From: a virus
Length of the DNA: 48,417 nucleotides
Virus record (IMG/VR): IMGVR_UViG_3300048835_000023
Location: 1 to 48,417 of that record
Reading direction: 5' to 3' (one strand)
Of the stretch, positions 1-48,417 are shown piece after piece (position 1 is the stretch's first letter; every line of letters starts with the position of its first letter). The notes under the pieces were generated by a model. The model had not been told where the DNA came from. It ran no database searches and saw only the letters and a program-made list of their open reading frames with translations. The position numbers and the translations under genes are program-made.

Positions 1-138
1 TCGATCCTAGCCCCCAAGATTTTTCTCTGGTCAGGGGAGTCTGCTTCTGCTAGTTGTTTAAGAAGAGGAACAAGCATCTTTCGAGCTTCAGACTTAGCCT
101 CTTCCCAATCCTTCATTGTCTTCTTCCGAAGGTAATGA
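1..138. repeat. Terminal overlap, left copy
   Basis: These bases match 48280-48417 except at one position (C at 127, A at 48406). The repeat lies inside a coding sequence that is only complete when the ends are joined. It is therefore best read as overlap of a circular assembly, not as a packaged direct terminal repeat. The mismatch changes one codon of the large ejection protein from Arg (this copy) to Leu. Confidence 0.95.
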
Positions 139-3100
139 TCAGTCACGGTTTGAGGATCAAGACCGAGAACACCTTTTGCAAAGGCGTCCCATCCGTCTGC
201 GTCCTGTAGATACTCACCATTCTTGGAGTAGTACTTATGGTAGTTGACCATAAAGATTGCTTGAGCGCTAGAGTTCACTGAAGAAATCTGACGGAAGATG
301 TTTCCGAGGTCAGACAGCAAGGGCCTAAACTCAAGAGACCCTCCCTTCATGGTTTCGTACAGAGTCGAGGCAAAGTTATTGACAGCAGGGACAGTTCTAT
401 CAAAGAATCCACCCACAGCACCGAACATAATCTCAGCAGCAGACTTGTCTCCACTGACAAAATCCGAGATAAGATTTACACCTCCCGGAGAATAACGCTT
501 ACCAGCAGAGTAGTCCTTACCAAGAATTCCTTCAAACACTTGCTGAAGCAATCCATTGACAACAACATCTGCAAACTTATCTCCGTCCATACCACGCTCA
601 AGGGCAGCCGCCCTCATCTGCTCGTACATGGGAATCATCGTACCAGCAGACAACCCGGCAGGCAATCCATAGACAGCAGAGTAGACTCCAAAGAGCCTAG
701 CTTTCTCGGCTGTCGTAAGTTGCTTACCAGTGAACTGTTCCATCATACGAAGGGCGTATCCGTAGAACTGGGTCGGAACAGAAAGAACACCAGACTGAAG
801 AGCACTGTTACTCGTGTTCGTCATGTTGACGGTAAGAGTATCTGCCCTAGCCAGAATCTTCTGAATCTCTCGATTGTCCAGCTTGAGGAGAGGATTTGCA
901 GACCTCCACTCCTGATACGCAATAAACCAAGCACCCTGACGCATCGAGCTTTCAATACCACGGAAGAACGCAGTACCGGCATGAAGAACTTTCTCGCCGA
1001 TATTACGGTCCCACGTGGCGGGTTCCATAGCATCCTGAAGCATGTGCTCCCGGCCCACTCGGTTCCAACCTACGTCATCCATAGCCTTGAACGCCTCAAG
1101 GAAGTGATCCTCTCGCATTCCAGACATCTTTGCTAGTTTCTGCCGAACGGCTGGACTACCGTTCAAGGTGGCAAGATTGCTCATCATGTTGGGCAGAATA
1201 GATTTCCCCGCAAACTGGGGAGAGATAGCAAACATATGGACGAAGGTACCAGCCTGCACGATCATCTGAACAGGATTGAACATACCGAGAGTAGAGTGGT
1301 ACGCCACGGCACGGAAAAACTCCGTAGGGTCCTTTGCAGTGAACACAGCCCTGTCTCGGTACCAGTTCGGAAACTTGTTCCCAACCGACTTATAGATAGC
1401 GTCAAGAACAGTAGACTTGACCCCATCAATCAGTTCTTCCTGCGGAGAAGACACACCCATCAGGCGCTTGGCTCTAGCTTGGAACGCCCTAGCAACCTGA
1501 ACGTCACCGGCATTGGTTGCTTTCTTGGGATCAACCACACCGTTGTACAGGTAGTAGATCGGATGACGAATCAACTCTTCCTTTGTAGCATCTAGCAGAT
1601 GACCAAACCTCTCAACGAAGTCCTTGGCAAAAGAGTTACGAACATCACTGTAAAACCACTCCTTTGAAGCCTGAGTAAGGCCACGAACAAGAGATTCTGT
1701 AGGATCAATCAGGTCTGCACGGCGAACTTCAAAACCATCCACAGTGGCTGCTGTAAAATCTTCCTTTGCTCCGAGGAACTTGCGCCCCACTTCATCTGCA
1801 ATGGTTGATCTACGCTCTGCCATGTCTTTGAACATACCACCGTACTTGCCCGAGTAGTCGAAGACATCCCCCGCCTTCTGCCCAAACTGAACAGTCTGAA
1901 GCATGTCGGGATCGTCAATCGCCTTCACAGCTTTGTGAAGTTCTCTTGGTATGTTTTTAATGAGGTACTGGTCAAAGTCTTGCGGAGATAGTGTTGCTTT
2001 GGCTTTAACGGCTTCTCTAAGTTTCTGAGTCCATTCCTTTGCCTGCGCTCTGGACGGAAGATTGAGAATCGTTTTGTCACCTTCATAGAAGTTGATACCA
2101 TCCCTTCCCTTGTAGATGACTGGCATGGAAACGTTCCACTGATGTTTGTAGATAACGTGACCACCAGCCCTGACGTTTACCTGTACAGAGTCAATAGGGC
2201 CGCTAAGGAGGCGATCAGTAATAACGTATTCATATGGCTGACCGTCTCCATTCAAAACCTCCTTAAAGGGTTTGTTATTAGGGTTATCAATCTTGATGAT
2301 CCTGAGGTTATTCTTCTTAATGTATTCATTGACGTGGTTTTGAAGAGTGTCCCCACGCTTCTGTTTGAACAAAGTAGCACGAGTAAGAGGCTCGGCTTTC
2401 CCATTCACCCACATGACAATGTTTAGAATATCACGAGGCTCATCAAAACGGTCGAGAAGTTTACCCTCCAAACGAATGGGCGTAGTTCCCTCCCCGCCAA
2501 CAAATTCGTAGGTCTTTAGACCACGAACAACCTTTTCCTTGTAGATAGTCATGTTTCGGATAAACCAATCAACGTCGTTCAACTGGCGAATACGAAAATA
2601 AGCTTCTACTTCCTTTGGAGTAGGGTTGCGGTTAAGAGTCTGACGATAGGCTTTATCAAGGTCAGCAACAGTGTCGTAGTAGACACCACGACCCTCTGGA
2701 CCTATTTCATCTCGGTTTTTGATGAGAATCTTTTCGAGGTCTTTACCTTTGTTGGGAAGTTCTTTTGTAGGAACTGCAAGCTTGCTGAGCCGATCAAGAA
2801 CATTACGATAACGTAGGTTGGCAAGATCGACCTGACCCATTTCCTGTTTAGATAGAGTTTCCCAAGGGGTACGAATCCGGGAAAAGAGACGACCAACAAA
2901 ATTAGACTCCTTCGCAGCATTGTCCCCAGTCGTGAAAGCTTGGTAGAGTCCTCCCTTTGATTCATCGACTTGGTGCCTCGCTACAATAGCAAAACTAGGA
3001 CCAGATTGTTGTGTTCCAATCTCCGCTACTTTGTAGCTACCGGGACGAATCCCGTAGAACTCAGCAGCGTTCTTAGCCTCGTTTTTACTGGTGAACAGTG

Positions 3101-4604
3101 CGCCGTTGGTGTCTCCGAGAAGAAACTTTACTTCGTAAATGTTTGAGAAAGGGTCTACCGGGATATCCTGAACGTCAATGACTGCTTGATTGATCGTTGG
3201 ATGTTCCCTTACGAAGTCATCACGAGCTAGTTTGCGAGCAACCTTTTCCGCCTCTTCGGAGAGACGAGAAACGTTTACGCGAGACAACGAGTCCAGAACA
3301 TCCACACCAGCACGTTCCAAGGATTCAACAAGACGCAAGGCAGCGTCTCTTGTGAGGGAACCTGCTCCACCCTTCAGAATGGACTCTGGATTGAACGCGG
3401 TAGGAAGTTTCTTGAGCATACGAGTCGTGGCTTCAGGGATACTATCGGGGGCACCCTTACGCATGTCCTGAATCCAGTTGTAGACGCGAACGCCAATAGC
3501 TTCTTTGATCAGACCACCCCCTTCGAGAACGTCTGCAACATCAGCCCCAGCCTTTGCATCAGCATTGGCTTTGATGGCGCTGGACACCGCTTCGTTCACT
3601 TCGGTCTTAAGGGCCTTTTTCTCGCCAGCTTTAACGGCGTCTTCAACAAGCTCTTTACCAGCTTCCTTCGCGACAGTACGAGCAGCGCGCCTAGCTACAC
3701 CAATCGCACCAGCAGTTAGAGCAACATCTGCTGCGTCAAAAGCAGCAAAAGCGTTGTCTAGGAATTTCTTCTCCTTGGTAAAGGATAGAATATCCTCTGC
3801 AAACTCACGGGCAGTAAGAGGGTTCAGTTCTTTCAGTTTGTCAAAGATTTCACTGAACCGGGTATTGAATTCATCAGGAGGAAGAGCAAGAAGCTCAGTA
3901 CGAACTTCATCCTTCGTGTTACCAGTGAACAAGCCAAGACCCGCACCAGCACGATAAAGATCAAACTGGGTCTTACCGGGAATAGCTTGCTCGACAACAT
4001 CGAGACCCCAGCTAAACCAAGACTGATCTTTGATCTCTGCTTCTACATCCCCAAGCTTACGCTTTACAATTTCCTGCTTGGTAAGGATGTCTTGCTTAAG
4101 AGACAGCTTGTCAAGAGTAGCTGTATTATCTTCCCTCAGACCTTTGTTCCAAGGATTTTCAGGGTCAAGGAAGTTAGTAGCAATGCGATTAGTAAGATGG
4201 CGGGCGTACTCGCTTTCGATAATAGTGTCTGCATTGACAAAACTAGGAACACCAACATCACGGAGAACCAGAGCATCTTCATCAGTCACCGGCCCTTCTT
4301 TAGTTGCAATGCTTTGGACACGCTTTACCTCTTCCTCGGCTTTCCGTGCCTCGATCTGCGCCTTGAGTTGTTCGCGCATACGCTGCTCACCACCGGAAGA
4401 AAGGGTGTTGGCATACTCATCTGGATTCAGTCCCAAGAAAGAGCCACTAGTAGCAATACCAGCGACAAGAGCACGCCGAGTGGCCTCTTCAGGAGAAAGA
4501 GGGGGTGCAAGGGGATTGCTGCCTTGGGCAAGAGAAAGCAACTGCTCCTGATTTGGCTCAGCACCCTCTCCCTCAACAGTCCCCAGCGAGATGAAGTCTT
4601 CCAT
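1..4604 (-). CDS. Giant internal virion (ejection) protein, N-terminal 1534 codons
   Basis: The ATG at 4604 overlaps the stop of the preceding gene (TAATG). The frame runs open to base 1, continues on the right end and stops at 48105, giving 1592 aa in total. Long Lys/Glu-rich and Ala-rich helical stretches dominate, and no catalytic motif was recognised. Its position after the tail-tube proteins and a small gp14-like protein, and before a muramidase-bearing protein, matches the T7 gene 13-16 ejection proteins. Those proteins leave the head and form the channel across the envelope. At 1592 aa it is longer than T7 gp15 or gp16. The call rests on gene order and size, because no sequence family could be named by eye. 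A polyvalent or multi-domain virion protein is the main alternative. Confidence 0.75.
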   Translation of the reverse strand, partial: MEDFISLGTVEGEGAEPNQEQLLSLAQGSNPLAPPLSPEEATRRALVAGIATSGSFLGLNPDEYANTLSSGGEQRMREQLKAQIEARKAEEEVKRVQSIATKEGPVTDEDALVLRDVGVPSFVNADTIIESEYARHLTNRIATNFLDPENPWNKGLREDNTATLDKLSLKQDILTKQEIVKRKLGDVEAEIKDQSWFSWGLDVVEQAIPGKTQFDLYRAGAGLGLFTGNTKDEVRTELLALPPDEFNTRFSEIFDKLKELNPLTAREFAEDILSFTKEKKFLDNAFAAFDAADVALTAGAIGVARRAARTVAKEAGKELVEDAVKAGEKKALKTEVNEAVSSAIKANADAKAGADVADVLEGGGLIKEAIGVRVYNWIQDMRKGAPDSIPEATTRMLKKLPTAFNPESILKGGAGSLTRDAALRLVESLERAGVDVLDSLSRVNVSRLSEEAEKVARKLARDDFVREHPTINQAVIDVQDIPVDPFSNIYEVKFLLGDTNGALFTSKNEAKNAAEFYGIRPGSYKVAEIGTQQSGPSFAIVARHQVDESKGGLYQAFTTGDNAAKESNFVGRLFSRIRTPWETLSKQEMGQVDLANLRYRNVLDRLSKLAVPTKELPNKGKDLEKILIKNRDEIGPEGRGVYYDTVADLDKAYRQTLNRNPTPKEVEAYFRIRQLNDVDWFIRNMTIYKEKVVRGLKTYEFVGGEGTTPIRLEGKLLDRFDEPRDILNIVMWVNGKAEPLTRATLFKQKRGDTLQNHVNEYIKKNNLRIIKIDNPNNKPFKEVLNGDGQPYEYVITDRLLSGPIDSVQVNVRAGGHVIYKHQWNVSMPVIYKGRDGINFYEGDKTILNLPSRAQAKEWTQKLREAVKAKATLSPQDFDQYLIKNIPRELHKAVKAIDDPDMLQTVQFGQKAGDVFDYSGKYGGMFKDMAERRSTIADEVGRKFLGAKEDFTAATVDGFEVRRADLIDPTESLVRGLTQASKEWFYSDVRNSFAKDFVERFGHLLDATKEELIRHPIYYLYNGVVDPKKATNAGDVQVARAFQARAKRLMGVSSPQEELIDGVKSTVLDAIYKSVGNKFPNWYRDRAVFTAKDPTEFFRAVAYHSTLGMFNPVQMIVQAGTFVHMFAISPQFAGKSILPNMMSNLATLNGSPAVRQKLAKMSGMREDHFLEAFKAMDDVGWNRVGREHMLQDAMEPATWDRNIGEKVLHAGTAFFRGIESSMRQGAWFIAYQEWRSANPLLKLDNREIQKILARADTLTVNMTNTSNSALQSGVLSVPTQFYGYALRMMEQFTGKQLTTAEKARLFGVYSAVYGLPAGLSAGTMIPMYEQMRAAALERGMDGDKFADVVVNGLLQQVFEGILGKDYSAGKRYSPGGVNLISDFVSGDKSAAEIMFGAVGGFFDRTVPAVNNFASTLYETMKGGSLEFRPLLSDLGNIFRQISSVNSSAQAIFMVNYHKYYSKNGEYLQDADGWDAFAKGVLGLDPQTVTDHYLRKKTMKDWEEAKSEARKMLVPLLKQLAEADSPDQRKILGARI

Positions 4605-5086
4605 TACATTCCCCCGATTCTACGGATAGTCCCTGCGTTTCTAGTCAACGCCCCTCCAAGACTGGTGAGACCGTCTCCTGCGGCACCAATAGTACCACCA
4701 AGCGCCTGTTGTTTGTTAGCACTTAGCTGTCTCTGATTCGCTGCGAAGACTCTGTTACCCAACTCTTCGTTCTGGGTTACGGCAAGTGTATTGCGACCAG
4801 CGTCGCCACTGATACCGCCGTAAGCACCTTCAAGCACGGAAGAGTCACCTCCGATACCCTGTGCCGTAGCAACAGCCTGTGCTTGGGCCACAGCAGCCTG
4901 CTGACGGCGAATGATCTCTCGGCGGTCTCTCTGTGCCTGAAGCTCCATTTGCCGCTTACGAGCCCTCTCAGCCTCTTGCTGAGCCTTGATGGCTTTACGC
5001 TGTCCAGCAGCAGACACAAACTGACCCGCAACACCAGCCGCCGTACCGATTGCGCTAAGCGCTAGACCTACGACTTCAATTCCCAT
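4604..5086 (-). CDS. Small Ala/Gln-rich internal virion protein (T7 gp14-like position), 160 aa
   Basis: The N terminus has a hydrophobic Ala/Gly-rich segment (residues about 5-27). A long amphipathic Gln/Arg/Ala-rich helix (about 28-78) and a Gly-rich tail (about 120-150) follow. This composition is typical of T7 gp14-like internal core protein B, which enters the outer membrane during ejection. It lies between the GNAT-like gene (11-base overlap) and the giant ejection protein (TAATG overlap), as gp14 does between gp13 and gp15. No catalytic motif is visible. The identification rests on composition and order. Confidence 0.7.
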   Translation of the reverse strand: MGIEVVGLALSAIGTAAGVAGQFVSAAGQRKAIKAQQEAERARKRQMELQAQRDRREIIRRQQAAVAQAQAVATAQGIGGDSSVLEGAYGGISGDAGRNTLAVTQNEELGNRVFAANQRQLSANKQQALGGTIGAAGDGLTSLGGALTRNAGTIRRIGGM

Positions 5087-5552
5087 TGTTCACACCTTTT
5101 ATCAATGCTAACTGGTTTATCTCGTATCCACGCTTCTCATAGTTAGGTCCAACGAGAAAGCCATTTACATCAGGAAGCTTGGCTACGGTCACAGCCTTTG
5201 CACCGATGATTTCTGCCCAGAACTCATATGCTTTGAAGAGTTCAGCGGCGTGTCTCGGATACCCGGGATAAACATACCACATGGCTTCGCTAGCCATAAG
5301 CTCTTCACTGAAGAAAGTCTCCGTTGCAAATGCAATCAGGGCACCTACGATTGTCTGACCTTCTAATGCGACAAGAGCCAGCATACGGTTTCTATCGGGA
5401 CTACCGTAGACTCTCCGTAGCTGGCTCCTGACCTTTTCTGTATCAAAACTCAGGCCAGCTTTGGCGTATCCAGTTTCAATAAACATTCGACGAGACAGTT
5501 CGATAACATACTCTTCGTCGTCTTCATTCATAAATCTGATACGGCTCATCAC
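5076..5552 (-). CDS. GNAT-fold protein, probable internal virion protein A (gp13-like), 158 aa
   Basis: The protein starts with the IRFMNEDDEEYVIEL pattern of GNAT N-acetyltransferases, has a central beta segment (about 55-75) and a YPGYPRHAAELFKAYE segment near the usual acetyl-CoA-binding loop. T7-like phages often encode a GNAT-like protein at exactly this place, and it is carried in the virion or needed for its assembly. The ATG overlaps the stop of the tail nozzle gene by ATGA at 5549-5552. Whether it acetylates anything is unknown, because the classical Q/RxxGxG/A loop is not clear. Confidence 0.65.
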   Translation of the reverse strand: MMSRIRFMNEDDEEYVIELSRRMFIETGYAKAGLSFDTEKVRSQLRRVYGSPDRNRMLALVALEGQTIVGALIAFATETFFSEELMASEAMWYVYPGYPRHAAELFKAYEFWAEIIGAKAVTVAKLPDVNGFLVGPNYEKRGYEINQLALIKGVNNGN

Positions 5553-7642
5553 GGACCTTGATTAACTGTGTCAAACGAAGACCAGCCAACAATGTGAAAA
5601 GGCTCGTTTGCGTCTGCTGTAAGTTTCAACTGTAGGGCTTTACCGTGGCCCCTGATCTTCACTCGTCTTGTATCGTAGTCGTAGTTGGTACGAACGAAAC
5701 GAAGTTTCTGGGTGGTGCTCCACCGTCCTGTAATAGCTGTGTTCGCAAAGTCCCAGCGGCCCTGAATGTTAACAATGCTCTCCTCCTCTGTCCGAGAATA
5801 GACATTGATATAGTTCCGCTGCCACTTCTTGTTCCCTTCGCCACGAAGAACATAACCAGTCACTAGGTAGCTTTCGTAGACAGACCCTTGCCCACCAAGA
5901 GGAGTTAGCCAATCTCGGTAGAGGACATCTTTTTCTTCAGCGTAGTGCCAGTTATTTCCGTGACGAACAAGATACTTGAACAGTTTAGGACGCTTCTCGA
6001 CAACATATGTATCGACAGTAACGTTCGCTGAAGCATTGTTCAGAACAGGAACACCTAGATTGTCTAGGACATTCTCAGTACTGGGGACAACAATAGACCC
6101 ACCGACCGAGACAATCCCACTGATCTTCACCTGACTTGTGTCAAACGTATAGATGGAGAAGGCACCCGTTTGGGTGTTCAACGTCAAGATTCGGTCATAT
6201 TGGAATCTCTCTGCTACCGTTGACGGAGCCTCGGAAGAGTAAAGCCAGTGGATTCGTTTCTCGAAGAAGTTGAAGACGCCTTTGGCGTACTTCTTGGAAT
6301 CCTCAGGAAGCTCTGTATAGAACTTCTTGATTCTCTGGTCCGTAAGGCTCTCAAGCTGAAAACCGCCGCTAACAGTGTTCTGCTTGATTTGGTACACAGC
6401 GTCAGAAGCCCACCACACAGGATAGCCACCGACGTTGCAGAACGTATTCTTGTTAAACACACCGAGGTTGCTGATGCTCTTGATCGAGTAGTCAGTAGCA
6501 GTAAAGCCAATTCCCTGAGAACCAGTGATTGCCCACACACCATTAGAGGCGAACACAATCATCGAAGAATCAATAGGCCAAAGCTTGTAGACTTGACCAA
6601 TCTCTGGGATAACAATGACACCACCATCGTTAGGAAGCAGGTCAGAACTGTACTCGGAAGTAGGGTCGCCTGCTTGGTGACACCTACCGTACTTGTCAGC
6701 GGAGTCGGCAATCTGACTGAAGTAAATCCTGTTGTTGAATCCTTGGGCGTTAACACCGGAATACCACACACGACCAGCAAAGAACGCAATAGTCGAGGGG
6801 CGGTTAGCGCCTGAAGTCTGAACAGGTAGACCAGCAACACCAGTCAGGGCTGAACGGTCTTTGTACCACTCGTAGATGATATTGAAGCCCTTTGGAGCAA
6901 GGGAGTTACCCCGGGTAACGTAACCTAGCTCTCGTGGCTTAAACTCTTCGTCTGCGTTCTTGAACAACCACCACACATCGTAGTCTGACGGGTATACACC
7001 AATTGTATAAGCGAACTGGCTAAGGAGGTCAGTGGTCCAGCCTTGGTTGATCAGGTTATACCAGTGTTCGGCAGTCAGACCGCCAAGCCTACCCACCGCC
7101 TCACCTTCAATACCGACAGTATCTCTCGTGTTGATGATGATGGTAGACGACTGGACAGTTTGAGTATCAGGATCGTATTCGCAATAAAAGGGTTCGCAGA
7201 AAGGATGGACGACAAACAGATGGCCGTTACCATACGCAAAGTCACAGGCAATCGTCTCAAAGGAACTATCGACAGTCTTGCTGTAGAAGACTAGATCAAT
7301 TGTCGAAGTGCTGAGAAGATTTGCAGAAACACTGAGAGGGTTTGACAACAGAAAGAAGTGAACATACCTCCCAATCTGTTGAACCAAAATTGTGTTGTCG
7401 CCATCGCCTCCTGCGGCCTCCCATACATACTCGTGAACTGCTTTATCGTCAGGTGTATAAACTAGAGGCGTAGAAGGGCTCTCAAAGTCAAACCCCAACC
7501 TCCGCGTAACCTCTCCTTTGTTGTCAAAGACTACGTTGGCGCAGTCGGTGACTGCGTTCTCGGGGAAGTTGAGACCAGTCGCTTCTGTAACGAATCCGTT
7601 CAGGAAGCTGTTCTCAACGGAGGTTAGGACTTGTCTAGCCAT
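5549..7642 (-). CDS. Tail nozzle / tail tubular protein B (gp12-like), 697 aa
   Basis: The N-terminal 40 residues (NSFLNGFVTEATGLNFPEN, then CANVVFDNKGEVTRRLG) match the start of T7 gp12-like nozzle proteins, which typically describe a gene set leading into a beta-propeller. The rest is beta-rich with many Tyr/Trp residues, as expected for the long tail-nozzle propeller. It closes the tail and forms the DNA exit channel in the virion. It follows the gp11-like gene, separated from it by a 79-residue protein, and its start overlaps that gene's stop (TAATG). Length is close to that of gp12 relatives of about 700-800 aa. Confidence 0.85.
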   Translation of the reverse strand: MARQVLTSVENSFLNGFVTEATGLNFPENAVTDCANVVFDNKGEVTRRLGFDFESPSTPLVYTPDDKAVHEYVWEAAGGDGDNTILVQQIGRYVHFFLLSNPLSVSANLLSTSTIDLVFYSKTVDSSFETIACDFAYGNGHLFVVHPFCEPFYCEYDPDTQTVQSSTIIINTRDTVGIEGEAVGRLGGLTAEHWYNLINQGWTTDLLSQFAYTIGVYPSDYDVWWLFKNADEEFKPRELGYVTRGNSLAPKGFNIIYEWYKDRSALTGVAGLPVQTSGANRPSTIAFFAGRVWYSGVNAQGFNNRIYFSQIADSADKYGRCHQAGDPTSEYSSDLLPNDGGVIVIPEIGQVYKLWPIDSSMIVFASNGVWAITGSQGIGFTATDYSIKSISNLGVFNKNTFCNVGGYPVWWASDAVYQIKQNTVSGGFQLESLTDQRIKKFYTELPEDSKKYAKGVFNFFEKRIHWLYSSEAPSTVAERFQYDRILTLNTQTGAFSIYTFDTSQVKISGIVSVGGSIVVPSTENVLDNLGVPVLNNASANVTVDTYVVEKRPKLFKYLVRHGNNWHYAEEKDVLYRDWLTPLGGQGSVYESYLVTGYVLRGEGNKKWQRNYINVYSRTEEESIVNIQGRWDFANTAITGRWSTTQKLRFVRTNYDYDTRRVKIRGHGKALQLKLTADANEPFHIVGWSSFDTVNQGP

Positions 7643-7881
7643 TACGCAGCTTCCTTACCTTTCGTGGCATTGGTAATGTAGTTGAGCACGCGCTGTTCAG
7701 CCATGTAGAAGTCGGTCCAAAGACCGTCGAGTTCCTGAGGAGTTACACCGCGTTCCATCTTAATTCGGAAAAAACCGTGAGGGTTAGTCGCCTCGATAAA
7801 CAACTTGTTAGTCTTGTAGTCGTAGTCCTTGCGGCGAGGAACATCGCGGGACGGATCGTGGCTCTCATCACTAAAATTCAT
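7642..7881 (-). CDS. Small hypothetical protein between the two tail-tube genes, 79 aa
   Basis: Charged N-terminal region, then a compact domain with FFRIKMERGVTP and a helical end (EQRVLNYITNATKGKEAA). It sits three bases downstream of the gp11-like stop and overlaps the nozzle gene by TAATG. It is therefore in the tail-assembly operon and is probably a minor virion or assembly protein. No family was recognised. Confidence 0.7.
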   Translation of the reverse strand: MNFSDESHDPSRDVPRRKDYDYKTNKLFIEATNPHGFFRIKMERGVTPQELDGLWTDFYMAEQRVLNYITNATKGKEAA

Positions 7882-7884
7882 GTG

Positions 7885-8649
7885 TTACTTCCTTCCGTAA
7901 CCACGCATACGCTGGTAGTCACTCCAACCAGCAATGCGGTGTTGTTTCTGATTCTCAATATTGATACGCGCCCTCTTTGCCTTTCGCTCTGACCTAGAAT
8001 TTGCTGTCTGTTTTAACTCAGCAAAAGCAGTGCTCTTCGCTTCATTCAAAAGAAGACTATAGAACAAGGGAGGTAGAGGAATCTCGAACGCATCACTCAT
8101 GGTAAAAGCAGGACGAAGAGTGCCATAACACAGTGTCTTGTTCTGAACCAAGGTGGTATCGAGTGTCGCCAAGTGGGCGTTGAAGATCAACATATCTTCG
8201 TTGTAGGTAGTGAAGTACTCAGGGTGTCGATCAGTCCTGTAGTAGATGGTGATCGAGCCGTTCGCATCGTTGTGTTCAAACGTACTGATGTTCGGATCAG
8301 TGAAATCCTGAGTATACATTCGGTGAAAGAACTCATCAGGAGGTAGATAGAACACATCCTGAAAAGAGTCGTTCGGTTCGTCCGTAGAGTACTTATTGTA
8401 CTTTACCCACTCCAAGTTCTGGAAGCTGTCTGGAACATACATCAAGACTGGCTTGGATGCAGAACCAGAAGCCTCTAGCTCAAACAGGCGTTTCTGGGAT
8501 GGGTAGTCAGGACGATCAATGATGTTATAGAACTCATCCCTTACGATCTTGGCTACCTGTTGTGCCTCAGTCGTATCAGCGATGGAGTTAACTTCATCAC
8601 TGTCAAGGGAAGAGAGAACAGTCTGAACTACGTCAAGAAGAGTGGTCAT
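7885..8649 (-). CDS. Tail tubular protein A / head-tail adaptor (gp11-like), 254 aa
   Basis: This is an adaptor-type protein. The N terminus (TLLDVVQTVLSSLDSDEVNS) is the helical start common to gp11-like proteins of podoviruses. The phrase YNIIDRPDYP and later PPLFYSLLLNEAKSTAFAELKQ fit the family, which bridges portal and nozzle. The C terminus is strongly basic with a repeated Arg/Gln pattern. The start overlaps the o-spanin stop by ATGA. Length matches relatives of about 200-260 aa. Confidence 0.8.
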   Translation of the reverse strand: MTTLLDVVQTVLSSLDSDEVNSIADTTEAQQVAKIVRDEFYNIIDRPDYPSQKRLFELEASGSASKPVLMYVPDSFQNLEWVKYNKYSTDEPNDSFQDVFYLPPDEFFHRMYTQDFTDPNISTFEHNDANGSITIYYRTDRHPEYFTTYNEDMLIFNAHLATLDTTLVQNKTLCYGTLRPAFTMSDAFEIPLPPLFYSLLLNEAKSTAFAELKQTANSRSERKAKRARINIENQKQHRIAGWSDYQRMRGYGRK

Positions 8650-8867
8650 TGTGTCACTTCCCTTTTCTGGTAGTCTCTAGCTAATTCCTTGATCCAGAGA
8701 CATACGTCTTCACGCTTATCAATCTTACACCGCCTTTCCAAATCGTTGACTACAACAAGAGGAGGGGCGCTAAGCTGAGGAAGTCTACTCGTACTTACGC
8801 TTGGATCGCTCGCGCAAGCTGTCAATAGCGTTATCAACAGTAAGCTTGGAATTGTCAATCTCTTCAT
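8646..8867 (-). CDS. Outer-membrane spanin lipoprotein (Rz1-like), 73 aa
   Basis: Basic start MKRL, a hydrophobic core, and a lipobox LLTAC with Cys18 as the lipidated residue. A Pro-containing linker (LPQLSAPPL) and a short Cys-containing C-terminal helix follow. Rz1-type o-spanins pair with an inner-membrane spanin to fuse inner and outer membranes in the last step of lysis of Gram-negative cells. It begins inside the Rz-like gene in another frame (83-base overlap), the classical overlapped spanin layout. It therefore supports a Gram-negative host. Confidence 0.88.
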   Translation of the reverse strand: MKRLTIPSLLLITLLTACASDPSVSTSRLPQLSAPPLVVVNDLERRCKIDKREDVCLWIKELARDYQKREVTQ

Positions 8868-9042
8868 ACTTCTTCCTCAGTTCTTCCTGTTGTTTGATCA
8901 TCTTTTCCCGTTCTTGCATCTGGCCTTGCTTAACCCAATCGTGTCTGATCTTGAGGACAAACAGAATGAAAGCGAAGACACTAGCCAGAGCAGCGTAAAA
9001 CTTAACCCCTAGGGTTGAGAAGAACGATATAATCTTAGACAC
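8785..9042 (-). CDS. Inner-membrane spanin (Rz-like), 85 aa
   Basis: One N-terminal membrane segment (residues about 12-31) is followed by a periplasmic coiled coil rich in Glu, Lys, Arg and Gln (about 40-85). This is the topology of Rz-type i-spanins, although shorter than lambda Rz. It overlaps the endolysin stop by 8 bases upstream and contains the start of the Rz1-like gene. Function is inferred from topology and from the overlapped neighbour. Confidence 0.85.
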   Translation of the reverse strand: MSKIISFFSTLGVKFYAALASVFAFILFVLKIRHDWVKQGQMQEREKMIKQQEELRKKYEEIDNSKLTVDNAIDSLRERSKRKYE

Positions 9043-9802
9043 CTTCTTTCTTCCTCAGCTTATGTCTGCCGTAAAGGGCGAGACCAATACCGACAACTAC
9101 TAACGCAAAAGCCGCCAGAGCATAAGGGTTGGAAACAGCAGTAAGAAGAGATGCAAGAACGGAGCCACCGCCAGCAGTAAGAACACCAATAGTAGTCTTA
9201 TCCGTAAGAATAGAAGGTTTGTCCGGTTTGGCTGCATCAGGAGCTTCCTCCTCTACAACCTTAATCTTCTCTTCCGTCGTAGCAGCAACAAGAGCCATCT
9301 TAAAGTTGTGGTAAAAATCTGCGATAAGACCGGCTTTGTCAGTACCGTTCACAATCCTTCGTGCCTCACGAGGGTCTTCCTTAACGTCATTGAAATACTG
9401 GTTCAGACGTTTACCAGTAAACATCCCAAGGATCATGCCTCGGAATAGAGCATCAAGAGCACGAGGCCAAGTCATCATCTGGCCGGGAGCAGTTGCACCG
9501 AACTTCTTGTGGTTTCGCTCCCACGTAATCTGAACCAGACCTTCTCCGACCCACGGATAATACTTCTTGGAACGAAGATACTTTTCCCCACCCTTTTCTC
9601 GAACTGGCTGCATAGTACGGCCAGACTCCCAGAAAGCTGTGGCAAGGATGTAAGCGAATTCGTTCAGAGAAAGTTTGGGATATTTCTCTTCCTTGTAATC
9701 GAGGATTTTGTTCAGACCATCAGCCTGAGTCTCAGAAACTCTTCCGTTGAACGGAGCATTCCGAACATACTGGAAGAAAGTTGGTCTGTGTATCTTATTC
9801 AT
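9035..9802 (-). CDS. Endolysin, GH19 chitinase-like, with C-terminal membrane region, 255 aa
   Basis: Residues 1-165 resemble GH19-type phage endolysins: AFWESGRTM with the likely catalytic Glu59, a YYPWVGEGLVQITW segment (81-94), and a conserved region ending in NGTDKAG. A charged Pro/Glu linker (about 175-200) leads to hydrophobic stretches at about 208-248 (IGVLTAGGG..., then YALAAFALVVVGIG) and a basic tail. The enzyme should cut the glycan strands of peptidoglycan. The C-terminal membrane region is unusual for a soluble endolysin and could tether it to the membrane. It lies directly upstream of Rz/Rz1, making a compact lysis cassette. Confidence 0.85.
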   Translation of the reverse strand: MNKIHRPTFFQYVRNAPFNGRVSETQADGLNKILDYKEEKYPKLSLNEFAYILATAFWESGRTMQPVREKGGEKYLRSKKYYPWVGEGLVQITWERNHKKFGATAPGQMMTWPRALDALFRGMILGMFTGKRLNQYFNDVKEDPREARRIVNGTDKAGLIADFYHNFKMALVAATTEEKIKVVEEEAPDAAKPDKPSILTDKTTIGVLTAGGGSVLASLLTAVSNPYALAAFALVVVGIGLALYGRHKLRKKEGV

Positions 9803-9811
9803 GACTATTCC

Positions 9812-10312
9812 TTATGCGAGCGCATAGTCGATTGTACAGAACAACGCAGCAGGACCCGTAGACAAACCACTATACGTAACAAGTAGGGTATCAGAGCCAC
9901 CGAAGTTGTTGTTAATTGTCGGGGTGAAATACTGGGCAACACCAGCACCAGAGGTAGCAAAAGGAAGAGTCACTGCACCAGCGTGCAAGAAGGCGCTGTC
10001 ACTCTGTCTCTGAAAATAGAGTGTTTCATTTGCAACGGTGATAGCACCGCTCAGAACCATGTAAATCGAACCCAGAGTTCCTGCAAGGGGAAGCGGAACT
10101 CGGTAGTAACCGGGTGTAGATACATCAGGGATGACAAAGTGAATCATCTGACGATTGAATTTTGTAGCAGCAAGATCAACGGCAGAACTAGTAACCTTGC
10201 CCCAAGCGCCTGAGCCCGCCCCATTAGCAACGTACACAGTGTTAGCCGCAGCAGAAGCAACGCCCTTAGGTTCGTGCAAATCAGCGCCAGTAAGGTCTTT
10301 ATGTGCAGGCAT
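9812..10312 (-). CDS. Head fibre / decoration-like structural protein, 166 aa
   Basis: The N terminus HKDLTGADLHEPKGVASA, then NTVYVANGAGSGAWGK, is a recurring opening of phage surface fibre and head-decoration proteins. The rest is beta-rich, with Gly, Ala and Thr in abundance and no Cys until near the end, compatible with a trimeric knob. It is the first gene after the terminator that follows the capsid and decoration genes. The exact virion site is not determined by sequence alone. Confidence 0.6.
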   Translation of the reverse strand: MPAHKDLTGADLHEPKGVASAAANTVYVANGAGSGAWGKVTSSAVDLAATKFNRQMIHFVIPDVSTPGYYRVPLPLAGTLGSIYMVLSGAITVANETLYFQRQSDSAFLHAGAVTLPFATSGAGVAQYFTPTINNNFGGSDTLLVTYSGLSTGPAALFCTIDYALA

Positions 10313-10331
10313 CAGTGTATCTCCTATGGTG

Positions 10332-10360
10332 AAAAGGAGGGGGTTTTGAGGCCCCCTCCC
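10332..10360 (-). terminator. Intrinsic terminator after capsid/decoration genes
   Basis: GGAGGGGG (10336-10343) pairs with CCCCCTCC (10352-10359) across an 8-base loop. On the minus strand the stem is followed by TTTT (10335-10332). It lies just downstream of the 162-aa gene that follows the major capsid gene, equivalent to the T7 T-phi position. It would reduce expression of lysis and tail genes relative to the capsid. Confidence 0.85.
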
Positions 10361-10368
10361 TAGTCACG

Positions 10369-10857
10369 TTACGGCTTGGAAACGTAGATACGAACCTTAA
10401 CCACACCCGCCGAGAAAGCAGCGGTGTCATAGTCCGCAACCAGATGGCCGTTGTAGGCAAGCGTAGTACCGATAAGAGCACCAGCATACGTCGCACCAAA
10501 AACCAGAGAAGTCGTTTCACCAGCGTCGCTCATACTGGCAACCGGAAGGGCTGCAACAAGACCGTTGTAGTCCAGTTCGGTCGAACGATCTGTACGCTGA
10601 AGTCCGATATTCAGGACAGCAGTAGCACCAGTCGCTCCGGTAACAGTAACAACCTCAACCTTCTCTACACGATACCCTTCCTGAAGAAGGGCATTATCAG
10701 AGAAGATGGCGGGGGAAGAGCCTACCGTAGTAAGGTCGAGTTCGAGTTCAATAAGACGCAGCGGCCCGTCGGTCTTGTATTCACCGGCGTTGTCGTAGGC
10801 CGCCTCGTCGGTCCCGTACTTAATGTACAGGCCGTCAGCATTAAGCCAAGTACCCAT
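10369..10857 (-). CDS. Head-associated/decoration-like protein, 162 aa
   Basis: The protein is beta-rich, with a central TVTGATGATAVLNIGL segment and many Gly, Ala and Thr residues. It is the first gene after the major capsid protein and is followed at once by a strong terminator, so it should be made at high level with the capsid protein. That suggests a decoration or minor capsid role. No family was recognised with certainty. Confidence 0.6.
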   Translation of the reverse strand: MGTWLNADGLYIKYGTDEAAYDNAGEYKTDGPLRLIELELDLTTVGSSPAIFSDNALLQEGYRVEKVEVVTVTGATGATAVLNIGLQRTDRSTELDYNGLVAALPVASMSDAGETTSLVFGATYAGALIGTTLAYNGHLVADYDTAAFSAGVVKVRIYVSKP

Positions 10858-10873
10858 GTGTTAATCTCCTAAG

Positions 10874-11836
10874 TTAGAACGAGGGAACCGAGTCGGTGTC
10901 GGTCACAACGCAGATCATGTTCTCCGGACGGTAGAGCTTGAAGCCCCAACGAGCCGTGGTAACATACTCCTCGCGCTGAAGGTCCTTGTTGAACTCGGAG
11001 TCAACCTTGGGCTGCTGGCGAATCTGGCCAACAATCGGCATCGCGTCGTCACCCGCAGCAGCGAAGAACAGGTTGTTCACGCCAGTCGCGGCAGTCTTGC
11101 CGTTGATGGTCTCAGACCCGGTGTTCTTCTTCAGATTGTGCGACACATACACGTCGAAGCCGTGGATGTTACGAATGAACTTCATACCAGTCGTCAGACC
11201 AGACTCGACGATACCACGCCACATCGGGTTATTGACGAAAGAGTTGAGGTTCGTATCCGAAGCAAGAGCGAACTCGCAAGTCGGGTCCACAATCGCCACG
11301 AGGTTCACCATCGGGACCTGAGCCATCGAGAGCGAATAACGCGCCTTGATGAAGTCAGAAATCGAAAGAGCCTCGCTGGAACCGGAACCAATCCAGCGGT
11401 GAGCACCACCGTTAATCAGGTTCAGGTTACCAGTAGTCTGACCGTTCGGGCCAGTCTTGAGAATATCCGCTTCCATGCGCTTCATGATCGCACGACGCTG
11501 CTTCGGCACGAACGAAGAGACAAGCTGGGACATCAGATACGAGTCCTGCTTCATCTTCTCCGTGATGTAGGTGCCGGAGTGAACGTACGTGTCGATGCTG
11601 AACTGGAAGTTACCAGTGTCCATCGCAGCGTAGCGAACAGCCTGACCCTCTTCGTAATCGTAGACCGGAGCCTGACCGATAGAGGGAATGTTAATCAGGT
11701 CGCCATCAGGGAAGTTCTCGATGAACTTGACGTACTTAGTACCCATCAGTTCATCTTCAAAGGCTTCCTTAATCTGATTCGACCAAAGCTGAGCACGAAT
11801 AAGGTGCTCGCCATTAGAAGTAGTCCAACCACTCAT
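10874..11836 (-). CDS. Major capsid protein, 320 aa
   Basis: The protein has the layout of HK97-fold capsid proteins of T7-like phages. It has an N-terminal arm, a segment with GDLINIPSIGQAPVYDYEEGQ (about 45-65), a helix with KMKQDSYL, a central A-domain region, and a C-terminal AARWGFKLYRPENM-like strand ending near the terminus. Length (320) is close to T7 gp10A (345). It lies between the scaffold and a decoration-like gene. Codons are noticeably GC-ending compared with neighbouring tail genes, as expected for a very highly expressed protein. Confidence 0.9.
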   Translation of the reverse strand: MSGWTTSNGEHLIRAQLWSNQIKEAFEDELMGTKYVKFIENFPDGDLINIPSIGQAPVYDYEEGQAVRYAAMDTGNFQFSIDTYVHSGTYITEKMKQDSYLMSQLVSSFVPKQRRAIMKRMEADILKTGPNGQTTGNLNLINGGAHRWIGSGSSEALSISDFIKARYSLSMAQVPMVNLVAIVDPTCEFALASDTNLNSFVNNPMWRGIVESGLTTGMKFIRNIHGFDVYVSHNLKKNTGSETINGKTAATGVNNLFFAAAGDDAMPIVGQIRQQPKVDSEFNKDLQREEYVTTARWGFKLYRPENMICVVTDTDSVPSF

Positions 11837-11849
11837 TTGTTATCTCCAT

Positions 11850-12617
11850 TTAATCAAAGAAAGCTGGACCCAACTTCTGTGCATCGACGTGCATCTGCCA
11901 CTGAACCTTGGAGGAATTGTACTGATCAGGGTTAGTTTTCTTCATCTTCTCGTAGTACTTGTAAGTACGTTTAGTGGTCTGCTCCGCGTTCTTATAGAAC
12001 CCTTCGTTGACCTGAGAACCAGAAGTACCCTGAGGAGTTTCTCTCGGAGGCATACTCTTCTTAAAGTAATCAATCAATAGCTGAGGCGTGTCCTGTGCAA
12101 GTCGGGTCACGTACTCTTCAGTGAGGTTCAGTTCCTTCATCTTCTCCCGGAGAGCGACTTCGTAGCCACCCTCGCCAAACAAAGCGACGAGTTCCTTCCT
12201 CACGTTCTCGGCGTTGCGCTTCTTCTGCTCTTCGACCTGTCGAGCTTCAATACGCTTAAGCGCCATTTCTGCGATCTTTTCAGGATCGACTTCCTTCGAG
12301 GTGGTAGTCCGAGGGTTGTCCTCTTCGTGTTCCTCCTTCGGTTTCATGTTGCCTTCCAGAGTGCGCAGACGGTCCAGCGCCTCTTCCAGCTTTGTCCGAG
12401 ACTTCACTTCGCTACGAAGCTCGTTGTTCTCGCCCTTTAGCTGCTCAATGAACTCGTCCTTGTGCTGCAAGCTCTTTACAAGAGCGGCGACATCGCGGAA
12501 CTTCTTGCCCTCACCAACGAGAGCGTCCAGCGGGTTAGTCTCATTCTGCTCGGTCGCAGAATTCTCGGTGGAGGTGTTGGTCGTGCCTCCACCCGAATTG
12601 GATTCAAACATTGACAT
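11850..12617 (-). CDS. Capsid scaffolding protein, 255 aa
   Basis: Very acidic, Ser/Thr-rich N terminus (residues 1-30), a long charged coiled coil (about 45-155) and a basic, Tyr-rich C terminus (about 215-250). This is the usual composition of podoviral scaffolding proteins, whose basic end contacts the capsid shell. The gene is directly between portal and major capsid protein. Its start overlaps the portal stop as TAATG. No enzymatic motif is present. Confidence 0.85.
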   Translation of the reverse strand: MSMFESNSGGGTTNTSTENSATEQNETNPLDALVGEGKKFRDVAALVKSLQHKDEFIEQLKGENNELRSEVKSRTKLEEALDRLRTLEGNMKPKEEHEEDNPRTTTSKEVDPEKIAEMALKRIEARQVEEQKKRNAENVRKELVALFGEGGYEVALREKMKELNLTEEYVTRLAQDTPQLLIDYFKKSMPPRETPQGTSGSQVNEGFYKNAEQTTKRTYKYYEKMKKTNPDQYNSSKVQWQMHVDAQKLGPAFFD

Positions 12618-14446
12618 TACAGCATTTCTCCTTGGTCATTCGGAGGGGTCATTCCGAGACCTTCGATTGCATCTTCGTCGAAGTCACTTTCAGTAAGACC
12701 AGAACTTGTCTGAGCTTCGACAGCAACTTGTTCTTGTGCCGCGTTCATCATCTTCTGAGCCTCAGCCTGTTCCGAGATACGAATATACGGAGTAACAAGC
12801 TCGTACTCATGAATGTTAAGTAAGTCCTCACACATCTTGGCCAATTTGACCGTAGAGAAGTGGGCTTTGATTTCTGGATCACCTCCAACTGCCGAAGAAA
12901 AGAACTGAGTAAGGTTCTGAATCTTCTCTGCACGTTCCGCGAAATGTCGAGCAGCAACGGGTCGAATGCGGCCAGTGCCCGCTAGCTCCTCACGAGTAAC
13001 CGACCTGAAGTCGGTGAAACCAAGTTCATCGTCAAAGACGCGAATCTCAGCGGTAGAAATGTAACGCTGTGCCATAGCAAGCATGGCATTAACCAGAGGC
13101 TCAACGAAAACTTCCTCGAAACGAGCAATCTTGCTCTGGAACAGACGAGAGGAAGCATTCTCCAATCGCTGGACCTCGAAGGCCGTCTTCTCACCCGGAG
13201 TACGGAAACCAAGAGCCTCTTTAGGAGCACCAGCCATTTCCTCCATCTTCTGCTCGATCTGTTGAATCTCAACATTCGCTTGAAGAATCTGGAAGGGTGG
13301 TGCTAGAATCTCAACGTCAGACTCACCATCAGCGCTGACGTAAATCTTTTGCATTGGCCCCCATTCAAACGGTTCCACATCACCCTTGATCTTAAGGGGA
13401 GGAAACGTCAGAAGGTCGAACACGTCGGCCTTGAGGTTCTCTACGTGGTCGATGCGATACTGCATACCGACCAGATTATCTAGGGGACCCATCGCCCAAA
13501 GGTTGTCCTGACGGACACGCCATCCCACGTGAAAGATGTCGGCGTGCCCCGAGATGTTCCGGGAGGGACGTTTATAAATAACCTTATGCCGGTCTGCGAC
13601 GCAAATCTCCACGTTCTCAAGTAGTTCATCGTGTTCATCATCATAGATGGAACCGTAGAAGTACAGGAGTTCACAGTAGCCACTATTGACATAGGCTCGA
13701 AAAGAGTCAAATCCATCCACATTGAAGTACGAGTCCTTTGAGGAAATCTCCCCGGGAAACTCCTTCACAGTGTTACGGTAGTCCTTAAGATAAGACCACA
13801 GGGCTTCCGCATCTTCTCTCGTATCGGGATTACGATTATCGAGAAGCTTCTTGACCATACCGAGGGAAACAAGTTCCCGTCGAATCTTGGGCGAGTACTG
13901 GAAGGACACGGCTGTAGGATCAAACACAATGTCCAGCGGACTTATTCGCTGTGGCATCGGGCCTACATACCCTACCGTTTCCTTTCCATTCAGTTCCGTA
14001 GTATCGTCTTGATACCGAGCCATGATGAAGGCATTGCCGTAGTCAATGTAGTCGAGAACACACTTGGAAATCTCTTCCTTGAACTGCGGTTGAGTGATCA
14101 CATGGTTCATGTAATCCTCGATTGCCTTCCGCTTCTTCTGCTTGTTGGAATCCTTTGTTCCTGCCTCCCAAGACAACCACTTCCTTTTAGGAAACAAGGC
14201 AGCGATGTAGTTGGCGTAGAGGTTATCTCGAATCTGACAGAGCTTGGGGATGGTCGTCTTGTTTTTCCAAGGAAGTTTGTTGTTCGTAGTAGTCGTGGTA
14301 TCGACAGCAAAGATATAGCGACGAACCTCATCCCACTCGGCTTTCTTGGACTGGCGGTAACCTTCCCACTCTTCCCATTTGTTAGCGATGGTACAACCAA
14401 GTTGATCCTTGATTATGATGTCGCTGATATCCAGAACCTTCTGCAT
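12617..14446 (-). CDS. Portal (head-tail connector, gp8-like), 609 aa
   Basis: Contains the portal signature of T7-like phages around residues 325-345 (GMQYRIDHVENLKAD, FDLL) followed by PPLKIKGDVEPFEW. A helical region PGEKTAFEVQRLENA lies at about 425-440. Twelve copies should form the ring through which DNA is packaged and ejected. It follows a small charged protein after the large terminase and precedes the scaffold. Length is within the 500-620 range of such portals; the acidic Asp/Glu-rich C terminus is also usual. Confidence 0.9.
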   Translation of the reverse strand: MQKVLDISDIIIKDQLGCTIANKWEEWEGYRQSKKAEWDEVRRYIFAVDTTTTTNNKLPWKNKTTIPKLCQIRDNLYANYIAALFPKRKWLSWEAGTKDSNKQKKRKAIEDYMNHVITQPQFKEEISKCVLDYIDYGNAFIMARYQDDTTELNGKETVGYVGPMPQRISPLDIVFDPTAVSFQYSPKIRRELVSLGMVKKLLDNRNPDTREDAEALWSYLKDYRNTVKEFPGEISSKDSYFNVDGFDSFRAYVNSGYCELLYFYGSIYDDEHDELLENVEICVADRHKVIYKRPSRNISGHADIFHVGWRVRQDNLWAMGPLDNLVGMQYRIDHVENLKADVFDLLTFPPLKIKGDVEPFEWGPMQKIYVSADGESDVEILAPPFQILQANVEIQQIEQKMEEMAGAPKEALGFRTPGEKTAFEVQRLENASSRLFQSKIARFEEVFVEPLVNAMLAMAQRYISTAEIRVFDDELGFTDFRSVTREELAGTGRIRPVAARHFAERAEKIQNLTQFFSSAVGGDPEIKAHFSTVKLAKMCEDLLNIHEYELVTPYIRISEQAEAQKMMNAAQEQVAVEAQTSSGLTESDFDEDAIEGLGMTPPNDQGEML

Positions 14447-14449
14447 ACC

Positions 14450-14650
14450 TTACTTCCTTTTGTTAAAAGTCTTTTCGATAGCCTCTTCAGGATCAACTTT
14501 ACGAGTTCCATTTTTTTCTTCCATACGGCGGATCATGTCCTGAAGACCCTTGTCTTCGTCTGAACCTTCGTCAATTCGATGAACAAGATCACCCGTATAT
14601 TTCTTTCGGATTCGTTCCGCTCTAGCATCTGCTTCTTTGTCTTTCGGCAT
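14450..14650 (-). CDS. Small charged protein between terminase and portal, 66 aa
   Basis: Almost entirely charged and helical, rich in Lys, Glu, Asp and Arg. The start overlaps the large-terminase stop as TAATG and the stop is three bases before the portal start. Small proteins at this site in T7-like phages (gp6.7/gp7.3 region) are minor virion or packaging accessory proteins. That analogy is positional only. Confidence 0.65.
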   Translation of the reverse strand: MPKDKEADARAERIRKKYTGDLVHRIDEGSDEDKGLQDMIRRMEEKNGTRKVDPEEAIEKTFNKRK

Positions 14651-16218
14651 TAAGCTAATCCTCCAAATCGTCCGTGGGACATAAACTTGATCACATTACT
14701 TTGTTGAGAAGTATATCTGTTTACCGTAGGAGGCACACAGATATCAAGACAGGCTGTTAAAGCGTCCTTTACGTCGTCGTGAGGAGGTCGGCTTGAGACA
14801 AGTTCATCCTCAAGAATCTGACAATTACCACCGTGGTAGTGCCACATCTGTCTATTCTGGTACTTGGGCTCCAAGGTTGCCCTCATTCGGTCTTCCTTGG
14901 TTCCTTCGTGCCTGTTCGGTTTGAACTCATCAACACTAAGAGACAGGCCATTTGGTCTGATGTAGTTGTCTCTGAGTTCCTGAACAATAACAGCCTGAGC
15001 AACTGAAACTTCAGCCCTGATCTTTCTGAAACCCCACCTTTCGTGGAGCCGGAGGATTCGCTCGAAGTACTCTCGGATAAGAGTGGTCTTGAAGCGATCA
15101 ATATCAAGAACGTAGTAATTTCGATCTGCATCTACCCCAACAACAATAATGGAGGTAGAGTCTGCTCGTTGTCGAAGAGAGAAGGCGAAGTCAATTGCAG
15201 CGAAAACAGAGAGCCTGTTGCTCTTGTAGTACCAGAATCCGTCAGAGCGCTTCAATAGGCCCTTATCGTAATACTGGAAATACTCTCGCTTAATTCCTTC
15301 CTCATCCTCATAGTAAGTATCGTTGTAGTACTGAGCACGGAACTGACGTTGATCAATGTACTGAGCACGCTTGCGAGCAAGAATTTTTTCATCGAAACCA
15401 AACCACTTTCCATCTTTACGTTGCTGGCGAGGCCAAAGGAACTCACCCGTACCATCTCCAAGAGACTCGACCTGACGTTCAAACTTTTCAAAGAGAGGCT
15501 CTGGTTCAATCAGGTCACCGTTCTCATCGTATTGATCGACGAAGGTTTCCATCATGGTGTTGTAGAGGTCTTTGGGATGGTAACGAGTACCAACAACCCA
15601 CTCCTGCGAATCCACACCTTCGATACTGGAAAGCAGAGAGTATTGGCTTGCGACCTTCTCTCTTCCGTCTTCCGTATCTGCGTTTTCCTTCACCACAACG
15701 TCGTCCAACACAGCGATATCGCAGTGAAGGCCAGTGATCGAGGTAGTCAAACCCGCAGTAAAGATCGTGGGATCACGAACATTTTCAAGACGGCGTAATG
15801 GATGGTCTACTGCTATCTCCGACTCAGTCCACTTTTCCCTCTTACCAACGTCCTCATGTACCATCTCAGGCCAGTAACGCTTGTAGATGTCCGAGGTAAG
15901 AATATCCTTGATAAACTTAAGCTGTTTGGTAGCTAGGTTAGCCGTACTTGAAATATAGAGTACCCTAACAGCAGGGTTTTTGGTGACCTCCCACGCAACT
16001 CGGTAAGCAACCATTGCTGACTTTCCGTGGTCGCGGGGAAGTAGGACAAGCTGATGACTCTTGGCTTCGCTTCGAGTCCACCACTTAATGAGTTCGATGT
16101 GAACTCCTCCAAGTACTCGGTTAGGGTGTACGAGCCTAATGAAGAACTCAAGGTCGGCTTCTGCTCTGGACTTGATTTCGTCATGAAGTGCCTTTTGCCT
16201 TAGAACGTTTTTAGCCAT
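14650..16218 (-). CDS. Terminase large subunit, 522 aa
   Basis: DNA packaging motor. The ATPase Walker A variant LLPRDHGKS lies at residues 59-67, and a Walker B-like IAVLDDVV follows at about 166-174. The C-terminal RNase H-fold nuclease shows AAIDFAFS with a strand-turn-strand after it (about 343-365) and the late HDDVKDALT motif (about 487-495), whose Asp residues bind metal. Motif order and length agree with gp19-like terminases of T7-like phages. It overlaps the holin-like gene by 19 bases. Confidence 0.93.
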   Translation of the reverse strand: MAKNVLRQKALHDEIKSRAEADLEFFIRLVHPNRVLGGVHIELIKWWTRSEAKSHQLVLLPRDHGKSAMVAYRVAWEVTKNPAVRVLYISSTANLATKQLKFIKDILTSDIYKRYWPEMVHEDVGKREKWTESEIAVDHPLRRLENVRDPTIFTAGLTTSITGLHCDIAVLDDVVVKENADTEDGREKVASQYSLLSSIEGVDSQEWVVGTRYHPKDLYNTMMETFVDQYDENGDLIEPEPLFEKFERQVESLGDGTGEFLWPRQQRKDGKWFGFDEKILARKRAQYIDQRQFRAQYYNDTYYEDEEGIKREYFQYYDKGLLKRSDGFWYYKSNRLSVFAAIDFAFSLRQRADSTSIIVVGVDADRNYYVLDIDRFKTTLIREYFERILRLHERWGFRKIRAEVSVAQAVIVQELRDNYIRPNGLSLSVDEFKPNRHEGTKEDRMRATLEPKYQNRQMWHYHGGNCQILEDELVSSRPPHDDVKDALTACLDICVPPTVNRYTSQQSNVIKFMSHGRFGGLA

Positions 16219-16460
16219 GTGATGAAGTTCTTGAAGTTAGCCAGAATATACCCAATGGATACAGCAACACCAAAAAGGAATGAAACACCCCATGCTCCAC
16301 CTGTGGCGAAGATCGCCTTGCTTTCCAGTGCCTCGATTCGCTTATCCAGTCTATCCATCAAGTCCTGAATTTCCTTTAACCGTTCCTTCAGAACATCACT
16401 CTTTTCCACTAGTTGACCCAGTAGATGGGCGTTATGTAGAAGGTTCGGCGTATCGGACAT
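16200..16460 (-). CDS. Coiled-coil membrane protein, candidate holin (gp17.5 position), 86 aa
   Basis: The start is set at the ATG at 16460, which has an AAGGAG ribosome site seven bases upstream; a longer frame from 16505 lacks one. Residues about 15-50 form an amphipathic coiled coil, and a hydrophobic region (about 51-75) leads to a basic end. This resembles XhlA-type or small holin-associated proteins. T7 also has its holin (17.5) between the tail fibre and the large terminase. It overlaps both neighbours. Holin function is inferred from position and topology only; a tail-associated membrane protein is possible. Confidence 0.6.
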   Translation of the reverse strand: MSDTPNLLHNAHLLGQLVEKSDVLKERLKEIQDLMDRLDKRIEALESKAIFATGGAWGVSFLFGVAVSIGYILANFKNFITWLKTF

Positions 16461-18540
16461 TATAGAACTCCTTCCACAGAGAACGCGTACGTTTGTTAAT
16501 ACCAAGGTCCCAAGTCAATGGGGTTTGATCCACGTTGTTGTTGTTGAACGTAGACAAAGAAACCCAGTTTCCACTGCCATCAAACATGGCGGCAACACTG
16601 GCGTATGGGAACATTTCCTTGAAAGGAGGATATGTCACACCATCGTAAGTTCCGCCATTGAACTTAGCAGAGGCAGCAGGATCACTCGGAGAAGAGGGTG
16701 CAGTGTACAGTGTCACTGAAGTGTCGGTGACTCTGTTCTGACCCGAGAAAAACACTTCATTCAGTTTTGTAACGTTAGTCATTTTGTTTCCCTCAATGAG
16801 ATTCAAACGACCGCCGTTCTCTAGGAACCCTACGTCAGCGTCATTGATGATGTTGTGTTTGACAATTGTCCACACAGCACCAATATCCATATATATTGCA
16901 GTAACCTCACCACCAGACGAGTCAAACCCCGATGCCCTTGCAGTATCAATTCTGTTGTTGATAATACGAAGACCGGGGTAATATTTGTGTTCTGTGGCAA
17001 TTTGCGTCATAGGAAACGTGTTAGTGACATTATCGTTCGTATAGATAGCGCCACCATCAGTACACAGATTCATGGACTTGTAAATGTGATTGTAACTGAC
17101 CTGACCTCCGCTGGCCCAGTTGGGGTCAAAACGACCTCCATAACCGAAATTGATACCGATCTGTGGGCACCAGAAGATAGAGTTGTTGTTCACAATGAAG
17201 TTTTTAGCAGGACCAGCAAAAACTGCCGCTCCGGTGTACTCCCAAGCGCAGTTATAGACAAAATTTGAGTACCAAGTAATGTTTTTTGCCTGTTGAGACT
17301 CCGGTGTTGCGTCGAAAAGTGCCCCAGAAGCCACAGAATTCAGTGCAGGACCAGATACATTGACAAATGCACACTCAGAAACGTTGATTTCCTTGGTACC
17401 ATTTGAGAAATAGAGGGCTTGACCACCCAAATCAGCGAACAAACACTGCTCAATCGAGACGTTTTCTGCGTAGGAAACAGTAACACAGGCGGGCATGTAC
17501 TTGTATACCCAGTTTCCTGCCTCTACTGTACCTGAAATACCCGCTGCGTAACCCACATATCCGATTGCGTTTGGGTTATCGGTACCAGTCCATCCGAAGT
17601 TCCTGAAACGAAGACCGTACAGCCTTACATTTTTCACAGGAGCCCCGTCAAGACCAGAAATAAACAGGGCGTTGTCTACCTCGGAAGGGAAACGAAACCC
17701 CTTGTTATTCATGTCTGTGGCGTTGTAAACACCAGTAGGAGCGTACATATACAGATCGGAAGTAACGTAGTCGTAGTACCACTCTCCGGGGCTGTCGAGA
17801 AACTCAATCGCATTCTCTACCCAGAAATACTGATCAGCTTGATGGTAAGGCCCAACAGCAAAAGGCAGGCCAAAACCAGGGGAAGAACCAATGAAATCGG
17901 CGTCTCCCTTGGCGAACTCTGCATCTCGGCAAGCATCGTAAAAAGATACACGATACGTTCCATCTCCAACAGCAGCAACACCAAGAACCTTGAGCCTGCT
18001 GATGTTCCATCCCATCGGGATGACCATCTCAGCGAGGTAAGGAATGCTCAGGTTCGGAAAGTAATTGACGATAACCTGTTTATTGATATTATCCCACGAG
18101 TTGATTTTCATCAGTTTACTGCGCTTGCTGAAACTTGCGCGGGGCATGTCGTTGCCCTCGTTATCCCAAAGCTGACGAACAGTGTAATGAGGCGGGTCGC
18201 TGGCTAGATTGACCTTGTAGACATTCGGATTCCAGCCTACTGCTTCCCATCCAGTCGTAATTGGATCAGTGTGGGAAGAAATAACAGGCTCTTCGTTTCC
18301 AAAGTTCCTAATTTCCAAGGTATAGGTCGGAGCAACATGATCAGCAGTAATTGCTAGGGTCGAGGGAATATTAAAATCTCCTCCCCGAAGGTAGGCAACA
18401 ATGTTTTGTGCTCCACCTTGAACCTGAGCAACGATCTTGGAAAGAAGAGAGGAAAGACTTTTTACAGGAGCTTCGAGCGTCAGACCATCGTTGGCATCAT
18501 TTCCGTTAACGGGGTCTGCGTACATCGTGATATTAGCCAT
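16432..18540 (-). CDS. Right-handed beta-helix tailspike, candidate polysaccharide depolymerase, 702 aa
   Basis: Begins with the typical YADPVNGNDANDGLT and PVKSL phrases of parallel beta-helix (pectin-lyase-like) phage tailspikes. Repeated Asn-, Val- and Gly-rich rungs follow at about 270-560 (for example YGLRFRNFGW, SIEQCLF, NFIVNNNSIFW, GLRIINNRID). Such trimeric spikes recognise and often cut capsule, O-antigen or exopolysaccharide. There is no obvious virion anchor at the N terminus, so it probably docks on one of the neighbouring appendage proteins. The active site cannot be assigned by eye. Confidence 0.8.
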   Translation of the reverse strand: MANITMYADPVNGNDANDGLTLEAPVKSLSSLLSKIVAQVQGGAQNIVAYLRGGDFNIPSTLAITADHVAPTYTLEIRNFGNEEPVISSHTDPITTGWEAVGWNPNVYKVNLASDPPHYTVRQLWDNEGNDMPRASFSKRSKLMKINSWDNINKQVIVNYFPNLSIPYLAEMVIPMGWNISRLKVLGVAAVGDGTYRVSFYDACRDAEFAKGDADFIGSSPGFGLPFAVGPYHQADQYFWVENAIEFLDSPGEWYYDYVTSDLYMYAPTGVYNATDMNNKGFRFPSEVDNALFISGLDGAPVKNVRLYGLRFRNFGWTGTDNPNAIGYVGYAAGISGTVEAGNWVYKYMPACVTVSYAENVSIEQCLFADLGGQALYFSNGTKEINVSECAFVNVSGPALNSVASGALFDATPESQQAKNITWYSNFVYNCAWEYTGAAVFAGPAKNFIVNNNSIFWCPQIGINFGYGGRFDPNWASGGQVSYNHIYKSMNLCTDGGAIYTNDNVTNTFPMTQIATEHKYYPGLRIINNRIDTARASGFDSSGGEVTAIYMDIGAVWTIVKHNIINDADVGFLENGGRLNLIEGNKMTNVTKLNEVFFSGQNRVTDTSVTLYTAPSSPSDPAASAKFNGGTYDGVTYPPFKEMFPYASVAAMFDGSGNWVSLSTFNNNNVDQTPLTWDLGINKRTRSLWKEFYNVRYAEPST

Positions 18541-18552
18541 TTAATACTCCCG

Positions 18553-19320
18553 TTAAATCTGAGAAACTGTAGCCCAAACACCACCGACGTACTTTTGAAG
18601 GGGACGGGTCTTGATTCGAGTCACGTTATTTGAAGCATCAACATAGACGTTAGTGATCACATGTCCAGCCGTAATAGACTGGTAAGAGCTTGTCGTTACC
18701 GGATTGATCTCGACTTCAGTGCCTAGACGAACATCTTCGACATTTGCTGCGTAGAGATTTAGGGTAGTCCAAGCAGATGAAGGAGGTGTGTTACCAAGCG
18801 TGCTGTTAGCATTACAAATATGCCAACCGTTGGAATAAGAAACGAGGTCACCCCTGTTATAAGTAGTCGCTCCGTTGTAAGCTCCGCGAGGAATAATCCC
18901 CGTTGTCTTCAGAATTACTGTATCCCAGAAGGTAGAGCCATCAAAAGGGGTTTCTCCCTGATTGGCAACAACACAAATAAACAGACCATCGTCCGTCGTA
19001 ACAAGGTCCTTTGGAATGTAGGCAGTTGCCCCTGACCAAGTTCCTTCCCAGTTTAGGCCGGGCTGGCCTAGAACGTTCGCCAGAGCGTCAAGCTCATCCT
19101 CAAAGTCCTGAAGCCTGAAGGGCTCGGTGGGAGCCACAGGAGCAGGAAGATTGAGGAGACGATATCCATTCAGGTCAAAGTCAGCCTGCATGGTATTTGG
19201 GGAAGTCCCATCGGTCATAACAACCTTGTCGGACCAGTTCTCGATAGTCTGGAACGCAGCATTAACTGAAGCTGGCGTAGTAGCCAGATCAGAAATATCT
19301 GGCAGGGTCAGTTTAGTCAT
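18553..19320 (-). CDS. Tail appendage protein with conserved N-terminal anchor-like domain, 255 aa
   Basis: The first 75 residues (MTKLTLPDIS, then NTMQADFDLNGYRLLNLPAP, EPFRLQDF) are shared with the 94-aa gene at 21399-21683. They match an opening found on many phage tail fibres. Two similar Trp/Tyr modules follow (about 105-140 and about 150-185), each with a W/Y-xGATxY start and a Trp near the end, reminiscent of carbohydrate-binding repeats. A beta-rich end follows. It lies directly upstream of the beta-helix tailspike and is a plausible adaptor for it. Confidence 0.7.
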   Translation of the reverse strand: MTKLTLPDISDLATTPASVNAAFQTIENWSDKVVMTDGTSPNTMQADFDLNGYRLLNLPAPVAPTEPFRLQDFEDELDALANVLGQPGLNWEGTWSGATAYIPKDLVTTDDGLFICVVANQGETPFDGSTFWDTVILKTTGIIPRGAYNGATTYNRGDLVSYSNGWHICNANSTLGNTPPSSAWTTLNLYAANVEDVRLGTEVEINPVTTSSYQSITAGHVITNVYVDASNNVTRIKTRPLQKYVGGVWATVSQI

Positions 19321-19343
19321 GTTCTACCTCACACACTGTCAGA

Positions 19344-19976
19344 TTAGTGATCTTTTTCAATGTCATATTCCCTGAGAAGGCCGGGCAGAGTTGACAAGAA
19401 CAGGTCTTCAATCTCATCCGTGGTCATGAGGCCACTTGTTTCAAGGATGGTGATCAGGTCATCCTGACGCTCGATGAAGCCAGCCATTTGGAAATCCTCT
19501 GCCAACCCCTCATCTGCGTCGATGATGTTTTTGTAATCTCGCCATAAATTCCGTTCTCTGAGATAACGGGCAAAGAAGAGTTTCTCGATCCGTGTGGTAG
19601 GCGCTACTCTGAACCTGTCGAACCTTGCTCCACCAAGCCAACGCTGACCGTGAAACGGCATGACAAAGTCTGGCGGTAAGCGACCGGGCTTCCAGAGAAG
19701 CATTTTACCACCAACGTAAGGGCAGCAACGGATCATATTCGTGTCAGTCTCTTCCTCATTTTTGTAGAGTTCAATGGCCCTGTGAATAACAAGATCATTC
19801 TCATCAAGCTGGATCAGAACGGACCCTTCTTGAAACTCTTCACCACGGGAAAGATCATACCAGTCAATGCCGGTGTTCTTGTCCCTGTGGTAGATGAACT
19901 TTGGGTGGTCCTTTACTTCAGGAGTGTATTCCTCGAACTCAAGCACCATGTCCGGTTCTAAATTATCCAGATGCAT
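19344..19976 (-). CDS. Hypothetical protein in the appendage cluster, 210 aa
   Basis: Acidic N-terminal half with a strand-rich pattern (FIYHRDKNTGIDWYDLSRGEEF). A Cys-Cys pair lies at about residue 83, and a basic Arg/Phe region is followed by an acidic helical C terminus (about 150-205). It overlaps the preceding fibre gene by 14 bases, so production is coupled to that protein. A chaperone or adaptor of the fibres is possible from the context. No family was recognised. Confidence 0.65.
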   Translation of the reverse strand: MHLDNLEPDMVLEFEEYTPEVKDHPKFIYHRDKNTGIDWYDLSRGEEFQEGSVLIQLDENDLVIHRAIELYKNEEETDTNMIRCCPYVGGKMLLWKPGRLPPDFVMPFHGQRWLGGARFDRFRVAPTTRIEKLFFARYLRERNLWRDYKNIIDADEGLAEDFQMAGFIERQDDLITILETSGLMTTDEIEDLFLSTLPGLLREYDIEKDH

Positions 19977-20907
19977 TACCCCAAGCTCCGTTTATCTCTC
20001 GCTGAAGCTTTTTCCACCCGATAGCGTAGGCGGCTCTCGATGCGTCGCAGTAAATCTCGTGGAGAGCGCAACCGGACGATGCTGTGTTCCATGCGTTTGT
20101 TGTGCACGGGTTCTTTGACCCGCCACTTGTCCATCGGACGTTTGTTACACCAGTTGCAGTCGTCACGTAACTACCGGCAGGCTGAGCACCAATATACGTG
20201 CGAACATTCGCAGCGGACGTCTGAAGAAGAATATCTCTACCAGTAGAGGTCAGAACAGCAAGGGATGCTGTAGATGCCCCTGTGTAGTAGGCAATACGAT
20301 CTGCTGCTGGTGTCAATCCATCGATAGCATCAATAGCAGCCGGGATACCTGAAAGGCTAGAATAAGCTCCTGCCGATGGGGTGGTCCAGCCTACAGCGTA
20401 GTCTGAGGCTGATGTCTTTGCGAGCACCTGCCCAGAGCTACCCCCTGCCGGGAGAAGGCGAGTATCAGGTTGGACAGCGGCAGTGCCAAGACCAAGTGTA
20501 GACCTTGCAGTAGCAGCATCAGCATCATCAATCAGGTTACGACCAAAGGTAGTAAGGGTAGCAAGTGAGGCAGTAGTAGCACCAGTGTAATAGGCAAGTC
20601 GATCAGCAGCAGGGGTGAGGCCATTAATAGCGTCAATGGCTGCTGGTAAACTAGTAACATTAGCCCAAGTAACTGTAGGCGTAGTCCAAGTATAAGCATA
20701 ATCTGTTGCACTGCTTTTTGCTAGTACCTGACCTGAGGTACCTCCTGAAGGGGTTCCTGCAATAGTCTGGAACGCTGACACTGAAGTTCCTACTGCAAGT
20801 CTACTTTCGTCTGTGATGAGGTAAAGCTCACCAGCATTTAGTCCAGATGCACCAGCGGCAGCATTCAACTGTGCCCTAGTACCTCTTTTGATAAATACTT
20901 TAGGCAT
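19963..20907 (-). CDS. Receptor-binding tail fibre with two internal repeats, 314 aa
   Basis: The N terminus (VFIKRGTRAQLNAA, then LNAGELYLITDESRLAVG) matches the short domain that opens many phage tropism-determinant and fibre proteins. Residues about 54-140 and 154-239 are two copies of one repeat (SGQVLAK, WTTP, PAAIDAI, GLTPAADR, AYYTGA, ASLA). They should form a repetitive trimeric shaft. The C-terminal 75 residues contain three Cys residues and several Trp residues and probably form the tip. The next gene overlaps its stop. Confidence 0.75.
   Translation of the reverse strand: MPKVFIKRGTRAQLNAAAGASGLNAGELYLITDESRLAVGTSVSAFQTIAGTPSGGTSGQVLAKSSATDYAYTWTTPTVTWANVTSLPAAIDAINGLTPAADRLAYYTGATTASLATLTTFGRNLIDDADAATARSTLGLGTAAVQPDTRLLPAGGSSGQVLAKTSASDYAVGWTTPSAGAYSSLSGIPAAIDAIDGLTPAADRIAYYTGASTASLAVLTSTGRDILLQTSAANVRTYIGAQPAGSYVTTATGVTNVRWTSGGSKNPCTTNAWNTASSGCALHEIYCDASRAAYAIGWKKLQREINGAWGNASG
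20191..20748 (-). repeat. Two-copy internal repeat within tail fibre gene
   Basis: Copy A (about 20488-20748) and copy B (about 20191-20448) encode about 85 residues each with the same order of motifs. The DNA copies have diverged mainly at synonymous positions. A length-variable shaft produced by unequal recombination is a reasonable inference. Confidence 0.8.
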
Positions 20908-20934
20908 TACTTGAATCTCCCGCAGTCATAGGAA

Positions 20935-21387
20935 TTAGAACGTGCCGCAATCAACCGTACCCACTGCCAAAGTAACGAAAGCATTTCCTGCATCTTTTGT
21001 CCACTCCATCGAGGTATTCATACGGAGAATACCATCAGTTCCGTCCGTACCCCAGATGTATCCAGTAGTGCCACCAGAGACAACCGAAACCTTTTCATCG
21101 GACGAGCCGGGAGGAATTGCAAGAGCCGTCTTGAAGTCATTGAAGAGAATTTTCTTTTCTTTCATACCCGTACCATCTGCATCGTGCATGATCAGATAGT
21201 CGGCAGCACCGTTAACAGATGCGAGGGTAGCAAGATCATCAATCGGAGGAACAACAGGCTGGGTCGTTGTTGCACCAGTAGCAATGTGTAGAGTGCTACG
21301 ATCAGTCGTATAGTGCTGCTCACCAGCAAGCATGCTGGAAGTCGGAAGAGCGGCCTTTAGTCCACGCTTAATCTGAATACGAGGCAT
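20935..21387 (-). CDS. Short tail appendage protein, 150 aa
   Basis: The N terminus (RIQIKRGLKAALPTSSMLAGEQHYTTD, read as separate short motifs) is the same opening domain as in the 314-aa fibre. The middle is beta-rich and the protein ends in VDCGTF. The 94-aa protein encoded next to it also ends in DCGTF followed by Asn, so the two products share a C-terminal tag-like ending. It probably belongs to the adsorption apparatus. Exact role unknown. Confidence 0.65.
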   Translation of the reverse strand: MPRIQIKRGLKAALPTSSMLAGEQHYTTDRSTLHIATGATTTQPVVPPIDDLATLASVNGAADYLIMHDADGTGMKEKKILFNDFKTALAIPPGSSDEKVSVVSGGTTGYIWGTDGTDGILRMNTSMEWTKDAGNAFVTLAVGTVDCGTF

Positions 21388-21398
21388 GTGTTACTCCG

Positions 21399-21683
21399 TC
21401 AGTTGAATGTTCCACAATCGAGTGGAAGGGTTAAGATATCAAGAAAATCGCCTAGTCGATTGTCGAAATCAATCTTTCGGAATGGTTCAGAATTGGAAAC
21501 AGGTTCAGGAAGATTCATGATCCTGTAGTTGTTCATGTCGAAATCGGCCTGCATCGAGTTAGGAGAGGAACCATCTCTGGTTACGACTTTGTCACTAAAA
21601 GTCTCGATAGCCTGATTGTTACTGTTGATTGTAGATACAGCGGTGTCAATGGACCCGAGATCAGTTAGATTCAGCTTGGTCAT
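21399..21683 (-). CDS. Small appendage protein, N-terminal fibre domain only, 94 aa
   Basis: Nearly the whole protein is the anchor-like domain found at the start of the 255-aa appendage protein (MTKLNL, DKVV, DGSSPNSMQADFDMNNYRIMNLPEP, EPFR, given as separate motifs). Only a short tail ending in DCGTFN follows. It looks like a fibre gene reduced to its virion-binding part, or a free-standing adaptor. It lies between the putative small terminase and the other fibres. Confidence 0.65.
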   Translation of the reverse strand: MTKLNLTDLGSIDTAVSTINSNNQAIETFSDKVVTRDGSSPNSMQADFDMNNYRIMNLPEPVSNSEPFRKIDFDNRLGDFLDILTLPLDCGTFN

Positions 21684-21701
21684 CCATTAACTCCAATCCA
21701 G

Positions 21702-22241
21702 TCAGTTTTTCAATAGAATGTCCAGTCGTTCAGCGTCCTCGTAAAGAAGATCGGTGTTCCTGAAGAGGTTTTCGGCCTCCTTCTTGATCTTTTCCTTGGA
21801 AGGACGACCCACTACCTTGTTCTGTGCAGAAGCAAGATCACCGTATTTCTGAAGAATCGTCTTGGCAGCGGTAAATGAAGCCTGAGACTGAGGGTTTTCA
21901 AGCTCACTCTTGAGTCTGGCGAAGGCTTCAGAACGCATCAGAAGCTCAAGTTCCTCTCGCCACTCCTGAATATGAGGCTGGATAGCGGGGGACCTTTGAA
22001 GGTACTGCCAATGTTTCCATCCACCAAGATACTTAATGGCAAACGAATATTCAGTAGGGTCTTTACAAGAGAGGTAAAGTTGCTTCAAGGAAGGAAAACC
22101 ACGATACTCTGAATCCTTAAGGGTAAACTTAACATACTTAAGGTTTGCTTCGTCATGACAAAATTCAATGAACAAGCTCTTGGTTCTATAGTTAGCACCT
22201 TCAAGAAAGTCGTTTTGTCTATCTTCAATAGCTTTAGCCAT
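21702..22241 (-). CDS. Putative terminase small subunit, 179 aa
   Basis: First gene of the leftward late unit, with a GAGGAG ribosome site just before the ATG and a sigma-70-like promoter about 45 bases upstream. The protein is helical and basic. It has Trp-rich KYLGGWKHWQYLQRS at about 68-82, and VGRPSKEKIKKEAE at about 142-155, a phrase typical of DNA-binding small terminases and packaging proteins. The large terminase lies 5.5 kb downstream, beyond the fibre genes, so the two subunits are separated. An alternative is an early DNA-binding regulator of the late unit. Confidence 0.5.
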   Translation of the reverse strand: MAKAIEDRQNDFLEGANYRTKSLFIEFCHDEANLKYVKFTLKDSEYRGFPSLKQLYLSCKDPTEYSFAIKYLGGWKHWQYLQRSPAIQPHIQEWREELELLMRSEAFARLKSELENPQSQASFTAAKTILQKYGDLASAQNKVVGRPSKEKIKKEAENLFRNTDLLYEDAERLDILLKN

Positions 22242-22283
22242 GTTCTCCTCATTCTTGTTCTTTAGCCTCTACCCTATACTGAT

Positions 22284-22311
22284 ATTGTAAAGGTTTTTAC
22301 AGAAAAGTCAA
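22284..22311 (-). promoter_or_regulatory. Sigma-70-like promoter for the late (leftward) unit
   Basis: On the minus strand TTGACT (22311-22306) is followed after 16 bases by TACAAT (22289-22284). The first leftward ATG is at 22241. The near-consensus hexamers indicate host RNA polymerase use. Confidence 0.75.
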
Positions 22312-22349
22312 GAGATATTAGGTATTTTCTTTATGAAACACAAAAATAA

Positions 22350-22441
22350 GCTCCGCAGTTTGTACCTTAGGTATAACTTAAGGGGCCTAGGGATAATCCA
22401 TAGGGTTAGATACCTTTACTTATGCGGAGCATACCCTATGG
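22350..22441. repeat. Nested inverted repeats upstream of the late promoter
   Basis: GCTCCGCA (22350-22357) is inverted at 22423-22430 as TGCGGAGC. CCATAGGGT (22398-22406) is inverted at 22433-22441 as ACCCTATGG. The arms interleave, so only one structure can form at a time. A palindrome TACCTTAGGTA (22363-22373) lies inside. The arrangement resembles regulatory or origin DNA rather than a terminator. Confidence 0.6.
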
Positions 22442-22499
22442 TTTTACCCTAGGAATACGCTTAGCTTAATAATAAGGTAGAATGAACAACAGAAATAAG

Positions 22500-22535
22500 A
22501 CTAAGTGTAGCTTACAGACACTAAGCGTAGCTAAG
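22500..22535. repeat. Direct repeats ACTAAGYGTAGCTWA
   Basis: Copies at 22500-22514 and 22520-22534 are 20 bases apart, about two helical turns. An inverted relative, ACGCTTAGCTTA, lies shortly before, at about 22458. These are possible binding sites for a phage or host regulator or initiator. Confidence 0.5.
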
Positions 22536-22537
22536 CA

Positions 22538-22565
22538 TTGTTAAGTATTACTTAAGGTATTATAT
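22538..22565 (+). promoter_or_regulatory. Possible early rightward promoter
   Basis: TTGTTA (22538-22543), a 16-base spacer and TTATAT (22560-22565). Hexamers are weaker than in the leftward promoter. The first supported rightward gene begins at 23402, so a leader of more than 800 bases would result. Low certainty. Confidence 0.35.
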
Positions 22566-22633
22566 AGGGGCGACTCAAACGGAAGTCAAGACCCTCGGAT
22601 AATTTCTGTGAGAAAAATTTTAGGTGTAATATA

Positions 22634-22669
22634 CCCCCGCGCGAGGCCCCCCGGCCCCCCTCTGCCCCC
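22634..22669 (-). other. G-quadruplex-forming motif on the minus strand
   Basis: Four C tracts on the plus strand (22634-22638, 22647-22652, 22655-22660, 22665-22669; lengths 5, 6, 6, 5) are separated by 8, 2 and 4 bases. The minus strand therefore carries four G tracts with short loops, a strong quadruplex motif. Such a stretch is unusual in this AT-rich surrounding. Confidence 0.75.
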
Positions 22670-22690
22670 ATTCCACAGGAAATCTCTGGG

Positions 22691-22734
22691 GAAATATAAT
22701 TTCAACATATATATCTGGGGGGAAACATTGTTTC
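22691..22734. repeat. Paired 13-base palindromes GAAAN5TTTC
   Basis: GAAATATAATTTC (22691-22703) and GAAACATTGTTTC (22722-22734) have the same 5-3-5 inverted layout. Each is preceded by TCTGGGG and followed by AAC. A third copy is at 23196-23208. They look like operator sites 31 bases apart, three helical turns. Confidence 0.6.
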
Positions 22735-22761
22735 AACGAAAAAAATATGTGTGTATCACAC

Positions 22762-22778
22762 CATGACACGCCATGTCA
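22762..22778. promoter_or_regulatory. Operator-like inverted repeat ATGACA-N5-TGTCAT
   Basis: Perfect six-base arms with a five-base centre. The site lies in the divergent control region with no gene across it. A dimeric regulator site is the simplest reading; the regulator is unknown. Confidence 0.45.
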
Positions 22779-23064
22779 TCAAGTGACTCGATTGTTACGC
22801 ATCCGAAATGATGAATCTTTTCCTAGGGTTAGGACCATATTCCCATCTGGCGTTGTGTGACATTTATATCACAGTCAAGCATTTCTTCCATGCATCTCTT
22901 GCATACCTGCTATGTCCCATTGAGACAGGCCTTCAAACCGTCAGAAATGGCTCATGACGGCTTTTCCATGCTTTCGGCCATCCACCTAGCCTAGATGTGA
23001 CGAACGGGCTTCCTAGGAATATCGTTTGTTTTCAATGAGTTAGCTCATCTAAACATTAAAGACT

Positions 23065-23080
23065 GTTCGTTATATCGAAC
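23065..23080. promoter_or_regulatory. Operator-like inverted repeat GTTCG-N6-CGAAC
   Basis: Five-base perfect arms around an AT-rich centre in the gene-free region. The spacing does not match the alphaproteobacterial LexA box (a GTTC direct repeat), so no regulator is named. Confidence 0.4.
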
Positions 23081-23195
23081 GCATACGTATTCATACGGAT
23101 ATTGACCAAATTCTATATGTGAAATGTTTTTCATTTAGGGGTATGTTCCTATCACAGGCATATCGTCCTATTCCAATTCACATCTTTCTTCTGTT

Positions 23196-23208
23196 GAAAT
23201 ATTATTTC
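23196..23208. repeat. Third copy of GAAAN5TTTC palindrome
   Basis: GAAATATTATTTC has the same 5-3-5 layout as the pair at 22691-22734. It lies 12 bases before the GC-rich iteron stretch. Confidence 0.5.
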
Positions 23209-23219
23209 TACATCTCCCT

Positions 23220-23261
23220 CGCGTGCGCGCATGCGTGCCCATGCGTGCGTTATGCGTGCGC
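23220..23261. repeat. ATGCGTGC iterons in a Z-DNA-prone stretch
   Basis: ATGCGTGC occurs at 23231, 23241 and 23252, about one helical turn apart. The bases alternate pyrimidine and purine almost without break (23220-23238, 23240-23250, 23251-23261), which favours left-handed DNA under supercoiling. Iterons next to AT-rich DNA are a common origin layout. Confidence 0.5.
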
Positions 23262-23401
23262 CTTGCGCGCGGCTTTGCCGCTAGTCGCGATACGCACATG
23301 TCATGCGCCAAACGCATATCAGGTATGCGCTTTTTGGGCTATCTCATGGTGCGGGGGGCTGTATGGTGTGTGTGTCGCTGTCATGCAGCACGGAGGAAGA
23401 G

Positions 23402-23701
23402 ATGGCCAAGGGTCCGGAACGCGCGGCTTACGCTGCGCAATCGTGGCGAGCTCCTACGATGGCTCGCCTAGGTCACCGCATGGATAGCCGCAAGGCTGTT
23501 TATGATGTGCGCGGGGTCGTGACGATCAAGCGTCAAGGTGTGGATGTCAAAATCGCAAACTCTGATTTGCGTGAGCATCGCACACCGCAACGCGAGATTG
23601 AAATTATCTTGCGCAAGTTGCGCGAGTTGCCTGAACACGCAACAATGTTGCGCGAACAGTATCACGCGCGATTGAAAGTGTTAGGGGCGTTGGTCTATTG
23701 A
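23402..23701 (+). CDS. Early hypothetical basic protein, 99 aa
   Basis: Start chosen at the ATG at 23402 because GGAGGAAGAG precedes it directly; longer frames from 23303 have no such site. The product is basic, with a beta-type centre (AVYDVRGVVTIKRQGVDVKIA) and a helical C terminus. It has no recognised family. GC content is clearly higher than in the late genes. As the first gene of the rightward unit it should be expressed early, possibly for host takeover. A hairpin follows its stop. Confidence 0.7.
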   Translation: MAKGPERAAYAAQSWRAPTMARLGHRMDSRKAVYDVRGVVTIKRQGVDVKIANSDLREHRTPQREIEIILRKLRELPEHATMLREQYHARLKVLGALVY

Positions 23702-24033
23702 CGCAAGGCAGGCGCGGGGTAACATCCGCGCTTGCCAAGCCTTTCTCCGTGTGCTAGAGCACTAGCACGACACGCCTGCCCGCGCCATGCGCCTTCGTCC
23801 GTGTGACCTGTTGTTGAACATGCGAACACTAGTGCGCCTAAAGCGGGTGCTCTAGTGGTTCAGCATGCTAGGCAACGCTAGGGTCACGGGCCAACGGAGG
23901 GAAATGCATGGGCTATCGCGGGCGGTGTAGTGAGAGCCATCGCCCGCGTTCTCTCTCCCTTAGCAGTAGCTTACACTCAAGCGTTGCTTGTGCGCTTGAG
24001 CGTGCGCTTCTGCACGATAACGAGGGACTAGAG
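23702..24033 (+). ncRNA. Structured non-coding stretch with four hairpins (candidate RNA or leader)
   Basis: About 330 bases without a supported gene. They hold the hairpin at 23707-23736; GTGCTAG/CTAGCAC at 23751-23768 with loop AGCA; an 11-base-pair stem at 23917-23948 (CGCGGGCGGTG with CATCGCCCGCG, one GU pair); and CTCAAGCG/CGCTTGAG at 23976-24000. CTAG-containing elements recur near 23830-23875. The density of perfect stems is far above what coding DNA shows here. A small RNA or a leader controlling the next gene is possible. The 236-codon frame from 23908 runs through two of the stems and is judged to start later. Confidence 0.4.
23707..23736 (+). terminator. Hairpin after the first rightward gene
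   Basis: GGCA-G-GCGCGG (23707-23717) pairs with CCGCGC-T-TGCC (23726-23736) around an 8-base loop, with one mismatch. The only T-rich sequence after it is CTTTCT. It could be a weak terminator or the first element of a structured RNA. Confidence 0.45.
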
Positions 24034-24618
24034 ATGACTGATATCGTCACGGCTGCAAAGCCGTTCGTCCGTTCGGGTAACGTCCTGAACAGGGCCATCG
24101 AAGCGTTCGCTCGGAAGCACGGCGACTATGTGCGTCATGCTGAGGGGCTGGCATGGGAAGTGCTGAGCCATGCCGCGCTGCATGGCGATCCTTCGCTTCT
24201 GAACAAGTTTTTCAACGTCCTCGATGGGACGTGGGGAACAGCGTTCGGCACGTGGGTCGGAAAGGTGCTCGCCACCTATGGCAACAAGAACGCCGACACC
24301 GACAAGCCGGTTCGGTGGCTCACCTTCAAGGACGGCATGTTCGCCGTCAAGGCCGGGCTTGAGCCTGACCGTCACGATTGGCTGCGTCGTGCCATTGACG
24401 ACGCAAACCGCGTCGGGTTCCTGTCCGTTCCGAAGGACACGAACAAGATCGCGGCGGCTTTCGACGACGCGAAGGTCGTCGAGAACCTGAAGGCCCTCGC
24501 CAAGAAGGCGGGGAAGGACGGGAGCGAGGTGTCGTCCGATCTCGCTCGCATCCTGAGTGAGACTGTCGCCAAGGCCGAACGCATCGCTGCGCGTCGGCTT
24601 CTCGCGACGGCTGAGTGA
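24034..24618 (+). CDS. Early hypothetical protein, 194 aa
   Basis: Start placed at the ATG at 24034 (CGAGGGA ribosome site 10 bases upstream), giving MTDIVTAAKPFV. The upstream 42 codons of the open frame are Ser/Arg-rich and overlap hairpins, so they are unlikely to be translated. The protein is helical, Ala/Lys/Asp-rich, with a central GTAFGTWVGKVL and a C-terminal AKAERIAARRLL. No family is recognised. GC-rich codon use resembles the 99-aa gene. A hairpin (CGCAAGC/GCTTGCG at 24630-24663) follows. Confidence 0.75.
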   Translation: MTDIVTAAKPFVRSGNVLNRAIEAFARKHGDYVRHAEGLAWEVLSHAALHGDPSLLNKFFNVLDGTWGTAFGTWVGKVLATYGNKNADTDKPVRWLTFKDGMFAVKAGLEPDRHDWLRRAIDDANRVGFLSVPKDTNKIAAAFDDAKVVENLKALAKKAGKDGSEVSSDLARILSETVAKAERIAARRLLATAE

Positions 24619-24695
24619 GGCAATCCAAGCGCAAGCTCAGGGCCGGTAACCTTTGGGCTTGCGTTTGCGTGGCTTCACTCGAAAGGAAACTACTA

Positions 24696-24809
24696 ATGTG
24701 CGATGTGACGTGTGCTTCTATCGTCGTAGGACCATTCCTCATGGGAGTGGCCGTGATGGGCTTGGCCTTCCTTGCGATGGCCATCGTTGAAAACCTGATG
24801 GGAGAGTGA
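24696..24809 (+). CDS. Small single-pass membrane protein, 37 aa
   Basis: ATG at 24696 with AAAGGA seven bases upstream. The product has a Cys-containing start, then one hydrophobic helix of about 20 residues (VVGPFLMGVAVMGLAFLAM) and a short acidic end. The stop overlaps or nearly touches the next start. Early small membrane proteins of phages can affect the host envelope or exclude other phages, but nothing specific can be said here. Confidence 0.55.
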   Translation: MCDVTCASIVVGPFLMGVAVMGLAFLAMAIVENLMGE

Positions 24810-24811
24810 CC

Positions 24812-25027
24812 ATGTATGCAATGATGACGAAGGCGGCTTTTGTCAAGGCTGCGAAGGCATGGGCCAAGGCTCACAAGCTCGATGTGTCTTTTCAGGAGAG
24901 TGAGAAGGGCGAGCGTTGGCCCTTCCTCACAGCCACGTTCAAGCGGGGAAAGCGTTACATCATGATGGATCGTTACAACATCCGCATGGGCGGTGCGTAT
25001 GCGCCATCGTGGTCCTACACCGAGTGA
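24812..25027 (+). CDS. Small basic hypothetical protein, 71 aa
   Basis: ATG at 24812 is preferred over a GTG at 24806, with GGGAGAG upstream. The product is basic, with an N-terminal helix (AAFVKAAKAWAKAHKL) and a strand pair around TATFKRGKRYIMMD. The C terminus is aromatic. It is followed at once by a strong terminator, so it ends the first early transcript. Family unknown. Confidence 0.65.
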   Translation: MYAMMTKAAFVKAAKAWAKAHKLDVSFQESEKGERWPFLTATFKRGKRYIMMDRYNIRMGGAYAPSWSYTE

Positions 25028-25035
25028 TGAGTGAG

Positions 25036-25062
25036 CGCCACCTTCGGGTGGCGTTTTCTTTT
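25036..25062 (+). terminator. Strong intrinsic terminator with UUCG loop
   Basis: CGCCACC (25036-25042), loop TTCG, GGTGGCG (25047-25053), then TTTTCTTTT. This is a textbook Rho-independent terminator. It separates the GC-rich early cluster (23402-25027) from the following genes. Confidence 0.92.
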
Positions 25063-25110
25063 GCGCGCGTTCCTATCATCGGCGAGCGGCTGCTAGCTTG
25101 GAGACTCACG

Positions 25111-25563
25111 ATGGGCCTTGACATTGAGATGTTCAGGATGCGGGAGATTCTTCCGTTCAGTGAGGACACGGACTTCCCGTCGTCCCACAAGAAGGAGAGT
25201 CAGCTTTTCTACTGGCGAAGCGAAAGTGGTATCTTCTACTACTTCCGTAAGCTGTATATCTACAAGGGAGGAAAAGACTGGTCCTTTAACGGAAGGAATC
25301 TCAGGATTTACGATCACGATTTGATCGTGCTTGACTCCATAGCCTCTGAGCATCCTGATTACCTCTTTGGACCGATCTCGCCTGATGATGGTTTTCCGAT
25401 CATCCACTCTCACTCCCCTCAGTTCGGCCTGATTACCGAACATCAACGCCAATGTTTCTCAGAGTATGACGTTGGGGTGGAGCGTCTGAAGGAGGACATC
25501 ATCTACCTCAAGCGGACCATGATGGAGCTTGGTGGAACCTTCTACGTGAGGGCTTCTTACTAA
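25111..25563 (+). CDS. MGLD-family phage hypothetical protein, 150 aa
   Basis: ATG at 25111, with GGAG nine bases upstream. The N terminus MGLDIEMF resembles the MGLDMYL opening of a widespread phage protein family of unknown function. YWRSESGIFYYF further on resembles the YWRKANAIHNWF-like segment of that family. The rest is rich in aromatic and acidic residues. The longer open frame from 24916 overlaps the terminator and is rejected. Function unknown. Confidence 0.65.
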   Translation: MGLDIEMFRMREILPFSEDTDFPSSHKKESQLFYWRSESGIFYYFRKLYIYKGGKDWSFNGRNLRIYDHDLIVLDSIASEHPDYLFGPISPDDGFPIIHSHSPQFGLITEHQRQCFSEYDVGVERLKEDIIYLKRTMMELGGTFYVRASY

Positions 25564-25599
25564 CCCATTAGGAAGCCCATACACGCCCATTTTCTTTTC

Positions 25600-25645
25600 G
25601 GCTACCCACGTAGCCAAGCCTCAGCGGATGCCCGTCCTGAGGCTT
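25600..25645 (+). terminator. Tandem hairpins, possible terminator
   Basis: GGCTAC/GTAGCC (25600-25615, loop CCAC) is followed directly by AAGCCTCAG (25616-25624) with CTGAGGCTT (25637-25645). The downstream sequence is T/C-rich but lacks a long T run. It may terminate weakly or shape the leader of the modification cassette. Confidence 0.5.
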
Positions 25646-25688
25646 CTCTGGTCTTTCTAGGGCATACTCAATCAAGGAGACTACACAC

Positions 25689-26231
25689 ATGCCTTATACA
25701 GTCGGAGGTATCTACCACTTCAACGCTTCCGCAGAGGGAATTTCCGATAATGGCTACCCACCTTATCCACCCGGAAACGATGAAGATTTCGCTGGAATGG
25801 TAATCTTCAATCGGTCGGAGTTGCAGGGCCACCCGAGCAGTTTGGTCGCAGTGACTCCGGTGGTCATGCGAATTCCTTATGATTCTCAGAATCTTTCCGA
25901 GTTGGTGTTGTGGAGGGACTTTGAGTTTGCCACTGGTTATGTCACCAACACCGAATTGATGGATCGTTATCCTCATGTACAACTTCCAGAGACACTCACG
26001 TCTTTTATCGCTGAAAACGTGTCAGGGGACAATCTGGGTGAAATGAGCTTTGGGGAATTGTTCTCGAGTGTCGGTCTGTCAGCTTGGTGGGTGGATTCAG
26101 AGGTTCAGGCTGATGCGCGCTTTTTTGGAATGGGTGTATCCGCAAGTTCAAAGAACAGACCCAGCCCATTACGGATAAGGCAAATCCCCAAGAGCAAAAG
26201 CATGTTCAAAGTCAACAAGAAAGGGGTGTGA
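25689..26231 (+). CDS. Unknown protein with conserved C-terminal tail (candidate modification substrate 1), 180 aa
   Basis: ATG at 25689, preceded by AAGGAGA. The body is acidic and aromatic, with a Pro-rich patch (NGYPPYPPGNDEDF). The last 15 residues are IPKSKSMFKVNKKGV, which closely match the last 14 of the next protein (IPKSSSSFNVNKNT). The bodies of the two proteins show no obvious similarity. The gene opens the cassette of ligase-type enzymes (26755-31461). A shared tail next to peptide ligases suggests a recognition or attachment site. No known family was recognised. Confidence 0.7.
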   Translation: MPYTVGGIYHFNASAEGISDNGYPPYPPGNDEDFAGMVIFNRSELQGHPSSLVAVTPVVMRIPYDSQNLSELVLWRDFEFATGYVTNTELMDRYPHVQLPETLTSFIAENVSGDNLGEMSFGELFSSVGLSAWWVDSEVQADARFFGMGVSASSKNRPSPLRIRQIPKSKSMFKVNKKGV

Positions 26232-26232
26232 C

Positions 26233-26685
26233 ATGCCAATTTTCTTATGGAACCCCGATACGGACGATTATACGGATGTCGAGACTCAAGACACTCCCTA
26301 TGATGATCCTCCGTATGATGATTTCATGGACGAAGAGTATGAAGAAGATGAGGAAGACTTTGATGAAATGACACAAGATGCCAACTTTGTCAGAGCTTTG
26401 GATCATCTAATCCAGAGGTTGTTGAAGGAGAGTGTAGAGGCAAGGGAACTGGTGAAGAAAAAGATATTGGAAGACCATTCCTACATTACATATGTAAGGG
26501 ATATACGTTTTGGACAGGGCTTTACTCTGGTAGAGGCTGAACATACACGACCTGATGGTACTGTTAGAACAGACCTCTTCCATCTGTTCTCTCTATTTAC
26601 GATTGAAAGTCTTCTCTCTACCTTAGGTAACTACTTAAATATACCTAAGTCTTCTTCTTCTTTTAATGTCAATAAGAACACCTAG
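26233..26685 (+). CDS. Very acidic unknown protein with the same C-terminal tail (candidate substrate 2), 150 aa
   Basis: Starts one base after the previous stop. Residues about 10-55 are extremely acidic (long Asp/Glu runs with Tyr), followed by a helical region and a strand pair (VEAEHTRPDGTV). The end is IPKSSSSFNVNKNT, matching the neighbour's tail at I, P, K, S, S, F, V, N and K. Different codons are used, so selection on the peptide rather than recent DNA copying is likely. A promoter-like palindromic repeat lies between this gene and the ligase. Function unknown. Confidence 0.7.
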   Translation: MPIFLWNPDTDDYTDVETQDTPYDDPPYDDFMDEEYEEDEEDFDEMTQDANFVRALDHLIQRLLKESVEARELVKKKILEDHSYITYVRDIRFGQGFTLVEAEHTRPDGTVRTDLFHLFSLFTIESLLSTLGNYLNIPKSSSSFNVNKNT

Positions 26686-26713
26686 AGATACCTTAGGTAT
26701 ATACCTTAGGTAT
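26619..26713. promoter_or_regulatory. TACCTTAGGTA palindromes before the ligase cassette
   Basis: Copies lie at 26619-26629, 26689-26699 and 26702-26712. The last two form an exact tandem of ATACCTTAGGTAT (26688-26713), directly before an AT-rich TATATTTTATATAGG that could serve as a -10 region. Another copy at 22363-22373 lies upstream of the late promoter. Operator function is an inference. Confidence 0.6.
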
Positions 26714-26754
26714 ATTTTATATAGGTGCTCTTAAGGAAAAAACAAGAGGCAAGC

Positions 26755-27477
26755 ATGAGAATTTTATATAGAAACTTCAGGAAGAGTGCTCGTCTCTTGG
26801 CAAGGGCACTCGGTGTCAACGCCTACCATGTAGACCGTGTTTCCTATCACCGCGCCACCGACTTCAGATATGGCTGCGACAGCGAAGGCTTGAGCAGGAT
26901 AAACAAAGCTGCTCAAAGGAAGTTTATATCCCAGACCCTTAATCTTCCTGTTCCTTATACTGTTTTGAACGGAGGGGAACGAATCGAAGGGGTTCAACAT
27001 CAAACACGGTATGTCAGCAGACCTCTGTCTCATTTCGGAGGTTCTAATTTCGTGTTGAGAGACGGACCTTTACATGAGACGGAAGACATTCCAGACGGAT
27101 GTTATTTCTCCGCCCTGTTCGAGAAGACACGAGAATATCGTATTCTTTTTGTCAAGGGAAAATTCGTTACTCTTTTGACAAAAACACCACGAGAAGGTGT
27201 CAAGGCGAGCCCTGAAATTCCGTGGAACCATGCTACAGGTGATTTTCGTTTCGTTACCACGTCTCGCGATACATATGCGGGACGGAGGTTTGAGATAATT
27301 GAACGGTTGGAAAAGTGTTTCGATAATACTAACTACTCATGGCCTGATATTGTGGGCTTTGATATCGGCTACAATCCTGAAAACTGGGTGGTGTTCGAGA
27401 TGAACTTCGCCCCTGCTTTAACCGAAGTCACCCTTCCGAGGGTTGTCTCATTCCTCACGGAGAATCAAGATGGTTAA
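26755..27477 (+). CDS. RimK-like ATP-grasp ligase, 240 aa
   Basis: ATG at 26755 (AGAGG upstream) is chosen over a GTG at 26725. The middle carries an ATP-grasp pattern KTREYRILFVKGKFV (124-138). The end has GFDIGY...WVVFEMNFAPAL (201-221), which matches the D...E-x-N metal-binding triad (Asp203, Glu215, Asn217) of RimK-type peptide ligases. Such enzymes activate a carboxylate as acyl phosphate and join it to an amine. At 240 aa it is shorter than typical (about 290-320), so part of the N-terminal fold is reduced. It overlaps the amidoligase start by 8 bases. Confidence 0.75.
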   Translation: MRILYRNFRKSARLLARALGVNAYHVDRVSYHRATDFRYGCDSEGLSRINKAAQRKFISQTLNLPVPYTVLNGGERIEGVQHQTRYVSRPLSHFGGSNFVLRDGPLHETEDIPDGCYFSALFEKTREYRILFVKGKFVTLLTKTPREGVKASPEIPWNHATGDFRFVTTSRDTYAGRRFEIIERLEKCFDNTNYSWPDIVGFDIGYNPENWVVFEMNFAPALTEVTLPRVVSFLTENQDG

Positions 27478-29671
27478 TCGGGCAACTGCACACAATGAAG
27501 TGCTGCGCGAATGGTTCAGCGATGCATATACGATGCTTATGTACAGGGTTACGACCCATCTGTTCGAGTTTCATCCGAAGACGGGTGTTGACTCCAGTAT
27601 GTGGACCGAATACGCAAGGAAGCGTCTTCGCGAAGCAGTTGTCAATCCTTTCGGATTGTTTCTGTCCAATCAATCGGACATCCTCAATCTGCACAACCCG
27701 TCTGTGCTTCGGTCTCTGACCGAAAGAATGAGTCTGGAAGATGTGGTGTGGGCCTATTTTGCCAAGTGTGTCCAAACTTACTCCACAAATGGCCTTTCTC
27801 TTCTATATGCCCGTCTCGTCCTCCTGAAAAGAAGGATCGAGAGTGGGGACACCACACCTCCGGCTCAGCTTTTGGAAAATCTGACCAGAACCACTGACGT
27901 TGCTTCTGAAAACAAGCGTGGTTTCTTCAAACTGATCGTCCACACAGGTAGTTTTCTGCTTCAATTCTCTACGAAAACCTTCTCCACCAAGTATAAGTGG
28001 ACGGTGGATGAGTCTGGTTTCGAGACCAGCTTCAACTTCTGGTTCGATTATGTGGAGACTGTGGCTCGTCTTGTGGATTTCAGCGCATTCCGCGAGACTC
28101 TGGCGACAACAACGACTATTCCGAGGTCGATCCTTTCTGATCAACTTGTTTACTCAGCAGAAAGAGGTCGTCGTCCTGCTCAGATTCACTATGTGTTTTT
28201 TCAGAGTGGATCGAATGTTTCCTCCGAGTACGTTGATGCCGAGAGGTATGGGTATCATCATCTGAACATTCAACTCAATGGTGTAAACCAAGAGGTTTTT
28301 ACGACCTACAACGTGTTGACTCTGTTTGATCGACAGGCGTCAATATCTCCTTTGGTATCTGAACTCAGGTCTCGTCCTCAGCCCCTTTGCCTGTCCGTTT
28401 CTATGCTGTCAGGACTGGTACTCCCACTACTCTCGTCATTCTTCATCCCTTTGACGGGAATCAAGTCTGTAGGTGGTACTCTTCTTCTCTTCGAGACCCC
28501 AACCAGTATAGTCTCCCTTAACAGGACTACTGACATCGTCCGTGAATTGGGGAGTCATTCTTTTCAGCTTCGGTATACTCTACCGGGACAGACTTCTGAT
28601 CCCGGTCGCCCTCTGAATTACTCTCACAGGGTGGAACGTTCGCTCAATACGCTGATCACTCCGGTGGCTCTTGATCCATTGCTCGGTGTGGAGCTTGAGG
28701 TCTCGACGGATTACACCTACCGTCAGATGATGAAAGACTGGATCGTACCAAAGAGTGACGGCTCGGTGTCTGGGTCGAAGCGGTATCTGATGGAGTTGGT
28801 TACTGCTCCGATGGCTTACTCTGTGCAACGGAGGAAGTGGCGGGAATTCTTCAAAGAACATCCTTCCAATGGTTTCTGTCTGAACACCAACACAAATGGA
28901 CTTCACATCCATCTGGCTCAGAAGAGTTTCCTGAACAACGAGCATTACTCGAACTTCGTTCGGTTCTTTCTGAATCTGGAAAACTACTCGTTCCTCCAGA
29001 TCATCTCTCACCGCCGTTTCTTCTCTGGTGGTCCGGGTCAGTTCACTGGTGTTCCGGTTTTGTTAACTCAGTTTTGGGAAAGCGAAAAGGCTTTGTTCGA
29101 GTACCTCAACAACAAGTATGTCCCTCTCGGGATCAAGGGTGAAACTGTTGAATGTCGTTTGTTCAACGGTTACCCGACTGTTGGTATGCTCCTTCTGGCT
29201 CTTGACTTTATGGGAGCTTTGTTCGTCTTCTCTTACGAGAGGAAGTTCTCTCCCAAGGCGGTGACCGTAAAGGAGTTTATCGAGTGGCTTGATACGACTC
29301 AGCGTAGCCAGTATCGTGCTCTCAAGGTGTGGTGGCGTGATCTTTCTGAGGGTCTGAAGCCGTTGATTCTGAACGGTCTCATCAGAAACAGTGACTATAC
29401 CGAAATGGACAGGACACAGTGGGTCTTTGCTCCTTCTGGTGTTATGCTTGCCCGTCCTCCGCTAAACCCTCCCGATCTTTCTTTCGAGAAGTTTGAGAAG
29501 ATTCAGCCTCCAAAAGCGGTTGCATCTTGCACTCTTGAGGACGTGCCTGATGGAACCATAGTCAGGCGTAACTACTTCACCCGACCCATTTACTTCTCGA
29601 AGAAGGACAAGTCTATGATTCGTCCTGCTCGGGCTAAGTGGCCTATCTCCAACCAAGAACGATTCGTCTGA
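27470..29671 (+). CDS. Amidoligase (COOH-NH2 ligase of the glutamine-synthetase-like fold), 733 aa
   Basis: ATG at 27470 with GGAG seven bases upstream. The C-terminal part shows the amidoligase signature. LLGVELEVS at about 402-410 carries the metal-binding Glu pair, NTNGLHIHLAQ lies at about 474-484 and GETVECRLF at about 551-559, followed by a helical end. Phage amidoligases of this fold are thought to attach amino groups or amino acids to carboxylates using ATP. About 400 N-terminal residues precede the core and match nothing recognised. It may provide the target-binding part. The usual core is only about 250-300 aa, so this is a large version. Confidence 0.8.
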   Translation: MVNRATAHNEVLREWFSDAYTMLMYRVTTHLFEFHPKTGVDSSMWTEYARKRLREAVVNPFGLFLSNQSDILNLHNPSVLRSLTERMSLEDVVWAYFAKCVQTYSTNGLSLLYARLVLLKRRIESGDTTPPAQLLENLTRTTDVASENKRGFFKLIVHTGSFLLQFSTKTFSTKYKWTVDESGFETSFNFWFDYVETVARLVDFSAFRETLATTTTIPRSILSDQLVYSAERGRRPAQIHYVFFQSGSNVSSEYVDAERYGYHHLNIQLNGVNQEVFTTYNVLTLFDRQASISPLVSELRSRPQPLCLSVSMLSGLVLPLLSSFFIPLTGIKSVGGTLLLFETPTSIVSLNRTTDIVRELGSHSFQLRYTLPGQTSDPGRPLNYSHRVERSLNTLITPVALDPLLGVELEVSTDYTYRQMMKDWIVPKSDGSVSGSKRYLMELVTAPMAYSVQRRKWREFFKEHPSNGFCLNTNTNGLHIHLAQKSFLNNEHYSNFVRFFLNLENYSFLQIISHRRFFSGGPGQFTGVPVLLTQFWESEKALFEYLNNKYVPLGIKGETVECRLFNGYPTVGMLLLALDFMGALFVFSYERKFSPKAVTVKEFIEWLDTTQRSQYRALKVWWRDLSEGLKPLILNGLIRNSDYTEMDRTQWVFAPSGVMLARPPLNPPDLSFEKFEKIQPPKAVASCTLEDVPDGTIVRRNYFTRPIYFSKKDKSMIRPARAKWPISNQERFV

Positions 29672-29699
29672 TCTCTCCTACAAGCAAAGGAAAACTGCA

Positions 29700-30818
29700 A
29701 TGTGTGTTATCATCGCCAAGCCCTCGAACGTGGCGTCCTTCGACAAGGATGACATTGTTTCTGCTTCGAGTGTCAATCCCGATGGATGGGGTGTGTCCTA
29801 CGTCGAGGAGGGTGTTCTGAAAGTGCATCGTTTCTACGACAAGAGTGGGAACAACGCAAATGAGATCAACGAATGGTTTGAGAAGCTCAAGGACAAGGAG
29901 GCTGTTTTCCACCTTCGATTCTCAACAGCGGGTGCCAAGAATGAAGAGAACTGCCACCCTTTTCTGATCCCACTGTCTGACAAGGAACAGATCGCTTTCC
30001 ACCACAACGGGACTATCTCTGAGACTGGTTCTGACTCAGAGCGGTCGGATACCAAGTGGGTCGCTGATGAAATTATGCCAAAACTATTGGCTGATTTCGT
30101 CGATCCTGAAACTGGACTGCTGAATATCAAGGACCCTGCTCTTCACTTTATCCTGACCAAGATCGCTGGTTCTGGTAGCAAGTTCGCCCTGCACTCGAAT
30201 CTTCAGGGTGTCCTACTCATCAACTCCAAAGCTGGTGACACACGTCATGGATGTTGGGTATCCAATACCTACAGCTTCAATGCCTACCACCGAACGAAAT
30301 CGACCTACTCTTCGGCTGTGTATGGTGGCTACGAAAAGGGGGTAAGCAAAGGGGCAACAGCCCCTTTTCACGCAAAGACTTCCACGGCAAAGATATCGGA
30401 AGTCACCACGAAGAAAGTAGCCAGCACCAGTCATACACAGAGTGGTGGCTCGAAAGGTACGGCACTCACGGTTACTGAACCCCTGAAGCCTGACCAGTTC
30501 AACAAGACGATGGAGACGAAGTTGGTCAAAACTATTCCTACTCTCAATCAATACCTACTGAGTCTTTATCCTGCGGTTGACCCGGAAGAGTCTCAGAACT
30601 TCGCGGCCTACACCATCGGAAAGGTTGATCTGGATCAGATGAGCAAGCTCGGTATTGACGATCTTGCAGTTATCGCTGATGATCATCCCGAAATCGTTGG
30701 TGCGCTGCTCTTCTCTCTGCTTCAGATGGCTCAGGATGCTTACTTCGCTGAGTTTATCTATACCGAAGCGGACTACGAAGGTGAAACTTCTCGTGAACTC
30801 GTAAAGAAGGTGGCTTGA
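29700..30818 (+). CDS. Class II glutamine amidotransferase with extra C-terminal domain, 372 aa
   Basis: N-terminal nucleophile Cys2 follows the initiator Met. NPDGWGVSY (26-34), HLRFSTAG (71-78), a Cys-His pair at 85-86 and HNGTIS (102-107) are the class II motifs. They hydrolyse glutamine and channel ammonia. The domain ends near residue 200. A Ser/Thr/Lys/Gly-rich linker (about 200-265) and an acidic helical C-terminal domain (about 270-372) follow and are not recognised. It directly follows the amidoligase. Supplying ammonia or glutamyl groups to that enzyme is the likely role. A terminator-like hairpin lies inside the coding sequence at 30348-30368. Confidence 0.85.
   Translation: MCVIIAKPSNVASFDKDDIVSASSVNPDGWGVSYVEEGVLKVHRFYDKSGNNANEINEWFEKLKDKEAVFHLRFSTAGAKNEENCHPFLIPLSDKEQIAFHHNGTISETGSDSERSDTKWVADEIMPKLLADFVDPETGLLNIKDPALHFILTKIAGSGSKFALHSNLQGVLLINSKAGDTRHGCWVSNTYSFNAYHRTKSTYSSAVYGGYEKGVSKGATAPFHAKTSTAKISEVTTKKVASTSHTQSGGSKGTALTVTEPLKPDQFNKTMETKLVKTIPTLNQYLLSLYPAVDPEESQNFAAYTIGKVDLDQMSKLGIDDLAVIADDHPEIVGALLFSLLQMAQDAYFAEFIYTEADYEGETSRELVKKVA
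30348..30368 (+). other. Terminator-like hairpin inside the amidotransferase gene
   Basis: AAAGGGGC (30348-30355), loop AACA, GCCCCTTTT (30360-30368). The 8-base-pair GC-rich stem plus four Ts is placed at the start of the low-complexity linker. It could attenuate transcription towards the downstream replication genes, or it could be a coincidence of coding. Confidence 0.5.
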
Positions 30819-30819
30819 T

Positions 30820-31461
30820 ATGTACCAAATAGACGCTTGGGAACGTTCGATCCTCATTGACGCTATGGGTATTAAGTTGTTCGGCTGGTCCTCAAGCTGG
30901 TCGGAGAACTTCGAGAGGGAGTTGTCTTCCTTCAACAAGAATGTCGAGGAGATGGCAGAGGATAATTACTACACCCCGGACCTCACTGAACTTTACAGTA
31001 AGGGTGCCCACTTCATCTGGCTCTGGGGGCCTTATGCCAAAGGTCATCGTCGTCAGTTGAACAAGAACTTCGACGACAAGGCTGTGATGGTTGGTCATGC
31101 AGTGCTTCCTATCACCGCGCGCCTCTCCTCCTCGCACATCACTCCCGGAAAATATGCCTTGACAAAGGAGCCCGAATCAAGCAATACTCTTGTATCGGGT
31201 GAAATCTGGATGGTGACGCCTGAGGTTGTGACTCAACTCGACTTCAACGAGAGTAACACTATCGTCAAGGAACGGGAGCTACACAACGTCTGGTTCGCAG
31301 GGAAAGATTATCCCTGTTGGGTTTATTTCGACAAGAAACCCGGCTTCGAGGTCAATATGGCTCTTGACAAGGCTTTCGTAAGTTCGTACGAGATGTCTCT
31401 CAAGAGGGACCCGAAGCGGAAGTTCACTGTGTTTTATACCCGAAAGGAGCTTATTGCGTGA
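30820..31461 (+). CDS. Gamma-glutamylcyclotransferase/AIG2-like protein, 213 aa
   Basis: The region about 64-172 follows the GGCT fold pattern. FIWLWGPYAKGH resembles the YGTLKKG substrate loop, and VSGEIWMVTPEVVTQLDFNES resembles the VEGELYEV...LDALE segment. Glu144 is the likely catalytic acid, and WVYF follows near 167. The N-terminal 60 residues are additional. The enzymes release 5-oxoproline from gamma-glutamyl groups, so this one could trim or reverse what the ligases add. The match is a distant one made by eye. It starts one base after the amidotransferase stop. Confidence 0.6.
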   Translation: MYQIDAWERSILIDAMGIKLFGWSSSWSENFERELSSFNKNVEEMAEDNYYTPDLTELYSKGAHFIWLWGPYAKGHRRQLNKNFDDKAVMVGHAVLPITARLSSSHITPGKYALTKEPESSNTLVSGEIWMVTPEVVTQLDFNESNTIVKERELHNVWFAGKDYPCWVYFDKKPGFEVNMALDKAFVSSYEMSLKRDPKRKFTVFYTRKELIA

Positions 31462-31697
31462 GTGATCGTTTCAAACGTTGCAGTTGTTGCAACTCTACGA
31501 ATATTCCGGGAGACGAGGGTTATTCCTCGTCTCTCTCTTTTCATGTTGACAAAAAGACGGGAGATACTCTATGTTCTGATTGTGTTGTAGAAATCAACTA
31601 TGCGATTGCCGACTACGTAGTTGACTACGAGTTCGGTGAAAGTGTTCCAAAAGGACAGATTATTACTTTGAGAAAGGAACAGCATGATCAAACGTAA
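31458..31697 (+). CDS. Small zinc-binding-like protein, 79 aa
   Basis: GTG start at 31458, overlapping the previous stop as GTGA, with AAAGGAG eight bases upstream. CSCC at about 8-11 and CSDC near 38-41 form two Cys pairs spaced like a zinc ribbon. The C-terminal half is acidic. It could bind nucleic acid or protein. It is not assigned to a family. Confidence 0.65.
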   Translation: MSDRFKRCSCCNSTNIPGDEGYSSSLSFHVDKKTGDTLCSDCVVEINYAIADYVVDYEFGESVPKGQIITLRKEQHDQT

Positions 31698-31914
31698 TTT
31701 TGAGTTTAAGAACTTGACTATGGAGGGTGCGCAACTCATCAACGATATTGTCGAGATTCTTTCTACCTACGACGGATATCAGGGTGTTCTGCCGATTGAT
31801 CAGAAGACCATGTATGAGAATCGTGCCTATAACCTTGTTTCAAAACTCGTGGACCACGGTTGGACCTTTGACTACAACATGGCTGTGGACACTCGTCTTT
31901 TTACAGGAGTTTGA
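31684..31914 (+). CDS. Small hypothetical protein, 76 aa
   Basis: ATG at 31684, preceded by GAAAGGAAC and overlapping the previous gene by 14 bases. Acidic, mostly helical, no Cys. It lies between the zinc-binding-like gene and a TTG-started gene in the same operon. No recognised domain. Confidence 0.65.
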   Translation: MIKRNFEFKNLTMEGAQLINDIVEILSTYDGYQGVLPIDQKTMYENRAYNLVSKLVDHGWTFDYNMAVDTRLFTGV

Positions 31915-31916
31915 CA

Positions 31917-32084
31917 TTGGACATCATTGAAATCGTGCAGAAGCCCAACGGTAAGTTCACTCTTGTCATCGTAGAAAGTGATGAAGACGGAACGACTCGA
32001 CGTTCACCCGGTGTGAACACGTATGAAACTCGTGAGGAAGCTGAGGAAGCAAAAGGCTACTGGCTTCAGTGGTTCGGAGAATGA
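31917..32084 (+). CDS. Small hypothetical protein with TTG start, 55 aa
   Basis: AGGAG (31905-31909) lies seven bases before TTG at 31917. The reading begins LDIIEIVQKPNGKF and ends at TGA 32082-32084, one base before the next gene. The product reads as strands followed by an acidic helix (TYETREEAEEAKGYW). This looks like a small phage domain that lays the chain out as beta-beta-alpha. It is easily missed because it lacks ATG, but the tight packing between two genes supports it. Confidence 0.65.
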   Translation: MDIIEIVQKPNGKFTLVIVESDEDGTTRRSPGVNTYETREEAEEAKGYWLQWFGE

Positions 32085-32085
32085 G

Positions 32086-32286
32086 ATGATGTATTCTGTC
32101 TATATGTGCGATACCCCTTATCAGGGTACTGTAGGTGAGGGAAGGGCCACCTTCGAGTGGAATCAGCCTGCCGAGTATATGCAGTTTCTTCTCGAATGTA
32201 TTGACGCTGGAAAGGAATACTACGGAACGGCCTCCCCTTCTGAGTCCTACATGCTTGTTGGTCTGACAGCCGAGGACTTTGATTGA
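32086..32286 (+). CDS. Small hypothetical protein, 66 aa
   Basis: ATG at 32086 with GGAG six bases upstream. The longer frame from 32023 overlaps the TTG-started gene and lacks a ribosome site. Acidic, aromatic, with a strand-turn-helix pattern (RATFEWNQPAEYMQFLLECI). Its stop overlaps a TTG that is an alternative start of the helicase. No family recognised. Confidence 0.6.
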   Translation: MMYSVYMCDTPYQGTVGEGRATFEWNQPAEYMQFLLECIDAGKEYYGTASPSESYMLVGLTAEDFD

Positions 32287-32288
32287 AC

Positions 32289-33842
32289 ATGGCCTCACGG
32301 CTTTTGAAGTCTCATCAGCCGTGTCCTTGCGGGAAAAGCAGTGATGCCTACTCAGAATATGAGAATGGTGGTCATTGCTTTTCCTGCGGGAAACATTTTG
32401 GAGATTATCATATGGAGGATACCGGAGAGTACTCGTTCGAGTACCTTCCTTGGCGTGGCATCACCAAGGAAACGATGGAACGATACAAGGTGCTGACCAA
32501 GATCGACTCTGAAGGTAAACCTCTGTCTATCGGATTCCCATATGGGACGGCGGCTTACAAGATCAGAGATATCAATCTCAAGCGATTCTTGTCGAAGGGT
32601 CCCATCTCAACTGAGCCTTTGTTCGGTATGTCTGCCTTTAGCGCAGGGAGCTTCCGTGAGATCACTATTACGGAAGGTGAGATGGATGCCATGTCCATGT
32701 GGCAAGTCACTGGACGACCTGCTGTGTCCATTCGTGGGGCCTCTTCAGCCAAGAAGGATATCATCGCAAACATCGACTACTTCAACTCGTTCAATCGTAT
32801 CTACCTTGCGTTGGATAACGATGGTCCGGGTGAAGAAGCTACCAAGGCTATCGCAAGCCTCTTCGACTTCAACAAAATCTACCATGTCAAACTGACCAAG
32901 TACAAGGATGCGAGCGATTATGTCCAGAACGGGGCTTCTGAAGAACTTAAGTGGTCTTGGATCAATGCTCGTAGGTTTCTTCCAGCGGAAGTTTACTCGT
33001 CATTCGATCAGTTTCGAGACCTCTTGCGGGAGGAGTCTGCTGAAAGTCTCGGTTCCTACCCATTTCCCACCCTGCAAAGTAAGACTTATGGTCTCCGGGC
33101 AGGAGAGGTTGTCCTATTCACCGCCCTCGAAGGAATTGGAAAAACCGAAATCATCCGAGCCATCGAGCATCACATCCTTAAATCTACCGATCTCAAAATT
33201 GCGGTGATTCATCTTGAGGAGTCCAAGAAACGGACACTTCAGGGGCTAGCCAGTTATGAGTTGGACCGTCCTGTACATCTTCCTGATTCTTCTCTATCTG
33301 AGGAGGAGGTCTTTGATGCTGTCAAGAAGGCTGTTGTTGTGGATGACCGTCTCCACATATATACTCATTTTGGTTCTGATGATCCAGATGTTATTCTGAG
33401 CATCATAAGGTTCCTTGTGAGTTCGTGTGGATGCAAGCTCGTTTTCCTCGATCACATCACCATGCTTGTTACTGGCAGTAAGGACGATGATGAGCGGCGG
33501 TCCCTCGACTATCTCTCTACCAAGTTCGAGTGGATGGTTGAGGAACTTGGTTTCTGTCTTGTCCTTGTGTCCCATGAGAATGACGACGGTAAGACTCGTG
33601 GTTCTCGTAACATCAGCAAGATCGCTGACCTGTGGATTCAGTTGATCCGTGACAAGGAGGCTGCTACTGAGACAGAACGTAACACGACTACCTTGATGTG
33701 TAAGAAGAATCGTTTCGCTTCGCACACTGGTGTCATGGGATATCTTTACTTTGATCCCACAACTTTCAAGGTAACAGAAAAGACTGATGCTGAACTCAAC
33801 CACATGGTATCTGGAAACACAGTAGAGGACTTACCAACATGA
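32289..33842 (+). CDS. Primase-helicase (T7 gp4-like), 517 aa
   Basis: The N-terminal zinc-binding region has CPCGKS at about 10-15 and CFSC at 30-33. A TOPRIM primase core follows, with TEGEMDAM (Glu near 130) and LALDNDGPG near 173-181. The hexameric helicase domain has Walker A ALEGIGKTE (about 279-287) and Walker B KLVFLDHI (about 376). It synthesises primers and unwinds the fork ahead of the T7-like polymerase. A TTG at 32283 with better ribosome-site spacing is an alternative start adding two residues. Length is close to T7 gp4 (566). Confidence 0.92.
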   Translation: MASRLLKSHQPCPCGKSSDAYSEYENGGHCFSCGKHFGDYHMEDTGEYSFEYLPWRGITKETMERYKVLTKIDSEGKPLSIGFPYGTAAYKIRDINLKRFLSKGPISTEPLFGMSAFSAGSFREITITEGEMDAMSMWQVTGRPAVSIRGASSAKKDIIANIDYFNSFNRIYLALDNDGPGEEATKAIASLFDFNKIYHVKLTKYKDASDYVQNGASEELKWSWINARRFLPAEVYSSFDQFRDLLREESAESLGSYPFPTLQSKTYGLRAGEVVLFTALEGIGKTEIIRAIEHHILKSTDLKIAVIHLEESKKRTLQGLASYELDRPVHLPDSSLSEEEVFDAVKKAVVVDDRLHIYTHFGSDDPDVILSIIRFLVSSCGCKLVFLDHITMLVTGSKDDDERRSLDYLSTKFEWMVEELGFCLVLVSHENDDGKTRGSRNISKIADLWIQLIRDKEAATETERNTTTLMCKKNRFASHTGVMGYLYFDPTTFKVTEKTDAELNHMVSGNTVEDLPT

Positions 33843-34309
33843 CTGACACAACCCAACCCGCCGTTATGGTGGACGGCGTCCGCATCCCGATCGAGGTCGG
33901 GCAGGTGTGGGAACTCGCGCCGGGCGAGCGCGCTGAGATCACTGCTATTCGCGCTACGGACGGCATGCCGGTCAAGGCAAAAATGACGGTCGAAGTGCCG
34001 CGCGTTTTATCAGCCGACGGTCGGCTTATTGGGAGATGCGACCGTCGCCTTAGCCGCCTCATCTCCCCCGCCGCCATCCAGCAGAACGAACGCAGCCGGT
34101 TGCGCGGGCTATTGTGGATCGCATGGCACGAAATGAACGCCATCCGCGCACGCTCCGGTGTTCCGCTTAACTTCGACGGGATGCCTCAAGGCATCAGCGA
34201 AGAATACTGGTCAAACATCGTTGACGCTATGCAAATGGAGCTTGGCGAGGACGCACGCCCGTGGCCGTCTGACGACGCTAAAGCGGTATTTGAACGGATG
34301 CGCAGATGA
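33839..34309 (+). CDS. Foreign GC-rich cassette gene 1, 156 aa
   Basis: ATG at 33839 overlaps the helicase stop as ATGA. Codons are strongly GC-ending, unlike both neighbours. The protein has a beta-rich start with VGQVWELAPGERAEI (a small barrel-like pattern) and an Arg-rich linker. A C-terminal region WHEMNAIRARSGVPLNFDGMPQG (read as separate motifs) is seen in hypothetical proteins of alphaproteobacterial prophages. No function is known. It was probably acquired with the next gene. Confidence 0.7.
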   Translation: MTDTTQPAVMVDGVRIPIEVGQVWELAPGERAEITAIRATDGMPVKAKMTVEVPRVLSADGRLIGRCDRRLSRLISPAAIQQNERSRLRGLLWIAWHEMNAIRARSGVPLNFDGMPQGISEEYWSNIVDAMQMELGEDARPWPSDDAKAVFERMRR

Positions 34310-34692
34310 CCCGCCCGCCAGAGGCAAAGGCCATGCGCGACGCCGCCGCCGAAATCGAGCGGCTGCGGGCCGAACTGAAATGGACGCAGGACGAGCTTGA
34401 TTTCGCGGCCTGCGAGGTTGAGCATTTCGCCCGTCTTGCCTTTGACGATCTCGGGAAGAACCCACCAGAGGCATGGGTAGATATTGCCGCATCTCTCCGG
34501 ACCGAACTCGCCACCGCACGGCGGGATGAGCGGGAAAGGTGTGCGGCGATGTGTGAGGAGTTTGCTGATAAAGCAAGGCAAGCATATGACAGAAACGGCA
34601 ATGCTTATTGGGAAGGGCAAGGTGACGTGGCCGAACAAATTGCGTTGACCCTACGCAAGATGGGAGACAAAACTGATGATCATTCCAACTGA
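34306..34692 (+). CDS. Foreign GC-rich cassette gene 2, coiled-coil protein, 128 aa
   Basis: ATG overlaps the previous stop as ATGA. The protein is helical, with an N-terminal coiled coil (AAAEIERLRAELKWTQDEL), then RRDERERCAAMCEEFADKA, a phrase frequent in prophage-encoded hypotheticals of Rhizobiales and relatives. One 60-base line inside the gene (34321-34380) has 41 G or C bases, well above surrounding genes. It overlaps the next phage gene by 17 bases. Function unknown. Confidence 0.7.
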   Translation: MTRPPEAKAMRDAAAEIERLRAELKWTQDELDFAACEVEHFARLAFDDLGKNPPEAWVDIAASLRTELATARRDERERCAAMCEEFADKARQAYDRNGNAYWEGQGDVAEQIALTLRKMGDKTDDHSN

Positions 34693-34933
34693 ACTAAGAG
34701 ACAAACTCTTCGCTCGACGAACAAAGGGTATCTCTTTTGTAGAGACCCTTCTCCAACTGTTCTCCCTGATCGAGTCCAAGGCACTTGACAAACTTGTTTT
34801 GGACGGTACACTATCTACAGAGGAACGGGATGAGTTAATCAGCACTGCCCGTTCTGCTCGTCGTACATATAACTACCTACTCAAACTACGTGAAGCAAAT
34901 GAAGACAACATGGACCGTCTTCTCAACTTCTGA
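34676..34933 (+). CDS. Small helical hypothetical protein, 85 aa
   Basis: ATG at 34676 with GGGAG nine bases upstream. The product is almost entirely helical and charged (ELRDKLFARRTKGISF, ERDELISTARSARRTYNYLLKL), suggestive of a nucleic-acid-binding or dimerising protein. The codon use is like that of the phage core and unlike that of the preceding cassette. A promoter-like sequence lies inside (34785-34812). Confidence 0.65.
   Translation: MIIPTELRDKLFARRTKGISFVETLLQLFSLIESKALDKLVLDGTLSTEERDELISTARSARRTYNYLLKLREANEDNMDRLLNF
34785..34812 (+). promoter_or_regulatory. Possible internal sigma-70 promoter
   Basis: TTGACA (34785-34790), 16-base spacer, TACACT (34807-34812). It lies inside the 85-aa gene, upstream of two exported proteins and the DNA polymerase. 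The same 16-base spacing occurs in the two better promoters. It could be coincidental within coding DNA. Confidence 0.4.
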
Positions 34934-34941
34934 GGTAAGTT

Positions 34942-35238
34942 ATGAAATACCTACTCATCATCTTCAGCCTGATCTTCGGAGTAACATCAGCCAACAGCCA
35001 CGATTGGTATCCATTGGAGTGTTGTTCGGAAAAGGACTGTGCTCCGATCCCGGATTCAGATGTAGAGTTGACGAACACCGGGTATCGAATCAAGTCCACC
35101 GGGGAACATATCCCCTATAAAGCCGCTAGGATGGCTCCTGACGGGCAATACCACGTCTGCCGGTATACACCTAGCTCTCCAATTATCAAGCCTATGGAGC
35201 GTCCTCTGTGCTTCTGGGCACCTATGACGGGAATGTAA
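34942..35238 (+). CDS. Exported Cys-rich protein of the HDWYPxECC type, 98 aa
   Basis: Signal peptide (MKYLLIIFSLIFGVTSANS, cut near residue 19) followed by HDWYPLECCSEKDCAPIPD. Two more Cys residues lie near 73 and 90. This pattern is known from small secreted proteins of alphaproteobacteria and their phages. It suggests disulphide-bonded folding in the periplasm. Its presence among replication genes points to a role during infection, such as exclusion of other phages or envelope change, which is an inference. Confidence 0.75.
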   Translation: MKYLLIIFSLIFGVTSANSHDWYPLECCSEKDCAPIPDSDVELTNTGYRIKSTGEHIPYKAARMAPDGQYHVCRYTPSSPIIKPMERPLCFWAPMTGM

Positions 35239-35242
35239 CATC

Positions 35243-35608
35243 ATGATCAAGATTCTTGCAACTCTGTTCTTCATGTTGTCAACTGCGGTAGCAGTGGCAA
35301 ATGAGACGGCTGGCGACAAGTGTATGTCTATGGAGACTGTGAACAACATGATCTCGGTCAATGTTCCGGGCTCTCAGTGGAAGGAGTTCAAAGACCCTGA
35401 TGTAATTAAGAGGGCTGCCCGGCTTTACAAGTCTATGCCTCCTGAGACCACTGAGGAGGTTCTTGTTGATACAGTTCGTCTTTATCTTGCACCTTCTGGT
35501 GAGATGTTGATTGTTCTGTCCTACAAGGGAATTACTTGCCATCGCCTTGCCACGCCTGCTACTGTGACTCAGGGTATTCTTAACATGCTCTTGGGCACTT
35601 CCATCTAA
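35243..35608 (+). CDS. Exported hypothetical protein, 121 aa
   Basis: Signal peptide with cleavage after AVAVA (residues 1-18). The mature part has Cys27 and a second Cys near 100 and alternates helices and strands. It follows the exported Cys-rich gene after four bases, so the two are likely made together and may work together in the periplasm. No family recognised. Confidence 0.7.
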   Translation: MIKILATLFFMLSTAVAVANETAGDKCMSMETVNNMISVNVPGSQWKEFKDPDVIKRAARLYKSMPPETTEEVLVDTVRLYLAPSGEMLIVLSYKGITCHRLATPATVTQGILNMLLGTSI

Positions 35609-35618
35609 GGAGTCCGTT

Positions 35619-37475
35619 ATGAAAGTTGTCATTGACATTGAGACAGATGCCCTTGACAACCCTCAAAATATATGGACAATAGTGGTAAGGGAGGTAGACA
35701 ACCCTGACAACGTTCACATCTTCTCTCCGCGAAACCTAGATGATTTTGCGGAGTTCGCGGCTGGTGTTACGCTTTGGATTGGACATAACATCCTCAGTTT
35801 TGATCTCCCTGTTCTGGTTACCTTTTTCCCTGATGTGGACTGGGATTATCGCCGTTGCGTTGATACTCTCGTCATTTCGAGACTGATCAACTACAAAATC
35901 GACGGTGGTCACTCTCTTAACGCTTGGGGTGAGCGCTTAGGTTATCCTAAAGATAACTTCAGTGATTTCTCTAGGTGGTCTAAGGAACTGGAAGCTAGGT
36001 GTGTTATTGATACTAGTATTACTCTTAAGCTCTATAAGAAGCTAGAAAGGTATGTGTATTCTCCCAAGTGGAAAGATGCTCTTCGCATCGAGCATGACAT
36101 GCAATGGGTCTGCAAACAGATGGGAGACACTGGCTTTCACTTCGATATTATGAAGGCTAACGAGCTAATCTTTGATATCAAGAGACAGCTAGAGGAACTG
36201 GACAAAGGTATCTTTGAGGATTTCAAACCTAAGGTTGTTCCTGTTAAGGAGATCACCCCTAAGGCTACCAAGTTTGGGACACTAAACAGAAGTGATTTTC
36301 GTTTTCTTGGAGAGAATCCTGACCTGACACCCTACTCACCGGGCGCTGCGTTTACTCGCATCGAGTACGAAGCGTTCAATCCCAACTCGGTCAAACAGAT
36401 TGTTGAAAGGCTGAACGCTGCTGGATGGAAACCTACAAGCAAAACCAAGGGTCACCTTCTTGCAGAACGAGACAAAGACCACGAGAAGCTTGAGCACTTC
36501 AAAATCTACGGATGGAAGATTGATGAGGAGAACCTCAACACACTTCCTGAAGATGCTCCTGCCAGTGCCCACAACCTAGCGAAACGCCTTATGCTGGCTT
36601 CTCGCTTGTCAGACTTGGAGGAATGGGTTGGATCGTACAACGAAAGAACTGGACGCATACACGGCGTGTTCAATCCTATTGGGAGTTGGACTCACCGCAT
36701 GTCTCATCAGCGCCCGAACATGGCAAACATTCCTACTGGATCATCTCTTTATGCCAAGGAAATGCGATCCCTCTGGGACTCAGAAGGATACTTGATCGGT
36801 GTTGATGCTGAAGGAATCCAGCTACGCATCTTAGCTCACTACATCAACGACCCGGAGTTTACACATGCCATCGTCAGTGGAGACAAGACTACTGGTACAG
36901 ACGTTCACACCCTCAACCAACGAGCCCTTGGACCAGTTTGTAGAACTCGTGACGACGCTAAGACATTTATCTATGCATGGCTCCTTGGGGCACGACTACG
37001 CAAGATCAGTGATATTCTCCGATGCTCCTTGGAGGACGCCGGAACAGCAGAACGACAGTTCCTTGAACGAATCCCCGGACTCAAAACCCTTAAAGAAGAA
37101 CAAATCCCTCTGGATGCTAAGAGAGGATATTTCCAAGGGTTAGATGGTCGGTTTGTCAAGTGTGACTCTGCTCACTTGATGTTGGCTGGATACCTACAGA
37201 ATGGCGAAGTGATCGTCATGAAGCGTGCCACTATGTTGTGGATGAAAGAGTTGAACAAACTAGGTATTGATTACCGTCTTGTTAATTTTGTTCACGATGA
37301 GTGGCAGACTGAAACAAATGAGTCTTTTGAAACTGCAAAGATGATTGCTGAGGTTCAGGCCAAGGCTATTACCCAAGCGGGTCTTGATCTTGAAGTTCGT
37401 TGTCCTCTTGCCGGATCGTTCCTTGATGGGAAAGGTGAGTATACTATTGGCAAGAACTGGTATGAGACTCACTAA
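35619..37475 (+). CDS. Family A DNA polymerase (T7 gp5-like) with 3'-5' exonuclease, 618 aa
   Basis: Exonuclease motifs: DIETDA (residues 5-10), GHNILSFD (about 64-71) and a later Asp in VIDTSITLKLY. Polymerase motif A is VDAEGIQLRILAHY (about 395-408), motif B RDDAKTFIYAWLLGA (about 446-460) and motif C VHDEWQ (about 562-567). All catalytic Asp residues appear intact. T7 gp5 has 704 residues; the shorter length here suggests a reduced or absent thioredoxin-binding insertion. It replicates the genome together with the primase-helicase. Confidence 0.94.
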   Translation: MKVVIDIETDALDNPQNIWTIVVREVDNPDNVHIFSPRNLDDFAEFAAGVTLWIGHNILSFDLPVLVTFFPDVDWDYRRCVDTLVISRLINYKIDGGHSLNAWGERLGYPKDNFSDFSRWSKELEARCVIDTSITLKLYKKLERYVYSPKWKDALRIEHDMQWVCKQMGDTGFHFDIMKANELIFDIKRQLEELDKGIFEDFKPKVVPVKEITPKATKFGTLNRSDFRFLGENPDLTPYSPGAAFTRIEYEAFNPNSVKQIVERLNAAGWKPTSKTKGHLLAERDKDHEKLEHFKIYGWKIDEENLNTLPEDAPASAHNLAKRLMLASRLSDLEEWVGSYNERTGRIHGVFNPIGSWTHRMSHQRPNMANIPTGSSLYAKEMRSLWDSEGYLIGVDAEGIQLRILAHYINDPEFTHAIVSGDKTTGTDVHTLNQRALGPVCRTRDDAKTFIYAWLLGARLRKISDILRCSLEDAGTAERQFLERIPGLKTLKEEQIPLDAKRGYFQGLDGRFVKCDSAHLMLAGYLQNGEVIVMKRATMLWMKELNKLGIDYRLVNFVHDEWQTETNESFETAKMIAEVQAKAITQAGLDLEVRCPLAGSFLDGKGEYTIGKNWYETH

Positions 37476-37489
37476 CTAGTGAGGTTTGA

Positions 37490-37693
37490 ATGAAGAAGTT
37501 TCTATTTCAAGTTGACTTTGCTATTGCTGAAACAGGTCTCGTAGAGATCGAAGCTAACAGCGAAGAGGAAGCTCGTACTCAACTTCTGGCATTTGCTGAA
37601 CAGGAGCAGTTCCAGATGTTTGAGATTCGAGGAGTGCAGGAGATGACAAACGTCACTCCATTTATCCCTAACGACAACGGAGTTATTCACTAA
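37490..37693 (+). CDS. Small acidic hypothetical protein, 67 aa
   Basis: The layout is strand-helix-strand (FLFQVDFAIAE, EEEARTQLLAFAEQE, FEIRGVQEM), a ferredoxin-like small phage fold. Acidic. It lies between polymerase and SSB, with its stop overlapping the SSB start (TAATG). Function unknown. Confidence 0.65.
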   Translation: MKKFLFQVDFAIAETGLVEIEANSEEEARTQLLAFAEQEQFQMFEIRGVQEMTNVTPFIPNDNGVIH

Positions 37694-38205
37694 TGGCAAC
37701 GAAGATGTGGATTGTTGGTACTGCTAACTGGGCCAAGGTTCGCAAGCCCGATGGCAAGTACAAGAAGTGGTCCATCTGTGTTCACGACATCAGCAAGGAG
37801 GATATGGCTAAGCTCAAGGAAGCCAAGCTGATGATCAAGCCCCGTCTCGATGACGACCAGAAGGTTTACTACCAGTTCGGTCGGTCTACCGAGGCCACCT
37901 TCAAGGGTGAGACTGTTGCTCTTGATCCGCCTGAGGTTACCTTTGCTGACGATATCGAGGACGTTGACAACAAGACGCTCATCGGTAACGGATCGAAGGT
38001 TGCTGTGTTGATCTCTTACTATGACACCCGTATGGGTCGAGGCCACCGTCTTGAGCGAGTCCATGTCTATGACCTTGTTCGTTACGAGTTGGATGATGGT
38101 GAGGGAGATGAGCCGCCTGCTATTGACGGTGATGAAACTCCTGCACCGAAGAAGGCAAAGGCTACCCGTAAGCACGCTGACCTTGACGACGAAATCCCCT
38201 TCTGA
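37693..38205 (+). CDS. Single-stranded DNA-binding protein, 170 aa
   Basis: Beta-rich OB-fold-like body (residues 1-135) with WAKVRKPDGKYKKWS at the start. An acidic linker follows, and then the end DLDDEIPF, the acidic tip with terminal Phe used by SSB and T7 gp2.5 to contact polymerase and helicase. It lies directly after the polymerase region and before nucleases. It coats single strands at the fork. Fold assignment is by pattern and tail. Confidence 0.8.
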   Translation: MATKMWIVGTANWAKVRKPDGKYKKWSICVHDISKEDMAKLKEAKLMIKPRLDDDQKVYYQFGRSTEATFKGETVALDPPEVTFADDIEDVDNKTLIGNGSKVAVLISYYDTRMGRGHRLERVHVYDLVRYELDDGEGDEPPAIDGDETPAPKKAKATRKHADLDDEIPF

Positions 38206-38216
38206 AGGAAACTGCA

Positions 38217-39107
38217 ATGCCCTCTATAGATACCTTGGTTGACGATATCGGTAAGGTGCTTTCGAGTGACGGTCTCTCAGGTTCCCTTCAACACCTAGAG
38301 ACTTTCACCGAGGGTATGTCTGATATCTATCGCAGGCGGGTTGTTGAGGAACAACACGTCAACAATGTAGTCCGCATGTCCAACCTTGGTGCGAACTGTG
38401 AACGGAAACTTTGGTATACGGTAAACGTGCCTGAGGAGGGGGAGAAGTTTTCCCCCTCCGTTTCCCTCAAGTTCATGTTTGGGGATGTGGTTGAAAACAT
38501 CATCCTCTCGCTCGCCAAGGAAGCTGGTCATGAAATCATTGATCAACAGATGGAGCTTAGGATTGACACTCCACTCGGCCCTGTTGTCGGACACATTGAT
38601 GTTATTATTGACGGCTGCCTTGTGGATGTTAAAAGTGCTTCCACCTACTCTTACAACAAGTTCATGAACGGAACTTTGGAAGAGAACGATCCTTTCAACT
38701 ACATCGAACAGACCAGTACGTATCTCTACGCACTGTCTGAGATGAACCACCCTGCCTTGGTGGATCGAGATAACGTGTACTTTCTTGTCGTTGATAAAAC
38801 GCTCGGTCACTTTGGTCTTGCTCGTTACCCTGCACGCAAACGAGATTACCGTAGGTTTGCTACGGATCGTCTCGCTATGACAAAGAGCCAGACGCCTCCT
38901 GCTCGTGGCTTTGCTGACGTAGAGGCTGGCAAGTCTGGTAATCGTAAGCTTGGGACTGAGTGTTCTTACTGTAATTTCAAGAAAGTGTGTTGGCCTAGCA
39001 TCAGGGCGTTTGCTTATGCTGGTAAGGTTGAGTTCCTTACTACGGTAGCAAACGAGCCCAAAGTACCGGAGGTTGATTTGAATGGCGAAGGAGCCGGGAC
39101 GGACTAA
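38217..39107 (+). CDS. PD-(D/E)XK nuclease, Cas4/RecB type with Fe-S cysteines, 296 aa
   Basis: NCERKLWY near 61-68 has the first Cys and Arg of the Cas4/AddB pattern. GHIDVIIDG...LVDVKSAS at about 122-140 provides the Asp and D-x-K nuclease core, and CSYCNFKKVCW near 250-260 provides three more Cys residues. Such nucleases resect DNA ends, often 5' to 3'. It takes the genome position of the T7 gene 6 exonuclease next to endonuclease I. A role in recombination or host DNA breakdown is likely. The C-terminal residues overlap the next gene. Confidence 0.85.
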   Translation: MPSIDTLVDDIGKVLSSDGLSGSLQHLETFTEGMSDIYRRRVVEEQHVNNVVRMSNLGANCERKLWYTVNVPEEGEKFSPSVSLKFMFGDVVENIILSLAKEAGHEIIDQQMELRIDTPLGPVVGHIDVIIDGCLVDVKSASTYSYNKFMNGTLEENDPFNYIEQTSTYLYALSEMNHPALVDRDNVYFLVVDKTLGHFGLARYPARKRDYRRFATDRLAMTKSQTPPARGFADVEAGKSGNRKLGTECSYCNFKKVCWPSIRAFAYAGKVEFLTTVANEPKVPEVDLNGEGAGTD

Positions 39108-39486
39108 CTTAGAAAGACAGATGTGGAAGGCTTGTCTTGGCTTGAAAAAGCGGAAGGACAAGTTGGAGTATGAAACAGAGAAGATTCCTTACACTGTAAC
39201 ACACAAGGGTAACTACATTCCTGATTTCTGTGTAGAGCTTTCTAGTGGAAAGAAGTTCTACATTGAGGTAAAGGGATACCTTAGACCAACTGACATGAAG
39301 AAGATGTTGGCGTGTAAGGTTGACAATCCCGGTATTGATATCCGCCTCGTCTTTCAGACGAATAACAAACTCAATGCTCGGAGCAAAGTCCGATATGTAG
39401 ATTGGGCAGAGAAGTACGGCTTTCCTTGTGCCGTAGGACACATACCTAAGGAGTGGTTTGATGAGACGGCACCTTGTAATTCCTGA
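39082..39486 (+). CDS. Endonuclease I, Holliday junction resolvase (T7 gp3-like), 134 aa
   Basis: YETEKIPYTV (30-39), NYIPDF (44-49, Asp48) and YIEVKGYL (60-67, Glu62 and Lys64) reproduce the T7 endonuclease I active site. The first Glu is probably Glu11. The enzyme resolves branched DNA before packaging and degrades host DNA. It overlaps the preceding nuclease by 26 bases. Length is close to T7 gp3 (149). Confidence 0.88.
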   Translation: MAKEPGRTNLERQMWKACLGLKKRKDKLEYETEKIPYTVTHKGNYIPDFCVELSSGKKFYIEVKGYLRPTDMKKMLACKVDNPGIDIRLVFQTNNKLNARSKVRYVDWAEKYGFPCAVGHIPKEWFDETAPCNS

Positions 39487-40222
39487 TGCTCACGCGCATC
39501 CTGACTTCAGTAATGAACGAGCCGATTGGTTGGCTCAGTTGATTATTGAAAGCCAGCCTGACGTGGTCATCGACATGGGAGATTCGGCAGACATGCCATC
39601 CCTTGCGAGCTACGATAAGGGTAAGCGATCCTTTCACGGTAAGACTTATGCACGAGATGTAAATGCGTATCTTGACTTTCAGGATCGTGTGTGGGCTCCT
39701 GTAAAAGCCCGGAAGAAGAAACTCCCCCGGCGTATCCGTCTGATTGGTAACCACGAACAGCGGATTGAACGTGCGCTCGATATGTCCCACGAACTTGTGG
39801 GCACTATCGGAATCAAAGACCTCTTACTCGATGACTACTACGATGAGGTTGTAAACTATGATGGAAGCACACCCGGAACTATCGAAGTTGATGGAGTCCT
39901 TTATAGCCACTACTTCGTCTCGGGAGTTATGGGACGACCTGTGGCAGGCGAACATCCAGCTTATTCGCTTCTTGCAAAAGGGCACATTTCAAGCACAGCA
40001 GGCCATCTCCATACTCTTGACTACTCCGTTAGAACTTCATATGATGGCCGCAAGGCTCACGGTCTTGTCTGCGGATGCTTTCAAGATTATGATGCTCCGT
40101 GGGCAGGAAATGTCAACCGGCTCTGGTGGCGCGGAGTAATCATCAAGGAGAACGTAGAGGATGGTAATTATGACCTGAGAACTATTTCTCTTAAGACTAT
40201 GAGGGAATGGTATGGCACCTAA
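39461..40222 (+). CDS. Calcineurin-like metallophosphoesterase, 253 aa
   Basis: ATG at 39461 with AAGGAG seven bases upstream. Motifs in order are PDAHAHPD (about 7-14), DMGDSADM (about 41-48), GNHEQR (about 87-92) and GHLHTLD near the C-terminal third. These are metal ligands of binuclear phosphoesterases. Targets could be nucleotides, DNA ends or cyclic nucleotide signals; the sequence does not decide. It lies between endonuclease I and small genes in the DNA metabolism operon. Confidence 0.85.
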   Translation: MRRHLVIPDAHAHPDFSNERADWLAQLIIESQPDVVIDMGDSADMPSLASYDKGKRSFHGKTYARDVNAYLDFQDRVWAPVKARKKKLPRRIRLIGNHEQRIERALDMSHELVGTIGIKDLLLDDYYDEVVNYDGSTPGTIEVDGVLYSHYFVSGVMGRPVAGEHPAYSLLAKGHISSTAGHLHTLDYSVRTSYDGRKAHGLVCGCFQDYDAPWAGNVNRLWWRGVIIKENVEDGNYDLRTISLKTMREWYGT

Positions 40223-40397
40223 GGAACGATACAGACAACTACTAGACTGCTTTGAGCTTCCAGAGATTCTGGAGCTTAATGATATAGAACAGGAAACAGT
40301 CCTTGAACTTCTAATTGATGAAGGTTTACTCGATGAAGACGATCTCGATGACATGCTCCACGGAGACGACCCTGACTCCCTATATGAAGAGGACTAA
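40212..40397 (+). CDS. Very acidic small protein, 61 aa
   Basis: ATG overlaps the phosphoesterase stop by 11 bases, with AGGGAA upstream. More than a third of residues are Asp or Glu, mostly in the second half. A DNA mimic or an acidic partner of a basic protein is possible. No family recognised. Confidence 0.6.
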   Translation: MAPKERYRQLLDCFELPEILELNDIEQETVLELLIDEGLLDEDDLDDMLHGDDPDSLYEED

Positions 40398-40965
40398 GAA
40401 TGGATACTTCGATTACCTTAATCCTTCTGCCCCTAACTGTGATCTATCTTGGGATTCTGTGGCTTGGTCTCTCTCGGCTACGCCGCGCTTCGGAGCGTCG
40501 GGAAAGAGACTGACAACGGTTGGTCAACACAGCTTGGCCGTGTATCTTGCTGTTGTGCAATATCATCCTAAGAACCTCATGGCTCAGATGTATGCACTGG
40601 TCCACGATGCTGCTGAGGCTTACACTGGTGACATGGTAAAGCCTTGGAAGAACGCTATGGACGAGAGATATCCTCACCCTGAGGTTCCTCATTATTGGTT
40701 TGAGAACAATCGAATTGAGGATGCTCTTTTCAAACACTGGAAGATCGCTCCTTCCGAAGAGGATGTTCGTATCGTCAAGGAGTTTGACTATCTTGAAGCG
40801 GAGCTTGAGTATGGGTATGTTTTCAACAACAGGTCGAACTTTACTCGTGAGGCGATTTACGAACTGAGTCGAGAAGAGATTTACCTTGAGTTGGTCAAAG
40901 ACTTTAACCTGCACTACTACTACCTTACTGGAGAGCAATATGGTGGGGAAAAAGCGGTCGCGTAA
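40384..40965 (+). CDS. HD-domain nucleotide phosphohydrolase (YfbR/DatZ-like), 193 aa
   Basis: ATG at 40384 gives KRTKNGYFDYLNPSAPNCDLSW (short motifs), matching the start of this family. RFGASGKRLTTVGQHS (35-50) and HDAAEAYTGD (74-83) supply the metal-binding His-Asp residues. Relatives dephosphorylate deoxynucleotides; in Z-genome phages one version destroys dATP. No PurZ was found here, so simple dNTP balancing is more likely. The longer frame from 40315 has no supporting start. Confidence 0.8.
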   Translation: MKRTKNGYFDYLNPSAPNCDLSWDSVAWSLSATPRFGASGKRLTTVGQHSLAVYLAVVQYHPKNLMAQMYALVHDAAEAYTGDMVKPWKNAMDERYPHPEVPHYWFENNRIEDALFKHWKIAPSEEDVRIVKEFDYLEAELEYGYVFNNRSNFTREAIYELSREEIYLELVKDFNLHYYYLTGEQYGGEKAVA

Positions 40966-41113
40966 TGACGTGAACCGAGAGGTCCATGAAGATTTTCGTG
41001 AGCCTCGTCGAGAAGACTTTCACCAGAAAAAGAAAGAGAAGAAGATCAGCGCTCTGCTCAAGTCGCGGAGTGTTGATCCTTCTCTTCTGACTAAGGAACT
41101 GGAAGATGACTAG
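40940..41113 (+). CDS. Small basic hypothetical protein, 57 aa
   Basis: ATG at 40940 with GGAG six bases upstream, overlapping the HD gene by 26 bases. Extremely charged, Arg/Lys/Glu-rich, helical. Short basic phage proteins of this type often bind nucleic acid. No family recognised. Confidence 0.6.
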   Translation: MVGKKRSRNDVNREVHEDFREPRREDFHQKKKEKKISALLKSRSVDPSLLTKELEDD

Positions 41114-41312
41114 TGCGTGGAGTGTAGCTTTCAAGCTGTTGTTCGCGGCAGCTTTTCTCGTGCTGATGGGGGTGCTCCTATCATCGTGCCGCTCTGATGG
41201 TTCTGTGAGCCTTGAGGGGTGGAAGAAAGAATGTAAGCCCGGGTATATCACTATTTATAACCGTGATGGAACAACTCAAAGGATCAATACAACATGCGAA
41301 CGACCCCAATGA
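41106..41312 (+). CDS. Small lipoprotein, 68 aa
   Basis: Hydrophobic signal (residues about 9-24) with lipobox LLSSC (Cys28), followed by a short soluble part with two Cys residues. It resembles small phage lipoproteins that act at the envelope, for instance in superinfection exclusion. It is located in the nucleotide-metabolism operon, far from the lysis genes, so it is probably not a spanin. Overlaps both neighbours. Confidence 0.7.
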   Translation: MTSAWSVAFKLLFAAAFLVLMGVLLSSCRSDGSVSLEGWKKECKPGYITIYNRDGTTQRINTTCERPQ

Positions 41313-42097
41313 TTACCGTTGATTGTCTCGACACTATGGGCTCTGACCTCACGGTGGTGAACGCTGCTCGTGTTTCTTTCGACAAGAGGAGTTCATATGA
41401 GAAAAAAACGTTTGAGGACGAGAGAAAGGCCGACACTTTTGCCCGTAAGGTAAATGGTTATATTGACTATGATTACGTTTATAGCGACAGGTGGTTCGGT
41501 GGTTATCCAGTTTACTATCTAAGCGAGAAAGACCAGAAGCTTATCCAGTACCTTGCTCGTCATGGACACTGGACGCCCTTTGGTCACGTTCAGGCTTCAT
41601 TTCAGATCAAGGCTCCGATCTTTGTGGCTCGTCAGCTTGGCAAACATCAGGTGGGTCTTGTGTGGAACGAAGTCAGCCGTCGCTACGTTGACTCTGAGCC
41701 TGAGTTCTTCGCCTCCGAGACGTGGCGTAAACGGGCCGAGAATGTGAAGCAGGGTAGTAGCGACGAAGCTGTTGATCCAGTACTGCGTGTCCGTATGCAC
41801 GGTGATCAAACTGTTAACCAAGCTTACGATAGGCTTTTGGAACACGCGAAAAGTTTGTATCAAGAGTTTCTTGATCATGGTGTCTGTCCTGAACAGGCTC
41901 GGATGCTTCTTCCTCAATCGATGATGACCGAGTGGCATTGGACTGGTTCTCTTGCAGCCTTTGCTCGTGTCTGCAAACTTCGTCTTGACCCTCATACTCA
42001 GGAAGAGACTTTTCTGGTTGCAAAGATTATCAGCGATGAGCTTGGAGATCGTTTCCCTGTTTCGTGGAAGGCTTTGATGGCTGTTGACAAATCCTGA
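41294..42097 (+). CDS. thyX: Flavin-dependent thymidylate synthase, 267 aa
   Basis: Makes dTMP from dUMP with methylene-tetrahydrofolate, FAD and NADPH. HGHWTPFGHVQ (90-100) and RQLGKHQVGLVWNEVSRRY (113-131) correspond to the ThyX motifs. The usual RHR is KHQ here, as in several phage versions. The late AFARVCKLRLDPHTQEE matches the FAD/dUMP region. ATG at 41294 has AAAGGA upstream; a second ATG at 41309 (ATGA overlap) is an alternative. A strong promoter for the next gene lies at the end of this gene. Confidence 0.92.
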   Translation: MRTTPMITVDCLDTMGSDLTVVNAARVSFDKRSSYEKKTFEDERKADTFARKVNGYIDYDYVYSDRWFGGYPVYYLSEKDQKLIQYLARHGHWTPFGHVQASFQIKAPIFVARQLGKHQVGLVWNEVSRRYVDSEPEFFASETWRKRAENVKQGSSDEAVDPVLRVRMHGDQTVNQAYDRLLEHAKSLYQEFLDHGVCPEQARMLLPQSMMTEWHWTGSLAAFARVCKLRLDPHTQEETFLVAKIISDELGDRFPVSWKALMAVDKS

Positions 42098-42111
42098 AAT
42101 TCCTGTACAAT
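42084..42111 (+). promoter_or_regulatory. Strong sigma-70-like promoter before thymidine kinase
   Basis: TTGACA (42084-42089), 16-base spacer, TACAAT (42106-42111), then the thymidine kinase start at 42139 with AAGGAG. The hexamers are near consensus. It would boost kinase, reductase and the last genes independently of upstream transcription. Confidence 0.8.
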
Positions 42112-42138
42112 ATCTATCCAGACCTAAGGAGAAAAACT

Positions 42139-42795
42139 ATGTGGACTCATAGCAAAGAGAAGGCTGAGAAGATCGGGCATATTTGGGTCATCACTGGCTC
42201 AGTCATGTCGGGTAAGACCTCTACCCTCATCCGGGATGCTGAGGCTCTCTACGACGCAAACTACGATGTTTTTATCTTCATGCCTGAAGTTGCTAAAGCT
42301 TCTCGTCCTAATGGGGTGCAGTCCCACGATGACGATAAACCTTTCTCCAAGATTCATACGTGTTTTGTCTATGATTCAATCCAGATTCCTGATTTCATGA
42401 AAGAGAACTACGGCATCAATAATGCCGATGACGATGGTAATTCTGAAACAGACGGTGTTGTTGTTCTCATTGATGAGGCCCAGTTCTTCGAGAAGGACCT
42501 TTACAAGGATGTGATGGAACTTGCTGCTATGGGTTACGATGTGGGTGTGTATGGTTTGAATCATGATGTGTTCGGCACACCTTTCCCCGCCATTGCAAAT
42601 GTCATGGCTATCGCTGATGAGATTGAGAACACCAACTTTCAACTGAAGGGGTGGTTTGTTGGAGACGTTCCCAAGATTACTGACGATAACTTTGATCGAG
42701 ACGGTTGTCTTGTTCTGACTGATAACAATGTGACTTACAAGCCTGTTTCCAAGCAGGAGTGGTTTAAGAAGTTGAAGGAGTACTACTATGTCTAA
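42139..42795 (+). CDS. tdk: Thymidine kinase (type II, TK1-like), 218 aa
   Basis: P-loop GSVMSGKTS at 20-28, DEAQFF at 112-117 with the catalytic Glu113, and GLNHDVFGTPFP at 139-150 matching the lasso region. It phosphorylates thymidine from host DNA breakdown. The usual zinc-binding Cys pairs of TK1 enzymes are absent from the C-terminal half, a notable departure. The gene has its own promoter and follows thyX, so de novo and salvage dTMP routes are both encoded. Confidence 0.88.
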   Translation: MWTHSKEKAEKIGHIWVITGSVMSGKTSTLIRDAEALYDANYDVFIFMPEVAKASRPNGVQSHDDDKPFSKIHTCFVYDSIQIPDFMKENYGINNADDDGNSETDGVVVLIDEAQFFEKDLYKDVMELAAMGYDVGVYGLNHDVFGTPFPAIANVMAIADEIENTNFQLKGWFVGDVPKITDDNFDRDGCLVLTDNNVTYKPVSKQEWFKKLKEYYYV

Positions 42796-43027
42796 ACGAG
42801 ACTATGACAAGGAATACAGGGAGTACCACGCCTCCCCGGAACAGAAAAAGCGTAGGGCACAGCGCAACAAGGCAAACCGTCTGGCTCGGAAGGCTGGGCG
42901 GATCAAGAAGGGTGATGGTAATGAAGTCCACCACGTAGGCGCTCCTAGGACTGGATCGTTGGAAAACACGCCTACTCGTGTTGTTTCCAAAAAGACAAAC
43001 AGGAAGATTCAGCCTAAGAGGAGCTAA
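42788..43027 (+). CDS. Small basic protein, possible degenerate HNH-like, 79 aa
   Basis: KEYREYHASPEQKKRRAQRN at the start and DGNEVHHVG followed by TRVVSKKTNRKIQ resemble small phage HNH-like proteins with a xHHxxG turn and an Asn-containing C terminus. The middle spacing is short, so the nuclease site may be incomplete. Very basic, therefore probably nucleic-acid binding. Overlaps the kinase stop by 8 bases. Confidence 0.55.
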   Translation: MSKRDYDKEYREYHASPEQKKRRAQRNKANRLARKAGRIKKGDGNEVHHVGAPRTGSLENTPTRVVSKKTNRKIQPKRS

Positions 43028-43029
43028 GA

Positions 43030-44706
43030 GTGAAGCATACCAATCCGTTCCGTTCTACTTTTTCCGAAGATATTTTCAATCGTACTTATCGTCACACTGG
43101 TGCAGAAACTTGGGAAGAGCTTGCCAGTGTTCTTGTTGACGATGTTTGTGGTGACTACCTTCACCAAGATGAAATCTCTGAGATGAAGCGCTACATCACT
43201 GAGATGAAGTTCATCCCCGGTGGGCGATACCTGTATTACGCAGGGCGACCTACCAAGTTCTTTAACAACTGTTACCTGTTGCGTTCTGAGGAAGATAGCC
43301 GAGAAGACTGGGCTGAGCTTTCCAAGAAGGTTGAGATGTGCCTTGCCACTGGTGGTGGTATTGGTAACGACTACTCAGTGTATCGTCCCAAAGGTTCACT
43401 GATCCGAAAGACTGGGGGTGTTGCTTCCGGCCCCATTGCAAAGATACTGATGATCAACGAGATTGGTCGAGGCGTCATGCAGGGTGGTTCTCGTCGTAGC
43501 GCTATCTATGCTTCTCTTAACTGGAAACACGACGACATCATGGACTTCCTTCGTCTCAAGAACTGGGACGAGCAGATGGTCAATGGTGCTTACGATCTTG
43601 ACGGTAACCAGCTTTCTATTGGTGACCTGAAGCGTAGCGACTTCAATTACCACGCTCCTATGGACATGACGAACATCAGTGTCAACTTCGATACTGATTG
43701 GCTCATGGAATACTGGCGCACCAAGAAACACGATCCTGTGTTCTACGAGACTGTGAAGCAGGCTGCTCGTACTGGTGATCCGGGCTTCTCGTTCAACTTC
43801 TTCGAGAAGGAAAACGAGACGCTTCGTAATGCCTGTACTGAGGTTACGTCGGAAGACGACAGCGATGTGTGTAACCTTGGTTCTGTGAACATGTCTCGTA
43901 TTACCGATCTGGATGACTTCGCTAATGCTGTCCAGCTTGGAACGTTGTTCCTTCTGTGTGGAACGATGAAGGCCCACCTTCCTTACCAGAAGGTTCACGA
44001 GACCCGAGAGAAGAACCGTCGTCTTGGTCTTGGTCTGATGGGTGTTCATGAGTGGCTTGTTCGTAATGGTCTCAAGTATGAAGTGGGAGAAGAATTTGAA
44101 CGATACCTCAAGGTCTACAAGTCCGAGTCTGACCGAGTCGCACGACAGGGCGCAGATCGCTTCTCTATCTCAAGGCCCGTCGCCCGACGAGCTATTGCGC
44201 CTACTGGAACGATTGGAATCATCGCTGGGACAACTACTGGCATTGAACCCCTCTACGCTGTTGCGTATAAGCGACGATACTTTGATAACGGTGTGTGGAA
44301 GGCTCAGTACTATGTTGACCATATGGCGAAGGAGCTTATTGAACAAGGCGGACTTGACCCAGAGTCCATCGAATCCGCAGTTGACCTTGCCGGGGATTTT
44401 GAGCGACGAGTCAAGTTCCAAGCCGATATTCAAAGGTACGTTGATATGGGAATCTCCTCAACCATCAACCTCCCGCAATGGGGATCAGAGTTGAACAATG
44501 AAGACACGGTGGGTCATATGGCTGAAACTATTGCCAAGTATGCTCATCTTCTTCGGGGCATTACTTTCTATCCAGACGGTGCTCGGGGTGGTCAGCCACT
44601 TAATTCCGTGAGCTACCATGAGGCTAAGGACCTTGTTGGTCAGGTGATTGAAGAGACCAACGATGTGTGTGACATCACTGGCAAAGGAGGATTTTGTGGT
44701 TCGTGA
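43030..44706 (+). CDS. nrdJ: Ribonucleotide reductase, class II (B12-dependent), 558 aa
   Basis: GTG start at 43030 with AGGAG six bases upstream. Redox Cys81 (NNCYLL), the radical-site N-x-C-x-E at 267-271 with Cys269 and Glu271, and redox Cys281 (CNLGSVNM) are in order. APTGTIGIIAGTTTGIEP is near 397-414, and the protein ends in GGFCGS with a terminal Cys for thiol exchange. The size and motifs fit a single-chain adenosylcobalamin enzyme. It turns host ribonucleotides into deoxy forms and makes the phage depend on host cobalamin. No small subunit gene is present. Confidence 0.9.
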   Translation: MKHTNPFRSTFSEDIFNRTYRHTGAETWEELASVLVDDVCGDYLHQDEISEMKRYITEMKFIPGGRYLYYAGRPTKFFNNCYLLRSEEDSREDWAELSKKVEMCLATGGGIGNDYSVYRPKGSLIRKTGGVASGPIAKILMINEIGRGVMQGGSRRSAIYASLNWKHDDIMDFLRLKNWDEQMVNGAYDLDGNQLSIGDLKRSDFNYHAPMDMTNISVNFDTDWLMEYWRTKKHDPVFYETVKQAARTGDPGFSFNFFEKENETLRNACTEVTSEDDSDVCNLGSVNMSRITDLDDFANAVQLGTLFLLCGTMKAHLPYQKVHETREKNRRLGLGLMGVHEWLVRNGLKYEVGEEFERYLKVYKSESDRVARQGADRFSISRPVARRAIAPTGTIGIIAGTTTGIEPLYAVAYKRRYFDNGVWKAQYYVDHMAKELIEQGGLDPESIESAVDLAGDFERRVKFQADIQRYVDMGISSTINLPQWGSELNNEDTVGHMAETIAKYAHLLRGITFYPDGARGGQPLNSVSYHEAKDLVGQVIEETNDVCDITGKGGFCGS

Positions 44707-45016
44707 GGAAGGTACAAAGTTTGATAACGGCAAAACCCGTTACGATCTTTTTCCACCCGAGGCTATGGACGCCATCTGTCAGATTCTAACCTTTGGTGCT
44801 CAGAAGTATGGGGATCGGAACTGGGAAAAAGGGATGAGTTGGAGCAGGGTGTATGGTGCCCTGCTTCGCCATCTCTTTGCTTGGGCCTCTGGTATCAAGG
44901 AAGACGATGAAACTCGTAAGAGCCATCTGTGGCACGCTGGTGCTTGTCTTGTCTTTCTGATCACTTACGAAGACCGAAAGATTGGAACAGATGATGTTCG
45001 TCCAAAGGAAGGCTAA
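44696..45016 (+). CDS. dATP/dGTP diphosphohydrolase N-terminal-like protein, 106 aa
   Basis: GTG at 44696 is chosen because AAAGGAGG ends five bases before it, inside the end of the reductase gene. TKFDNGKTRYDLFPPEAMDAI, LTFGAQKYGDRNWEKGMSWSR and HLWHAGACLVFLITYE (as separate motifs) match the phage family annotated as dATP/dGTP diphosphohydrolase N-terminal domain. The direct reaction of the free domain is not proven. Its coupling to the reductase suggests control of dNTP pools. Confidence 0.75.
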   Translation: MVREEGTKFDNGKTRYDLFPPEAMDAICQILTFGAQKYGDRNWEKGMSWSRVYGALLRHLFAWASGIKEDDETRKSHLWHAGACLVFLITYEDRKIGTDDVRPKEG

Positions 45017-45021
45017 ACACT

Positions 45022-45219
45022 ATGGCAGTACGTCGGACAGAATTAAGCTCGAAGCAGATCGTAGAAAAGGCTTTCAACAAAAAGACTGACGCTGCTGCTT
45101 GGGCGATCAAGGAAAAGAAAAAGTACAAGGAGGTGGGTATGGCAGTCCGCCATGACATTGCCTTCGATAACACAACGAGTAAGTGGAAGGTTGTTCTCTT
45201 CCACTACCTCGGAAAATAG
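45022..45219 (+). CDS. Last rightward gene, small basic protein, 65 aa
   Basis: ATG at 45022 with AAGGAAGG upstream. Helical basic N-terminal part (KQIVEKAFNKKTDAAAWAIKEKKK) and a strand pair at the end. It is followed directly by a bidirectional terminator. No family recognised. Confidence 0.65.
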   Translation: MAVRRTELSSKQIVEKAFNKKTDAAAWAIKEKKKYKEVGMAVRHDIAFDNTTSKWKVVLFHYLGK

Positions 45220-45221
45220 AC

Positions 45222-45260
45222 AAAAAGAAACCCCCTAGGCTTTCGCTTAGGGGGTTTTTT
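45222..45260. terminator. Bidirectional terminator between convergent units
   Basis: AAACCCCCTAGGC (45228-45240) pairs with GCTTAGGGGGTTT (45245-45257, one G-U pair) around loop TTTC. T runs lie on both sides, T55-T60 on the plus strand and the A-rich 45222-45230 on the other. It ends the rightward unit at 45219 and the leftward unit at 45262. Confidence 0.95.
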
Positions 45261-45261
45261 A

Positions 45262-48105
45262 TTATTCGTCGTTTAGTTTCTTGAGAGCCTGTCGTACCTT
45301 GTCCAGACTGACAGTGGCTCGATTCAGACCATCACCAGCGTAGTGCGAACGTCCACTGGTATTTGGCAGACCAGCCCATTCCTTGGCAAGGTTATTGAGG
45401 AACTGGTCCTCGGACATTTTCCCTGACTTGAACTTATCCCAACCACGACGTTTCATCAACGCCACACCGAGCTTATCCTGAAGCTCCTCGTTGAACGTAG
45501 CGTTCAGAGGGATACCGAGATCACTGATCAGACCCTTGAGGGTCTTGTTGATGAACTGATACCTACCAAGAGCGGACGACGGAGAGCCGTTATTGACCAT
45601 GTTCCTCTGAAGGGTAAGAACATCTCCCACAGTCATCGAGGTAAGATTGAGCGTCTTGCCTCCGAAGATTTTGTTGTAGCCGTTCTTACCAGACTCAGCC
45701 GAAGCAACAAGATTCAAGAGGCGTTTCTCTGGTGTAGACGCAGTGAGGTTAGTGTAGTCTGTAGAAGTATCCGACTTCAGCGAGACGTACTCTTCTTCAG
45801 AAGAATCAAATTTGGCGTTAGGCGTCAAACTGAAAGCCTTGTTTGTGTCAAGGAAGTCGTCTCTTGTAATACCAAGACTCTGACCAATCTCCTTGGCACG
45901 TTTCTCCACGTACGAGTCGATCTGCTGAACACTAACCGGCCCCTCTTCGTTTCCAAACATATTAGTCATCTGGATATTAGGAGGGGTAGTTCCTGTTCCA
46001 AATCGTTGAGGCTGAATCTCAGGATTGAGGTTCTGTTTCTGAACTGGGTTGCCAGTCGTCTCATCAACCTGTGTGTTTCCTTCCCGATCCGTCAGTCGAT
46101 TCAGCATCATCTGCCAGACGTTGGCACGACGAGGATTAGTCTCGTTGATACCAACAGCCTGAAGGAACGCCTGAATCTCCTGCATAGGATCAAGGCCCAT
46201 CATAGTGTACTGACGCTTGAGAATGTCAATGTTCTCATTCATCTTATCCACTTCCTTCTGGAACGAAGGAGTGATTGCACTACCTGGGTTAGAACCAAAG
46301 CGACCACCAAGGGCTCGTTCCTGTTCGGTCAACTTACGAGTCTGAACAGGGCGAATACGGCCAGTCTTGGGATCAATCTCGATAGAAACAGCACCACCGG
46401 GCTCGGTAACCTTGTCTACGATGGAGTCTGCGGAAGTCTGAAGATTGGCACGAGCACCACGCTCAATGAAAAGCTGGACGTGCTTGGCTGCTTCCGTTCC
46501 CTGAATTTTGGAAAGATTCTTCAGAATATCAGGAGACGTAAACATCTTGAACAAAGCTTGACGCTCTTCTGGAACAAAGTTCTCAACCCAAGCCTTGGAG
46601 CTATCGCCAGACCCAAAGATTTGAGTAGCAAACTTCTGAAGAGTCTCGGGAGAGGACTGAGGATTAGCCAGTTCCTTTGCAGCAGACTTAAGAAGGTTGG
46701 TTGCAGCCACTTTGGTCTCGGCTTCAGGAACACCAAGCAGATTGCCCTGTTCCCTCAGGGTCTTGATTGTTTCTCCAAGGTTTTTGCCCGGAGACATCGT
46801 GGTAGCCTTAAGGTGCATCTCGAACGCTTGGGTAATCGCTTTGACATTACTAACATAGCGATCACCCTGAGTCAGAATCCACTTAAAGCCTTCAGGGCCA
46901 AGAGCTTCCTTCAAGGCGGACATGCTACGAAGATGAGGACTAAGCTCAAAGAGTTTCCTCGTATCGCTATTGATCATCATATCGAGCATGGTTTTGTTAG
47001 CCTTAAGGGCAGACAAATCCCCCTTCTCCACCAAGTCAAGAACATCGCCGAAACGCTTGTCCATCATATCTCGATACTTCTTGATATCTTCTGGCCCAAG
47101 AGTCTGTAGGAAATTCTTCTTTCCGTCACCGTAGGTGGACGCCAGTTCTTCGTCGAACTTGGTATTAGCCTCACGACGAAGAGCTTCGACAGCGGTCTTA
47201 ATCTTTAGCACATCTTGCGGGTTAATGATCTGACCCTCTTTCATGCTACTGAGAATAGGGCCGAGTTCCTCAAATGCTTTACTAAGCTGCTTTGTAACCA
47301 TACGGTACGAGAAGTTATTGATGTAGCCTTCAACATCTCCTTTTTCCGCCTTACCCTGCTTTTCCTTCAGGTCCAGACGAGACTTTTCAAGCTGAAGGTC
47401 AGAAGCATAACCCTTGCGGTCAGCGATGTACTTCATGTACTCGGCACGTTTAGTTGGATCGTTCCAGCCACCCGCGATAGCCTCAGTACGTTTATCAGGC
47501 GGAAGCTCTTCCAGATTGTTCCTGATAAAGGTTCTGTCTTTTTCCGCTTCAGCAGCAGCAGAGCTTTTTGACGCCTCAATCCTTCCAGTGATCTCTCGAA
47601 TGATCGCGTTAGCAGGCTTCATCCCAGTAATCTTGGATACCTTGTCGTCGATGAATTCGCGGTAACCCGGGTACTGAGCACGAAGGTTGCGAACAAGAGC
47701 CTCCGAGCGTTGAGCATAATACATCTGGCTGATCTTACCCTGCTCAAGAGCGGTCTTGAGTCGGGAGAGGCTTTCCGTATTACGCTCAACGGTCTCGGCA
47801 ACAGCAGGGTTGATATTCTGGTTGTTCTCATTCCCGGTGAAGAGAGGGGTCTTTGCAGCGCCAGCTTCGGCAGCCACATCGACACCCATCTCCTTGTAAA
47901 TGTCATCGACTCCACCGTAGAGACTCTTGGAAATATCTTCCTTGTTCTTTTCGTCAATAGCCGTAACAGCACCCTCAGCGAGACTCCCAATGCCTTTGAA
48001 GAGTTCTCCAAAGCCGGTGTTGGGGCGAACACGATCAGGCTCTTTCGACAACCCAATGTAGGAAGTCGGATTGACATTTTGAACCTTTTGAGTAATCTCG
48101 GCCAT
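45262..48105 (-). CDS. Ejection protein with C-terminal muramidase domain (947 aa)
   Basis: This is the last gene of the leftward late unit. Residues 1 to about 780 are largely helical and charged, as in phage internal core proteins. Residues about 790-935 resemble phage muramidases of the lambda-lysozyme type: an early Glu in ASAESG, a Gly-Gly turn, a MTVGDVL segment and the ALGRYQFI motif. This arrangement fits a virion-carried wall hydrolase that opens peptidoglycan during genome entry. That is the role of T7 gp16, although T7 carries a transglycosylase domain at the N terminus. The start overlaps the previous stop (TAATG). The stop lies directly against a bidirectional terminator. A long antisense open frame at 46006-47109 is a shadow. 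Confidence 0.85.
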   Translation of the reverse strand: MAEITQKVQNVNPTSYIGLSKEPDRVRPNTGFGELFKGIGSLAEGAVTAIDEKNKEDISKSLYGGVDDIYKEMGVDVAAEAGAAKTPLFTGNENNQNINPAVAETVERNTESLSRLKTALEQGKISQMYYAQRSEALVRNLRAQYPGYREFIDDKVSKITGMKPANAIIREITGRIEASKSSAAAEAEKDRTFIRNNLEELPPDKRTEAIAGGWNDPTKRAEYMKYIADRKGYASDLQLEKSRLDLKEKQGKAEKGDVEGYINNFSYRMVTKQLSKAFEELGPILSSMKEGQIINPQDVLKIKTAVEALRREANTKFDEELASTYGDGKKNFLQTLGPEDIKKYRDMMDKRFGDVLDLVEKGDLSALKANKTMLDMMINSDTRKLFELSPHLRSMSALKEALGPEGFKWILTQGDRYVSNVKAITQAFEMHLKATTMSPGKNLGETIKTLREQGNLLGVPEAETKVAATNLLKSAAKELANPQSSPETLQKFATQIFGSGDSSKAWVENFVPEERQALFKMFTSPDILKNLSKIQGTEAAKHVQLFIERGARANLQTSADSIVDKVTEPGGAVSIEIDPKTGRIRPVQTRKLTEQERALGGRFGSNPGSAITPSFQKEVDKMNENIDILKRQYTMMGLDPMQEIQAFLQAVGINETNPRRANVWQMMLNRLTDREGNTQVDETTGNPVQKQNLNPEIQPQRFGTGTTPPNIQMTNMFGNEEGPVSVQQIDSYVEKRAKEIGQSLGITRDDFLDTNKAFSLTPNAKFDSSEEEYVSLKSDTSTDYTNLTASTPEKRLLNLVASAESGKNGYNKIFGGKTLNLTSMTVGDVLTLQRNMVNNGSPSSALGRYQFINKTLKGLISDLGIPLNATFNEELQDKLGVALMKRRGWDKFKSGKMSEDQFLNNLAKEWAGLPNTSGRSHYAGDGLNRATVSLDKVRQALKKLNDE

Positions 48106-48417
48106 TAACGAACCTCATTTTCCAGTGCTTTGAAAATACCCGGCTGCTTATCGACAGGCGCAGCCTTAAGATAGTCGATACGAGTTTTCTCAACAGAAGG
48201 CTGAACACCTTTTGCAAGAGCCCCTTCGTAAGCAGAGTAGCGTTCTGAAGGAGTAAGTCCAGCACCGATAGCAACAGCTTCGATCCTAGCCCCCAAGATT
48301 TTTCTCTGGTCAGGGGAGTCTGCTTCTGCTAGTTGTTTAAGAAGAGGAACAAGCATCTTTCGAGCTTCAGACTTAGCCTCTTCCCAATCCTTCATTGTCT
48401 TCTTCAGAAGGTAATGA
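48105..48417 (-). CDS. Giant internal virion (ejection) protein, C-terminal part (wraps from base 1)
   Basis: Continuation of the gene that starts at 4604. Bases 48280-48417 duplicate 1-138, so the unique contribution here is 48105-48279 (58 codons including the stop). An internal ATG at 48395 would yield a 96-residue protein. It is only an in-frame Met of the long protein and should not be annotated as a separate gene. The stop codon overlaps the start of the next gene (TAATG at 48105), so the two ejection proteins are translationally coupled. Confidence 0.85.
   Translation of the reverse strand, partial: HYLLKKTMKDWEEAKSEARKMLVPLLKQLAEADSPDQRKILGARIEAVAIGAGLTPSERYSAYEGALAKGVQPSVEKTRIDYLKAAPVDKQPGIFKALENEVR
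48280..48417. repeat. Terminal overlap, right copy
   Basis: Second copy of bases 1-138. The only difference is at 48406, twelve bases from the contig end, which could be a sequencing or assembly error at the edge or a real minor variant. Removing one copy leaves a unit of 48279 bp. Confidence 0.95.

Follow-up and report, generated by a model that had tools for sequence, protein, structure and literature searches.

Phage cassettes that carry an amidoligase together with a glutamine amidotransferase (GATase) and an ATP-grasp ligase are widespread and have been under discussion since 2009. A "Peptidoglycan Modification Cassette" of the same families as those described here is present in RIO-1-like phages, phiEco32, LUZ24, PaP3 and others (PMC5498523), and the amidoligase/GATase pair is also present in OM43 phages (PMC10580990). 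Two ideas have been advanced for the cassette, namely, prevention of superinfection or readying of the wall for lysis (PMC11945000). Missense changes reported in both the amidoligase and the GATase gene of a Pseudomonas phage after evolution (PMC11450229) are an indirect hint that these genes matter. The original prediction for the locus analyzed here stated that such neighborhoods had no defined function in the literature; cell-wall alteration against superinfection had in fact already been published as a hypothesis (PMC5498523, PMC11945000, PMC10580990), although it is still a proposal, and we found in the literature no biochemical test of cassette function and no activity reported for any phage member.

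The window, that is, the whole stretch of DNA analyzed, is a 48,417-base record of a bacterial virus, with structural genes mostly on the minus strand and early and replication genes on the plus strand. The structural module is Zobellviridae-type, and the terminase (14650-16218, minus strand) has its closest relatives among Zobellviridae/Cobavirinae phages of Rhodobacteraceae (59-65%), whereas the DNA primase/helicase (32283-33842, plus strand; phrog_239, 2.6e-129), the conserved gene that follows the cassette in many phages, is closest to that of Rhizobium phage RHph_N3_19 (44%), which makes the genome look mosaic. A DNA search of phages identified no annotated phage similar at the DNA level over positions 24600-45200. 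One IMG/VR fragment carries the cassette with 100% protein identity to the window, and this identical contig was the sole match in the single-protein viral scans. Rfam and tRNA searches returned nothing. At 45262-48105 (minus strand), the virus encodes a 947-aa protein, the C-terminal part of which matches endolysin and tail-lysozyme families.

Among the early genes, on the forward strand and before the primase/helicase, we identified four coupled genes (26755-31461), the products of which are, in order, an ATP-grasp ligase, an amidoligase resembling glutamine synthetase, a class II GATase and a GGCT-like protein. The first gene overlaps the second, which starts with the ATG at 27470, by 8 bases, and the remaining intervals in the cassette are 1-28 bases. 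Single-protein Pfam searches recovered GATase_4 above the cut-off (2.1e-11), GGACT 0.1 bit below it (1.5e-4) and Amidoligase_2 at 0.17; the ATP-grasp product had no Pfam ATP-grasp match, only phrog_2599 at 0.012. With tblastn in phages, the amidoligase and the GGCT-like protein had no match and the ATP-grasp protein had one insignificant match. We therefore relied on profiles built from other phages (members recruited from 27 reference and amidoligase loci, 2 tail-pattern loci and 46 ATP-grasp loci), with the window and the identical contig excluded, and searched them against all 212 window ORFs of at least 60 aa. Each profile found the expected ORF, with E-values of 1.9e-20 (ATP-grasp), 3.7e-20 (amidoligase), 6.9e-37 (GATase) and 8.1e-9 (GGCT), the loci behind the profiles having been gathered in part by means of queries that included proteins of the window; the next-best window ORFs scored 0.011 and 0.043. 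Thus, the four family assignments of the original prediction are borne out, all at 8.1e-9 or better, and the joint presence of the four families among the early genes points to membership in the phage amidoligase/peptidoglycan modification cassettes. The predicted extent of the cassette, 25689-31461, was too wide: the described ORFs are present, but the enzymes occupy only 26755-31461, and the first two ORFs (25689-26231 and 26233-26685) have no family match.

The first cassette gene (26755-27477; alternative GTG start at 26725) encodes a putative ATP-grasp peptide/amide ligase of 240 aa which, judged from the alignment of sequences only, retains the metal site D...E-x-N at the protein end. 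The second (27470-29671, 733 aa; alternative TTG start at 27443) comprises an N-terminal extension of approximately 385 residues (27470-28624) and a domain of the Amidoligase_2, or glutamine-synthetase-like COOH-NH2 ligase, type (28655-29365). The motifs GxExE, GxHxH and ExR, noted originally as GVELE/GLHIHL/ECRLF, are intact in this domain and invariant across 30 sequences. The AlphaFold model of the domain built from the 30-sequence alignment (pLDDT 78, pTM 0.79) was matched by Foldseek to glutamine synthetase (2e-4, probability 1.00) and to YbdK (6.7e-4), a glutamate-cysteine-ligase-type enzyme, with moderate TM-scores of about 0.4. The placement of these motifs in a modeled glutamine-synthetase fold argues for Amidoligase_2 membership. 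The extension is unassigned; phmmer found no relative among 5040 ORFs except in the identical contig, and structure prediction, proposed originally as a check on this part, yielded a full-length model with pLDDT of about 30 over most of the approximately 385 residues. When genomes were scanned for cellular relatives of the amidoligase, the matches were only weak and lay in Clostridia-type assemblies. The third gene (29700-30818) encodes a predicted class II (Ntn) GATase of 372 aa, with the N-terminal Cys2 nucleophile and the motifs HxRxxT, NG and D intact, and the fourth (30820-31461) encodes, judged likewise from sequence only, a probable GGCT/AIG2-like gamma-glutamyl cyclotransferase-like protein of 213 aa, with a GGCT domain in which the GE containing the catalytic Glu is conserved. 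GATase-GGCT fusions are encoded by phages C75C1 and ctfjg026.

The predicted conservation of the neighborhood was confirmed by a survey of 45 other viral loci. Within 6 kb of the ATP-grasp gene, we found GATase in 42, COOH-NH2 ligase in 30, amidoligase in 28, primase/helicase in 18 and GGCT in 14 of the 45 loci, and the order of the four window genes followed by the primase/helicase recurs in IMG/VR contigs L103 and L105. The gene recognized before the GATase was an amidoligase in 43 loci and lay at most 60 bases away or overlapped in 39 of these, a count that takes in the window and the identical fragment and many loci closely related to each other. Five control phages (HMO-2011, P12053L, CRP-4, ICBM1 and SIO1; 1003 ORFs), four of which are relatives of the window by terminase, gave no match to the four profiles; thus, the cassette is accessory.

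Three exact copies of the palindrome TACCTTAGGTA (at 26619, 26689 and 26702, within 26619-26712, forward strand) lie just upstream of the cassette, and a fourth exact copy is at 22363 (22363-22373). Allowing at most one mismatch, there are 9 matches on both strands against 0.44 expected, and TATATAGG follows two of the sites. The palindrome is absent from L103 and L105. It is a candidate operator or promoter element. The palindrome is also repeated between genes at 22.3-22.6 kb, including 22549-22559.

From the families, we infer that the set adds and removes amide-linked groups, and we favor, with a probability of about 0.6, a compact phage amidoligase/"peptidoglycan modification" cassette, in which glutamine-fed amidation and ligation would act on a peptide and the GGCT-like protein would clear gamma-glutamyl groups, with host peptidoglycan the most likely target. 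Because the amidoligase precedes the GATase in 43 loci, tightly in 39, the two enzymes are suggested to work together, and this pairing suggests transfer of ammonia from glutamine to an ATP-activated carboxylate. In this scheme, the GATase would hydrolyze glutamine and hand the ammonia to the glutamine-synthetase-like amidoligase, which would amidate a carboxylate at the expense of ATP; the ATP-grasp enzyme would couple an amino acid to a peptide carboxylate, and the GGCT-like protein, the relatives of which release 5-oxoproline from gamma-glutamyl amines, would cyclize off gamma-glutamyl groups. The substrate, which is the most speculative part, would most likely be the stem peptide of host peptidoglycan or its precursor, and such a change in the wall early in infection might hinder competing phages or prepare lysis. 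Several points count against this explanation: the cassette contains no cell-wall gene, the N-terminal half of the amidoligase gene has no place in the scheme, and no profile match to a separate COOH-NH2 ligase gene (PF14395 type), common but not universal in such cassettes, was found in the window, which therefore lacks part of the published pathway.

An alternative that we consider unlikely is that the cassette modifies host or phage proteins: a RimK-like ATP-grasp enzyme would extend protein ends with amino acids, which the amidoligase/GATase and the GGCT-like protein would cap or trim. The profile of the ATP-grasp alignment (A2), which includes LUZ24 and rhizobial relatives, matches the peptide and protein ligases RimK, microviridin-type ligase and cyanophycin synthetase as well as D-Ala-D-Ala ligase, but two of these, the cyanophycin and D-Ala-D-Ala enzymes, do not modify proteins. 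The best match of the low-confidence full-length amidoligase model is the Pup ligase PafA (E 0.012), and small proteins with shared tails surround the ligase in some relatives, but most cassette loci lack such tails.

We give rather little credence to the possibility that the cassette serves phage nucleotide synthesis, either by producing a small gamma-glutamyl or amide metabolite or by recycling nitrogen from glutamine or glutathione. Genes for replication and nucleotide metabolism (those of ThyX, thymidine kinase and ribonucleotide reductase) do surround the cassette, GGCT and GATase use small molecules in known pathways, and the YbdK match of the amidoligase domain model fits this alternative as well; however, two separate ATP-dependent ligases are hard to reconcile with a simple nitrogen supply.

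A more specific proposal, phage-encoded protein tagging, in which the ATP-grasp/amidoligase set would recognize and modify a common, phage-specific C-terminal tail on small early proteins with unrelated or strongly diverged bodies, appears improbable to us. Its substrates here would be the products of the two forward-strand ORFs upstream of the cassette, a 180-aa protein (25689-26231) with the C-terminal tail IPKSKSMFKVNK and an acidic 150-aa protein (26233-26685) with the tail IPKSSSSFNVNK, neither of which has a Pfam, PHROG or NCBIfam match. The bodies of the two proteins are unrelated, but 9 of the 12 tail residues are identical (IPKS(K/S)S(M/S)F(K/N)VNK), making this the top-scoring of 101,475 window tail pairs, and the tail DNA differs at 17 of 36 bases. 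In RHph_N3_19 and Sinorhizobium phage phiM6, some 12-15 small early proteins have acidic tails in common although their bodies have diverged; comparable sets lie on either side of the ATP-grasp gene in L080 and L160, with further examples in L056, L057, L107 and G001. Codon analysis of the tails in RHph_N3_19, phiM6, L160 and L080 (divergence of 0.44-0.66 at the third position versus 0.10-0.34 at the first two) shows that they are conserved at the protein level. The small early proteins near the ATP-grasp/amidoligase genes of RHph_N3_19 (L012), phiM6 (L013), L160 (1-2555) and L080 (5886-8806) are mostly VGD/SH3-like and carry a phage-specific tail. In L056 (1-12195), about a dozen small proteins end in LENE; the DNA that encodes this ending, TGGAGAATGA, hardly varies and has the look of a ribosome-binding site for the gene that follows.

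Several tail-family definitions were tried in turn, and the following counts vary with the choice. With a tail score of at least 46 and at least three members, positives were 1 of 46 ATP-grasp-anchored loci, 1 of 4 primase-anchored loci with ATP-grasp and 1 of 75 without it; this last positive, L107, contains a cut GGCT gene. Under rules of terminal identity, positives numbered 3-4 among 53 cassette loci versus 1 among 78, a tail-fiber set in HMO-2011 (Fisher p 0.30, 0.30 and 0.16). Hand-entered counts gave 5/56 versus 0/93 (Fisher p 0.007), including the phages that inspired the idea, and 2/50 versus 0/93 (p 0.12) for the systematic loci only. Because the terminal-identity p-values are 0.16-0.30 and the p of 0.007 includes the inspiring phages, enrichment of tails with the cassette is not established. 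Shared tails as a general property of the cassette were rejected: they are missing from LUZ24, phiEco32 and the majority of loci, and the L056 tail resembles a ribosome-binding site. The tail-sharing small proteins beside the cassette in several other phages represent a new candidate substrate class, with the ribosome-binding-site explanation holding for at least one.

Modification of phage DNA bases by the cassette is very improbable: GATase domains do feature in the 7-deazaguanine pathways known from phages, but no base-modification enzyme was found among the early-region genes scanned, and ThyX and thymidine kinase have ordinary roles in nucleotide metabolism.

Under the favored reading, a peptidoglycan modification cassette, the locus can be compared with several known systems. 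The LUZ24 and phiEco32 cassettes consist of the same enzyme families in the same place before the primase/helicase, as does that of RIO-1 (PMC5498523), but they include a COOH-NH2 ligase, and their GATase is longer and carries a GlmS-like annotation, whereas the window has only four genes. In phiM6 and RHph_N3_19, the primase/helicases of which are among the closest annotated ones to that of the window (43-44%), the same four families form one block just upstream of the primase/helicase; however, the amidoligase precedes the ATP-grasp gene and is about 345 aa long versus 733 aa, an extra COOH-NH2 ligase and a second GATase lie upstream, and many tail-sharing small proteins are interspersed in the cassette (RHph_N3_19) or located further upstream (phiM6). 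Methylophilales phage MEP402 and related contigs share the overlapping amidoligase-GATase pair and a Zobellviridae-type terminase (56%), but no ATP-grasp gene was found in them and GGCT is usually missing. In L103 and L105, the gene order of the window is kept from ATP-grasp through amidoligase (about 600 aa), GATase and GGCT to the primase/helicase, which is 51-52% identical to that of the window, although their cassette proteins are only 25-37% identical to those of the window and no shared-tail pair lies upstream. Many other phages carry the four-gene set, and the window adds to this known type a compact member that lacks a separate COOH-NH2 ligase; with four genes in a fixed order and two relatives with the same block, it is a convenient minimal set for biochemistry.

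Follow-up and report, generated by a model that had tools for sequence, protein, structure and literature searches.

Why should two neighbouring proteins of unlike sequence end in the same short peptide, just ahead of a set of ligase-type genes? The question is raised by a viral window of 48,417 nucleotides (the whole stretch of DNA that was analysed), whose terminase shares about 60% identity with the terminases of relatives among the Roseobacter phages, e.g., SIO1 and ICBM1. On its plus strand, ORF A (25689..26231, 180 aa) and ORF B (26233..26685, 150 aa, very acidic in its N-terminal half) are separated by a single base, and neither of them belongs to a known family. ORF A terminates in the tail IPKSKSMFKVNKKGV (26184..26228) and ORF B in the tail IPKSSSSFNVNKNT (26641..26682), at the positions given by a sequence-only reading of this DNA. 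That reading had also held the two bodies to be unlike, in agreement with the local alignment of both proteins, where the sole meaningful similarity was the C-terminal match of IPKSKSMFKVNK with IPKSSSSFNVNK (next best E = 12). Within it, 9 of the 12 residues of the motif IPKSxSxFxVNK (26184-26219 in A) are identical, and the tails end in KKGV and KNT, respectively. When the 20-residue tails of the 257 window ORFs with at least 50 aa were compared, the A/B pair ranked first among 32,896 pairs, with a score of 44 versus 36 for the runner-up. Elsewhere in the window, in the tail-fibre region, two adjacent structural genes of the minus strand (20935-21387 and 21399-21683) end in (V/L)DCGTF, a weaker likeness with a score of 35.

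Among 2.9 million viral contigs, the tail motif of A and B was confined to this virus. Searched as a degenerate DNA pattern, it matched a single contig, a near-identical copy of the window virus (99.99% identity) with both tails present; the occurrence of the tail in many proteins lacking a ligase neighbour, which had been envisaged as an argument against a ligase connection, was thus not observed. Homologues of A and B, sought in phage records and viral contigs, were recovered only from the window virus, and the structure predicted for A from its single sequence was uninterpretable (pLDDT 33). The family defined by the window tail has therefore two members only. Tail comparison showed it to be unrelated to the tails of other phage families described below; a likeness to the FKGNK of locus L061 was within the background level and was dropped.

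Downstream of B, the two ligase-type enzymes noticed in the sequence-only reading are indeed present, recognizable at the level of remote homology only. The first one (26755..27477, plus strand) is a predicted ATP-dependent carboxylate-amine ligase of the ATP-grasp type, with an ATG start at 26755 and an in-frame GTG upstream at 26725. It gave no curated Pfam match, but BLASTP related it to the ATP-grasp of the Rhizobium phage RHph_N3_19 (2e-5) and hhalign to a profile of phage ATP-grasps (E = 7.2e-8). The conserved motifs EYRIL and FEMNFAP, the latter aligned with LEVNTAP, support this homology, which extends to the metal/ATP-binding E-x-N near the C-terminus of known ATP-grasps. The second enzyme (27470..29671, plus strand), whose ATG at 27470 overlaps the ATP-grasp stop, is a putative PF12224-like amidoligase with a long N-terminal extension. 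The PF12224 profile scored 12.2 bits on it, below the curated cut-off of 22 bits; it matched PHROG 16683 and the amidoligase PHROG 2443 (the latter with E = 0.005), and aligned by hhalign with phage amidoligases (E = 4.6e-6 over 176 columns). It displays the motifs GVELE, KSDGS, H-x-H and VECRLF, with the invariant core GxExE, DGS, GxHxH and ExRxF, and it is homologous to accepted phage amidoligases across the catalytic core.

Two more enzymes complete the module on the plus strand. A class-II glutamine amidotransferase (29700..30818) was matched by PF13230 with 43.7 bits (cut-off 23) and keeps the invariant M1 and nucleophile Cys2, its identity being certain as judged from these features. A GGACT/AIG2-like (gamma-glutamyl cyclotransferase-like) protein (30820..31461) scored 22.7 bits with PF06094, versus a cut-off of 22.8, and has a homologue in the same place in locus L235. 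Next comes a primase/helicase (32283..33842, plus strand), which has this position behind the module in related phages as well. L235, the nearest module-bearing relative as judged by the primase/helicase, contains all four enzymes in an unchanged order, and neither A, nor B, nor a shared tail was found in it; so for the window the tail and the ligases are not strictly linked, and the only other copy of the window tail is that of the near-identical contig. A separate observation concerns the amidotransferase of another locus, L012, where an ORF at 4671-5066 repeats the C-terminal part of the enzyme encoded at 2371-3237 (SVVESWDDAESHSYNKAFDF), perhaps a partial duplication.

Modules with ATP-grasp and amidoligase have annotated examples among LUZ24-like, phiEco32-like and Zobellviridae phages. 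Iyer et al. in 2009 reportedly predicted phage modules of ATP-grasp, amidoligase (PF12224), COOH-NH2 ligase, GATase and GGACT. Like the known ones, the window module comprises ATP-grasp, amidoligase, GATase-II and GGACT-like genes and then the primase/helicase, in this order; unlike them, it has no recognisable GATase-I or COOH-NH2 ligase gene nearby. Earlier proposals for the module were cell-wall modification against superinfection or the production of secondary metabolites (PMC10580990), while for R2K-type ATP-grasps a role in the modification of host proteins was proposed (PMC4431377). The module itself is already known, and no mention of protein families with shared C-terminal tails was found in the open-access literature that was searched.

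The relationship between tails and modules was considered in a wider set of phages. With an ATP-grasp as the query, 314 phage records gave a match; 80 viral loci were gathered by phage ATP-grasp, all as best matches to one ATP-grasp, and 78 module loci were compared. Genes were called as simple ORF picks, and the last 15 residues of every gene pair were compared, with the requirement that the bodies be unlike. Tail-sharing pairs of unlike proteins occurred in 13 of the 78 module loci (147 of 31,686 within-locus pairs), which were spread over 11 of 54 ATP-grasp clusters formed at 60% identity. No tail pair appeared in 77 module-less early-region loci, located through their primase/helicase (22,702 pairs), which were shorter on average than the module loci and similar in the number of gene pairs compared, nor in a set of 80 viral loci taken at random (7,675 pairs). 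Fisher tests gave p = 2.9e-7 versus all 157 control loci and p = 1.4e-4 versus the matched 77, values to be read with a sample of module loci that is non-random and phylogenetically related. Cross-locus tail pairs amounted to 10 of 296,020, mostly between related phages (e.g., L035/L036/L037 and L051/L052), and within-locus pairs were more than one hundredfold commoner. A permissive search for families of at least three members found them in 9 module loci, versus a shuffle mean of 3.4; as each control set also gave one apparently spurious family, the stringent pair test was relied on.

At the stringency of the survey, 65 of the 78 module loci showed no tail pair, and a shared tail was absent from six module phages (L028-L033) and from fifteen distant amidoligase loci; a window-like tail sought in the distant amidoligase loci L004-L022 was not found. 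Since most module-bearing phages lack the tail, the enzymes must be able to function independently of it. The loss of the tail from homologues that keep the ligases, a finding that the sequence-only reading would have taken against itself, is partly true, with L235 and most module phages as instances. In a 45-kb piece of T4, one weak tail pair was seen, with one ORF of the pair unannotated. As an observation apart, three ORFs located ahead of the primase in L237, a locus with no detected module (4887-5561, 6745-7470 and 7493-9157), end in a loose LxFLxxR; the pattern is below the survey threshold and could be a weak tail sharing outside the module.

The tails differ from one phage to another. 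Some ten small proteins of the Rhizobium phages RHph_N3_19 and N3_13 end in variants of YDQTGDTEEDI, their genes being interspersed with those of amidoligase, ATP-grasp and amidotransferase, and their bodies being similar at noise level only. Other tails are YSPEQNGDTDEDI in L036, KTLEELMEEYL in L052, KINTFKGNK in L061, LSPVILEEN in Salinivibrio phage CW02, NFSLENE in Citrobacter phage CVT22 (with 14 LENE-tailed ORFs) and DEDLYY in L097; DI, YL, GNK, ENV and ENE are among the endings found. The three cultured phages CW02 (L331), CVT22 (L332) and RHph_N3_19 (L333) have 9 to 14 small same-tailed ORFs each in the early region, for the most part labelled as hypothetical proteins and located among or flanking the module genes; no tail genes were found in the structural halves of these genomes. 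A further tail pair adjoins the ATP-grasp of a bacterial assembly contig (L315). The same tail can be present on different protein types of one phage (VGD-type and ATH-type in CVT22, L052 and L061), and it can be retained among related phages (RHph/L035-L037 and L051/L052), persisting between carriers with ATP-grasps only 59-71% identical. A model of a VGD-type tail protein (pLDDT 61, mostly beta) gave no significant match in a PDB search; there is a hint of an SH3-like fold, with PF18129 below its cut-off. For one ATH-type protein of CVT22, no relatives were found in other phages. By its unlike proteins, its C-terminal motif at peptide level and the ATP-grasp module nearby, the window pair fits the definition of such a private family.

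In two loci, the tail is borne by the ligase itself. The PF12224 amidoligases of L101 and L081 (3e-14 and 1e-7, respectively) share a tail with a protein of 162-176 aa and no known function, encoded directly after the ATP-grasp (L101:5298-6239 with L101:8654-9184, tail ADIESILAELDNFI; L081:6882-7784 with L081:9725-10213). This was counted as support for recognition by the ligase module. The tails of each pair are nearly identical also in DNA, with same-codon fractions of 0.92 (L101) and 0.78 (L081), the segment having thus been copied at the DNA level fairly recently. These pairs look as if a 3' end had passed between unrelated genes.

The presence of shared tails beside the module suggests a tail-based address or tagging system. 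Our preferred interpretation, held tentatively and at somewhat less than an even chance, is that the tail is a private recognition peptide, short and linear, through which two small early proteins of unlike sequence would come under a single partner; this partner would most probably belong to the adjoining ATP-grasp/amidoligase/amidotransferase/GGACT module. It would dock on the tail, and then either modify the tail-bearing proteins or work in a complex with them. We infer that the window pair belongs to the wider tail phenomenon, that its partner is the module and that the outcome is covalent modification. The sequence-only reading had proposed a recognition or attachment site, and its two halves fared differently: recognition agrees in part with the survey (13 of 78 module loci versus 0 of 157 controls), while attachment is disfavoured by the variation of the final residues. 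Docking would be likelier than an attachment to the extreme C-terminus, because several families (L052, L061 and the window) have 2-5 variable residues behind the motif and because no acceptor residue is common to all tails.

Known systems offer partial parallels to such a recognition peptide. In the PEP-CTERM/exosortase and sortase systems, as in the phages, unrelated proteins carry a common C-terminal signal for a dedicated enzyme of the same genome. Those signals require a hydrophobic segment together with basic residues clustered at the membrane, a combination not found in the tail sequences, which are short and soluble. A free C-terminal Gly-Gly or Gly-Gly-Glu/Gln, as in tags of the ubiquitin or Pup type, was not found in the tails either. 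RimK glutamylates ribosomal protein S6, acting on its acidic C-terminal tail, and there is a likeness in that phage ATP-grasps carry the annotation of S6 glutaminyl transferase; the window tails, however, are basic, with V or T as the last residue.

The main rival to recognition by the module, and a quite possible one, is that the tail directs or docks its carriers to a different partner (a replisome part, a host protein, a compartment, a protease or a chaperone), while the module merely co-occurs in the same lineages. Its strength comes from the enzymes being kept without tails in most phages and from the sampling of loci by best matches to one ATP-grasp. Moreover, lineage is a confounder, since the tail families accompany an expansion of VGD-type and ATH-type small proteins in a subset of the module phages; the tail association may track phage lineage instead of enzyme function. 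There is also a precedent in T4, where an N-terminal capsid targeting sequence, which is cleaved, sends the internal proteins into the head: the N-termini of IPI-IPIII, re-read here, share MKT(Y/F)xEF. In both cases, a short and nearly identical terminal peptide is found on unlike bodies, but the T4 signal is N-terminal and cleaved, while the window tail is C-terminal and belongs to early-region proteins encoded beside ligases. With a conserved host partner, the tails of different phages would be expected to resemble each other, yet they differ, and in two phages it is the amidoligase that carries the tail. Also against another partner, Vibrio phage ICP2, which has no annotated module and belongs to the same family as CW02 and CVT22, showed no tail pairs.

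A second alternative to a recognition peptide, considered improbable, is that the tails are functionless remnants of recombination or duplication, with 3' ends copied between neighbours. The codon agreement of the L101 and L081 tails and the partly similar bodies of the tail families of L069 and L104 would fit such an origin. The window pair and the largest families do not, as their codons agree only to the extent expected from usage, the peptide being what is kept, and as tails persist between phages with diverged ATP-grasps. In the A/B tails, only 3 of the 9 identical residues have an identical codon (0.33, versus 0.40 expected from codon usage), both shared serines being AGC in A and TCT in B; the earlier observation that the codons differ was thus upheld, and conservation is at the level of the peptide and not of the DNA. 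Codon identity was also near the usage expectation in the tails of RHph_N3_13, L035, L036, L052 and CW02. The free variation of synonymous codons in RHph_N3_13, L035, L036, L052 and the window indicates that the peptide is the conserved entity.

The same codon data make it very improbable that the tails are nucleic-acid signals (a Shine-Dalgarno sequence with start overlap, or an operator) translated as part of the 3' end of the gene, and by this test an RNA-level origin of the main tail families was rejected. Signals of this kind do leave a trace in some cases: the LENE tails of CVT22 and the LLEENV tails of CW02 are often encoded by GGAG(GAG) with the next start immediately after, and the same-codon fraction of the CVT22 tails is 0.62; the ribosome-binding site of the next gene contributes to the CVT22 tail and partly to that of CW02. 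In the window, the KKGV of A encodes AAAGGGG ahead of the start of B, but the motif IPKSxSxFxVNK is mostly upstream of any ribosome site, no gene starts directly behind B, and other families vary synonymously. An operator deserves separate comment. The palindrome ATACCTTAGGTAT, with two perfect tandem copies between B and the ligases (26688..26713), has 11 matches at up to 2 mismatches versus 0.58 expected, located at 26618-26713, 22362-22374 and 22548-22560, some of them between divergent gene blocks; the copies probably serve a phage regulator as operators. In B, the I-P-K codons (ATACCTAAG) resemble half of this palindrome repeated just downstream, a caveat to the codon comparison, while those of A (ATCCCCAAG) have no likeness to it. 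Codon choice disfavours a nucleic-acid signal for the window. Least credible of all is that the A and B tails match by chance and have nothing to do with the families of other phages: the window family has only two members, neither with relatives for a conservation test, and control loci show a background of about one unlike-body tail pair scoring at least 40 per some 37,000 gene pairs, but the score of 44, not reached in any of 200,000 residue shuffles of the A and B tails, belongs to adjacent genes, involves both C-termini and is found beside a module.

A tail motif carried by a defined set of small phage proteins would provide candidate substrates or partners of the phage ligase modules. 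Substrates named by their tails would make this widespread module testable in the cultured phages CVT22, CW02 and RHph_N3_19. A broader proposal, which we regard as possible but less likely than not, is that module phages run a dedicated tagging or conjugation system, where a private C-terminal peptide would mark unlike small proteins, and sometimes the ligase itself, as clients of the phage's own ligases; differing between phages, the peptide would be a code of self-recognition. If the tails are private codes, they may report phage-phage competition within one cell.
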